A stretch of 64,000 bases of DNA from Bryoerythrophyllum caledonicum (Eukaryota; Streptophyta; Bryopsida; Pottiales; Pottiaceae). Positions 1 to 64,000 of this stretch are shown piece by piece. The notes below the pieces were generated by a model. That model saw only the letters and a list, made by a program, of their open reading frames with translations. It ran no database searches and was not told where the DNA came from. How positions within the stretch are numbered: the stretch's first letter is position 1; the number at the start of each line of letters is the position of its first letter. The translations under genes and the position numbers were made by a program. The stretch is taken from contig OZ020523.1 of assembly GCA_963971425.1 (NCBI GenBank), positions 18,581,105 through 18,645,104 of the forward strand. Reading direction: 5' to 3'.

Positions 1-235
1 TTGATTTAGCAAGCGTTTGAAAGGTGAGTCCGCGGCTATCAACTCATGACTTTGAAAGGTGAGGCCGGGGCAATAAAATAGTTGCACCATCATGATCTCA
101 AGTGCAATTGAAAATTTGAAAACATCAAGTAGCAAAGAATGATAAGATTTCAAATTGCCAAATACGAAACATATACAGGTCTGGAAGGCAACTATGAACA
201 TCTTTACTCAGAAGATAGAGTACTCTGGAAATTGT

Positions 236-715
236 CTAGCGGTCCTTCAAGAAAGACGGCGCGTACATATCAGAGTCTACATCAGAGCCAGTATCGCAAC
301 CACCATACATGAACGCACGCCCATCGTAAGATGACTCTGCTTGATCCGACTCAAATCCTAGGTCGTCTTCGAGATTCGCATCGCCATCGCCAAACTCCAG
401 GTTGGAAGACTCCACCATATCAATCTCCGATCACCAGTGGTCCTACGCTTTGCGCATAACACTGCCACCGACACACTCGTCGTCGGAATACTCACGACAG
501 TAACCAAAGTAATCTACACCCTCGTCGTTAAAAATGTCAAACATGTCGGTGCAATCGAATCCGGGAGCCATAAAGTCCTTGTGACTACGGAATTCGTCAG
601 AAACTACATCAACGTTGGTTGTTGATATGTTGTCCTCTTCCTCCTTGACACCTCCCTCATCGCTAAAATCCTCGGCTTGAAGCTGCAAATCCATAGCCTC
701 TCTCTCTACGAACAC
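236..715 (-). pseudogene. Acidic hypothetical reading frame, interrupted by two stops
   Basis: I do not recognise this protein. On the minus strand one frame runs from about 715 down to 236, interrupted by an in-frame TAG (445-443) and a TGA nine bases further on. Both halves are strongly acidic (many D and E, several S, few K or R). The frame starts with a Glu/Asp-rich stretch and ends in a stop at 236. The matching composition on either side of the stops suggests one decayed coding region. It lies about 1.8 kb downstream of the ParB-methyltransferase gene on the same strand, so it could be a last exon of that gene or a separate gene of the same mobile unit. Neither is proven. Confidence 0.3.
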
Positions 716-2530
716 GAGCCATATGGCGAGTCTCTACCATCTTCACTAACAACTCAAAACTCCTCGCAAATTAAAAGATGAATTAGCCATTCCGATCTTT
801 CAATTTATACACACCGACATGCAAATCAGTCATAATTAATCTAGGCTCTCATAATTTCTCACTAGAACATCCCCTCCAAAGCAAGAGTGACGGCGTGCTT
901 GAAAAACTTCATCATGATTGTACTAACGTGTGTGAGGACAATGGCCGCGAGCTTGAGACATCCCATCAACGTTGTACATGAATCATTAGAAGTGCTCTAA
1001 GTGTGTCGTGGCAAATGCCGCGTGCACGAAAAATTCCATCACCGTTGTACACAATCATGGGGCGTCAAATGATAATCAAGCCGGTCATAAGTAGGGACTT
1101 TGGCCGCGAGCTATCAAGGTACAATTAATGCTGAATTAGATGGTTATGGCCGGGCTTAATAAAAAGCCATGACTTGAGTGTGGGGAGATTGACGGCGGCC
1201 TAAAACTTTAAATCGATGGTACAGCGTCACCTTAATCATTAAAAGCAGAGCCACATCCGCCAATTGACTAGTCGCGCCCGATTATCTAACAAACCTAGAA
1301 CCTCTCTTGCAGCACTTTCGTACAGAATGCTATCTCTCTCTAATCAAATTCCATGTAAACTCAAATCCATGTCATCAGCCACCTTAGCGTTCTCCTATGA
1401 TGACAGTTGATGTTGGCAGATGGATCAGAAACATGAGTGGCAAATTAGAATATTGACAATAATTCATATCATACAATAATAGTACTAAGTGTGCATGTTT
1501 CCAAAATTAGAGTTGGGGAGCATTGGTATTGCCACTTTGTATAGTTATAAATTGCCCACGTACAACTAATCATAGATGCAAACGGCCAATTACTTATTCT
1601 CTTACTTCTAGTAGTGATGTCATAGGTGCAACATGGTTGTTAATGATTGATATACATTTAATGTTGCGCATTTAGTGGATATTAGGTTAGGGTTGAACTA
1701 TTATATTGTCTTTTGGATTCAACGTAGTTGATTCCGTAATTATCATGAAGAGGTTTATGTAGTGTGGATCTACAAACAAAGAATCATGAATCCACCCTAA
1801 ACCTCGGATAAGCATCCACGTCGACAAGACACTGAATTGAATGTAAGGTTTGGTGTGTTATTGGGTCGGGTGCCTGTTGTGATTGCATATTCTTCCACCT
1901 AAATTAGAAAGAAATTTTTACAATTCTTTGCACTATTTTGTTTATTCATTCATCCTACGTAAAGAAATAATGATTATCTTTATGTTCACCATTTCCAATG
2001 AAATTTCTATATGAAACAAAGATAGCAAAAAAATAGAGTGTTATTTGTGTGATTTTAAACACCTCCTTGACGCAAAATTGTTTTGATGCCATAATTAAGC
2101 AAATATGGACTACGCTTTGTCCAGAAGTTATAGACTGTTGTTGCAATCTCCCAAAAATTTAAGAAATCTCTAAATGATGCAACGCTAGTATGTTTTAAAT
2201 ATCCACGACGCTAAGATTCGCTTGCAGAGCATTTATCTGACCCATAGAGAGTGTCAAAGTCATTGTCTTCCTCAGCCTGCATGTCTAGAAATTTATAAAC
2301 TTCTGGATCAAAACGCTACCTTCTATGACAAGGAGCAGGTGGGAAATTGGAAGCCGCTAATGCATTGGCCATATCCTGCGCGAATACGGGCAAGAAAGGA
2401 AAATGTTCGGGACTTTGAGTTACAGAGAAATGACGTCTGCAGTCAAAAAAAGATTCTATGAAAATCGATGCCGTGATAAAGACGAAAATTATGACATCAA
2501 TAATGTTCTTCATGAAGGTACCGTTGAGTT
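716..2530. other. Intergenic stretch without a recognised gene
   Basis: This is AT-rich DNA with short spurious ORFs only. Stretches around 880-1260 repeat themes such as 'gacggcg' and 'ggccgcgagct', which look like degraded transposon ends, but no inverted pair could be fixed. I see no RNA gene. Confidence 0.4.
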
Positions 2531-4599
2531 TCATCTACTTACGGCTTCGATTGTTTGGCACGCTTTGGGGGGGGGCTCGAAGTCCATGTCGGCAACATCT
2601 AGAATGACACTTGGTATGTCGGAGGGTAGAGTCAACTGGTCAGACTCGTCGTCAAATACATCTATGTGGTCTTCGACGCGCATCGTAGGGACTTGAATTT
2701 TGAGAGGCTTCAGAACGGCCTCAAATACCTCCGCATCGGCCTCCAACGCAGCGATGTGACGACCGTGATCCTTGCAGACTCGAATAGAGTTTCCTGAAAA
2801 AAGAGCAGACAGAGTGAACACGCGCGGGATTGAAATGAAAAAAAAATGGAGGAATTCTTAGGCGCACCTGTAGCGGTGGTAATGTCAACTACGACGTCCC
2901 CTTCGTCTGATGCAGATAGAATCAACGACGTGTAGAAGTGCAAACCACGTTCTTTTGCTCCACGCCACACCCGATCAGCAGTCCGAGTGAGTGTCTCCTT
3001 ACTCACAAAATTGAGGATGACATCACTCCCAGCAATATCCAGTGAGAGCTCTTCAAGCGCCGGATGCTTTCGAAAACGGAAGTTTGATTTGCGGTACGCC
3101 CTGACTGGACCTTGAAGAGAGTTAGCATGCACAAGAAGCACAACCTTGAACAAGTTGGTAGTTCCAGAATCCGCAGCAACGGATCTTTCTGGCAGTCTGT
3201 TGACACCGACCCACTCCTTCATGATCTTGAATCCGAATCCCTGGAAGTGCGCCTTAAAGATCTGCATCATCTTGTTCTTGTCATCAGAAAACGTCAAAAA
3301 CAGACCGCCATTGTCATGCAAGAAGACGTTGGCAAAACCAAAGAGCATCTTCATCCAACCAGTGGAAAGGATGTTCCAACCGGAGACTTCATCTGGAAGT
3401 ACCGACACATCGGGCACGAGAAGATTGTCCGGTACTTGTGCAAGGACGAGGTCCACCCTTTGTCCCTTCTGAACGACATTCCCTCGCAGTAGGCAAGTCT
3501 TTCTGTCATTGCAATCAGTGACTAAGTCAGAGATCTCATTCCAAACATCACGTGACATTGACTCGTTCATGATAAGCTGTGTCGACGTTGGATCTGCGCC
3601 ACCAGGGTTTGTGTGACTCGAGGGGGTGATGTTGAGACTCGGGGTCAGATCGTCAAGCGGCACCCTCGTGAATGTGGAGTGGGAGTGCGTAATGGACACT
3701 GTAGGATTAGCAGCGGGTGACTTGAGAGATCAAAGAGGCTGCACACGTCGAAAAATTAAGGGAGCAGCATCTAAATCCTCCGCTGGTGTTGGCTCCGTCC
3801 TAGGGCGTACGGGGATCTCCTTCTATAATGATACCTCAACCTCCATAGGCCTATCATCCGACAGAGTGACGCGAGCTGGTGTCGAGACACCTAGAGCAAC
3901 GCTAGCGACTCCATGTTCCCGGACGAAGGACTCCGTAAATCTTGATTCCTCTATTACCTGAAGATCATCCTCCTCTTCCAAGTCCTCGTCCACAGCAGAC
4001 TTGCCTTTCGCCTTCCTCATCTTAGCACGTCGCTCCTTAGCCTTCTTGTTGGCTTGCAGACGTCTTGTGTTTGGGCTCATTGGCTTCAAGCGCTTCTTCT
4101 TCTCCTTCGTTGTGTCAGCCTTCTCCGGGACGTCCTCCTTGATGTCATTCAAAAGACCGTGCCCCTCCTTCATGAATAGCTCCTCCTCATGACAGTACTT
4201 CTTGTGACATTCAACATACTAGTGGCAGTCCTTGCGATGATCCAACGGAAACAACAACAATTGATACGGAGAGTACATGCAAGAGCTCGACGACGTTGAG
4301 TACGCCGTGTGCATCCAGAGTGGTAGAGAGGATATTGCACCTTTTTCAACGAGCTCATGCTTGATATATCGGTAAGCAATCCGGGTTGCGATATCTCCGC
4401 GATCCTTGACGTCCTCCCATTTCGACAGTCGAGTGAATGGAGACTCTGCCAGAAAGTGGCTGTTGTACGCATGGTCCCACAAGCGGAGCTTCCACATTGC
4501 CAAGTACTCCATCCAGGATAGTGGCTGCTCTCTCGGTTGGAGGTTCAGCTCCAGATTGCCTAGGAGATCATCCATCTTTGGCCCGAGATCCTCCTGAAG
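2531..4599 (-). pseudogene. ParB-methyltransferase gene, 3' exons: N4/N6 DNA methyltransferase-like domain
   Basis: Exon 4 (4599-2866) follows an acceptor ending ctattacag and carries one open frame broken by TAG (4221-4219), TAG (3825-3823) and TGA (3732-3730). Exon 5 (2793-2531) follows a ttttttcag acceptor and restores the frame. The exon opens with a helical segment rich in W and R and a Lys-rich basic stretch near 4.1 kb. Then come features in the order of a beta-class amino-methyltransferase: a VDLVLAQVPDN segment where motif IV (DPPY type) would be, GGLFLTFSDD, a GF..I..EW..VNRLP segment, and a C-terminal GDVVVDITTATG plus HIAALEADAEVFE, matching motif I (D-x-F-x-G-x-G) and the acidic SAM-ribose position. 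Both catalytic signatures are degenerate, so activity is doubtful. A strong donor (gtaagtag) just before the apparent stop suggests further 3' exons. The methyltransferase assignment comes from motif order, not from a search. Confidence 0.6.
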
Positions 4600-4676
4600 C
4601 TGTAATAGATGATCAAGAATGCGTGATGAATACATGAGAATACAAGAAGATAAATTGGAGAAGAAACTAGACGTAC

Positions 4677-4898
4677 CTACGCATAGAAGACCGCTCGTGC
4701 CAGGAACTTCTTAAGGTCCGCTTCAGAGCATGGATACTCAGGAAAGTGATTATGTTTTCGTCGAAAGTCCGACTCGTTCCACATCCTCAGCCACATGACC
4801 TTATACTTGGAGGGAACAACTGTTGTGGCCACGAGCTGAAGCTTCTCAAGCTCCATCTCCACTCGGTCTAAGTTATGCCGGTCGTAGTTCTTTTGAAC
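4677..4898 (-). pseudogene. ParB-methyltransferase gene, middle exon (exon 3)
   Basis: This 74-codon minus-strand exon follows an acceptor ending gaaacag (4900-4899) and begins VQKNYDRH. It ends at a strong donor (gtacgt at 4676), in phase with exon 4. Its last codon is TAG exactly at the exon border, where CAG is the usual exon-end triplet, so this stop reads as a C-to-T change. The content is helical and charged (W, R, E, K-rich) with no recognised domain. The intron upstream (6189-4899, 1291 bp) is filled by the tandem hairpin array. Confidence 0.5.
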
Positions 4899-5069
4899 CT
4901 GTTTCGTTATTCAAATGAACAAAGAATAAGTACCGCCTTGTGTTTTTCTTTGGTTGTGTGACATAATCAAAGGAAAAAAATTCAAGTCATATTAAGAGAA
5001 GCAAATTTTCCGACGTCACAAGCCACTAATACTCGCACCCAGACAACAAGATTAAGATGTTCTCTAGGC

Positions 5070-6020
5070 ACTTTGGTGGTACCCGGCGTGGTCTGGATAC
5101 CACACAACATACCCTCTCGTAACGAGAGGGTATGCTGGGTGTACCCAGACCACGCCGGGTACCCTCTCGGAATCGGGAGGGGACTTGTCCGGGTGGTCCT
5201 CTCACGATCCCGTGCTGGTACCCGGCGTCAACCGAGTAACACCGATAGTACCCTCTCGTAACGAGAGGGTACTATCGGTTGTACCCAAGCGACACCAAGC
5301 ACCCTCTCAAATGCGAGGGGAGTCCAACCGGTCGAGTCCCCCACCGATCCCAAAAGAGTACCCGGTGTCACTCAAGTACCACCTAGAGTACCCTCTCATA
5401 ACGAGAGGGTACTCCCGGTGGTACCCGGGCGACACCGAGTACCCTCTGAGGATCAAGAGAAGACTTGAACAGGTGGACCTCTCTCGATTCAGAGAGGGTA
5501 CCGGGAGTAGTCGTGGTACCACTCAGCATACCCTCTCGTAACGAGAGGGTATGTCGGATGGTACCTAGTAGACGATAGAGACCCACTAAATTTTGAGCAA
5601 GGACGACGTGAAATTGTCACGTCCAATTCTAAAAGGGTACCCGGTGTCACCCGAATCCCACGAAAAGTACCCTCTCGTTACGAGAGGGTACTCCCAGTAG
5701 TATCCGGGTGACGCCAGGTACCCTCTCGGAACTAGGTGATACTATACTTAGTCATCCTACCGATCCTAAGAGGGTACCCGGCGTCGCCCTGGTCCCACCA
5801 GAAGTACCCTCTCGTAACGAGAGGGTACTCCCGGTAGTACCCTCTCGGAATGGGGAAGACTCCTCCGGTTGGTCCCCCCTCGGTTCTGAAAGGGTACCCG
5901 GAGTCGCCCGGGTACCACCCAGCATACCCTCTCGTTACGAGAGGGTATGCTGGGTGGTACCCAGACAACCCCGGCTACCCTCACAGGATCGAAGTGGAGG
6001 TTTGCACGGGGTGGTCCCTA
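5070..6020. repeat. Tandem array of seven ~140-bp hairpin units
   Basis: Each unit centres on a near-perfect palindrome, ATACCCTCTCGT plus its complement with a one-base centre. Centres lie at 5121, 5260, 5400, 5540, 5679, 5816 and 5936, giving spacings of 139, 140, 140, 139, 137 and 120 bp. In the first and last units the arms extend to roughly 20-45 nt (for example a ggtacccggcgtggtctgg arm mirrored by ccagaccacgccgggtacc). GGTACCCGG motifs and a more variable purine-rich link separate the palindromes. The array occupies most of one intron of the ParB-methyltransferase gene. Copies differ by point changes, some compensatory across the stem. Confidence 0.9.
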
Positions 6021-6189
6021 CAGTTCACTAAACTTGGAATTTGTTTAAGATAAAGCCTAGTAGTCTAATTGAAAGCCTAATAATGTACTATGGGTCCTAG
6101 TTTGTTGTAAATAATTAGAATAATTTTTTAACAAATTTGATTCAAAATTACATTCAAAAATGATGATTAAAGGTTGTATGTATGGTTAC

Positions 6190-6384
6190 CTCGTCAAGAA
6201 AGCTTTCTCTCTTAGCTGGGTTTGCCACTCCATTAAGCTTGCCAAACCTCTTCGTCAGATTATCACGCTTCAGACGGATCTGGCCTTCCATATATTCTTG
6301 CATTCCTCGTCCAGTCTGTTCGTCCTCTGGAGTCTCTGCAAGATACACGAGTCGCTCTTTTACTGCGGTTTCATGTAACTCGTA
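6190..6384 (-). pseudogene. ParB-methyltransferase gene, exon 2
   Basis: This 65-codon minus-strand exon reads between an acceptor ending cttgtag and a donor GAG|gtaacc. It encodes a charged helical segment (begins YELHETAVKERL, ends RESFLDE) that is phase-compatible with exon 1 (donor CAG|gtattt at 6462) and exon 3. No domain is recognised. It sits between the ParB-like domain and the long intron holding the hairpin array. Confidence 0.5.
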
Positions 6385-6461
6385 CTACAAGAACGCCGTA
6401 AGCAAGAATGAGCTTCTAATTCAAATTTATAAGATGTAAGAATGTAAGGAACGAGAAATAC

Positions 6462-7844
6462 CTGGAATAGCACTTTCACCATCTGAGAAGCGGGAATCGA
6501 GTACCACGTAGTGCTTGGCTTCTTCACGCACATTTCATAGCGATGGGGCGGGATCAAGTCCTTGTAGTACTCTAGTGGCCTAGTGCCGTATAAATGCAGC
6601 CGGTCAAGTTGGTGCATGACATTCGTAACGACATGGTTTGTCTCGTTTGCCCTAACAAAACAGCGGTCATTAGCTGCAAAACCTGATAAGCTTGTAAACC
6701 TTGCAACTTTAGAAGGACACTTGTTGACAGCGTGCATCGCTGAAAGAATTCGTGGATACCCATTTGGTGTAATGTCAAGAATAATGCAGAATGGCCTCCC
6801 GTTCTTCTTAACAAATTCTGTGTCACCTGCTTTCTTTGTGTCGATGTACTCCTTCCATGCCTCGTACCTGTGGTTGCCATCGTAGATAAACAATATCTTC
6901 CCACTCAGATGCTTTAGGTCTTTGTCGTCAGCCAACTCGAACTCAAATTCTTCGTTCAAGGTTTTCCAGTCTGAGGACTAGGAATTCGAAATCGCATCAT
7001 CAACCGGCCGCTCCATTCCTTCCTTGCTAGTCACCGCAAGGTAGAAGGAGGTGTCACCATCTCGATAACCATGAGCAAACCCCGCCATCATCTTCTGCTT
7101 CTCGATTTTGTGCACTTTTTGAAGCTCCTGCATTGGAATCATGTGGCACAAAGGAATTTGAATATGTGAGAATTTACCCATCGGAAGTCGCCGCATTAGG
7201 TTGATCGCCGCAAATGCATCAGGGTGGTACACGATTCCAATTCGCTCCGTTACTTGCTCTATAGAGGCATCCGGATCCTGGCCGAGGTCGTCATCAAGGT
7301 CTGGTGTAGTCTCCTTCTTCTTACTCTTCTTGCTCTTGCGTTTGCCCTTCTTCCTTGACCCTCTCCCGACATCGATGTCCTTGCTTGAGTCGGATAAACC
7401 TAGGTCGACAAGGGCCTCGCCGGCAGCGGTTGCATCGCTATCCGCCTCCGCTTCACTTCCTGCTTTCTCCTCGCTCTCCGCCTTCTCGTCTATCCGGTCG
7501 AGATCGTCATCTTCATGGCTCTCTTCTTCGTCGCCTTTTTCTGAATCATCACGTCCCTCGCGGGGCTCTTGCTCATCTTTGCCTCCACTCTTGGTCAACG
7601 TCTGTAAAGCATCCTTCTCCACTTCGTTACCGCCTATAGGTCCCGCCTTGTCTCTGCCGCCTCTGTCTCGGACTTCTTCAACGTCGAGCATGGCCATCGC
7701 CAAACCCTCTCCTCCACCTTCGTGCGTGACTTCCACACCGACTTCACGCGGGTCCTCTCCACCGACTTGCACCATCTCGCGGCCACTTGCCGTGCGCAAT
7801 ACCGGATCGCCGGGAGCTTCTTCTTCATCCATCTGCAATTCCAT
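6462..7844 (-). pseudogene. ParB-methyltransferase gene, exon 1: acidic/basic N-terminus and ParB-like domain
   Basis: One minus-strand frame starts at ATG 7844 (a second ATG lies at 7832) and runs to a CAG|gtattt donor at 6462, with a single in-frame TAG at 6980-6978. The first ~180 residues are low complexity: long Glu/Asp/Ser runs, then a Lys-rich basic cluster like a nuclear localisation signal. A ParB/Srx-like domain follows: an IPLCHMIPM strand, an 'E..KMMAGFAHGYRDGD' helix, and after the TAG the hallmark IYDGNHRYEAW box, corresponding to the DGxHR box of ParB N-terminal domains. In bacteria and phages, ParB-like domains occur fused to N4/N6 DNA methyltransferases, which fits the downstream exons. 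The start lies 1.9 kb from, and divergent to, the transposase frame. Function in this organism is unknown. Confidence 0.55.
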
Positions 7845-9725
7845 TCAATCTAATGTTAGCAACATATCATACCCTCTTCACAAGAGTTCTCTCCGAAACA
7901 CCTCACAGTTCCTTCACTCGCAGTTCCCACCAAATCCTAATCATTCCGTCTCTCCTAACCTTGTCTACAATTACCTGCATAGAACGCTCCGGCGCCCCCT
8001 CTATCACAGAACTTCTCGGCATCGCTCTGCACTAGAACGCTGGAACTTGCTAACCAATACTATCCAAGGTTGCACAAATGAAAGAAGATATACATTAGAA
8101 GTCGCTCTACTTATAACTATGGTTGGGGTGAGCCGTCAACCTCCGCCACTACCCAACTCGTCCAATTCAACTCATTTTGACCACAACCCTTCCATCAACA
8201 ACCCAATAATTAATTTCACAACCCATCTCACACAACCGTCATTTCTTAAGGCTTCTAATTAGACGTACCATGAGAGAGCCGTCAACATCGGCCGCGACTT
8301 AAGCCGTCACTAGAGAGTACACGTCTCCATTATGTCTAAAATTCATCATTTTGACTTCGCTTACAAGTCAAGCAATCGACATAACTTTCCACTTGATCAT
8401 CATTTTCGGCCACTACCCAACTTGTCCTTAATCATACTTTACCACCGTCCTCACCTTAACATCATATTACTCATTTCCAATCACATCGACATTGTAGTCC
8501 ATCATACATCATAATTATCCTCTACTAAAGCCGTCAAAGTCTAATCCCCTCCTCCATCAAGAGGACTCTTTGCATTTCAATTAAGTCACCCTCTATCAAA
8601 TGATCGTCTCAAATGATAGCTTTTCAAACACGAACTCACGGGACACGTATGACCCTCTCAGAAGATGCATTTTCAATCACTCCCTCGCTACAAAACAAGC
8701 GTGTACCTGCGTTTCTGAACACGCGCATCGTCCATCGAAACTTGAACCTCCTGCTCCTTATCAGCCGCTACTTTCCCTCTCCGCCTCGACGTTGTCACTA
8801 CGTCCAGCTTCGCAAACTCCGGACCTAATGTTCTAGCTGTACCCTCTAAGCCCGCGTACCTCCGCATTCGCCACTCCTATGATGCCTTCAGTTGTTTTGA
8901 GGTAGAGAATTGGGCTGCCTGTTTCTTTCTCTTTGGCATCTTATCTAAATGGACTTTCTTCTACAACTTGTTCCTAGCATCAGCTAAATAGTGTAGACTT
9001 CCAAACTCTTGGCACGCGATTTACTGCCTTCCTCGCTTCAGGTGTAGATATCGTGCGCCCAATACGACCTAGCCGCTTTAAAAAGCTCAACGCTCCATAC
9101 ACTAGTTTTAGTCAAATTTACGTCAAGACGGCGGCCTTCTTTATAAGGACTCTAATCTGTGGTTAAATTATCTGACACTTCCACACAACTTTCATCACCC
9201 ACTTCTTTTAAACAATTCGAATCGTTCAGTATTTAGGCTATGCCTCGTTGCTAAACTCTATATATATATCACGCCGTCTACTAATTCCACTGCATTAAAA
9301 TGACTATTTTCCAAAATTGTATTTAAAGTTCTCCCTAATTTTATGCATGCGCCGTTCTCTACAAACTCTTTTAATTAGTTTAATCTTATCACAACACTGC
9401 CAAGGTCAATATTTGAGCCAACCAATTTTGCTTGCATCACACACTGTCACACACTCACATCCTCTCATTCCCTCGTCATGGCTTCTTCTTCCCAGGCTCC
9501 AGTGTCTTCACTTGTTTTTCTTCGTGCCAGTGGCGTAGGCGTGCCATTTACTTGTCGTTTAGATAGTGGCGGCGTTGCATCGGTGACTTCCTTGTTATTA
9601 AGTCTCAGATTCTCTTTCTTGCAGCACAGTATCTACATTGAGGAAGAAGTCTACGACGAGGCAACCTTGGAGCTCACTCATACTATTGCTATGTAGCACG
9701 TTGTGGACGTAGGATCGCAGAGAGT
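7845..9725. other. Divergent intergenic region between methyltransferase-like and transposase-like genes
   Basis: No supported gene. The stretch is pyrimidine-rich on the plus strand, with repeated 'gccgtca' motifs (about 8130, 8278, 8302, 8530). It presumably contains both promoters of the divergent pair. A 'ctatatatatatc' AT run near 9259 is a possible TATA element for the plus-strand transposase gene. Short ORFs here lack any family signal. Confidence 0.4.
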
Positions 9726-10067
9726 GTGGAAACTTCCCCAGGACAGTATCGGGTATATGGACTCTTAGACTCTGCAATCTCTACCCCAACCCATGTCCAT
9801 ACTCCTCATATATCATCGTCATGCAGCATGCACACTCCACTCCCAGCTGGAGTTAGAGTCAAGGTTGAAACTGGTACGGAGAGCGTAGTGATCTTGTCCT
9901 CGGACGATGAGTCCCCCTCTCAGAGAAGTTGTCAACCGAAGTTTTCTACCCCATTATCTTGTCCCCCTCCGCTTACCACTCCTATGTCGTGCCTACCTAG
10001 GACTACCACATCGACATGATATCCTTCTACATCTCGTACACCACTGTCATGCCCTCCTGATCGTTCA
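9726..10067 (+). pseudogene. Possible N-terminal extension of the MULE-like transposase
   Basis: This 97-codon frame is in the same phase as the transposase ORF that follows and is separated from it only by one TGA (10017-10019). It is Ser/Thr/Pro-rich and contains a VVILSSDDE stretch, which resembles a SUMO-interacting motif. The shared frame suggests it belongs to the transposase and that the TGA is a nonsense change. It could also be untranslated leader. Confidence 0.35.
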
Positions 10068-12881
10068 ATGGGCTCCTCTGTACTTAGTGTTCTATCGTGC
10101 TTGAGACAGCTGCGTCAACGTCCAGGTTGTAAAAATCCCTTGAAACTTCTAGATTACAATAGAATGCGCCATGTGAAAGTAGACTATCTTCCCCACCAAT
10201 TTAATGGCGATGTTATTTTTGAGCTTCCTCATACGCAACCGTCGGCGTCATCTACTCAAGCAAAGTTCATGCATGGTATGGACAAGAGATACGATGGACA
10301 CGTGTGGACGAAGACTATCACAACGAATATCATCAATGACGACGGACTATATTTTCGGACTTCCAAGTGTGTCGGGCACCTACGATGCAACAATCCTGAT
10401 TGTGAATTCCTTCGAAAAGAACATCGAATGGCACCGTTTAATGTTACAAAATTCGAAGGAGTTACGCCGCATCCATTCACTCCAGGACAGGTACCTCCCC
10501 TGGGCTTGACATTGGTCTGCAAAATATGTCGCATGCCTCCCTCATGTCTTGCACCATGCCCTGCTATAGTTTATTATGTTTCGAGCAAGCACAATATCAT
10601 ACGTGCTTGTATTCATCTAGGGTCACACAACCATCCCGTAAGAGTAGGGGATTATCGAGATGTCAAGGAGCGTATCAACTCCTTAATTAGTGATCAAATT
10701 CAAAGAACCCCTCTTGCTACTGAAAGTTCAATAGTTTTAGAGGCCAGTAAGGACCTCGTGGGAGAGTTATTGCTGCGTGAAGAGGACAATCCAGAGAGAC
10801 AACTTAGTTTTGAGGAGTTAGTTCCAATGTTAGATAAGTGCAAGGACATGGGATCTCCAAGTATTAGTAACAAAGTAGTCTCATTCCGATACCTTAAGAA
10901 GTATGGCGTATTAGACAACATCACGAGGTTACGGGGACTGAGCAATTGGGCATTTGTTCAGAAGAACATGTTTCCAGGACAAGGTGATGATTCAGAAAAG
11001 GTATTTGTCTTCAAGATGTCCAAAGTTGGACCGGGTTCTGGCATGAATTTGGTGAAGCGTATGCAAAAAGGCGGTGACCTGGAACACGCATGGTTGATGT
11101 TTAATCATGTTAAACGTATGAAGGAGTGGACAACTATGGCATGCCATGTATATGACGCCACCTATTGTCGTGTCATGAGCATTGCATGCTGTGATATGCA
11201 GTCGGAGGACGCGACAATACAGATGTTATTTTGGAAAAATCTCAACGTTGTAATGGCTCGACATGGACTTTCGTCACCTCAATTCAAAGGTTTCATGGCA
11301 GACAGTGCCCAAGCTAATTGGAATGTTGTTCAGATTATTTATGGTAGCGGCAACAAGGATGAAGTGGTGGTCGATAAAGAGCGTATGTGCCAATTCCACT
11401 AGGCACAATCAATGGTGAAGCATTCTGACAAGTTCATTACGGAAGGACCTTTACGAGAGCAACACAAGGCACTACGCCACCAATACAGAAAGGCAAGCAC
11501 AATGGAAGAGGCTGATAGATTATACCAATCTATTCGTGCATGGTTGGCTTCCTCGAGAGCAGTCTCGGAAAGCGGATTTCAACACCTTGATCTATGGATG
11601 GCATTCTGGCATTTCCGTTATCGACAATGGAGTGGATTCATGACTCAGGTATTTCTTCATCGTTTATGTACAATTTTGGTGTTTTTATTTATAGTTTTCC
11701 TAATACACGTGCTTGTTTGTATACAGAGCATGTCTGAAGATGAACTTGCAGAAATTCCCTCTTGTAATCTTGTTGAATCCATCCACAACAAATGGAAGCA
11801 AGCTTCGGGCAATAATGGTGGAGATTTGTATGTCGCAATCGTAGACGATTATGTTCGGGCCTTTCTTCAGGTAGTTAATTATTATCAATTTTTGAAAGGT
11901 AGTGCTGGAGGGACAGGTCCGAGCAAAGAAGAGTTGAAGCTTCGTGCTGCCGAACGTAAAGCTCAAAAGACGGGCGATCCACGCGTTCTAGGGGATTCTA
12001 TGATGGATATGCCGGGGGCAGATGAATTCTACACGCATGATTCTTATATGCAAGGCGCGGAGGTGTTTGGCACACACAAGCGCAAAGCGAATTTACCTCT
12101 TGGAGCCGATGACGAATCACATCGTCCTGATAGGATAAACTATTCCCATCCCCGGTACTCCTCTAGACGACTTCGGTCATCGTCAATTTCATTGCCCATT
12201 ATTGACGAAGATGATGGTGTTTCCCATGACGAGGTTTCACCATCACAACCGCCGCATCCAATCCCGGCTACGTCTCTAGTGTGCAGGGCTGGAATTCGCC
12301 ATGTTACGGCAGTTCAAGAGACCCATGCCAATCTAACCGAGTGGCATATTGCTCGTCTGCCGGCGAACTCGGCTAAGAAATGTTGGACGCAACGTGGGGG
12401 AGTTAGAAAGAAATGCACGGAGAAGATTATGAGACGAGGAAAACCAACTCTTGCTCCTACCTACACTGGCAAATTTGAATGTAGAGCAAAGAGCACCTAT
12501 GAAGACACTGACTTCTACTTCTGCAACGATGATATCGATCGTTGTGTGAATGGTCTAAGACGTCCATGGGTGTGCGGGGAAAAGCCTCCTACCCCAGAAG
12601 TTTGGCCTGTTATGATTGGCACGAATCTCACTCGCGGTGAGATTGTGGACTTACAACTAGCCGGATATCAACTCCCACAGAAGGAACAAATATCCCCGAG
12701 GCGCCTCTTCTCAACAGGTATTCTACCATTGGACCTCAACTCCGTTTCCATCCCTGACCATCTTGACAAGTATCCTGCGAAAAGGAGTGGGAAGAATTTG
12801 AAGCGTTCTTCCGCCAAGCCCAATACGAATCAAAGACGGTCACTGGGATCAGCCGAACTCCTCCAACACCATATTCGTTAA
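10068..12881 (+). pseudogene. MULE-like transposase with WRKY/GCM-type zinc finger, one in-frame TAG
   Basis: One frame of about 937 codons is broken only by TAG at 11400-11402, in the context CQFH(stop)AQS. A Cys/His cluster (about 10368-10640: C..HLRC...DC, VCKIC, then RACIHLGSHNHP) looks like the WRKY/GCM zinc fold used by MULE transposases. DDE-type landmarks follow: VYDATYC (first Asp) and FKGFMADSAQANWN (second Asp). A stop-free 78-bp stretch (11649-11726) with CAG|gtattt and tatacag borders is most likely an intron that happens to stay open. The C-terminal part is hydrophilic, with a Cys-containing YFCNDDIDRCVNGLRRPW segment. Without the TAG the protein would be near full length, so decay is recent or the stop is read through. 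MULE assignment rests on motif pattern only. Confidence 0.6.
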
Positions 12882-12904
12882 TTTGGGAGATTTTCAATCT
12901 CCCA

Positions 12905-13226
12905 GTTTAATGACAGTTTAGGTCAAGTCGACCTAAACTGTACCCACAAATTCGGTACTTCACTGAAACTGGACAAAACAACCAATCGTCGAAATATTCA
13001 AATGGCCATAACTTACTCAGATTTTGTTCAAATTGGGCATGTTAGGTGTTTTTTGACATCTACAAAAAAATTAGATGTCAAAAAACTCCTCATATGCCCA
13101 ATTTGGACAAAATCTGAGTAAGTTATGGCCATTTGAAAATTTTGACGATTGGTTGTTTTGTCCAATTTCAGTGATGTACTCAATCTGTGGGTACAGTTTA
13201 GGTCGACTCGACCTAAACTGTATTTT
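12905..13226. repeat. ~0.32-kb hairpin (MITE-like) element
   Basis: Two arms of about 140 nt mirror each other around 13065. Left-arm signposts are cagtttaggtc, gacctaaactgtac, ggccataacttactcag and tttttgacatctac. The right arm has the complements, ending gacctaaactgta near 13220. The outermost arms themselves contain GGTCRAGTCGACC palindromes. The central stem (tgacatctac / ttagatgtca) belongs to a core seen four more times in this window. It lies between the transposase frame and the SWIM-type ORF, so it probably inserted there. Confidence 0.8.
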
Positions 13227-13598
13227 CCCAAAATCATGAAATTTTCCCATTATAACGAATATGGTGTTCTCACTGCATCAATTACTTCGGTGCTCATGGT
13301 TCCTCAGCCTGGCTTTGGGTACATCATCACACTAAATTCATATAGCCCCCCTCATGAGACATCATATACGATCACGGTGAGCTCGTTTCCCCACTATACA
13401 TGTCCAGCCTTTACGAAGACCATGAACGAATTTCGTGAACGGAGTCCGTTCACATACTGCAAGCATCTGTACTTCATATTCTTGAAGATTTGTAAACTTG
13501 AACCCGACGTCCAATTCTTCATTCATGCACCCTCTTTCAGCTTCAACGAGGTGAAACTAGTTCTTGAAAGTGGCATTTTGGCACATTCTGGAGTTTAG
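13227..13598 (+). pseudogene. SWIM-type zinc-finger ORF (C-terminal transposase module)
   Basis: An open frame to a TAG stop at 13596-13598 encodes a segment with PHYTCPAF, then YCKHLYFIF and FIHAPSFSFNEVKLVLESGIL. This matches the SWIM zinc-finger pattern (CxC...CxH) found at the C-terminus of MULE/FAR1-type transposases, but the first Cys position is Tyr here. The frame is the same as that of the upstream transposase, with the hairpin element between them. It is read as the C-terminal part of that transposase or a companion protein. Confidence 0.5.
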
Positions 13599-13630
13599 AA
13601 TAGAATACTTACTTCTACTATTTTTGTAAT

Positions 13631-13880
13631 GCGTACCCTCTTGTTTCCGAGAGGGTACTTGATAGTCATTTTCAGAGACTATACTGAAATAATTTTAAAT
13701 GAGGAATATCTATAATCGTTACCATTATATTGTCTACGACAAAGCATTATACCTACTATTAGAAATATATCCTTGCGGTGTTTGAGAGTATAGTTGCTCA
13801 TTTTTACCCTTTGCGTACTACCAAATACTAGTTTTTATGGAATTGATGTGATGTACCCTCTCGGAAATAAGAGGGTACAT
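13631..13880. repeat. Two dispersed TACCCTCT...AGAGGGTA palindromes
   Basis: At 13632-13659 (gtaccctcttg...gagagggtac) and 13852-13879 (gtaccctctcgg...agagggtac) the hairpin core of the 5-6 kb array recurs as two isolated copies about 220 bp apart. No full 140-bp unit surrounds them. Confidence 0.75.
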
Positions 13881-13899
13881 CACCGACGCGGTTATCTAT

Positions 13900-15108
13900 A
13901 ACCAAAACCACTATTTTGAGAGAGTGAGAAAATCATTATGAGTTTTCAAATTTAAAAAAAGTAGTCACATATGCCTTCCAAAATTTGCATTTAAGACATA
14001 GAGGGGAAGAAGTACTGGAAAATTTATAAACTTAGAAAAAATAATTCCACGGTCTTAGGTCCCAAAAATACATTTGGACAAAAAATGAAATCTCCCTAAA
14101 AATAACTTTTCCATATTCACAGAATATTCTACTATTCTTAGATTATTCAGAGAATATTCAAATATTTTCTGCTCTCTACAACACAATTTTCTGCTCACCG
14201 CTCACCGCTCACATACAAACACCTCCAGTTCCAACCCGGCCATCCAATTACCTAGTCACACCCGGAGACCCAGAGGCTTCCAATTGCAACCGACCCGGAG
14301 TCCCAACTCAAACATCCGATCGTTTCTGGCGACACCTTGAGACTTAGAGGCCTTCCAGCTCCAACTCAGATCGGAAGACTAGCAACTCCGGTGACCAGAG
14401 GTCTAGGTAGACCGAAACCCGATCAACATCAACCACTTCTCGGATTAACCCGTGTACCACCCGGACCAGGGGACTGTTCCACTGCAGAAGGAGGATGGTG
14501 CATCCGGACCAAGTAAGTTTCTGGAAACTTATCTTTCAATTAAAAACTAATCATTAAAAAGGAAAGGAAATAGGGAAAATTTTGTATTATTAAATAAATG
14601 ATTGCAAAGGAAAAATTCCAACTACAACATGCGGACACTACTCATTAGGCAACACCTAGGCTAGAGAAATGGACTGCTAACCGGAAAAGAGGAAAGATAG
14701 TGGATGGTTGGCAAGATTGCATAACCAGGCCAGTATAGTGGCACCTGAAAAGGGAGGACCACAGGAGGGACGGAGGACAAAGAAGATCCCCGATCACTAC
14801 CCAAGCACCCAGGGAAGACCGGATACTGAAGTAGCTAGCAAGACAACTCGACCAGGCCAATATTGGAAGTCAGTCATCGGAAGCAGAAGACAATTCACTT
14901 AGCATGGATGGTGACTAGGGAGGAAGAGGTCTAGGAGATGAAGGGAGTCAATTCCAACAACCGCAGACAACCCGACTAGTATTGCGGCCGAACAAATTGG
15001 AGGTTAATACGGTCATAGGCGGACTACATAATACCTCGGAGGCCAGCGTATAACAAGGCTCATATTCACCACATGAGAGAGAGATGGATTTGGAGAGACA
15101 GGAATTAT
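13900..15108 (+). other. 5' leader region of the Ty3/gypsy element, no 5' LTR identified
   Basis: Composition shifts from AT-rich to the 'ccggaccagg...ggaagaccgg' style of the downstream retrotransposon from about 14,200. No long ORF is present. The 5' LTR partner of the 30.8-kb LTR could not be found here. The sequence continues directly into 19,176 once the hAT insertion is removed. Confidence 0.45.
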
Positions 15109-15116
15109 CCTAGAAC
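15109..15116 (+). repeat. Target-site duplication, left copy (CCTAGAAC)
   Basis: This is the 8-bp direct repeat flanking the hAT-type element. The identical copy is at 19168-19175. Confidence 0.85.
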
Positions 15117-15296
15117 CAGGGTTTTCATAACGGACAGGTTGGGGTGATCGGACGGGACAACCGGACGGGCGGTCCGGATGGCACGGACGGACGGTTCACA
15201 CGTATTGCCCGAAGTGCGCCCAATAATTTTTTGCAGGCATGATTTTTTTACTGTGATCGCCACGTCACATATGGACGCGTCACGCCACCATGGCAC

Positions 15297-16306
15297 TAGG
15301 GCGGAGATGTCCCCGCCCCTAAATGGGAGGGGCGGAGACGTCACCGCCCCTCCCCGCCCAATTTTGGAATCAAGATCTTTGAGAGGCCATATCTCACTAA
15401 ACAATAGTCCAAATTAAGCATATGAGATGTTTTTTGGCATCTACGGAAAATTTAGATGTCAAATCACACCTCAAACGCTTAATTTGGGCTGTTTTTGAGT
15501 GTGTTATGCCCATTCAAACATTCTAACTCCAAATTTAGGCAGGGACGTTAGGGGCGGGGACGTTAGGGGCGGGGACGTGAGGGCGAGGACTCAACCCTTT
15601 GAAGGTCGTAGAGGAACAAAGTTGGGCAAACTCCATTCTCGCCTTGGCAAAGGCCTTCCTCCTTCCCATGCGTTAGAGAAACGATATTTTTAATGTAAAT
15701 TTAGTTTTCCTTCCAACTTCTAGGGAATGACATGATTGTCGTGATGATAGAGGAATGCAAAGATCTTGTCTGAATCAAATATAGCAACTTTTTGTTCTAA
15801 ATGATTCTATTGGACTTGAATTAGGGGAAGAAGAAGAACTACGGTCTTCCAATGGGACCGGCGTGAATGTAGTGTTTGTTCATTCTCTTCACTAAGCATA
15901 TGGCCACGGGACATAGGCTAGTGTATAAAGAACTACTTTCCCCTCTCGAGGGTCAACACTTTTCCACACTAAGTGCTTCCCTACACTAATTGCATTAAAG
16001 ATAACCAACATGTCATCTCCGCCAAGGACTTTGTGGGTTCCCATACAACGGAGCCGTGGGACCCTCTACCATAATTGGGTGGACTATGGTGGTACTTGAA
16101 TTAGAATATTGTATTACGCTATAAACAACAAATTCTTTTTGACATTTTCAAAGAAGGTAATATTCTTTGCACAAGTGAAACCTCCTTTATTATCGACGGG
16201 CAAATACCATTGAACAATGTGGTTTTAATGTAAAGATGTGTTCTTAAATGACTCATCTTGAGGTCATATTCAAATTTATGAAGCATAATGTCGAATCATC
16301 CAATGT
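15297..16306 (+). repeat. Left 1-kb inverted arm of the hAT foldback element
   Basis: This is inverted and near-identical to 17631-18632. It contains the hairpin core ttttttggcatctac...tagatgtcaaa around 15429-15462. A 64-codon ORF (15499-15693) is mirrored almost unchanged in the other arm, as expected from the repeat, and is not taken as a gene. Confidence 0.85.
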
Positions 16307-17630
16307 GTAACAATCCCTTTGGAACAATCCACGAATTACTCTTCATAACCGTAGGGTCAATGAAATATCTATCTTTAAATTGTTGAGGTTATGATTATTT
16401 ATCGCTTTATCCAATCATAAAGAAAGATGATGCAAATAAAAGCATTCTCGAAAGGCCACAATGTTCCAAAGTCGAAGTGGTTCTCTCACAACACTTCTTA
16501 CTAAATGGTGTCAATTTAACTTTAAATTGATTAAACCTTTCAAAGGTTAGATGAAACTCCAAAAGGCTTTGCAACTAAGGGTGACACCTTCAAAAGGTCA
16601 CATTAAACATGTCTATTGTAAAAGCTTTGGATGTAGGGGAGAGATACACGACCAAATGTTTTTTAGTATACATATAGATGTACAAAAAATATAAATGTCA
16701 ATAGAAGCTCTAGTAAAATTTCTAGCAATATAGGACAAAACTATTAACTTCTTTCTTGAACTCATGTCTATATACAATAATGATAGAACTTTGTATGGTT
16801 TGTATGAAATTCTTTTCCTAAATAAATATAATTTTGACGTTGTGATGTACTATACATATGCCGTATTTATAAATTGGGAATGTCAATTTCTTTATGTTCA
16901 AATGGAAACTATTACATTTCCTCTAACACGTGCAAACTATTTATATGTTCCTTAACTTTTTTGTTTATCTTTCCATGCCCCTTCTTAACATTGGATTCAA
17001 TTGTAGAATACTTATATATAAAGCGTATTACCTTCTTCTAAGATTCCAAAAACATAGTATTTTCTTTGTTGTTAAAATACATTTTAACCCAAGTAGAGCA
17101 CGTTTACACTTTTTGGGGAAGTTGGGAAAAAAAGTAATCTCGAAGGGGCCACTCGCATAAATTGTAGAAACGACGTATGATAAATAAATAGGGGCAAAAA
17201 TATTCACTTAGGATAAATTTTATAAAGAAAGTACATGAAACATACATTGCTTTAAAAATGTGAAATATGGTTATAAGTAATATATAAATAGATATAATGT
17301 CAAAGAACTATGTAATTGATACATACAAAATATCATGGAAAAAATAGGTACAAAATTTGAATGGTAGATAATACTGATTTAGGTTCTCACTATTTCTCAA
17401 TGGATGAAAAGGGGGTATTTATTGTGGGGCACTCATGCAACATTTTATTGTTAGGTAACTTGTACATTTCCTCCGTGGTTAGAAGTTTACACAAGCCCTT
17501 ATGTTTGGGGATATATATATTTTTCTCTCATTGCATGTTTAAATAATTCGTTTCTAAAGTTAAGTTGCGTAATTCCTTTGTAAAGTAAAGTTTAAGGGTA
17601 GTTACACAAGGGATATATGGACATTGGATG

Positions 17631-18632
17631 ATTCGACATTATGCTTCATAAATTTGAATATGACCTTAAGATGAGTCATTTAAGAACACATCTTTACATT
17701 AAAACCACATTGTTCAATGGTATTTGCCCGTCGATAATAAAGGAGGTTTCACTTGTGCAAAGAATATTACCTTCTTTGAAAATGTCAAAAAGAATTTGTT
17801 GTTTATAGCGTAATACAATATTCTAATTCAAGTACCACCATAGTCCACCCAATTATGGTAGAGGGTCCCACGGCTCCGTTGTATGGGAACCCACAAAGTC
17901 CTTGGCGGAGATGACATGTTGGTTATCTTTAATGCAATTAGTGTAGGGAAGCACTTAGTGTGGAAAAGTGTTGACCCTCGAGAGGGGAAAGTAGTTCTTT
18001 ATACACTAGCCTATGTCCCGTGGCCATATGCTTAGTGAAGAGAATGAACGAACATTACATTCACGCCGGTCCCATTGGAAGACCATAGTTCTTCTTCTTC
18101 TCCTAATTTAAGTCCAATAGAATCATTTAGAACAAAAAGTTGCTATATTTGGTTCCGACAAGATCTTTGTATTCCCTAATCGTCACGGCAATCATGTCAT
18201 TCCCTAGAAGTTGGAAGGAAAACTAAATTTACATTAAAAATATCGTTTCTCTAACGCATGGGAAGGAGGAAGGCTTTTGCCAAGGCGAGAATGGAGTTTG
18301 CCCAACTTTGTTCCTCTACGACCTTCAAAGGGTTGAGTCCTCGCCCTCACGTCCCCGCCCCTAACGTCCCCGCCCCTAACGTCCCTACCTAAATTTGGAG
18401 TTAGAATGTTTGAATGGGCATAACTCACTCAAAAACAGCCCAAATTAAGCGTTTGAGGTGTGATTTGACATCTAAATTTTCCGTAGATGCCAAAAAACAT
18501 CTCATATGCTTAATTTGGACTATTTTTTTAGTGAGATATGGCCTCTCAAAGATCTTGATTCCAAAATTGGGCGGGGAGGGGCGGTGACGTCTCCGCCCCT
18601 CCCATTTAGGGGCGGGGATGTCTCTGCCCCTA
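17631..18632 (-). repeat. Right 1-kb inverted arm of the hAT foldback element
   Basis: This is the complement of 15297-16306 with few differences. Outside it, about 296 bp (offset measured from 18397 to 18693) is duplicated in tandem and more diverged, so the right end carries one extra subterminal hairpin unit (about 18633-18930) that the left end lacks. Confidence 0.85.
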
Positions 18633-19167
18633 CCATTTTGGGGCGGAGACGTCCCCGCCCTTAACGTCCCCGCCCCTTCCCCGCCTTAATTTGGAGTCAG
18701 AATGTTTGAATGGGCATAACTCACTCAAAAATAGTCCAAATCAAGCGTTTGAGGTGTGATTTGGCATCTAAATTTTCCGCAAATGCCAAAAAACATATCA
18801 CACGCTGAATTTGGACTATTTTTGAGTGAGATATGGACGTTCAAAGATCCTGATTCCAAAATTGAGCGGGGAGGGGCGGTGACGTCTCCGCCCCTACCAT
18901 TTAGGGGCGGAGACGTCCCCACCCCTACTATTTAGCAGCGGACACGTCCTTGCGGCCAATATATTATATTATGTAGTCAACTATTCATTTTTTTAGTTTA
19001 AGTCGTGCGTGGCATCACTTTAGTTCATACGTGGCTGCCACGTCGCCTGTTTTTTACCTTGCAGGTAAGTCAATTCTATGTTGACTCTATCGGTCGGGCG
19101 AGAGCTCTATCGGACAGCCGAATCGGACGGACGGACGAACTGACGTCCGTCTAGTATGACAACCCTG

Positions 19168-19175
19168 CCTAGAAC
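19168..19175 (+). repeat. Target-site duplication, right copy (CCTAGAAC)
   Basis: This is identical to 15109-15116 and marks the right border of the hAT-type insertion. Confidence 0.85.
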
Positions 19176-21494
19176 CTATCCCGGAGACCGGACTATGATG
19201 GAGGGCAAATCGGCGGACAACTCGTAGCTCAACCCGGCGGTCAGCAACCCTGAGGTTGGGGCGGCTGGCAGCCAATTGGCGAAGACAGAAGACAACCGGA
19301 GATACAAAGAAGGGACTTTCACATGGAGAAACTCCCAGCCGTGTACCATTGGCACCCGGACCCCCGTGAGGTCAACATCAAGGTACATTTTGATGGAGTG
19401 ACTAGCCTACCTCCAACACCGAAGGAGAACCGCACACCAGCCAACCTACTGGATAGCCTGAAGCGGATGAGGAGGAAGCTAGAACAAAACCAGCCGAGAA
19501 GGTATGGACCACACATGGGGCACCCAGCCCGTGGACACCGGGCTCCTGACTTGATTCACTTGTCACCAACAGCACCTCCTTTTCAGAAGGAGTTTTTTCC
19601 GGAACCTGCCGAAGACACCTCGGAGGACTACCGGAGATATGAGGCCTAGAGAGCCCATGCACAAGCCAAACAAGACTCATGACATCGGAGGGCCAAAGAG
19701 GACCTATATCGGACCCAAATGAGAGAGCTTCAGAACCCGACCGGACATGGCGGTGAGGAACAACCGACGTTTAGGCCACTTCCTAACCTAGCCGATGTAA
19801 TGGGCTCTCTGAAGGATCAGGAGTAAGCGGCACGACGGCAAGAAGCTGAGAGACAACGGTTGGAGGACCAGCGACTGCATGCCCGATACCAGGAGCTAGA
19901 GAGGAAGAAAGAGCAAGCCCATGTTATGCAGCAAGAGGCTTACCGACTATGACAAGAATCAAGGACGATGATGGAGCCGGCCAAGCAGCCAGTTCACACC
20001 GAACTATCACTACCTGACCCGTTGGCCCGGTGGCGGAATGTCTCTAGAAAGGAGATTTACGGAGAACCCGGACTACCACCAAGGATACCCGGCTCCAGTG
20101 AGTGGCAAACCACAGGCCCGAATGGACGACCGCTTTAGGGTCCAATCCTGGTATATGGGGCACCAGACTCGAGTACATACCCAAGTCCAACTATCAACCG
20201 GGGGAGTACTATCCCACTTTATGGAGCAAGCCGAAGACTAGCAATGCCGGTGGACAATATGGATCACCTCACGGGTGGAATTTATTTACCGGTGGACACC
20301 CGGAGAGCAGCTCAGCCGGAAGTCGGCCGCTCCGGGCTTCCCGTGGTTCGGAGTTACCGGCCGCCCAGCGGTGACGATCGTGGTGTTGAGAGTTACTGGC
20401 CGCCCGGTGACCACTAGCCTTGGCAGCAGGCCCGGGGCGGCCAACGGAACTGGCAGCCCGGAGATTCCCGACTACAAGGACATTGGGTCATCAAAATCCC
20501 TTGCCTTATGTCCAGTACAAGAAAGGAGGCAACCCGGATGTGCATATCCGGCAATTTGAGCGCACATTGTGGCATAATGGCGAGCGCGAGGAGCAAGTCA
20601 TTATCAATTTGTTTGGCACTACCTTGATCGATAAGGTGGGAGCTTGGTATGAAACATTTCAGGAGAACCACCTCGACTGTACTTGAGAGGAGGCCAAAGA
20701 AGCATTCCGGCGCCGATACCGGGAGCAGACCACAGATGAGGCAGTTTACTGGGAACTGAAATCATTTAAGCAACAAGACCGGGAGAAGATCCAGGACTAC
20801 TACCATCGCTTTATGACTCTAATTAAATGTTTGCAGTCAGACCCTGGCGATAGCTTCCGGCTTATTAATTTCCAGGCTGGGCTACTAGGCTATATTAAAG
20901 TCCCTACCAACAAGGTAGCAGTCAGGAATTTGATTGAGTTAGTGAATGCAGCCCTCACGTGTGAAGAAAACTCTACTGACTTATCCGGGAAGGCAACCCA
21001 GGTTGAAGTTCGGAGAAGTGATGGCGGCAGTAAGGGGTCCAGTCCAAGCAACAAGGCACCAACCCAGGAGGCACCCTGAAAGTATTGCAACAGTTGCAAG
21101 CGGTCAGGCCACACGGAGGTTGAATGCTGGTTTAACCCGGCAAATTCCCAAGGTCCAACTGATAGGACCAATGACAGTCGGGGAGAATGAAGTTGTCATC
21201 AAGCCGGCCACTGGGAACCCCCAGCCCCAACCAAGTCAGGGAAGTTACTCCCGGCCTCAATATGTACGATCCGAAGGGGATTCCAACATGAGAAATACCG
21301 AGCCAGAGATATGTTTTCTATGCAAGCAACCCGGTCATCGGCACTACAACTGCCCGCATAGGCATGAATGGGAGGCATTTCTAGCATCTTCCGCCAAGGC
21401 ACAAGGGAAACCCGAACACCATGTAAGTAGCGTCACCATCCGGCTGCTGGAAGAAGAAGCGGAGGTGGAGGTAGCTAGCCTCACTAGAGCGTAG
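19176..21494 (+). pseudogene. Ty3/gypsy gag, decayed
   Basis: Plus-strand fragments give a gag protein. A Gln/Arg/Glu-rich N-terminal part at 19.3-20.4 kb is broken by several stops. A capsid-like core (about 20,500-21,070) contains WHNGEREEQVIINLFGTTL and a W..F..H.. segment, interrupted by TGA at 20684-20686. The nucleocapsid follows with two CCHC knuckles: CNSCKRSGHTEVEC (after a TGA at 21077) and, in a shifted frame, CFLCKQPGHRHYNC near 21,310. Two knuckles and capsid before pol fit a plant gypsy gag. Multiple stops and at least one frameshift mean it is not functional. Confidence 0.7.
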
Positions 21495-22142
21495 CGGTTG
21501 AAGGCCGGCTTGCCACCTCCGGATCAGGAAGATAGGGTCCCAGAAGCCCGGAGTTCCTGGACACCGGAGTAGTGGAAGGCCGAAGAGCGCCTTCGAGACG
21601 ACATGATCAAGACCATACAAGACATCCAACAGGAAGAGGCCATTAATCAAGCCGGAGCATCGGGAGAACTCCTGGCCATCCTGGAGGAAGATGGTGAAGC
21701 ACACATGGTGGCAGACTGGGCAGAATTCCCATACACAAATGTACTTCAGTCTCCTTGGTCGGCATCACAGCGAGTCCCAAACATCAGCCCGGAGGAGGCT
21801 TTCCATACCGTAAGCCGGACGATACTGGAGAGCCCAGTCACAGTGACGGTCGGGCAGCTCTTGCATATAGCACCCAACCTCACTGAGTATATGAGAGCCC
21901 ACTTTTTTCCGCCCATGAATTCTCCGGCAGCCCCAACATCAGTCACACCAGACCTAACCCGACCCTATCAAATCCAATCCCGAAGACGAACCTAATGTTG
22001 ACTTCTTCCATGGATGTTGACCGGAACCTACCGATAATGACAGTCAGGGTCGGCAATGGAACACTAGCCAGTGTCCTAATCAACGGAGGAAGAAGAAGCC
22101 CGGTGGCTGGAGATTGAACCTGAGGTTCAGGCGGTCGGCACA
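21495..22142 (+). pseudogene. Ty3/gypsy gag-protease junction and retroviral-type aspartic protease remnant
   Basis: An open stretch at 21603-21995 is hydrophilic and unassigned. At about 22,037-22,110 the frame reads MTVRVGNGTLASVLINGG, matching the retropepsin entry of plant gypsy elements, in which the catalytic triplet is normally D-G/S/T-G. Here the Asp position is Asn, which would inactivate the enzyme. Stops follow within 20 codons. Confidence 0.5.
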
Positions 22143-23405
22143 GTGACTTTACCAAACTTCAGCCTGATCCCGGACACAAGCCTGCCTCCGGGACTGCCTA
22201 TTGAGCCGGGGGTGCCGGGCCCATTTTTGCAAGGCCGGTGTGACTCCGAGGACCCCCAAGAGATCCCAGCAGCAGCCCAACCCAGAGAGTATCCGGACCA
22301 CTTTTACACTTATGCTGAGGGTGGCATCCCGGTGGACGAGACACCTGCCTGGGTTCAGGTGCAGTCGATGAAGGTCGCCAAATGGAATCCTCCGAAGTCT
22401 GAACAACTCCGAAAAATAAACGTGGGAACCCAGGAGGAGCCCAAGCACCTCCATGTCAATGCCGACTTGACTCCAGGGCTGATGGCTAAGGCTGAAGCTT
22501 TATTCCATGCATACAAGGACGTGTTTGCATGGACATATAAGAACCTGAAGGGTATTCCGCCATCCCTGGCTGAACATCGGATTGAATTGGAGTAGGTCAT
22601 CCCACCGGCTCATCAGGTCCGCTACCGAATGAACCCAAATTACGCAAGTATTGTCAAGAATGACCTGGACAAACTTTTACAAGCCGGGTTTATCAACCTA
22701 GTAGAGGATGCAACCTAGTAAGCCCCCATCGTTATGGTCCCGAAGAAGAACGGGAAACTCCAGATTTGCATTGACTTCCGGAAGTTAAATGCTGCCACGA
22801 AGAAAGACCCGTACCCGCTATCCTTTACGGAGGAGGTCTTGGACACAGTGGCTGGGCATGACATGTATTCATTCCTAAACAGGTATTCCGGGTACCATCA
22901 AATCAAGATAGCACCGGAAGACCGATATAAGACTGCCTTCGTGACGGACTAGGGTGCGTTTGTGTGGATCGTTATGCCATTTGGGTTGAAGAATGCACCC
23001 CCGATCTACCAGCGAGCGGTGAAAAAGGCTTTTCGGGACTACATTGATGTGTTTATGAAGTTGTTCTTGGACGACTTTACCGTGTACAGTGACATGGCCA
23101 CTCATCTTGAGAAGCTTCAAAGATGTTTTGAGAAGTGCCGAGAGTATGGCATCAGCCTGAACCCGGAGAAGTATGTCTTCCTGGTCTTCTATAGAATTAT
23201 CCTACGACACATTGTGTCTGAAGCTGGGAAGTTTCCGGACCCGAAGAAGCTGGAGGCAGTCCAGCGGATGCCCAGGCCAACCAAGCCGGCCGACATTCAG
23301 GTGTTCAATGGTTTCGCCCAATTCAACAGGGCTTACATTAAATCATGTGCAAGACTGAAGAGTTCGTTTGGACGGACCAATGTGAGGCAGCCTAGCTGGA
23401 CATGA
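22143..23405 (+). pseudogene. Ty3/gypsy reverse transcriptase, decayed
   Basis: The frame is read through TAG (22593-22595), TAG-TAA (22716-22721) and TAG (22950-22952). Landmarks in order are MVPKKNGKLQICIDFRKLN, MYSFLNRYSGYHQIKIAP, VMPFGLKNAPPIYQRAV and the LFLDDFTVYSD active-site loop (FLDD form of YxDD). The motif A aspartate, expected in the FLDxYSG segment, is Asn here, so one of three catalytic acids is lost. A frameshift follows near 23,350 (the FVWTD segment is in another frame). This part was clearly once a chromovirus- or Tat-like plant gypsy polymerase. Confidence 0.8.
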
Positions 23406-23930
23406 AATAGCGTTATCAGGACACCTCGATCCTGATCATCCCACATTGGGACTTGGAATTCCACATCCATACGGATGCCTCAAACCTTTCGACAGGGGCA
23501 ATGCTAGCCCAAAATCCGACCGGCAAGGGCGACCAACCTATCTCCTACGATTCCAGGCTGCTGAATTCAGCCGAGAAGAATTATACGACGACAGAGCGTG
23601 AGGCCCTAGCGATGGTGTATGCCTTAAACAAGTACAGGCATTATTTATTGGGTAATATAGTGGTATTTTATGTTGATCACATGGTTTTGATTTATTTTGT
23701 TAACAAGCCCCAAGTGACCGGAAGGATTACCCGGTGGTTACTTTTGTTCCAGGATTACGACTTCACAGTGGTCTACAAGCCCGGAAAGTCACACGGAGTC
23801 GCAGATGCCCTATTCCGACTACCCAACGGGTAGCCGGACACCGGCATTGAAGACCAGGCCGGAGATGCCCTATTCCGACTACCCAACGGGGAGCCAGACA
23901 CCAGCATTGAAGACCAGGCCGGAGATGCCG
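23406..23930 (+). pseudogene. Ty3/gypsy RNase H, with 60-bp tandem duplication at its end
   Basis: The frame encodes FHIHTDASNLSTGAMLAQ, then TTTEREALAMVYALNKYRHYLLG and FTVVYKPGKSHGVADALFRLP, the usual RNase H landmarks with the first catalytic Asp (TDAS) kept. The 3' end is a 60-bp tandem duplication: 23804-23863 and 23864-23923. The first copy has TAG (23831-23833) where the second has GAG. Confidence 0.8.
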
Positions 23931-24004
23931 GGTTGTTTTACGTCCAGCCCGAGTGGCTGACGGACGTGGTGTCGTACCTCCGGACTGGCATCTTACGCTA
24001 GGAG

Positions 24005-25414
24005 TTGACAAAGGACGAGCAACGGAGGCTGATCCTGAAGTCGTTGCCATTCACCCTCATTGACAGGATCCTTCACAAACGTGGCCAAGACATAGTCCTT
24101 CGACGCGTACTAGACCCGGTGCAATCGGACATGATCATGAAGGAGTTGCACAACGGCATCGGCGGTAGACATTTTTCCCAAGAGATCACTGCCCGGAAGA
24201 TCCTGGACGCCGGGAACTAGCGGCCGAACCCCCACAATGATGTTTCTGAATATTGTCGGGCATGTGATAAGTACCAGCGGGTCGGCGGGATGGCGAACAC
24301 TGGACTGGCTCAATTGGTGACGAGTATGCGAGCGAAGCCGTTCATGAAGTGGAGGCTAGATTTTATTAGCTCCATCAAGCCGATGGCATCTCAGTCAGGC
24401 TGCCGGTATATCCTGGTCGCCACCAACTATGCCACAAAGTGGGTGGAAGCCCGAGCACTAAAGACCAACTCGGCAGCAATTACTGCCCGGTTTTTCTATG
24501 AGCAGATCCTGGCTCGCTACGGGTGTCCGTTGACACTCATCAGTGTCAACGGGTCTCATTTCACCACCGAGGCAATTGAATACCTCGTGGATCATTTCCT
24601 GCTCCAACACCGGACATCCACCACCTATTATCCCCAGGGTAATGGCCACGCGGAGAGCACAAACAAGGTGATTGGCTGGCTTTTGACCAAACTTGTGAAT
24701 GACCAACAGACTGACTGGGATAAGCATCTCCCGACAGTGCTATTTTCATACCGAATGGCGTATAAAGTCTCTACTGAGCATACTCCGTTCGAGTTGGTAT
24801 ATGGGCTGCATCCCCTTATGCCAACGGAGTACATCGTGCCAATGGAGTACATCGTGCCAACGGAGTACATCGTGCCAACGGAGTACATCGTGCCAACGGA
24901 GTACATCGTGCCAACAAAGACGGTGACAGGCCAGCCGGACTACAACCCGACCAGGGTCTTGACAACTTGGGTAGCGGACTTGGAGCGGATGGACAGTTAC
25001 CGGTCTTCAGCCCAGGACTGGGTTGGATTGAAGCAATGGGACCGGGCGTTCTGGAGTCAGCAACACTACAAAAAAAGGATTTCTAGCCGGGAGATCACGT
25101 GCTTTGGTATCCTAAGGGCCACAAGGATCACGCCGGGAAATTTAACAGCCAGTGGATTTGGGCCTTACCGGATACAATATCGGTTACCCAACAATACGGC
25201 CCTCCTGGTTACTATGGACCACTTCAAGCCCAACTCCATCCTTGTTAACATCAACAAGTTGAAGCCCTACCGGTTCTATGAGAAGGACCAACTTGTCACA
25301 GTCACCCCAGATGAGTCAACTCGGAGACTGGTTGAGCAGCAGAAGGGGGATGGTGGAGCGGATAGCCCGGACTACACAATGGAGATCGAGAGCGTCAGGG
25401 AGCAAGACCTCTAG
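24005..25414 (+). pseudogene. Ty3/gypsy integrase, catalytic residue lost
   Basis: The H2C2 zinc-binding part ends CRACDKYQRVGG near 24,255, after a TAG at 24218-24220. The catalytic core then stays open from 24290 to the TAG at 25412-25414. Core landmarks are FMKWRLDFI (first Asp present), LTLISVNGSHF (the second catalytic Asp, expected before NG, is Val) and GNGHAESTNKVIGWLL (Glu present). A run of 18-bp repeats (24822-24912) inserts repeated PTEYIV units after the GLHPLMPTEY segment. The C-terminal part (to 25414) has the GPYRI and LKPYRFYE segments seen after gypsy integrases. Confidence 0.8.
24822..24912 (+). repeat. 18-bp tandem repeat within integrase (about 5 copies)
   Basis: The unit ccaacggagtacatcgtg is repeated about five times in frame, one copy having 'ccaatggag'. 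It encodes repeated PTEYIV and keeps the reading frame. Confidence 0.9.
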
Positions 25415-27562
25415 GATATCCGCACCTCGGAACCCGAACACCGCATGACAGCCGACAAGGTAAGTAACAATTTGGAAGAGGTACGGAAGATTGAAGAGCC
25501 AAGTTGGGATTTCCCTTTGGGTTGCCGCGTTGTGGGAGTGGTTTGGGAGCCGGGATCGAAAACCAGCCAGAGTTTGTGGGAGGACCAAGGAAAAGACCCC
25601 GGAGAGGAGCATGATCAGGGAGCTGAACCCAGTCCGAGTCAAGACCGAGAGCCGGACCAAGGTTGGCAAATGATTCAGCGGCCGGGGTTTAGCCTGAAAT
25701 CCGAATCCAAACCCGCACAGGAGCCCTATGGTAACCCAGGTACAACCCAACCTGATCTCAGAAAGCTAGGATTAGTCCCGCAGACACGAGATAGCCGGGA
25801 ACGAAAAAAAAAAGACAAACAAGTTAGTGGGAAAAATGGAAAATAAGTAGTGAAGAGGCTGGACAGAAAGGAGCAGTAATGAAGTAGGACAAAAAGCCAG
25901 AGGAAAAAAGAAAAGAAGAAGCAGGGGGAAAAGCCTCAGAAAGAGAAAAAAAAATATTGCAAAAAAAGAAAAAGATGCAGGAAATGAAAAAGAAAAGGAT
26001 AAAGCAGTAGAAATAGGAAGAGCTGCAGAGAAAGCTGCAAAAAAAGAAAAAGATAAGGAAAAAGTAGAAGAAAAAGAAAAATTGCAGAATTTCTAGAAAA
26101 GAATACTAGCGGATGAAAAACTTGCTTTTCCATCCATCGAGGATGAATGTCATTCAACTGGGACGAAACCCCAAGTCTCTTTCCACAGAGTGAGTCCACA
26201 CTCTTTGTGCGGTGTTTTTGGAGAGGAGAGGAGTTGCAAGGAGAACCCTGGCTATGGCGAGAAAGTACTAAATTTAGAGGCGCTAGGGTTTTGTAGGTTG
26301 GGTATTGGAGAGAGGATTTTTGGAGTAGAGGTTAGGAGAAATTGGAGGAGAAATTGAAAGTAGGCGAAGTTAGAAGTAGGGAAAGCCATGGCTATGGCCA
26401 AGGTTTCACGCATGGCGATGGCTATGGCCAGGGTGAACGAAGTAGCGAGGTAAGCGGGGAGTTAGCCCGGTCGAACTACGGGAGTTGCATCCCGAGCCAC
26501 CAACTACAGTCGGAGGAGCGGGAATCTACAGTAGGTCCGGAGGAAGACAATACCTGTGACGTGGAGGAGGGTAAGACGTCAGCCGAGTCGGTGAAGAACG
26601 ACGTCAACAAGGCGTAGGTACCCCCAGCAATACTAGAGACGCGGACCGGGGAGGAGGTGAAGTCGGCACCAACGACGTCGAAGGTTGAGCTGGAGTCGGA
26701 GACAGTTGTCGGAAAGAACGCCAGTTGTGACGAGGAGCTCGTAGAGGAGCAGCCGGGCCCGGCTACTGAGGAGCAAGAGTTGGCGGTTGCTCGGCGGACG
26801 GCGACTTCGGGCGAGACGAGGAGCAAGACCTCGGAGCCAGGGGAGCTCAAAACTGAGGTGCCAGAGCCGACGCGATTGAAGGCACCACAGGCACCAACTA
26901 AAGTAAAGGCAAAGAAGTGCGCGGGAGTGCGTCGGCAGGCACAACTAGAGTTTGCGGCGCCGACACCCTGGAAGAGCGGCAACGACGCAACATGATTGGT
27001 AGTGCCGGAAGAGCCGACGAAGCTGAAGGCCACCGCCGCCTTGGAACTTGCGGTGTTGGAGGCCACACGGGGAGAGACACGAGCTACGGAGGAGCCGACC
27101 CCATTGCCGGTAAACCAAACAGAAAGAGTGGTGATCACAGATGTGCATCACGTGTTGCCGGAGGTAAAGGCGGGCAGACACAGCCACGATGCCAAAAGTG
27201 TGGAGAGAGAGTTCGCAAGCAATAGGACGCGGAAGGAGCTGGCCTAGGGGGAGAACAAGGCCGGGAGCGACCGGCAGCATTTCGGAAAGGAACCACACCG
27301 GCAGGAGCGTCAAGCAGCAAACATTCTCTAACAGAGTGAAGGAGAACACCACCATCAGATGAGCAGAAACCCGAGTCCCAGCCCGACTAGCACCAAACAA
27401 AAACGTTTGGAGGAAGACCCGAGAACTTCAGGTCAGCTTTTCAATTTCCTTGAGATTTTATTGAGCCTTAAAAATAACTTTGAGGGATACACGGGCCTAG
27501 AAAATGGGAGGACGGAATTTTCAATTCCAACTAGAATTAGGGTTCCTAAGTAGAACACACAA
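25415..27562 (+). other. Lys/Glu-rich and spacer region downstream of integrase
   Basis: No recognised protein. Around 25,800-26,090 the plus strand is an A/G-rich tract (aaaaagaaaaag), giving Lys/Glu codons on one strand. Around 26,100-26,340 a leader-like stretch contains 'gcggatgaaa' and 'gctagggttttgtagg', similar in style to the 30.8-kb LTR, so a second element may begin here. ORFs from 26,342 to 27,250 are Glu/Thr/Pro-rich on the plus strand and Ser/Val-rich on the minus strand. None shows a family motif. Confidence 0.35.
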
Positions 27563-28797
27563 TTGGTTAAGGAACTCTTGGAGCTTGGGTTGTTGGGGTT
27601 ATGGGAAACCAATTACACAGGCCATGGTATTCAGGACCAGGTAGAGGGAGAACTAGTCACTTGCCTCAGGGAGGAGCATCAATTGTATCATTGGGCTGGA
27701 CTGGACACAGGGGAATACTGGCGAGGTAAGCCGACACTAACTCTCCAAGATTGGATGGAAGAGTCTGACCCTGATTATGCGGCATTTGATAGGACCAGAC
27801 CCAGGAGACACGTGACTAGACTCGAGTACGGGTTGATGGCAACGGCAGAAGCTACCGGGGAGACACCTCCGCTGCCAGACAAGTATCTCCGGGATCCAGT
27901 GATTCAATCACTCCAAGGGAGCCCAGTCACATCCTGGTCGGAGACTTTGGAGTTTGTTGCACCGAGACGTGGCGCACCACTGGAACTTGTCACACCATTA
28001 GGTGGACCGTCGGCTTCTCAGCTTGGAGGCCGGATTCTTCTTTCTCTGATCGATGGCAGCCCTCCGGATAGCGAGGCCAGAGGATTCCAGATGATACGCC
28101 ACCAGAGGGTAACGAGGCAGACTCTAGTCCAAGCTATGCAATTGTCTTCACCAAAGACAACCACACCTACAACACTAGGGCATCAGAATAGTGTGGCGAC
28201 TCCAGGCACGGCGGACGACTCCAGTCCAACCCGGCTGTGGTTTGCCAAGAAGTATACTCGAGGACCACGGAGGCTGGTTGTGGAGGAGCCAACCTTCGCT
28301 TGGACTTTCACACCTTGGATTCAGTGGGAGCCTGGAGGCAGACCAGGGATGACAAGTGGGCCGGTGAGGTGGGGCTGGGAATCTTCTACGAGTATGCTTG
28401 GCCAGTAGTGCGCCAAGACTTGGTGCAGGAGTTCATTGAAGGCATACTCCCACCGGAGAACAAAGCTGGAGGAGCTCAAGTTCCTATTCGGGCCAAAGTC
28501 AAAGGATTGGAGGTGGTCCTGTTGGCAGAAGTGATCCAGGAGGTGTTTGGATTGACTGGAACTCGGTGGCTCAAGGCTTACAAGGAAGATGAGGAGCAGA
28601 AGTCAAGCATTGCGCGGCGGTTTTCTTTTACCGATGAAGATTTCCAGATGGATGGTGTTCCGGTGTCCGAGTTCCGAGAGCACTACTAGCCCAGGATCAA
28701 GGCACTTCTGGAGGTTTTGTCCTTGAAGAAGTCGACCACACACGCCAGCCTGAACTTGATTCATTACATGTATGAAGCAGTTCGAGCCAAGCAGTAG
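27563..28797 (+). pseudogene. Extra retrotransposon ORF, possible 'putative plant transposon protein' domain
   Basis: Two overlapping plus-strand frames (27563-28408 and 28237-28689, then continuing past a TAG) together read as a decayed protein. The first has WETNYTGHGIQDQ near its start. The second has WPVVRQDLVQEFIEGILPP followed by VPIRAKVKGLEVVLLAEVIQEVFGLTG. This resembles, from memory, the LVREFYANL...VRGxxVxFS...INxxFGLP pattern of a domain common in plant retrotransposon-derived ORFs. It is not a pol enzyme. The one-base frame change and the stops indicate decay. Confidence 0.4.
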
Positions 28798-30430
28798 GTA
28801 TTAGATCGGACGCCGTTGGTGCTCAGTAGTCTCCGACGGGTTCTGGGCCAAACAAGCAAGGGCATGAAGGAGATTCCAGGTGCGCAGCTGATTGAGGCTA
28901 TTCTCCGGCGGTGGTTTCCAACAAATGGAGAGCCTTCCTTCACTGAAGCCGATCCTTCTCGGGCAGTCTTGGAGTCCAGCGACAATTAGGAGGCTGCGGC
29001 GGATGGGAGTCGGGACACTCACACGGAAACTCCAGCCTCCACGGAGAGGCTGATGACAAGCATCTCCAGGAGCCACGGCGACTCCAAGGGTCGGAATGAG
29101 ATTGAGGTGGAGACAGGACTAGAGACAACGAGCTCTACACCGATCCCCTCAGTCACCCGGGAGCGCCCTAGACCCGATCACGACCTGGAAGTCATTTAGA
29201 AGCCCCCAACCACTCAACAAGTCCGAGCTAGACCATCCCAAGATTTCGACCAGTCACCAGGCCCGAACTCGACCGATAAGATGGACTCACATGAACGGGT
29301 TATCTTGGAGTAGGGCATAACTGACTCCAGCCCGATGAAGCTCCAGGAGTCACCACCCAACCAGCCTCGAGCCCCGAAGAGACGGCGCATCTACCACCCG
29401 ATCCCCAGTGATGAGGCTCCGCAACAAATTATTCTTTCTTCTGACTCCATACCGGAGACTCATCAGTTGGTGGGTTAGACTATGGATGGACGGCCAGTTA
29501 GCGACGCCACAGCCAACGCCGAGTTGCTTCGTGGAGAGGCCCCGGACGCCTTCTCACCACAGGTAGAAATGGCAGAGCCTGCAGCTCCAAGCGACCACAC
29601 CCCGAACATCACCAACCGCCGGCCTTTGGATTCCCCGAATGAATCCTCCCCTCCAACTCCAAACCCAATGATGGTTGGCATGCAGGCCCTCATGACTGCC
29701 TTGGAGTTGAATTTGATGACAGTGATCCAGCTTCGCAGCCTTCATGTTGAGCAGCAGACCCGGACTATACCCATGTCAGAGTTTAACCAGCTCCAAGATC
29801 AGGTGGACATCCTAGAGATTGAGTTCACCCGAACACGACAGGAGTTGGAGGCATCTTAACAGGCGAAGGCGACCAACTCTGCTTCCCGGCTACGGCGCTT
29901 TGAGATTGAGATGCTCATAAACGCCAGGCTGAAGGTTCATGACCAGTTGGTGTTAGACCACTACTTCTTGGTGGAGGACTACCGGCGGCAAGGCCTCACT
30001 CCACTGACTCACCGAGGTATGTAGCTTAGCCACATGGGCCCATCTCACCGGTTGTTGTGGGATTCCTGGAAGCATTACACCGATGATGTTGCCCGGTATC
30101 GCCTGTATCTATACCGGTTCTCAACGGCCTACTTGGATTTTGATTTTCTGGCTCAAGACTTGGAGTCGCAGCAGGAGTCCGACCTTATCTTGACTCAGAT
30201 GCCCACCAATGGCAGTGAGGCAACCCCTTCGACGGTAACTTCAGATGGCGAATGCATGTCCGGCTATCCTCCACAGGGCTGGGAGGGATTCCGCAGCCAC
30301 TATACACCGACTGTGCCGCCCCGACCACCTTCCGCGTCCGAAGCCGGAAGTTTAGGCGTTCAGACTCTTGGTGTTGGGCCGTCGAGTAGCCTCGAAGATA
30401 GTCTCCGGTACACCCTGGGCACAGCGTAGA
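28798..30430 (+). pseudogene. Hydrophilic/coiled-coil retrotransposon ORF remnants
   Basis: A Pro/Ser/Thr-rich linker with many TAG stops (28797, 28987, 29198, 29312, 29478) is followed by an open stretch at 29482-29859. Its end (MSEFNQLQDQVDILEIEFTRTRQELEA) is a likely coiled coil. A further frame at 30034-30429 has WDSWKHYTDDVARYRLYLYRF. This is a common end of gag-like or accessory plant retrotransposon proteins, but I cannot name a family. Confidence 0.35.
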
Positions 30431-30785
30431 TTGGCAATCAGGCTCTCCAGACTGGCATATCTCCTCGGGTCAAGGGCCCGGCATGGGCCTCAGTTGAAGT
30501 ATGCCCTCCTCCCGGCACAGTGACACCCCGCGGCACCTCCGGAGCAGCGGATAGAGGTACCCGGAATCCGGCAACAGCACCAGGCAGTGGAGCACCCGGC
30601 AACATCTCCGGCAATGTTTTCTTTCACAATGGCGAGGAGTACACCGGCGACACTTTATCTAAAGGGTGTTAGATGGTAGTCCCTTCCTCCCAAATTTTGT
30701 TTTTTGAGACTTAAACTTTTTCAGGCTATAGTTACTTTCACTAGGAGCCCAGGGCCCTTGAACATCGGAGGACCGATGTAGTTTA

Positions 30786-30797
30786 GAAGGGGGATAA
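30786..30797 (+). other. Polypurine tract
   Basis: The purine run agaagggggata lies immediately 5' of the LTR start TGTTAAGC, the expected position for the plus-strand primer of an LTR retrotransposon. Confidence 0.6.
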
Positions 30798-31335
30798 TGT
30801 TAAGCGGAGAACTAGGATTAGCGGACCCGGGTAGTAATTTTCATTTTTGGACTCCGGATGAGTTTTTGGCTCTCCAGTGGATGAACTTGACCAAGCAAAT
30901 GATTTCCTTCTTGGACAGTTTTTCATCCACTAGACTGGCCGGATGAAACCTGGCCATGCGGATGATTTCCATCCTGACTAGTTTCATCCGTCACTTGGAT
31001 GAATCTAGGCATCCGGATGACTTTCATCTAGCCCAGTGTTCATCCGCCGGATGACTTCTGTTAGGGTTTGGTGCACATAGAGGGAGAGCTTGGAAGCTCT
31101 CTCTTTCTCTCACTTGGAACTTGGAGCTAGAACTTAGACACGTTAGGATTTGGGGGTTTTGTAGTGTGTTTTGAGGTCACATTGAGCTGGAGAGACTTGC
31201 CATGTACAAACTATGAGCTAGTCAATAAAATCCGACGTGATTTGAGGTTTTACAAGGTGTTTTGAGCAAATCAGGGTTTCTTAGGGTTTCTAGAGTTTAT
31301 GTGAAAGAGAGTTTGTAGATCAACCTCCTTTAACA
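30798..31335 (+). repeat. 3' LTR (538 bp)
   Basis: The LTR is delimited by TGTTAA at the left and TTAACA at the right, preceded by a polypurine tract. It contains short repeated 'catccggatga' motifs in the first half and 'gtttcttagggtttct' near the end. No matching second LTR was seen in the window, so the 5' end of the element it belongs to is lost, rearranged or too diverged. Confidence 0.65.
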
Positions 31336-34300
31336 TTGACTACATAACATTGTAGATTTACATTATAAAAGAATTCAAAATGTCACAAAATCTCAATCCA
31401 AATGGTAATTAAAATATTTAGTTTCCTTCTTCAGATGAAAAAATGAAGGAATAACAACTAATTTCTAACATTTATCTAGTACAGAAGAACTATTTCTGCA
31501 CCAAGTAGGAGGGAGAGAAAATTTTGGCTAACTTTTTTTCAATGAACTTTTTGTACCAAAGAAATTTTGTTTGGAAAAATTTCATATATGACTACAATAG
31601 GTACTTGTATAAAGAATCTTAAAGTCAATAGTGGTAAATAACATAGCTACCTAAACTACCTAATGAGCAGCAATTTTCACTATAGGCACTACAAATATTT
31701 TCAAAATACATTCCTACAAAGATCTTATTACTATCTTATTAAATTTACAACAAAAATTCAAAGACTTTCATTACAAATTTATATTTACATTAACATTACA
31801 TTATTTGAAGTACAAAAAAGCCATAAACAGAATTATTGTCCTTTAAAATCAAGTAACATACCATGTAAATCATGACATCCACTAACTTTAGACATGACAA
31901 TGTTGTACATTATCATGACTGCTTGGCCCCTAAATTATCATCTCATCATACAGTACATAGTGGATATTTATGAAATTCTTATTGCACTATAATATACAAT
32001 CTAATAGTGACTAGGTTTTGACCATATACTTTGTATGTAATAAATATGCATTAAAATTCTTATTGTACTTTAATATATGGTCTAATTGATTACCATGACA
32101 TTAAGTTTTGATGACATATTGTCGTACACTACAATGCCTACTCCATCCTTTAATCACGACCACATCATGTGAAAGAAACCCAATACGTAAGTCATATATT
32201 CAAGAGTGATACAAAGGCATCTGGTAAAAGGCAACGAAGCAAAATAATCAAATGCAAAAGGCGAGCGGCACATCTAAAGGGCCAAACAAAAAATTAGAGA
32301 GGCTAAAAAGACTAGAAGGTCATTAACCCTATAAGGCCTACTAGCTGACGAGGCCTAAGAGAATCTACAAGTATATTTGATCATGTTGACCATCATCTAC
32401 CGAAAGCTTACATTTCATCACAACCCCACTTCACAGAAATCTCTATAGTTTGTCCGTCAAACTTTGGTGCACATTCTCACCACATTTGTTTAAAGCCAAC
32501 AAATCCATGCAAGTTATCTCAATTTGTGGATCAGATTGCGATGAAGTGGCGGATCTAATATTCGCATTTTATTTCAGAAATGACCACACATGGGCCTGTC
32601 GTCCTTAAGGGTTAATGTCCACATCTTGTTGTACAACAGGGATATCTATTGAATCAATTTCAGGCTTTAACGTACTGTCTAACAATGACTTGGTTCTAGC
32701 AACAAGTTATCTCAATTTGTGGATCAGATTGCGATGAAGTGGCGGATCTAATATTCGCATTTTACTTCAGAAATGACCACACATGGGCCTGTCGTCCTTA
32801 AGGGTTAATGTCCACATCTTGTTGTACAACAGGGATATCTATTGAATCCATTTTAGGCTTTAACACACAGTCTAACAATGACTTGGTTTTGGCAACATAC
32901 TCATTGTACCTAATAGAGTTTTCGTGAAAGTGCTTCCCGGATGGGCAAGTCAGGAGGAATATGGTGCCATAGAGTATGAGATGTATAAACAGAAAAAAAA
33001 AAGCATGAGGAAATTTCTTATTGCCTTTTTCTGCACGAATGAAATGCTTTGCAATCAATGTTCTTGGGCCCTACCGCATGCAAGCTAAAGCTCCCCCATA
33101 GTACCCTAAGTTCTCACAGGGTTGACCAATAGTTCCCCCAAACCTTTCCCAAGGCAAGACACCATGTGCATGTGGTCTCGGTTTACTAACATAAGACCTT
33201 AAGATTCGGGGTACCTATCCAGTGTATTTTGGTGACTTTCACGAAAACTCAAATGGATATGCACTAGATTCTAACATTTAAGTGTTGTACCTCTTATCAC
33301 CAATGGTTTCTTATGGATCACTTTATTAACCCGTAGCCTGATTTTTTCGAAACCATCTCACTTTCGGAGATCTAGAAGTTTTTTTTTGGAATTTTTTTAG
33401 TCGAGTTTGGAGCATGCGGCCCTAAATTATCCTTGGAGACCCCCCTATGATCAAATAGGGCCCTCCTCCAACAAAAAAAATAGGGGCCGATTTTGTCCCT
33501 ACCCTCTCCCATCCTCTAAAGTGTGAGGCTTGGTGCAACGCTAGACCAGGGTCAATAATGTGATCCGTTTTGGATCAATAATAGCTGTACAATTTAATAG
33601 TGACTACATTTTTTCCCCTAGGTCCTTATACAATTTATTTATCATTATATTATGTACATTTTAATAAATATTGGATTCCAAATACTAACTATTGAACATT
33701 CCAAATACTAACATATTTTACTTTTCAATAAATACAAAACCATATCATTCATTAACTTCTGATTATTCTTAATCTATGTTGTCTTTTTACTATTATTCCA
33801 TATCACATTTAATTTAAAAATGGGCATGAAACATGCGGATGGAAAAAACACTTCCATCCTTACTTGCAACAAAAGAATCAACTTTAACCCTTTAAGGTCT
33901 AACGACAATATATGGGTCGTTTTGGCACAAGAACCTTGGTAGCAAGGGCTCTAGACCCACCTCGAAGGGAAATATACACCACGACTTAGAGGTGGAGCAT
34001 CTATTGAGACCATCTACACGACAACCGGTGCAAGCAAGAGCAAGTTACAATGATTTCCGTGAGGCGGAATCGTAGATTTTTGCCCCGAAATGTATCCAAC
34101 GCATAGATGCCATTTCGTGTGATCTAGAACGATCGTAGAATCTCTCCGGTCAGAATACCTCATCCGTCTTAAAAGGATTAACATGCATACACCCCAATGT
34201 CTCTAAGCATTCCCAAGGCAAAACATTTTAAAGATCCCCCTCCAATCCACTCCCCAAACCACTACCATTCATCCACCTCAGAAATTCAACACTGCAGAAA

Positions 34301-35113
34301 AGCTGCCTCGAAAAGCTCACAAATCCAAAAAGCTAAAAACGAAAAAGTAAAAAAAGCTAAAAAGCGACCAAGGGGCCCACCCCCCAAACAAGTGGAGAAC
34401 GCCCCTATCGGTTTTGGAGCCCCTCGCCGCATCGGTAGACCTCAATCCCACATTTTCCTAGATACATGTCATTGGGACCCCCTCCCTCATCCATCGGGGG
34501 GACCCACACCCCTCACCCCCGGAAAAGTACCCAACACCCCTAACGGCTCCAGATGCCCCCCCCTCAAATCTACACCCTGTCTAGATACCTCGTCCCAAAC
34601 GGATCTCAACCGGTTCCCAAAAGCTCATATGTTAGGGTGCCATTTGCCGCAAAGATGGCACTGCCAAGTACACAACCACACAACAGCAACAACCAAACCA
34701 AGACGCATTTTCCCACTTATCTCAGACCCCAACAGAAACATACACAGAGCGAGAGAGAACTCCTTCAAGTTGATAGTTTGTCTGTTCAAAAGTAGGGGGA
34801 AAAAGATGAGATGTTTCTTCACACTTTTAGGGTGAGAATGGGCGTTATTAGGGTTTTTTTTTGTTGTTGGTGGGGTGATTTGTGTTAGTCGTTTTTTTTA
34901 GTGATTGGAGGTTTTGAGGTTGCGAGGGAGTCGGGGATTGATTGCTTGAGTTGCGAGACGCCTTTGTTTGTTTTCTGGTGAGTGATGTGATTTTGGAGGT
35001 GAGGGATGATCGGCAGAGGTTGCGATTGATGGTGGAGAGAGGTGGTAGCGGGGACGAGAGGAGGAGGAGGAGGAGTGGGAGGCGGGGGGATTGGCCGGGC
35101 AGGATGAGTGGAT
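31336..35113. other. AT-rich intergenic region with a 193-bp tandem duplication; leader of the kinase gene at its end
   Basis: No supported gene. Two 193-bp copies lie at 32511-32703 and 32704-32896 (starting aagttatctcaatttgtgg). They are nearly identical, so the duplication is recent. An ORF at 34197-34835 is Pro/His/Ser-rich and has no family signal. The last few hundred bases are a T/G-rich likely leader for the kinase gene. Confidence 0.5.
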
Positions 35114-38100
35114 ATGACGATGGCATTCTGCACGCGGAGGACGTTCCTGGTGAACTGCGGCGCGGCGGGCCTGTACGTGGGGCTGGGGCGGCTCTCGGGC
35201 ACGCTGACGCTGGTGTCGGGGCTGGCGTCGTCGCCCATCTGGGCGCCGTCGGGGCTCATGGTAGCGCTGGTGCTCATCTGCGGGTATAAGGTGTGGCTCG
35301 GCGGGTTCGTGGGCAATGTGGTCATCAACTCGTGGTACTTCCATCGCCACGCCGCGCGCGACTTCGTGCCGTTTGTCGTGGTTGCGGGCCTGTTTTCGAG
35401 CGTGGAGGCCGTGGCGTGCGCCTGGCTGCTCAACCATCCCTTGAAATGGAAGGAAGGACGCCCCATCTTGCCTCCCCAGGTGCGATCAGCTTCTTCCATT
35501 CCATCTTGCCTTTGCAACCATTCTTGTGTGGGTTTTGCAACCAAAGAGTTTACTTGTACAGCCAGCCAGAGTTTTAACGAGACACTGCCTCCCTTTGATA
35601 CAATTATACTGCTCTTTCCTTACCCTAAATAGGTATTAGAAGAGCTTGGTGGTCTTTCAATTAGAATCCGTCAGTTCAGTCAGCTTGGTGGTCTTTAAAC
35701 TGCAGTTGAACTACCTTGATGAATTAATCCCCGGGTTTTCCTCCGTTGAGCCGATTTTTAGACTAATTGAGAGATACTTGGAGCTGATTGACGAGGGGTG
35801 TCTTATTCAAACTTCGGGTTACTCTGTAAGTAACTCTAATTGTTGGAACCGATCTGCAACCTTGATTTGCAAGCATGTGTGGAATCGATTTGCAAGTATG
35901 AAGCCACGCAAAGTTTCAATAAGATACTTTCCTCACTCTGGATAGTTTTGGATCAATAGAAGAGCTTGGTGGTCGTATCCTTCAATCAAGCATGGAAGAG
36001 CTTCAAGGTGGTCTGTAAACTCAAGTCCAAGTAGTTCTAGCCGTCTCAAACCAATGCACGAAATCAACCAAGAATGTTTTCCGCATCCCTCTCCCTCCCT
36101 TGAGCTGATTTCAGATCAATTGAGAATATATGCAAGAGCCGATCATAATTCGATTCAAACAACGAAAAAAGAGGGCCCATCTTTTTCAAACTCTCAAATA
36201 AATCCACCAGTAACGTCCATGTGTAGAATTTATTAGCAACCATTGTAGAATCGATTTGCAACCATCAATTTCTGGAATCAATTTGCAACCATTTGGAACC
36301 GATACGTGCTTATTTAGAGTTTTTTTCCTTTGCAGGAAAACAAGAAGGGAGCGCTCACCGTGGACACGCTGCACGACGCGATGTGGCTTTTCATCGTGGT
36401 GCCCTTGGTGAGCTTCCTGTGCGGCTCGTGCAACGCGTTCGCGCTGTGCGTCTTCAACCTGAGCGACTGGGACAAGCTCCTGATCGTGTGGCCGACCTGG
36501 GTGCTCGGCGACCTCTCCGCCATCCTGTGCGTTGCGCCGTGCATCCTGCACCTGTGGAACATCCTGCACCCGGAGATGCTCCCCATCTGGGGCAACTTCA
36601 GGGATGCCAGGGCGGAGGCGGCGCCGGAGAGGATGGTCCTGCGGAGCGGAGTCTCGCTCTTGCCCTGGAACAGCTCTGACGACAACAGTCCCATTCTGAA
36701 GCGGAAGCGAGCGGAGCGCGTGAGCTACGAGCCCGTCCCTGACGCGAACTTCATGGAGAGGGACGAGGATTACGACATGGAAAGCGTGCTGGAGAAGCAT
36801 CGGGCAAAGAGGGGCGTTCCGGTGAAAGAGAGGCTGGAGAAGATGAAGGATAGGTGGAATACGTGGGTGATTGAGCGGCGGCGGAAGTTTTGCGCTGGGG
36901 ATTCTCTTGCGATGGAGGATCGAAGCAACTCTGGGACCGAGGAGGCGCTTATCTCTGAACGCAGAAGCTCAGGCGGCACGTATGGGTACTGTTTTTTCAA
37001 CAGATTTATCATGTCATGTTGCTTTTTCTAGAACTCGGCTAACATCCTTCCAACAGCTCTGTCACATGTCATGTTGATTTTTCCAGAGCTCAGTTAACAT
37101 GGTTCAACAGTTATATCATGCTACATTGTTTTCTCCGAGAGCGCAGCTTATATTTTTATAAGATTCCTATCACATGTCATGTTGTCTTTCTGGAGCTCAT
37201 CGAACATTTTTTTGACACTTTTGTTTGTCATGTGGTTTTTCCAGAGCTCAGTTACCATCTTCTCAACAGATTTATCACATGTCTTGTTGTCTTTCCAGAA
37301 CTCATGATATTTTGTTTTGGCAGGTCTCAGTCTTTAGATCACCTTGGCACTCGTTTGTTCCGGACCGCTCCTCAGGTGTGCTCACCGCGGAGGTTCGTTC
37401 TGAAGCTGGCAGAGTGCATAGCTCTCTTTGTGGTGCTCATCGTGCTCTCATTGGTCATTTTCTTCAACATGGTACGTTCCCCTAACTTGGCCGTGTAGAG
37501 AGCCCTTTGGAAGCATGATATGTTGAGTATTTCAAGAATCACAGCCTGATTTTGGCAAGCGTAATACTGCCAAAACGATATAGATGTAGCCACTGTGCTC
37601 GAGTCAGCATCAGTAGGTTATTTTTATTTCCAGAGCATAAAGTTTGGCTCTATCGGTGTCATTGCAGGGTGTTCGTGACACGGATGCTGTTCAAAGACTC
37701 TCTTACTTAGTGTTTCCAGTCGTCATCTGGGCGTCCTTCCGGTTCAACAGGATTGGTGTCCCTCTCGCAGTCCTGGTGGTGGCCGTGATCGCCAGCGCAG
37801 GCACAGCTGATCACAAAGGGCCGCTATATCGCCAAAACGACAACCACTCTCTTTTGCAGGTAAGTGCTCTTTCCATGTGAATGTGAAAGTTTTTAATACA
37901 CGGTTTGATAGCCCATTTAGGCCTTGGCACATGCTTGCCTATAGGAGGTTTTAGTTTCCAAATAATACAGTACATATTTATGTTTAGAGAGGGCTTTTAA
38001 ACTGTCAATGTAGAGAATTGAACTCCATCCATGTGTTGGGGATGCACCAGGTGCAAATGTTTGTGTGCGTTTTGGCGGTGGTGGCCATCACTCTTGCTGC

Positions 38101-41100
38101 CATTGTACACGACCGGAAGGGCATGGAAAGCGAGCTCAATGAAATGAATAGCACCCTCGAGGATCAAGTAACTTCTCATGCTCTACTTGCAGTAGATTTC
38201 TGAAATCCTGATTTTTTGACTCTTCATGCTCTACTTGCAACAGAAGTCTGAATTCCTGATCTTTGAGTAGAAATTCGCGTTGATACTGATAACTGGTTGC
38301 ACAGGTGCGAGCTCGGACTTTGGAGTTGGAACGCGCCAACAGGTCATTGCAAGTCTCACAAGCGGCTGCCGAGGAAGCCAGTCGAGCTAAATCCGAATTC
38401 CTTGCAAACATGAGCCACGAAATAAGGTAATTCGTCTTGTTGCCACTGTTAAAGTCTAGAGCTTTCATGGATTTTTCACTAAATTAGCAATTTCTTGTCA
38501 CTTTGGCAGTTTCGGAGGCCCACTCTGAACACGAATATATAACGTATTTCAAGTCCCAAAACCTCATTAAAGTGCCAAAGCAATGAATATCTTCATTCTC
38601 ATGTTCAAACCACATGGGTTACTATGTTTTAACCGTGAGTTCGAGTGGGATTCAGGACTCCCATACATGGAATAATTGGGATGGCCTCTCTGGCCCTGGA
38701 GACGGAGCTGACAGATGAGCAGCGCGAGCATCTAGAGACGGTATCGCAATCTGCAGATTGTTTGCTTCACATCGTCAACGCCATTCTGGACCTGGCAAAG
38801 ATCGAAGCCGGTCGTGTGGAGCTTGAGCGCGTCGAGTTCAGCGTCTTCGACACCATGTCATCCACCATCAAAATGCTCCAGGTAAAGGGCGAGGCCATTT
38901 CCATCTCACTGGTTAAAAGTATAGTTATGTAGAAGTGCCATTGTAGTTGACTTAATTTTGGAGGTGTTTTGTAGCAGATTTATTTGTTTGCATCTATAAA
39001 GATGTTCCGTTTTTTACAGGTAAGAGCAAACCAGAAGCAGTTGAAGCTTTCATGGGACGTAGACACGAATATCGCAGAGCATCTGGTGGGCGATGCAGGC
39101 AGATTACAGCAGTGCCTTATCAACTTAGGTACTTCTACTGAACACATAATTCCTTAATTCCTCCGTGATTGACTTTAAATTTCATTGCCAGGCTTACATT
39201 TTGATCATTTGTGGCAGTTGGGAATGCGATCAAGTTCACTCAGGAAGGGTCCGTCTCGCTCACAGCAAAGCTTTACACCGGACCTCTTCCGATTGAGAGA
39301 ACTTCAAGTGCCACTTTGAAGAGGAAAAGCAGCCTCGGAAAGTCCGCTGTAATTGAGGAAAATCTTTCAACAGACGATGCTGGAGACACAAGCGAGATAT
39401 GTGTTGCCAATGGTGAGATGAACCGGTTTTCGCCTGGGAAGGGGCAGCCTCTGAAGGGCTCTTCAGAGGCTCCGAGCAAGGTAGAAAAGGAGGACAGGGT
39501 GAGCTTGCTGTTTGCAGTGCAAGATACGGGGATCGGGATCAGTAAGGAGAAGCAGAAGGAGGTGTTCAAGGCTTTCTCGCAAGCTGACAGCTCCACCACT
39601 CGTCTTTATGGCGGAACAGGCTTGGGTCTCAGCATTGTAGATCGGTAAGTCACATCCATAAGGCTCATGTGTCCATCTCATATAAAAATTTTCTGATTCT
39701 TTGGTAATGTGAATTTTATAGAGTTACTTGTAAATTTAGACAAAGTTCCAGTGTGATACCCCCTCTTTTGTTTTATTATGTAACTATACTCTTTCTTCAT
39801 TCTAAAGATCTGAAGATAAGCATGTTAAAAAATTTCTGTGAATTGACCTGAAGTTTCATCAAGATACCCCCTCTCTTTAGACTACTCTTTCCTCACTTTG
39901 ATTGTTTGAGATGTATGCTTACTATCTTTTGGTGACCTTTCAGACTGGTGCAAATGATGGGTGGCCGCATATGGCTAGAAAGTGAGCCCGGAAAAGGGAG
40001 CACCTTCTACTTCATTGCGCAGTTCGAATCTGTACATAGCCAAAGCACAAAGGACGATGATGGAGGATCGAGCCAAAAGCTTCGGAGCAGTGACGATGGG
40101 AGGGGCTTTGAATCAAGCCAAGAGACCACCCCGCAGAAGCAAAACGTCCAGGACATATATCGCCAAAACTCAGCAGCATCTGGGAGCTCCGACTCTTCCA
40201 GGAAACCTGATGCCTTTCCTTTTAAGAAGATGGGCCAGTATCCACCCAGCAACCTCAGGCAAAAAGGGAGGTGCAGCAGCGTTGCAGTGGGTGCGCTTTC
40301 ATCAATGACAACGCAAACCGAGGTACCCCTGCCCACCAAGTCGTCGAGTTTTCCGAAGAAGTTCGAGTGGAACCCGAATGACCAGCCGGATGCAAGCTTC
40401 GAAGCGTCGCTCCGAGGCATGCGCATCCTGCTGGCGGAGGACAATCTGGTGAACCAGAAGGTGGCGTGCCAGCAGCTCAAGAAGTTCGGGACGGAAGTGG
40501 ACGTCGTGTGCGACGGCCAGCAGTGCTTGGATGCCTTGGAAGGCCGCCGGGACGAGTATGATCTCATATTGATGGACGTGCAGGTCTGTGTCCATATCTG
40601 TCAACCCCGAAGTGCTCATTTCCTTCATATTTTAATGTTCATTGAAGTATCTCCAGATGAAAGAAGAAGTTTCCTTCATGCACTCAAAGTATCTCACTAT
40701 CGTAGAATGAACCCTTTTTTTGATTGGTTTACAACTCCCTTTCCAGAAGTTTTGAATGATTCATATGGACTATGATAGGGGACACTTTTGTCTCCAATAG
40801 AAACCTCACTTCAAATCTTTCTAGATAAAAGAAAACCTTTCTAATCTACCACATGGTATAGAACAAACTTCCCACTTTCGATTAATCTACAATTTAACCC
40901 CTTCGTAGTGATCTGTTTGAGATGCAATGAGTTATAGTGTCCTTGTGAGGTTATAGTTGCCCCTTTCTAGAGCTCTGATGTTGTGGTTTTTGTTATAGAT
41001 GCCTGTGCTTGATGGATTACAAGCAACCAGGAAAATCAGGGAAAGCGAAAAGAAGCACAATTACCCCCACAAGCCCATCATAGGTCTTACTGCACACGCC

Positions 41101-41286
41101 ATTCAGGGCTACAAAGACAAGTGCTTAAGTGCTGGCATGGACGCATACGCATGCAAGCCCTTTCAGGCCCGGGAGCTTATCCAAGTCATCCAAGCCGTCT
41201 GCAAAACCTGGTCTGTAAGACCCTCATCAAAAGGCCAAATTACTGTGGCAGAGAAACTGGATGACACTTCAGGAGACCACACTTGA
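35114..41286 (+). CDS. MASE1-type hybrid histidine kinase with receiver domain
   Basis: Eleven exons with GT-AG borders: 35114-35479, 36336-36985, 37324-37471, 37668-37859, 38051-38167, 38305-38426, 38656-38881, 39020-39128, 39218-39644, 39944-40583, 40999-41286 (1094 aa). Residues ~1-480 are a multi-pass membrane sensor of MASE1 type ([27 protein letters not shown]), with a charged cytosolic loop in exon 2. A coiled coil leads to the dimerisation/phosphoacceptor box NMSHEIRTPIHG (His near 529). The ATPase domain has N box LINLVGNAIKF, G1 DTGIGIS, F box and G2 GTGLGLSIV. The receiver (about 944-1060) has phosphoacceptor Asp in LILMDVQMPVLDG and Lys in ACKPF. All catalytic residues are present, so a His-to-Asp phosphorelay at a membrane is likely; the ligand is unknown. 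The MASE1 sensor is a bacterial-type domain, unlike the CHASE or ethylene sensors of seed-plant kinases. Start: first in-frame ATG (35114), or 35120. Confidence 0.85.
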
Positions 41287-42826
41287 AAAACGAATTTCAG
41301 GCGGATATGGCACTTTTCTAGTGAATTTGTCTAGACATAAGTAGGTGTACATTGTCTGGTATTAGTTTTTGAAACCTTTGTTGAAGGAGACCTACCTATG
41401 GAGTCTAGACAACATCTGCAAGACCATAGTGTTCAACCAGACATGGTCGTTGCTATAAAAACCAGACATGGTTGAAATTTTGGAGGACTCTCTAAGTGGC
41501 ATTTATCTAGAAGGCGTTTTCTACAACAACGTGGGGTTAGTTGCTTCTAACTTTATAAGGTACGTTCTCTAAGACTTTTACTACATGTTTATTCTGAAAA
41601 AGAGGTTGCTTTGGGAGAGAGATCAGTATTGTGGTTGTGGAGCCCCCTTTTTTTTATGTTTGAAAATTTCCTTTGTCTAATATTATCTCTTATGTAGGTG
41701 ATTCGGTGGTTTTCAGGTGGCTCTATGATTGTACTCTGGCTCTGCTCCTGATGAGTAGTAGAGGATGGGAGACGAAGTTCAAAGGAAGAGAGTTAAAAGT
41801 GGTTGATGTTCCGAATTTAGATTACGCGATGGTTAGTCACATGGAGTCAATTGATCAATTTGCTAGTGCTGGCAAACTCTTTGCTTGCCTCAGGACCTCT
41901 TGAAGCTCCTAGAACACTCTATCACAATTGGCAACTTGTACAACAATGTGCACTAGGATTCTCTTTTTTCCTGCCTTGTGGTGCAGAACATTTCGCATCA
42001 GTGACGAAGGTCAATAGAGTAGGTTGGCTTGACACTCATATTGGTCAATCGAATTACATGGCATGTGATTATCAACAATGATTTTGCCTGGTTACTTTTA
42101 AAAAAAAATCACCAAGGAAAGTGAGATATATTGTGAAGTATCGTTGTGAGGAGTTCTTTTGATCTAGTTAGTTATAAAATGTAACTCGAACTACTCTAGT
42201 CCACACCATACGCTGTGTTTGGTGTAGCACATGTCCAGTCACAACCAGGAGCCCAAAAAACACTTTCCACACTTACCGACTTCAGAAAATTCTATAAATT
42301 AAAGTAATGAACCCATTCCAACGTCCCTGGTCGGTGGAGCAGACAGCTTCGTCACAGATGCCGTGGGTGACCACCGCCTCGTCAAAGCGCCACTCAACCT
42401 TCCCGCACCTCGCCCAGTGGCAGACGCACACCACGTCACCGGCCACGTTACCGCGTCTACTTGGCTGCTGCCTCAAATATCACCTCTGCCATTTGGCAAT
42501 CCACACCATTCACCGTCCCCAAACCAATACCAAGTCTACCCCTGGAGTACATTCCGATCCCCAGAATCTACAACTCTCGTAGACTGCAGAAGCCGTCACG
42601 GGTTTAGGCCCCCAGAGGAGCCTCATATATTGCCAAGATCCGAACGAAAACTCATAATCATAGTTGATCACTTCCGAGTTTATTCGCTTCCACACAAGTC
42701 ATAGACAAGTTCCAGACGTGGTTTTCGTTAGAGCTTCTATACAAGTTTTCGACGAGTTTTTGGTGAGCGTGTGGAGTGTTTTTGTGAGAACTTGTAGCTA
42801 AGTCTTCCGAGGAGGATTGTGCAGCC
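41287..42826. other. Intergenic region, no recognised gene
   Basis: This holds the kinase 3' region and the upstream region of the CYSTM-like gene. A 76-codon ORF (41673-41903) lacks family signals and is preceded by a poly-T stretch. The last ~500 bases are more GC-rich and include 'tctataaatta' at 42290, a possible TATA element far upstream of the next ATG. Confidence 0.4.
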
Positions 42827-43249
42827 ATGTTCAGCCGGAAGCCCAACCAGCAGACAGTGGGAGAGCAAGGCACCTCGCCGTACACGAACGTCCCCGCCGG
42901 CGCAGGAATCAATGGAGGCACGGCCAACTTCCCTGCCAGCCAGAAGGCGTCGAGCCAGAAGGTGGGCTACGGCTACGACAAGAGCGACGTGAACGCGCCG
43001 GGGAGCTACTACCCGGCCGGCCAGAAGGCCGGTCACGCGGCCCCGGGGAGCTACAAGTCTGGCTACGGCGACAGCAACGTGGTGCACCCGCATGTGCAGG
43101 GCAACGGGTACGACGGCGGCTACGTGCATCAGACGCCGGTCAGCTACGGCCCGAATGGGACGCCTGTGGTGGTGAAGAAGAAGAGCAACCGCTTGCGGAA
43201 CTGGGTCGTCGGAACTCTGGCTGTGTGTTGCTGCTGCGTTGCCTTGTAG
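42827..43249 (+). CDS. CYSTM-like small Gly/Tyr-rich tail-anchored protein
   Basis: This is a single-exon 140-aa protein. The body is low complexity and rich in Gly, Tyr, Pro, Ser and Lys, with repeated GYG/GSY motifs (VGYGYD, GSYYPAG, KSGYGDS, NGYDGGY). The C-terminus is a basic KKKSNRLRNW followed by a short hydrophobic Cys-rich end VVGTLAVCCCCVAL. That layout matches plant CYSTM-type modules: a disordered N-terminus and a C-terminal Cys-rich membrane segment linked to stress responses and membrane association. The Cys run is a possible palmitoylation site. Codon use is GC-rich, like that of the kinase and germin genes, supporting a real gene. The ATG at 42827 is the first in frame. Confidence 0.65.
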   Translation: MFSRKPNQQTVGEQGTSPYTNVPAGAGINGGTANFPASQKASSQKVGYGYDKSDVNAPGSYYPAGQKAGHAAPGSYKSGYGDSNVVHPHVQGNGYDGGYVHQTPVSYGPNGTPVVVKKKSNRLRNWVVGTLAVCCCCVAL

Positions 43250-43896
43250 GTTGTCCCGGTTTGTGACATACTTGCAGATTATGCTCTATAGATGGTTGTA
43301 AAGTATTCCAGGTAGATTCAGTTGGTAACTTCTAGGGTACATATCATACCAGGCAATTTTTCTTGAGGTTTAGATTATAAACAACATTAAATTCAATGTT
43401 TTTCTCGAGTGTTTGTTTGCCTGTTGCTGTTCTCTGATGGTGTTGCAGCTGGATGGGTTTGTTGTTTGTTGGGTAGTTGGAAAGGGGATTGGGATGCTTG
43501 CAGAACTGGTGAAGGTTTGTACTTTTGGTTTGTATGAAGGAGAAACTTGCTTGAACTCGCTTCTCTGCTTGGAAATCTTCGTCCATCCTTCCACGCTCCT
43601 CACCATGAAACACTTCTGTAGTTCACAGATTGCTCAGCAGCAGTTAAGTTGCAACACCTACCAAGAAAAGTTCTCCGTGTCATCAATATACTTGAAAAAG
43701 AGAAGCTCCAGATGTGTCGACCACAAAAACCTATGATATCCTAAACCTGTTTATCAGCTTCAGACACTACGTACCTACAGGTGCGCCAACTCCAGGACAA
43801 CTCTACGAAATATATAAAACGTTTAGAACTGACGATATGAACGTTGATTGAGAAGGAGAGTCCACAGTTCGAGATCATGAGGATATCAGTACAGTT
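43250..43896. promoter_or_regulatory. Intergenic; possible TATA box at 43809-43819
   Basis: No gene is seen. The string atatataaaa at 43809-43819 lies about 80 bases before the ATG at 43897 and could serve that frame. Confidence 0.3.
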
Positions 43897-44346
43897 ATGC
43901 TTCCGCATCCAATGTGGAGAACTGTCGCCCTTGTACGCGGTGCTCGTGCTCCATTGGGCCTAATGCTCGCCTTTGGGTCTCTTCAGATCTGGGTAGATTC
44001 TCCGCCCTTGCGCTCTTGCCATCCGCAACTCATCCGCATCTTCGAAGCAATTAATTCTCAACACTCAGCACCAGAGCTTCTTCCTTCCGAAAAATTACAA
44101 CGCTCTGCCATAAATATCACCACCGAAAACCATGTCAAGGAAAGATTCACGGCAAGGTTTACTGTCCGCTCAAATGCAGAGAGCAAGCGCTTAACTGATT
44201 CTCTCATTCTAACCATAGAATCCGCGCAGTCTCGAGAATTGCACTCTGCTCTACTCGAGGCGAGAACCTGGCAGGTCAACGCCTGGCGCCATTCCCCAAC
44301 TCAGAATTTCTCATCTCAGAAAGTCCTGCCCCATTCCACCGGCTAA
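43897..44346 (+). CDS. Hypothetical ORF; candidate first exon of the downstream PDE/cyclase gene
   Basis: This 149-codon frame has no recognised domain. It is moderately hydrophobic at the start, then helical and charged. A CAG|gtcaac donor at 44274 would end an exon in phase 0, which fits the first recognised exon of the CAPE-type gene at 45711, also phase 0. If so, the reading is 126 residues (43897-44274) joined across a 1.4-kb intron. The link is untested, and the frame could equally be an unrelated short gene or spurious. Confidence 0.25.
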   Translation: MLPHPMWRTVALVRGARAPLGLMLAFGSLQIWVDSPPLRSCHPQLIRIFEAINSQHSAPELLPSEKLQRSAINITTENHVKERFTARFTVRSNAESKRLTDSLILTIESAQSRELHSALLEARTWQVNAWRHSPTQNFSSQKVLPHSTG

Positions 44347-44472
44347 AATGCAAACTGTACACAAACGACGACTCCTCACATATTCTATCCACAACCCGCA
44401 CTGAACCATCTCAAGATTCCAACAATTGCTACTGAATCTACTCGCGACACTTCCAATTATTCTTCCCGCTGT

Positions 44473-44600
44473 ACTGCGTTCACTGTGCTCCGGCGCTTGA
44501 AGGAGCTCACCTGCAGCGCTTGTTTCGGCGCTACGTTCACTGCGCTGCGGCTCTTGAAGGAGCTCACCTGCAGCGCTTGTTTCGGCGCTGCGTTCACTGC
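44473..44600 (+). repeat. 57-bp tandem repeat (about 2.2 copies)
   Basis: The unit gcgttcactg...cttgaaggagctcacctgcagcgcttgtttcggcgct is present twice plus a partial third copy. It lies upstream of the CAPE-type gene, possibly in its first intron. Confidence 0.8.
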
Positions 44601-45710
44601 AACAGTTTCAGAATGTCTGCGGTTTAGGGTTTCGAGCGATACTCCCAAATACCCTGCCCTTCTGATACCCGATCAATACCAAGGAGATCATCCGATCAAT
44701 AGCGAGGCGGTCATGTACAAGAAAACAACGTCGCAAACCTGTGAAGGCTGCTCGAAACTGTCTGTTTGATGATCGATGCTCTTCACGAATGCCGTTGTTC
44801 TGTAGTTCACGTCCATTCTCTTCAAGTAGGGCTGCAGCGGAGCCGAGGAGAGCGGAGAACAGGAGCTTGCATGCTTCAATGCGGGAGGTCTCCCAGTGTT
44901 TGCAGAGGTTTTTGAAGTTGAACTGCAAAGCTCACGGAGTTGCACACTCGCCATGTCGGAAATAAAACAGGTCTGTTGAATTGCACTAAATCCACTTGCT
45001 CACCATGCTTTGAGCTTTGTTTGTGGAATTGATGGCAAATGAAGATGGAAGAACGATGTCTTAGGTTTTCTTTTTTTTCCAAGAAAAAACGCAATCGCTT
45101 ATTTCGTACTTGCAACAGAGTCTCCTCAATATAACCTAAGAGAATGATACTTCTCCCTGACGCTACTGTCATAGAATGCGTTACTTCAACCAAACCTCTT
45201 GCGAATTACAGACACAAGATCGATTATAGAAGTCTGACGTTTCCCCTTTTTGGAAAGAAAGTCAACTTATTCCAATGCAGAAACATATGACAGAGCCGTG
45301 TAACTTGGAGGAGGCATTGCTCTTCTGGCGCTACTGTTTTTTGTCTCAATGAAGTCCGACGTTTTTCTCTCTCATGAGATGATTTTTTCCATCGCAGAAA
45401 CATGCAACAGAGTTACCTCAGTTTAATCTAGACGAAGGATTCTTTCTCTGGAGCCAATGGAATGGAAATCGCACTTAATTTAATTAGTGCTTGTGCTCTT
45501 AGTGCTTGTGTTGTGAATTAATGGCGACCAACTGTGGAAGTTAGACGTCTTACGGTTTTCTCTGTCGAAAGCAAATGAAATGACTAGTTTTGTTGACGAA
45601 ATATGCAAGAGAGACACCTCAGTGTAACTTAGAAGAAGTAGAACACCTCTCCTGGCGTTGATCTTTTTAATGTAGTATGAAACTTATTCTCGATATGTGC
45701 GTTCAAGCAG

Positions 45711-52958
<7,248 letters not shown>

Positions 52959-53443
52959 AGGTTGAGTGGAAGCTTGTACAGTACTAGGGGCGTTGGCGCG
53001 TACGAAGGTATCGCAGGGCGTGCGAAGGAACAGGTAAATTCTAGTGTTTAAACTGGCTGCACTAATTATTAGGTTGTGCAAAAACTTAGTTCATCCATTC
53101 TACCCACTTGAATTTGGAAGAGCTTTCCTGCAAATGTTGTGTGAAGGTGTGTTGTACTCACAATCAGGAAGCATGAAACAGCGGTGTGCTTTTTCAGTGG
53201 CCAAAAAAACAGTGGTATGTTTCGACAGCTTTGAAGTTCAGGTGAGACAACACTATGAGCAACTCGCTGTGATTTATGATCCTTAGAAGCTGATCGTTTA
53301 GGGAATGCTCCATCAGGTCTACTCTCTTATGCATTCAATCAGTCCATAACATCCTGGAAGGACAAACGTCCATGAACTTCGCATTACTAATGGTATTGTA
53401 GGTGTTAGTACTCGTGTATATATACTTATCAATGTAACATGAT
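52959..53443. other. 3' region between the cyclase and germin-like genes
   Basis: No gene is seen. The two genes converge here, so this holds both 3' untranslated regions. Short ORFs lack support. Confidence 0.5.
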
Positions 53444-54145
53444 CTACTCTTCGGTGTGATCAACGGAGACTGCTGACTGCAGCTGCGTGTCACGGAAGAC
53501 CTGCTTCAGGTGCTGCACGGTCTGCTCGTCGAGGTCGAACGCTTTGCGCAGGATGTGGTCGGGAATGGTCGGGTAGGGCCCGAAGGTGGCGTAGCCCTCG
53601 CGCTGGATGCCACCATTCTGGCTGTTCATCGCCATGTGCGCCAGCGCGGGCACCTTGCCGACGTTGATCTCGAAGTGCAGGAGCCCACGCGGGAACAGCG
53701 CCAGGTCGCCGGGCTGCAGCGTGCTGTACCAGAAGCGGTTGTCGATCGAGTCCACGAATCCGACGAACAGCGTTCCTTCCTGGCAGTATAGGATCTCACT
53801 GGCACGCGGGTGCGAGTGCAGGTTGTTGATTCCGTTCACGGCGTAGTCGATACGTCCCCAGGAAATCCCCTGCGTGTTCAGCGCCGGCCACTCCTGCACG
53901 AACACCTGCTTAATCGGCCCCCCAAACTCCTTCGTCGTGTCGCTGCCGGTGCGCAGCTCGCGGTACACGAAGTCCTCATTCGTCGCCTTCTTTGGATCGC
54001 GACACACGTAGCCGTTCACGCGCGTCCAGCTCCCAAGGTCCGCGATGCAGAAGTCTTGCAGCGGGCCGGGGTCCTGTGCCGACACCGCCACAACCATGGC
54101 CAGTGCCACGGCTACAACCACGACGCTCATGCTCTTCTCCGTCAT
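53444..54145 (-). CDS. Germin-like protein (secreted cupin)
   Basis: This is a single-exon 233-aa protein. The ATG at 54145 is chosen because the extra upstream codons begin with TTG. A signal peptide (VVVVAVALAMVVAVSA) precedes DPGPLQDFC. The paired Cys of germins are DFC and YVC. Cupin motif 1 is NNLHSHPRASEILYCQEG, with both His and the Glu metal ligand; motif 2 is GDLALFPRGLLHFEIN, with the fourth ligand His. All Mn-binding residues are intact and the length is near the family norm. Germin-like proteins act in the apoplast/cell wall, some as oxalate oxidases or superoxide dismutases; activity cannot be told from sequence. A Cys follows ILY where most relatives have V. The gene is GC-rich and convergent with the cyclase gene. 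Confidence 0.9.
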   Translation of the reverse strand: MTEKSMSVVVVAVALAMVVAVSAQDPGPLQDFCIADLGSWTRVNGYVCRDPKKATNEDFVYRELRTGSDTTKEFGGPIKQVFVQEWPALNTQGISWGRIDYAVNGINNLHSHPRASEILYCQEGTLFVGFVDSIDNRFWYSTLQPGDLALFPRGLLHFEINVGKVPALAHMAMNSQNGGIQREGYATFGPYPTIPDHILRKAFDLDEQTVQHLKQVFRDTQLQSAVSVDHTEE

Positions 54146-54306
54146 CGAGTTTGGCAAAACTGCTTAAGTCTCAAAACCTATGGCGAGTAGTTTTACCTTC
54201 GAGAATTGACACTTGGCTGGCTTGATCCTATGGTGAGTTCTTTTCTGCGGGAATTGGCATTGAGTTCCATGGAGAGGTGGATGCTGATGTCGTGTTTGGA
54301 GTGGAG

Positions 54307-54313
54307 CTTTATA
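54307..54313 (-). promoter_or_regulatory. Possible TATA box of the germin-like gene
   Basis: TATAAAG on the minus strand lies about 160 bases upstream of the ATG at 54145. Position and sequence are suitable, but there is no further evidence. Confidence 0.35.
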
Positions 54314-55068
54314 CTCTGAAGGTGCTCGTGATCAAAGTTACGAGTAGGCAACCTGGAGAGCTGGATTGTCGTCGAGGTGTCGTGATCGGAGCTGCTCCTG
54401 AACCTTGTGCGACGGAGCTGCGAGGACTCTCAAGAAATGTGTGACTGGGGCAACTTCTGGCAGTAGAGGTGGGCTGATTAAACTGTGTCTTCCACGCTGT
54501 TTTCGTTGTCCGGTGAAGCTGTGAGGAAAATGCAGTTGTTCCGCGATGTTTGTAGCAAAGCCTGGAATTGTGATTACGGCACTGTTTTCTACTGGAGCCG
54601 TGATTCGACGCGGTTGAAGCGTAAGTCACATATCAGTTTTCAATGGCAGAAATCTGTGCGAGGATTGATGAGCGTGACACCAGCAAGTCACATGACGTTT
54701 GGTATCATCAAGAGACATCGAAGTAGACGCTGGCCATAGGCTATACCATGGAGAACTTGTGATTACTGCAGCGGAATTTCAGCAGCAACTTTTGAGATGA
54801 CTTTGGGTTCCCATCTCTTAGTTTGCAGCAGTTCCGCAGATCCTCGGGGATGACAACTAAGCGACTCGGGGATAATCCCATCGCCATATTCAAGGCTCTA
54901 TGTCAGCTCATGTGATCTCAGTTCTGATCGACCTTCCACTTTCCAATGTGACCATGTCTTGCTCCATGCTACACGTATCATCAAGACCGGCAGTCTGCAA
55001 GGCGAACTTACGATCTTCCGGGCTCAGGTAAGCTCCAAACTCTAATCCTAAACATCCATTCTGCTTAG
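54314..55068. other. Intergenic region, no recognised gene
   Basis: Short ORFs on both strands only, with no family signal. This is the upstream region of the germin-like gene. Confidence 0.4.
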
Positions 55069-55557
55069 TTGTGTGACTTCTGTCTTGGCTGCCGGAGGAT
55101 CATTTCACTGCCATCTTACGTGCTTCTCTCAGGTAGCTGCACAGTTCGCTTTTCCCCAGTTCGTAACGGCAAAATATGTTCAATATCTGTTCAGAAAGAA
55201 AACTTTGCAACTGTGAATGTAACCTTCAGTCGGAATGGCCCATGTTCCAGGTCATGGCACCGGCGTCAGACGAATAAAGCCATACGGATGCACATCGTTC
55301 TCCGAAGACGAGAGATCAGAACTTCTTCACTCCAAGATCCACCAGGCGAGAACTTCCTCCAAATCTCATCAATGGATCACGTTGATACTGCTAGTAACTC
55401 GCTTCAAAAGATGAGAGAAAGAGAGAGCTTTAACAATCACACAAGTAGTAGCTCGGAAGCACGAGTAGTGAAGACCACAATGGAGAGAACCGTTGCAATT
55501 GTCATGGCTTTCTTCTTCATTCTCTTCGTTCTTGCACTTGTAGTTGAACGTTCATAA
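55069..55557 (+). CDS. Hypothetical small protein with C-terminal membrane segment
   Basis: This open frame ends at 55555-55557. It lacks an ATG near its 5' end (the first codon of the open stretch is TTG); an ATG at 55288 would give about 89 residues. The C-terminus TTMERTVAIVMAFFFILFVLALVVERS is a good single transmembrane helix. The middle is Ser/Asn/Arg-rich with no recognised domain. An intron could supply the true start. It may be a plant-specific small membrane protein or a chance ORF. Confidence 0.3.
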   Translation: MCDFCLGCRRIISLPSYVLLSGSCTVRFSPVRNGKICSISVQKENFATVNVTFSRNGPCSRSWHRRQTNKAIRMHIVLRRREIRTSSLQDPPGENFLQISSMDHVDTASNSLQKMRERESFNNHTSSSSEARVVKTTMERTVAIVMAFFFILFVLALVVERS

Positions 55558-56117
55558 TAGAAGTTCTACTAATATGTGGAGTTGACTACTCGCAATTGTC
55601 ATGAAAGTGTCTATCAATTTCATGCCCCAACTTTTAGTAGTTATGGAACACATTGTTTTTCATACATGTTGTGATGAAAAGTTGAACTAGAGATTCAAAA
55701 ACATATGACATTCTAAATTTGAATGAATATATCTGAGTATTATTTCATTTTACTTTTTTACGTCTTTTCTCATTTTAAATAATTGAAATGAGCCCTAAAT
55801 ACCTCCTAATTCATTTATGATTGGCTCAAAGAGGAAAAAGGTGGCTAAGATTCATAGTACAACCAAAAAAAATCTCAAAGGCGATTAAAACTACTTCTAA
55901 TTTGAATTTAAAGACCACCAAACATTTCCATATCTACTAAGGATAAACCACCAAACTCCTCCATATCTAATAGCTATTATGAGTGAATGACTAGTTATGT
56001 TTAAATGAAATGAAAGAATGTTTACTAAAACCTTCTAAATGACTAAAACTTTAGATCACTTCATGAATAATTGAAATTATTGTAGAATTTAGTTGCTACT
56101 ATTCAGTTTAACATTTA

Positions 56118-56448
56118 AAAACCCTTTGGAAAACATTATTGATGCTGCAACAACGTCAAGCCATAAGCCCTTTGAAACAATAGGCACAATTTGCCTGAAA
56201 TTGCCACACATTATGAAAGTGATTCTTCGAAATCACAAACCTTGTTTGGTTATGTCACAGAGCGTATGGTTGACAGCTCCAAAAGCAAGTTTGTTGATCA
56301 TAGGCATCCCATCCCAAAGAATGACATTTGTTTGCCGCATCAATTTTGCAAAATCACCTTGTCTATGGATGTCGCACACATAAGCCAGGTCCAACTCAAT
56401 CAAAATTTTAAATGTTAAATGAATAGTCATGCCTTTGAATATCAACAA
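56118..56448 (-). pseudogene. Helitron (PIF1-like) helicase fragment
   Basis: The minus-strand frame reads MTIHLTFKILIELDLAYVCDI...FAKLMRQTNVILWDGMPMINKLAFGAVNHTLCDI. After a TGA near 56,234 it shifts frame and continues CGNFRQIVPIVSKGLWLDVVAASI. This follows the PIF1-like helicase of plant Helitrons (IIWDEAPM..., then GGDFRQILPVVPKG). The Walker B Glu of DEAPM is Gly here and GGD is CGN, so it is a dead fragment. The Walker A part was not found upstream and no Helitron ends (TC/CTRR) were identified. Confidence 0.65.
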
Positions 56449-58059
56449 TGCAACAATTCCGACAAAGAAACTCCTAATGCAATCTGATTTTGTGCATGCA
56501 TAGACTTCAAGATGAAATCCTCCAAATACATCTTTCAGATAGTACTCAGTCCAAAGAAAATCTCATCGGAGACATCAAACGCGCTCGATTGCCTAATTTT
56601 TAAAAAGCCACGCCGCTCGTCATTTCAAAGTTTCAATCTACTATTGAACTTTTTAACTCAATTGTGAGCAGTGCTCTTGAGCTGCTCCAAAATGAGTTGT
56701 TTAGTTTATAATTCCTCCATAGAAAATGCAGGCTAGGACAAGTTGAAAACTTCTATTAGCTTGTCAAATGCAAAGAGTTGAGCGATGAGGTTCAATACAA
56801 AACTATAAATTTGATCCTCTGATGGTTGCTCCACTCCACTTTGTTGTAATCAATGCCACAATCGTTTAATTAACTTTCACAAAACTACTTCTATAAGTGT
56901 AGTGGGTCTACCAATGGTTTGTGTATCAGAATGATTACATATAGTAAAAGAAGTTGAGCGTCTGGTAGCATCATTGCAGCTTCAGTGAGGCATTTCTTCC
57001 ACTCTTCATCGTTCTTGTAAATCCCACGCGCTACATAGGGAGCCTTAAAAGCATCAAAGAAGGCGCCTTCAATAGTGTCTAGAGGTAGTACATGTCGCCA
57101 AAAGTACCTGCTGTCAAAAGCACCTCTTGAAAGGATGTTGCGCCGTTTACCACCGTCAAAAGTGTCTAGAGGAAGTACCTCTCGTTTGCTGATGGATTGA
57201 CAAAGAAGAAATGCCCCATTACAAATCCTTTTTTTGAATCGCTCATTTTTTTGCCTACCACGAAAAGCGGAAAAGGAAGTTCTAGGTTAGATGTTCTCCT
57301 AAGCAAGCAGGATCATCTGATTTGCCTCAAACCATTCCATCAGAGTGGTAATCCTAGCTCAATTTGGGTTAAGAATATCCGCCAAATTCTTGTCTGCATT
57401 AAATGTTACACATTATTTACTGGGCAGATGGACATGTAAGCATTAAATTTCTGGAGAGTCTTCATGCATTAGAAATACAAATAGCCTCTACACTGCCTCA
57501 AACGCAAAGACGTAGCAAGCATGGATGTATAGTCCAATCTTGCCAATACTTTATTGAATTACAATTCCACAATTGCAACCTTCAAACTGGTGATTAACAA
57601 ACATATCCGTCACCAAAAATGCAATTTTTGAATTTAATCTGCAAATAACAATGCACAAACGATACAAAAAGCTTAGCTCAACGTTAATGTGTGCATTGTA
57701 CTTTGACACAAAATACAAGATGTGCAATACAATCTAGTGGCTATCAAGATGATGATTTTAGTTGTCAACAAAGGAGCGGTTGTCATCTCTCTTTTTGTAC
57801 ACGAGATAGCCAATTTTGTTTGCGCATGTTTCCTCGGCAAAGTCTCAAGGGTATTGCTTAGTGCATTTAACATCCTCGATGCAAGGAAAGTTTGAATTTT
57901 GTGCGGTGCAAGGCCCTTGCACCAAGCACCGTGTCATGTCTCGTACGCCTCAAAGTAAGCAATTGGATATGGAAGTTTGGCAGTCACAACTAAGCTGATC
58001 TCATTTATTGTCCTTAATTTTGGCTGGTCATTGAAAATCAACAAGATGTGTGCATGCAG
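56449..58059. other. Intergenic repeat-like DNA without a recognised gene
   Basis: Short ORFs only. Part may be further Helitron remnant (the fragment's 5' side would lie here), but no motif is legible. Two related segments (about 57,080-57,185) repeat 'gtctagaggaagtac..' with small changes. Confidence 0.35.
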
Positions 58060-58277
58060 TAAGAGCATCTCTACCCCTTGCTCCAAACGGGACCAGTTGA
58101 CATGCCTTTTCCGGGACCCGCCAAAGGCGAAATGGGGGTATTCCCAGTAAGTGGCCCACCGGTACCACCATTTGCCCTTCCCCCTCTTCCCATGCACCTT
58201 CCTCCCTTGCCCCTCCCACTTTCTCCCCACCTTCCATTTCAAACCCCCTCATGGATGTCATAATGATAAAAGAATAT

Positions 58278-58525
58278 TATTGTTCATGGTTTTATTTAGA
58301 AGAATACCGCTCACAAATGATCCAAAACCTTTGGGCCCCTATAAGTTACTCAAAATGATCCAAACCGGCCATATGAGATGTTTTTTGGCATCTACAGAAA
58401 ATGTAGATGCCGAAAAACATGTCATCTGTCCGATTTGGATAATTTTTGAGTAACTTATGGGGGCCCAAAGGTTTAAGGGACATATGTGAGCGGTATCGTT
58501 TTAAATAAAACCATGAACAGTAACA
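58278..58525. repeat. ~250-bp hairpin element inside the Harbinger 5' region
   Basis: Arms of about 120 nt mirror each other around 58,402: ttcatggttttattta, ataccgctcaca, aacctttgggccc, ataagttactcaaaa and ttggcatctaca on the left, with complements on the right ending ccatgaacagtaaca. Its centre (GGCATCTAC...GTAGATGCC) is the core shared with the hairpins at 13.06, 15.44, 18.48 and 18.79 kb. Confidence 0.85.
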
Positions 58526-58686
58526 TGCGTATATCATGTCACCATGCCCCCCTTATCCCCCTCTCCCCTCTCTTCTCTGATTACAGAAGGAAGAACTGTG
58601 AGCTTGTTTTAGAAAGGTTTTTTTTGTGTTTTGAGAGCTTGTTTTGGAGAGGTTTTGTTTTGGTTTATTTTTGTGAGTTTCTGAGA

Positions 58687-59990
58687 ATGGAGGCATGGAG
58701 GGCAAGATTACAGGAGGTGTGTGAAGCTTTTTTGGACAATGACGAAGATGATGACGTGAGCATGGGGATGGCGCTAGATCAATTGCAAGACCTTATCGAC
58801 GCGGATCCACCACAACGAAGAGCTGCAGGTGGTTCATGTAAAGGCAAGGCTGCCAACATTGAGAGGGCTAGGGTGGAGATGGACGAGCGCATGTACAAAG
58901 ATTATTTTGCAGATCCTCTAGATTGGGGTCCTACTATCTTCCGGCGCCGCTATCGCATGAGGAGGTCACTATTTTGTACCATCTTGGAGAGGGTGTGTGC
59001 CAATGATGGCTATTTTTCGCAGAAGAGGGATGCTTGTGGCTTGCTAGGGTTATCTTCACACCAAAAGATTACCGCGGCATTGCGGATGCTCGCACTTGGT
59101 GTATGTGCAGATGCCCAAGATGATTAGTTCCGGACTGGTGAGTCTACAGCCATGGAGTGCATGAAAAGGTTTTGCATTGCTGTGCGGGCAGAGTTTGGAG
59201 AATATCACTTAAGACAACCTACCCATACAGATTATCAGCAACAACCGGCAATAAATGCAGCCCGTGGATTCCCCGGTATGTTTGTCTCTTTGGATTGTAT
59301 GCATTATGAGTGGACAAATTGTCCAATGGCTTGGCAAGGTGATTTTGGAGATAGAAAGGGCAAGCGGTCCATAATTCTGGAAGCGGTGGCAGATCAGAGC
59401 TTGCACATATGGCACATTTTTTTGGCCTCCCAGGTTCAAACAATGACCTAAATGTGCTAGATCAATCACCGTTGATCAATAATCTTCTCGTTGATGAGGC
59501 AGGTGATATGACATTTCAAGTTAATGGTCAGGAGTACGACTGATATTATTTGTTGGCAGATGGTATTTATCCACAGTGGAGTTGCTTTGTTCAAAACATT
59601 CACCAACCTGATGATGAGAAGAGGAAACATTTTGCATCTAGGCAAGAAGCATGTTGCAAAGATGTGGAGCGTTGCTTTGGAGTGCTTCAAGCCCGGTTTG
59701 CAATCATCCGCAATCCGTGCCGCCAATGGGGCATGGATACAATAGCTGACATATTGTTCACTTGTTGTATTCTCCATAACATGATTATGGATGATGAGCG
59801 CAATGTGCCCGGGCTAGAGAATGTCTTTGGAGCTGCAACTATTCAGAATGTGCCATTGAGTAGAGGCTTGTCTTTTGAGCAATTATCAGCACATACAGAA
59901 GAGATAGAGAATGCAAACATACACTATGCTGTAAAAGGTGACCTCATTGAACACTTGTGGGCATTAAAAGGTGCCAACATACATGGCTAA
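58687..59990 (+). pseudogene. PIF/Harbinger transposase (DDE nuclease), two stops and one frameshift
   Basis: The start ATG at 58687 follows a G/T-rich leader. The N-terminal part is acidic, then helical (DWGPTIFRRRYRMRRSLFCTIL). The DDE_4-type nuclease core has MFVSLDCMHYEWTNCP (first Asp), LLADGIYPQW (second Asp) and DVERCFGVLQARF (Glu), so all three acids remain. Damage: TAG at 59125-59127, a one-base frame change near 59,415 in a T-run (the GLPGSNNDLN segment continues in the next frame), and TGA at 59541-59543 just before the second Asp motif. The C-terminus ends at TAA 59988-59990. It cannot mobilise itself as written. Confidence 0.8.
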
Positions 59991-60249
59991 ATTTTATTGT
60001 CAATAAATTCGTCCATGCAGGGTTAATCCAACATTCACATTCTGTTGCCCTACTGCAACATCCTCATCATCATCTAGGTGAACTAGATGTGAGCTACCAT
60101 TACTTGTTCCATTCCATTGCTCATTACCCCCTTGCATTTTCAGCCAGCTACGAACATCACCTACATACAAATGAAACTCCCCTCCATCCATATGGTTCCC
60201 ATTCAAATTCAGCCCCCTCTCTTCCCTTAGGCCAGCACCTCCAACACCA

Positions 60250-61260
60250 GCTCCCCTCTGATGAGTTGCATAACACACGAGATGATCAGAATAAACACCA
60301 ACAACAACAGCGCGCAGATGAGCAGGACGATGATCACCAACACCGAGACGATCAACAAGACAATGAACATTAGAGGCATGAGCACAAGATGATCACGATG
60401 ACCAATAGGACCAACACTGAGACGATGAACATGATCAGCAAGACCAACAACGAGACAATCAACATGATCACCAGGACCAACACTGAGAAGAACAAGATCA
60501 TCGTCATGAGCAACAATGAGACAAACAAGGTGGTCATTGTGAGCAAGTTCGAGGCGAACAAGATGATCATCGTGAAGAAGATCGATAGGAACAAGATCAG
60601 AATTCACACATTGTATCAGGATGACGACCAGGATTCACATGACGATGAGGCATACCATATTCAGGACTACGGGGGCCATGATGATCACGATTACCATCAC
60701 AATCATCCACACCGCGCCCTCCTTCATGAGCAGCACCACCGCGCCCTACAAAATTAGCACCAACACTACAATGAGCAGCAGGAACACCAGCACCGCGATC
60801 GCTAGCATGACCAACATGACGAACACCATGAGCACTAAAATCAGAAACACCGTGACCGCCACCAACCTCACCGAGACCATGTTGATGAGCATCATGACCA
60901 CGATCAGGAGCATGGGGACGATGAAAATCACGACCATCTTCACCAGCAAGACCATGGCCAACAATAATGTCACGAGCAACACCATCGACACTAAATTGAG
61001 AGAACTCAAGTTGGTCCGAAAAATCTGCTTGACTTCCAATCAACCGATCCTCATACTGCCCGGCACTGCGATCCACTGTCTCATAGTCGTCGCTCTCCTC
61101 CATCTCACTATGGCCATCCCCTGCAAGTCCGCCGTGGCCGAAATCCTCTCTAGTATGGAAATCATCATTTTGCCCATGTTCCTGATCAGAGAAGGGATAT
61201 TGACCTTCATCGTCTTCTCCGACGCGGTCGTGCCCTTCTCCGCCCTCGCCGCCGTGGTCC
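60250..61260. repeat. Low-complexity gaccaacacgagacgatga-type repeat tract
   Basis: Plus-strand motifs such as gaccaacactgagacgatgaacatgatca recur with variations from about 60,290 to 60,600. A related His/Gly/Asp-rich coding tract on the minus strand extends to about 61,260. The irregular ~33-bp period suggests slippage expansion inside the 3' part of the second Harbinger ORF. Confidence 0.6.
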
Positions 61261-62238
61261 TCATGCCACCTTCCCTCCTGGCCATGCCCAGCGCTCCCCT
61301 GTGCCATGGCCCGCGCCCTCTCTGCTCGCTCCTCGCCGGCCTTTGCCACAGCCTGCGCCTCAATTTCCAAGCGCTCCCGCTCCTCCTCAGCTGCCAACCT
61401 CCGCCTCAATTTCTTCAGCTCCTCTCCTCTCCACAATCGCAAGTATTCCTTTGCATCCTTACCAATGATTTGGTCGTCAGGCATTGTCATCAACATCAAC
61501 ATGTTCTGATCTCCTAGGAGGGTCGCCTACTTCATCTGCGCCGTAGCCATGGTCCTTGTTGCATTTGCTTGTGCATAAATTACCCCCTCCCGTACCTTCA
61601 CAATCTTGAGATCCTCTTTCGCCGCCTTCACACCACTTGGGTGGCCCTTGAAAATGCGTTGGGATTCATCCCCCCCCTCCCTCCGAAATCAACCCACTCC
61701 TGTCCATCTCAATCACATCAATAAGGTTGCTCGCCTTGCCCTCCGATGCGGGCGCCTTCCTCTTGCCCATAGGCGATTTCACCTGTGTCCACCCATCTAC
61801 CCACTTAGGGCAATCTTTGAGCAAAATCCAACAATGCTCAAATGTGAAATCCGTGTGCTTCGCATTCTTCTGTATATACAACTCTCGTGTCCTCCTCAAT
61901 GTATCACGAGCGCTTGTCCCACTCTTGTTCAATCTCTGCACCTGAACATATATTCCACAAAACCTAGAGACATCGTGTTTGATCAAACCCCATTTGGTTT
62001 CTAAACTTCTCTGCGGCCATGGTGCATCCGGTCTACGCTCATCATAATGCTCAAAAATTCTCTCCCCGAATACTCCACCCTTCTGCTAATTCCCCACAAT
62101 GCGATCTTGAGACACAAAAAGCACACTCCTATACAATTGTTCTTCTTCTGCAATGTTGAAATTCTTCCCCTTGCTTCCCGGCCTAGCTGGTCCTCCCTCA
62201 TTTGATAGCCTAGCTCCAGTTCTCCTTCCGCCCACCAT
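60597..62238 (-). pseudogene. PIF/Harbinger second ORF (Myb-like / NAM-associated protein)
   Basis: The ATG at 62238 begins a short basic region, then NFNIAEEEQLYRSVLFVSQD. After TAG (62088-62086) come RRPDAPWPQRSLETKWGLIK and SRFCGIYVQVQRLNKSG, then FEHCWILLKDCPKW, the trihelix/Myb-like DNA-binding part of Harbinger partner proteins. A frameshift at a G-run (about 61,670) precedes the segment VKAAKEDL, the usual NAM-associated C-terminal helix. TAG at 61529-61527 precedes a Glu/Arg-rich coiled coil and a long His/Asp/Gly-rich tail ending at 60597. In this superfamily the partner brings the transposase to the nucleus and element ends. Here it is broken at three places. Confidence 0.7.
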
Positions 62239-62439
62239 GATGTCAAAGAGATAAGATTGTGCTACAGTCCAAAAGTCAAAAATTGCAGTGAGGCACAAGC
62301 TATAGGAAGGAGAGGTATTTTTAGTGTGACCGGGACCGCCTATCCCGTTGGCGCCATAGCAGTGGACGTCATATAGGAAAAAATAACGGCAATTATTCCA
62401 CTGGTGGTTCCATTGAGGACAACAGTGGCAATGCTCTAA

Positions 62440-64000
62440 ACCTCTCATCTAAAATTCAATCACCTATACGTTCTCCAACGCCTTGCCAAATACTTTGCTA
62501 TCCTTGAAATTTGCCATCAACTCTTGAAATTTCAAGTTAAATACAAGAACAACCAAGTCTAGTCAATCTTGTGTTGTTTGTCATGGTTTCATTTCTCTTA
62601 TTATCTCAAGCCATTTTGGGCTACTCATGGACGTCACAAAAGGTCTGGCTGTCTAAACGTGCACACAATGGTCATGACGTCCATATAGCGCTCATTCATT
62701 TGATGGTGGCCTACCAAAAAAATGACAGCAAAAAGAGCCACTAACGGATTTTATGCCGCATCATGGTCGCCAACATTCATGGCATCCACTACTCTGCTGT
62801 AAAGTTTGCATCACAAGTCTAGTTGATTATTCCTAATGAAGTTGAACCAATTATGTTTAAAGCACGCTCATGCGTCCATCATATATTGTTGTAACAAGCG
62901 GTCATCATAGAATATGCCGTCATTGCCATTAAACTGGTGAAGCATGTATGCATTAAAATGCATCTACGTCACTCTCTTCCATCTGCCTCTGCCTCTATCT
63001 CTAATTGCATTTCAATCCACTTTCACAAACTCTGAGCCTTCATATTAAAAGCCTATTAATGGGGTGTTTGGAAACTATCCTTGACTCCATCAGGAAAGAA
63101 AAGCACCTAATGTTGTGGCCAATATGCATAATACAAAACTAGGATACTTTGAAGACGCACATTCACCGTCTTGACAATAATATGTCAATATGACGTGTTG
63201 CCATAATAGCCGTGACCAACCATAATCAAGCCAACATTATTTGTGTAGAGATGTTGTACCTTCATTGGTCTTGAGATCGCATAGTCAACAAACGGAATTC
63301 CATGTATACTACCGGTTGCTATATTATTAATTGACAAATATTTTAAAGTATTTGTACGGAAGGAGTGTGCTCTAGCAACACGTTTCAAAGAAACTCTATA
63401 ATATTACAATCCAGACTTTCAAAAGTTCTCATTCGTCCATTTAGAGCAGTTTGCTTATCGACAAAATATAATTGTAAAACTTGTGATCTACCCCTTTTGC
63501 TCGCAACGGGTTGCCTATTCTATAATACAATGCACCTTGAATTTGGAAGGTGTAGTTTCCGCCTTAGGCAAAACGTTGATCAATATTGGCTCCAAGAGAT
63601 ATAAATGCCAAAGCGTTGTTGTATGCTTGGATGGATCCTTGAAATCTTTGTTTCTCGTGTATCTTTTTACAGCAAGCCTCGCCACGGCTGAGGAAGCCTG
63701 GAGACCCCATCAATTGTGGAAGCTCAACCTTTCTTTGACTGTAAAATATAGTGATTAGCAGGTTGGCTTTTATTTAGCCCCTTCCAATGATGTGCTCCTC
63801 ATCCAGTGCAAAGCGCAACGGGTACCAAAGCAGATATTCATTTATTGAAGTACATGCCAAATGCTACTAGCCACATCATGAACCACACGATGTGCCAATG
63901 ACAAACCTGGGAGCCTCCTTCAACAAGGTGCTCTTTCAACGTGGTGCACTGTCTTATTCAAGTTCAATGTTTATTGGCCCAGCCGATTTTTGCAAACTTA
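62440..64000. other. Right-hand intergenic region without a recognised gene
   Basis: This is AT-rich DNA with small ORFs (63365-63604 and 63483-63758 are the longest) and no family signal. Stretches at 62,620-62,780 ('atggacgtcac', 'tcatggtcgcc') look like degraded DNA-transposon ends, similar in style to 880-1260. No RNA gene seen. Confidence 0.4.

Follow-up and report, generated by a model that had tools for sequence, protein, structure and literature searches.

Accessory genes that pair a ParB-like domain with an N4/N6 methyltransferase are already known from algal transposons. One is carried by the Ectocarpus element Sola1-1_Ec32, whose authors suggest that it methylates the element's own DNA to give 4mC or 6mA, and the same domain pair is cited from transposons of Bostrychia (Petroll 2025) in the available text of that paper (PMC12477816). 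The moss gene described here appears from its sequence to be a variant of this arrangement without catalytic motif IV. Unlike the Sola1 gene, it has lost this motif in all sampled moss sequences of groups A–C, and it is accompanied by palindrome arrays, which go unmentioned for Sola1 in the same portion of the paper (PMC12477816).

A second parallel is VANC, an accessory gene product of the Arabidopsis VANDAL transposons, whose targets are tandem repeats that differ from one related element to another and are found, among other places, within introns of VANC21 and VANB21, according to the accessible sections of PMC5735166. The moss element likewise carries element-specific tandem motif arrays, also intronic, that change between relatives. 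VANC proteins are characterised by binding to such repeated motifs and by a loss of DNA methylation across the element; the present comparison covers the arrays and how specific they are to each element. Binding has been demonstrated for VANC, whereas the moss protein is presumed to bind and its sites are palindromic; moreover, those sections mention no ParB-like or methylase-like domain for VANC (PMC5735166).

Outside transposons, Ruminococcus phage NatCom_28274 (L011) encodes a beta-class methyltransferase that is preceded by an N-terminal ParB domain, an order shared by the ParB-like and methylase-like parts of the moss gene, but the phage fusion is 415 aa long and retains DPPY, whereas the moss protein of about 1,260 aa has introns, a large middle region and no DPPY. 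The bdelloid N4CMT is also a bacterial-type amino-methyltransferase with a transposon link in a eukaryote, although the available part of PMC8885841 describes it as a chromodomain-bearing gene of the host whose product deposits 4mC, in contrast to the present transposon gene.

The window (the whole stretch of 64,000 nucleotides analysed) contains a minus-strand frame of five exons bounded by GT/AG (Table 1). The original prediction had placed the motifs in one intron-bearing gene, and this holds: when the joined protein was aligned to the window with splicing allowed, the same five exons came back, and tblastn with that protein found the ParB-like and methylase-like exons collinear in 18 of 20 loci of about 10 kb each, the other two (L028 and L039) matching in the C-terminal part alone. 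The proposed exon positions were likewise correct apart from one splice site. Exon 4 had been ended at 2866, which leaves exon 5 out of frame; moving this end by 2 nt to 2868, with the GT at 2867-2866, gives a join that reads ...GDVVVDITTATGNSIRVCKDHGRHIAALEADAEVF... and a frame of 1,264 codons plus TGA. Since this junction was selected for keeping the frame, the frame is no independent test of it. The window copy is decayed, as its frame is interrupted by five internal stops (four TAG and one TGA). Relatives of groups B and C possess an extra intron within exon 1.

Table 1. Features of the accessory gene and its transposon, in window positions
Feature	Positions	Strand	Remarks
Exon 5	2531..2793	-	Remainder of motif I (GNS), GRHIAALEAD, C-terminus; final TGA
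Exon 4	2868..4599	-	Middle region (CHxYVECHKKYC) and methylase-like block; stops at residues 727, 859, 890
Motif IV position, in exon 4	2868..4599	-	VDLVLAQVPDN
Exon 3	4677..4898	-	TAG at terminal splice junction (residue 600)
Intron 2	4899..6189	-	Contains palindrome array
Intron 2 array	5078..5991	.	Period about 140 nt; 7 palindromes of TACCCTCTCGTWACGAGAGGGTA type
Exon 2	6190..6384	-	
Exon 1	6462..7844	-	Acidic N-terminus and ParB-like block (IPLCHMIPMQEL...FIYDGNHRYEAW); one TAG (residue 289)
Transposase-like ORF, first half	10020..11402	+	Candidate D in HVYDATYC, D in FMADSAQANWN, C/H in ERMCQFH; TAG 11400-11402
Transposase-like ORF, second half	11403..12881	+	Candidate E in LVESIHNKW
Hairpin-rich stretch	12864..13269	.	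Missing in the C12 copy; probable insertion
Palindrome, TACCCTCTCGTWACGAGAGGGTA family	13633..13658	.	3' of transposase-like gene
Second palindrome, TACCCTCTCGTWACGAGAGGGTA family	13853..13878	.	3' of transposase-like gene
Right terminal inverted repeat	14187..14226	-	Left partner about 1.97 kb left of window start (locus L048)
Target site duplication	14227..14236	.	AGTTCCAAC(C); repeated at the element's left end, beyond the window

Sequence comparison identifies the C-terminal block as a methyltransferase-like domain of the beta class (N6/N4), as had been predicted. The window sequence matches PF01555 (N6_N4_Mtase) with E=0.0024 and 18.3 bits, under the curated cut-off of 26.7 bits, and all three open-frame relatives are listed at the loose limit of E<=10, the best with 1.3e-5 and 25.7 bits, also below the cut-off. 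Eight other genomic exon pieces, from a more distant branch, score 28.4–30.6 bits and exceed it. The best solved relative is CcrM (E 5.4e-6), aligned over profile positions 759–963, from just past motif IV to beyond motif I, and hhalign against six phage methylases takes in motif IV within an alignment of 186 columns (P 1.1e-5, probability 82%); a single-sequence search of the PDB gave no meaningful match. Similarity of the PF01555 type thus extends across most of the domain, with the motifs in the order IV ... I.

The catalytic motif IV, [DNS]PP[YFW] (DPPY type), is present in none of the 19 sequences of groups A–C, and every one of them has D, E or K where the aromatic residue would stand, while the region of motif I and the GR...LE segment are largely conserved. 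The altered catalytic signature noted in the original prediction is therefore real as regards motif IV, but it is not peculiar to the window copy. Nor does the loss reflect decay of that copy, since it is common to all 19 sequences, 12 of which come from relatives whose modelled part is free of stops. The single group D copy read, which is more distant, has DQPF at this position, and for this reason catalysis may survive in groups other than A–C.

The ParB-like block is conserved, with a DGNHR box following IPLC or VPLC in all 19 sequences of groups A–C, although its homology to known families appears weak. The predicted box thus stands as a conserved motif but lacks profile support: PF02195 (ParB) matched neither the window pieces nor the three open-frame relatives, DUF1015 was matched weakly and in the window only (E 0.036–0.059), and hhalign of the block gave 18 columns with a probability of 6.7%. 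Single-sequence folds had a mean pLDDT of 31 for the ParB-like exon (with its TAG read as Q) and 33 for part of exon 4. The middle region gave weak PDB matches to regulators of the LuxR/HapR type, at E 7e-4 and worse.

The host of the gene is a Mutator-like transposon of about 16.2 kb with related terminal repeats and a target duplication of 9–10 bp. Mutator-like elements (MULEs) duplicate about 9 bp at their target site and Sola elements 4 bp, hence a Sola transposon was rejected and the Ectocarpus element belongs to another superfamily. A duplication of about 9 bp together with terminal inverted repeats of MULE type, albeit imperfect ones, was found in the window element and in two group C copies, C7 and C11, which are 99.4–99.7% identical and whose 9-bp duplications were read from the flanks. 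A left end at position 1703 was considered and rejected because other copies extend further. A divergent transposase-like ORF adjoins the accessory gene in four of five extended copies, its first half being 51–91% identical; it has no Pfam match, and its candidate D, D, C/H and E positions are conserved in the four copies compared. The ends, duplications, near-identical copies and adjoining ORF bear out the suggestion that the gene has spread with a DNA transposon.

The assembly contains at least 124 matches, which fall into several subfamilies. Stops within the 339-aa query of the genome search were left out, because part of this query is intronic and another part is out of frame. No stop is found within the modelled part of 12 of the 17 modelled group B and C relatives. 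Examples of open-frame relatives are those at C10:330364 and C3:749742. The dN/dS ratio is 0.15–0.23 in seven of the eight computable pairs and 0.40 in the eighth, in a set whose pairs share sequences, and these codon comparisons demonstrate purifying selection on the relatives.

The palindromes of intron 2 have their cores at 5111, 5250, 5390, 5530, 5669, 5806 and 5926, the third with one base changed; as the array units are tandem copies, these palindromes are not independent of one another. The exact palindrome of the window family occurs 82 times genome-wide, against 0 for the reversed control. Placement covers the 50 listed of these 82, and 49 of the 50 lie within 10 kb 5' of a family A gene copy, where 0.18% would be expected. 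All 49 are 5' of exon 4, and 47 of them are within 2.8 kb, approximately the distance of intron 2. Palindromes per kb are more numerous in intron 2 than in the remaining stretch in seven of eight elements; the excess is modest in group C (2.8–3.4 vs 1.5–1.6) and absent in element B_C14 (1.1 vs 1.2). The half-sites of the palindromes are restricted by subfamily.

These observations are consistent with the window frame being a decayed accessory gene of the transposon whose protein would recognise the element's own palindromes with a non-methylating module, in the manner of VANC, a reading to which we give an even chance. The accessory protein would recognise the palindromes of its subfamily through the ParB-like part, the middle part or both, whilst the domain with a SAM-pocket-like region would be kept for binding or dimerisation. 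Occupancy of the element's DNA could then keep the element unsilenced or help the transposase, by a mode of action analogous to that of the VANC anti-silencing proteins. The palindromes might instead be internal and subterminal sites of the transposase, in which case the ParB-like/methylase-like protein would have another target, such as the silencing machinery of the host. The window element does carry palindromes towards both ends besides those in intron 2, yet most of the placed palindromes lie 5' of exon 4 at the intron 2 distance, and we regard this alternative as rather improbable.

It is less likely still that the protein works as an amino-methyltransferase and places 4mC or 6mA on the DNA of its own element, as the Ectocarpus authors suggest for their gene in the available text (PMC12477816). 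The conserved motif I region and GR...LE segment, the extent of the CcrM match and the DQPF of the distant copy would all suit such an enzyme, but the universal loss of motif IV in groups A–C, with an acidic residue or lysine at the aromatic position, argues against it. That the gene is a functionless passenger captured in the manner of a Pack-MULE seems very unlikely: decayed copies exist (L038 with three stops and L036 with four, besides the window's five), but the gene is retained next to the transposase-like gene in groups A, B and C and is under purifying selection. Chance ORFs or contamination can be given almost no weight, despite the sub-threshold PF01555 match of the window, in view of the number of assembly matches, the stop-free intron-containing relatives and the transposon ends.

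A bolder and more tentative proposal, which we hold to be possible but short of probable, is that a ParB-methyltransferase of prokaryotic type has become, within a eukaryotic transposon, a parS-like recognition system without catalytic activity, in which the dead methylase and the ParB-like domain read palindromes bred in the gene's own intron, one site per subfamily. Such a module for anti-silencing or self-recognition would have arisen independently of VANC, and this one genome would still display the successive steps of catalytic loss, from DQPF through DVPE to EVPD/QVPD. Were the VANC-like reading of palindrome recognition true, the young, near-identical group C copies, with open accessory frames and defined palindromes, would allow a direct test of transposon self-recognition, and diverged protein–site pairs would be at hand within one genome. 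It would also mean that the fold of a DNA-modifying enzyme has stayed under selection after loss of its catalytic motif, and would qualify the published suggestion of self-methylation.

The prokaryotic or phage origin put forward in the original prediction did not gain support, as the searches brought up no close relative among prokaryotes or phages. A database of 5.8 billion proteins returned nothing at E<=1 with residues 190–1264 of the joined protein or with the methylase part, IMG/VR gave no homologue of the methylase or ParB part, phage tblastn with a methylase ORF gave none either, and five pieces searched against PHROGs yielded nothing below E 0.03. Among the six phage methylases scanned, one (L011) is a ParB fusion, and a further search brought up more.

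The original prediction had placed an intron-containing gene on the minus strand, and this frame is present at its described location (see the table). The end of exon 4 had been put at 2866, which overshoots by 2 nt; ending it at 2868, with GT at 2867-2866, brings exon 5 in frame, and the in-frame exon 5 completes a methylase motif I. The same five exons were recovered by a purpose-written spliced aligner, with the joined protein from residue 190 as the query. Joined together, they give 1,264 codons and a TGA, with five internal stops.

Coordinates (window positions) of the accessory gene, its element and other features
Feature	Position	Strand	Remarks
Accessory gene, exon 1	7844-6462	-	
Accessory gene, exon 2	6384-6190	-	
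Accessory gene, exon 3	4898-4677	-	
Accessory gene, exon 4	4599-2868	-	
Accessory gene, exon 5	2793-2531	-	
Two acidic ORF pieces	236-733	-	Inside element, downstream of accessory gene; 86-94% conserved in a second copy, L039; may be a third gene of the element
Hairpin-rich stretch	12864-13269		In element; arms 12913-13062 / 13072-13221, 92% complementary; missing from C12 copy
Two further palindromes	13633, 13853		3' of transposase-like gene
Element	about 1.98 kb left of window to 14226		Related ends; duplication AGTTCCAAC(C)
Large foldback repeat	15299-18924		921-nt arms, 98% complementary; flanking GGGGCGGAGACGTC-type repeats
LTR-retrotransposon-like ORFs	20946-25411	+	Integrase core PF00665, E 5.1e-6, below curated cut-off
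Cyclase-like pieces	39936-52955	+	Weak response-regulator match; class III cyclase domain
Cupin gene	53447-54163	-	PF00190, E 3.7e-33

A Pfam scan of the separate pieces gave no significant match. The best match of the correctly joined C-terminal part is N6_N4_Mtase (PF01555; E 0.0024, 18.3 bits against a cut-off of 26.7), and the same family is listed at a loose limit of E<=10 for all three open-frame relatives, L021, L024 and L031, the best of these matches (E 1.3e-5, 25.7 bits) lying slightly below the cut-off. The top solved structure for a profile of these relatives is CcrM (E 5.4e-6), spanning most of the domain, and the proposed N6/N4 methyltransferase-like C-terminus is thereby upheld. 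In a profile-profile comparison with six phage methylases (P 1.1e-5), VDLILAEVPDN aligns with NLVVTDPPYN of L011, a ParB-methylase fusion of a Ruminococcus phage. The ParB-like part is well conserved within the family, the DGNHR box being kept in 19/19 sequences, but its outside matches are weak: an 18-column alignment to phage ParB domains with a probability of 6.7%, and E 0.036-0.059 in the window for DUF1015, which we take to be a ParB-like domain and which was not listed for L021, L024 or L031. The two parts are collinear in 18 of 20 loci compared, as expected of the single gene that had been proposed. PMC12704722 names DUF1015 (printed DU1015) as one of the fusion partners of the ParB fold and describes N6N4-methylase fusions in phages.

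At least 124 matches to a 339-residue piece are found in the 437 Mb assembly containing the window. Family A comprises the window copy and about 40 other places at 70-91% identity, with group B at about 40-49% and group C at 33-38% over this piece. The 20 loci, of about 10 kb each, were mostly picked for long open frames and so give no measure of how frequent decay is. Seventeen group B and C relatives were modelled over the stretch between the ParB-like block and motif I, both included, and 12 of them are free of stops; hence the gene family is not dead, and the window copy is. Another family A copy, L038, has three stops.

Both catalytic signatures had been described as altered, which holds for motif IV, whereas the motif I region and a GR...LE segment are mostly conserved across 19 sequences. 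At the DPPY position family A has AQVPDN, group B has AEVPDN, AEIPDG, AEIPDN or AEIRDN, and group C has TDVPEG, TDVPED or TDVPKG, with [DNS]PP[YFW] in 0/19 sequences of the three groups. Among 11 pairs that share sequences, 3 of them saturated across the whole gene, whole-gene dN/dS is 0.152-0.225 in 7 and 0.402 in one very close pair. Restricted to the methylase part, the ratio is 0.142-0.232 in the six mid-distance pairs, 0.25 and 0.595 in the two close pairs, which have few changes, and 0.118 in one saturated pair. The methylase-like domain is therefore constrained without its catalytic motif. Eight exon pieces in the genome (C9, C3 (two), C7, C11, C2 and C4 (two)), which belong to a more diverged branch of this gene family, exceed the PF01555 cut-off; the one read in part, L056, carries DQPF at motif IV. 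In sequence this copy is nearer to a working enzyme, and the loss may have run from DQPF through DVPE to EVPD/QVPD.

Spread with a transposon, also predicted, is borne out by the gene's neighbours and by the element's ends. In four of five copies extended 5' (C12, C14, C6 and C15), a relative of the window transposase-like ORF adjoins the gene in divergent orientation, with 51-91% identity over the first half. C4, the fifth copy, resembles the window only as far as 8697 and has another neighbour beyond that point. Pfam gave no match for the transposase-like ORFs, but all four copies compared keep the candidate D, D, C/H and E positions; one of them, C15, has a stop in the ORF. Two group C copies, 99.4-99.7% identical across about 15.8 kb (array length excepted), have imperfect inverted ends and 9-bp flanking duplications, gtgttcaag and gagcttagc. 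A nine-bp target duplication is a criterion of Mutator-like elements, and these duplications thus point to such an element. Group C elements (L032/L046, L037/L045 and L029, L031, L035) are 98-99.9% identical at different loci, two with 9-bp duplications, and were probably mobile recently.

Intron 2 of the window copy carries an array with seven TACCCTCTCGTWACGAGAGGGTA-type palindromes, one with an altered base, and more lie towards the element's left end, outside the window. Palindrome density is higher in intron 2 than in the remaining stretch in 7/8 elements (the exception being B_C14), with a modest excess in group C. Motifs differ by element: group C has a GTTGTCGGATCCGACAAC-like one, C10 has TGTCACCCTCTCGNNNCGAGAGGGTGACA and C6 has CAAGTCTCGTWACGAGACNTG. 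Both A elements and C10 contain the family A half-site ACCCTCTCG, which the other five lack, and the group C half-site is confined to the three C elements. Genome-wide there are 82 exact copies of the family A palindrome and none of a reversed control. Fifty of these 82 were placed: 49 are found 5' of a family A exon-4 match, at a distance of no more than 10 kb (chance expectation 0.18%), spread over 19 of the 39 family A places used, and one is 34.5 kb away.

A comparable layout is known from Arabidopsis VANDAL transposons, in work by Hosaka and colleagues (PMC5735166). Their accessory protein VANC was shown to bind a short motif, which is arranged in tandem repeats, some of them within introns of VANC21 and VANB21, is rare in other transposons and varies between relatives; VANC causes loss of DNA methylation. 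The moss element resembles this in its layout, with motif arrays that include one in an intron, but its protein is a different one. Because of this likeness, we favour a model in which the accessory protein would recognise its own element's DNA, which could serve anti-silencing or support transposition, the methylase-like domain acting as a putative non-catalytic module. That the protein binds, which part of it does so and what this brings about are all inferred.

A transposon-borne ParB-methylase accessory gene is of a kind already known, from Ectocarpus Sola1 (PMC12477816). Among the papers listed in searches of open-access literature that paired ParB with methyltransferase, transposon, algal or bryophyte subjects, none other reports such a gene, its family-wide catalytic loss or cognate palindrome arrays. 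Elsewhere in the window, the cyclase-like pieces are possibly a single multidomain cyclase gene, and the cupin gene is germin-like in sequence.
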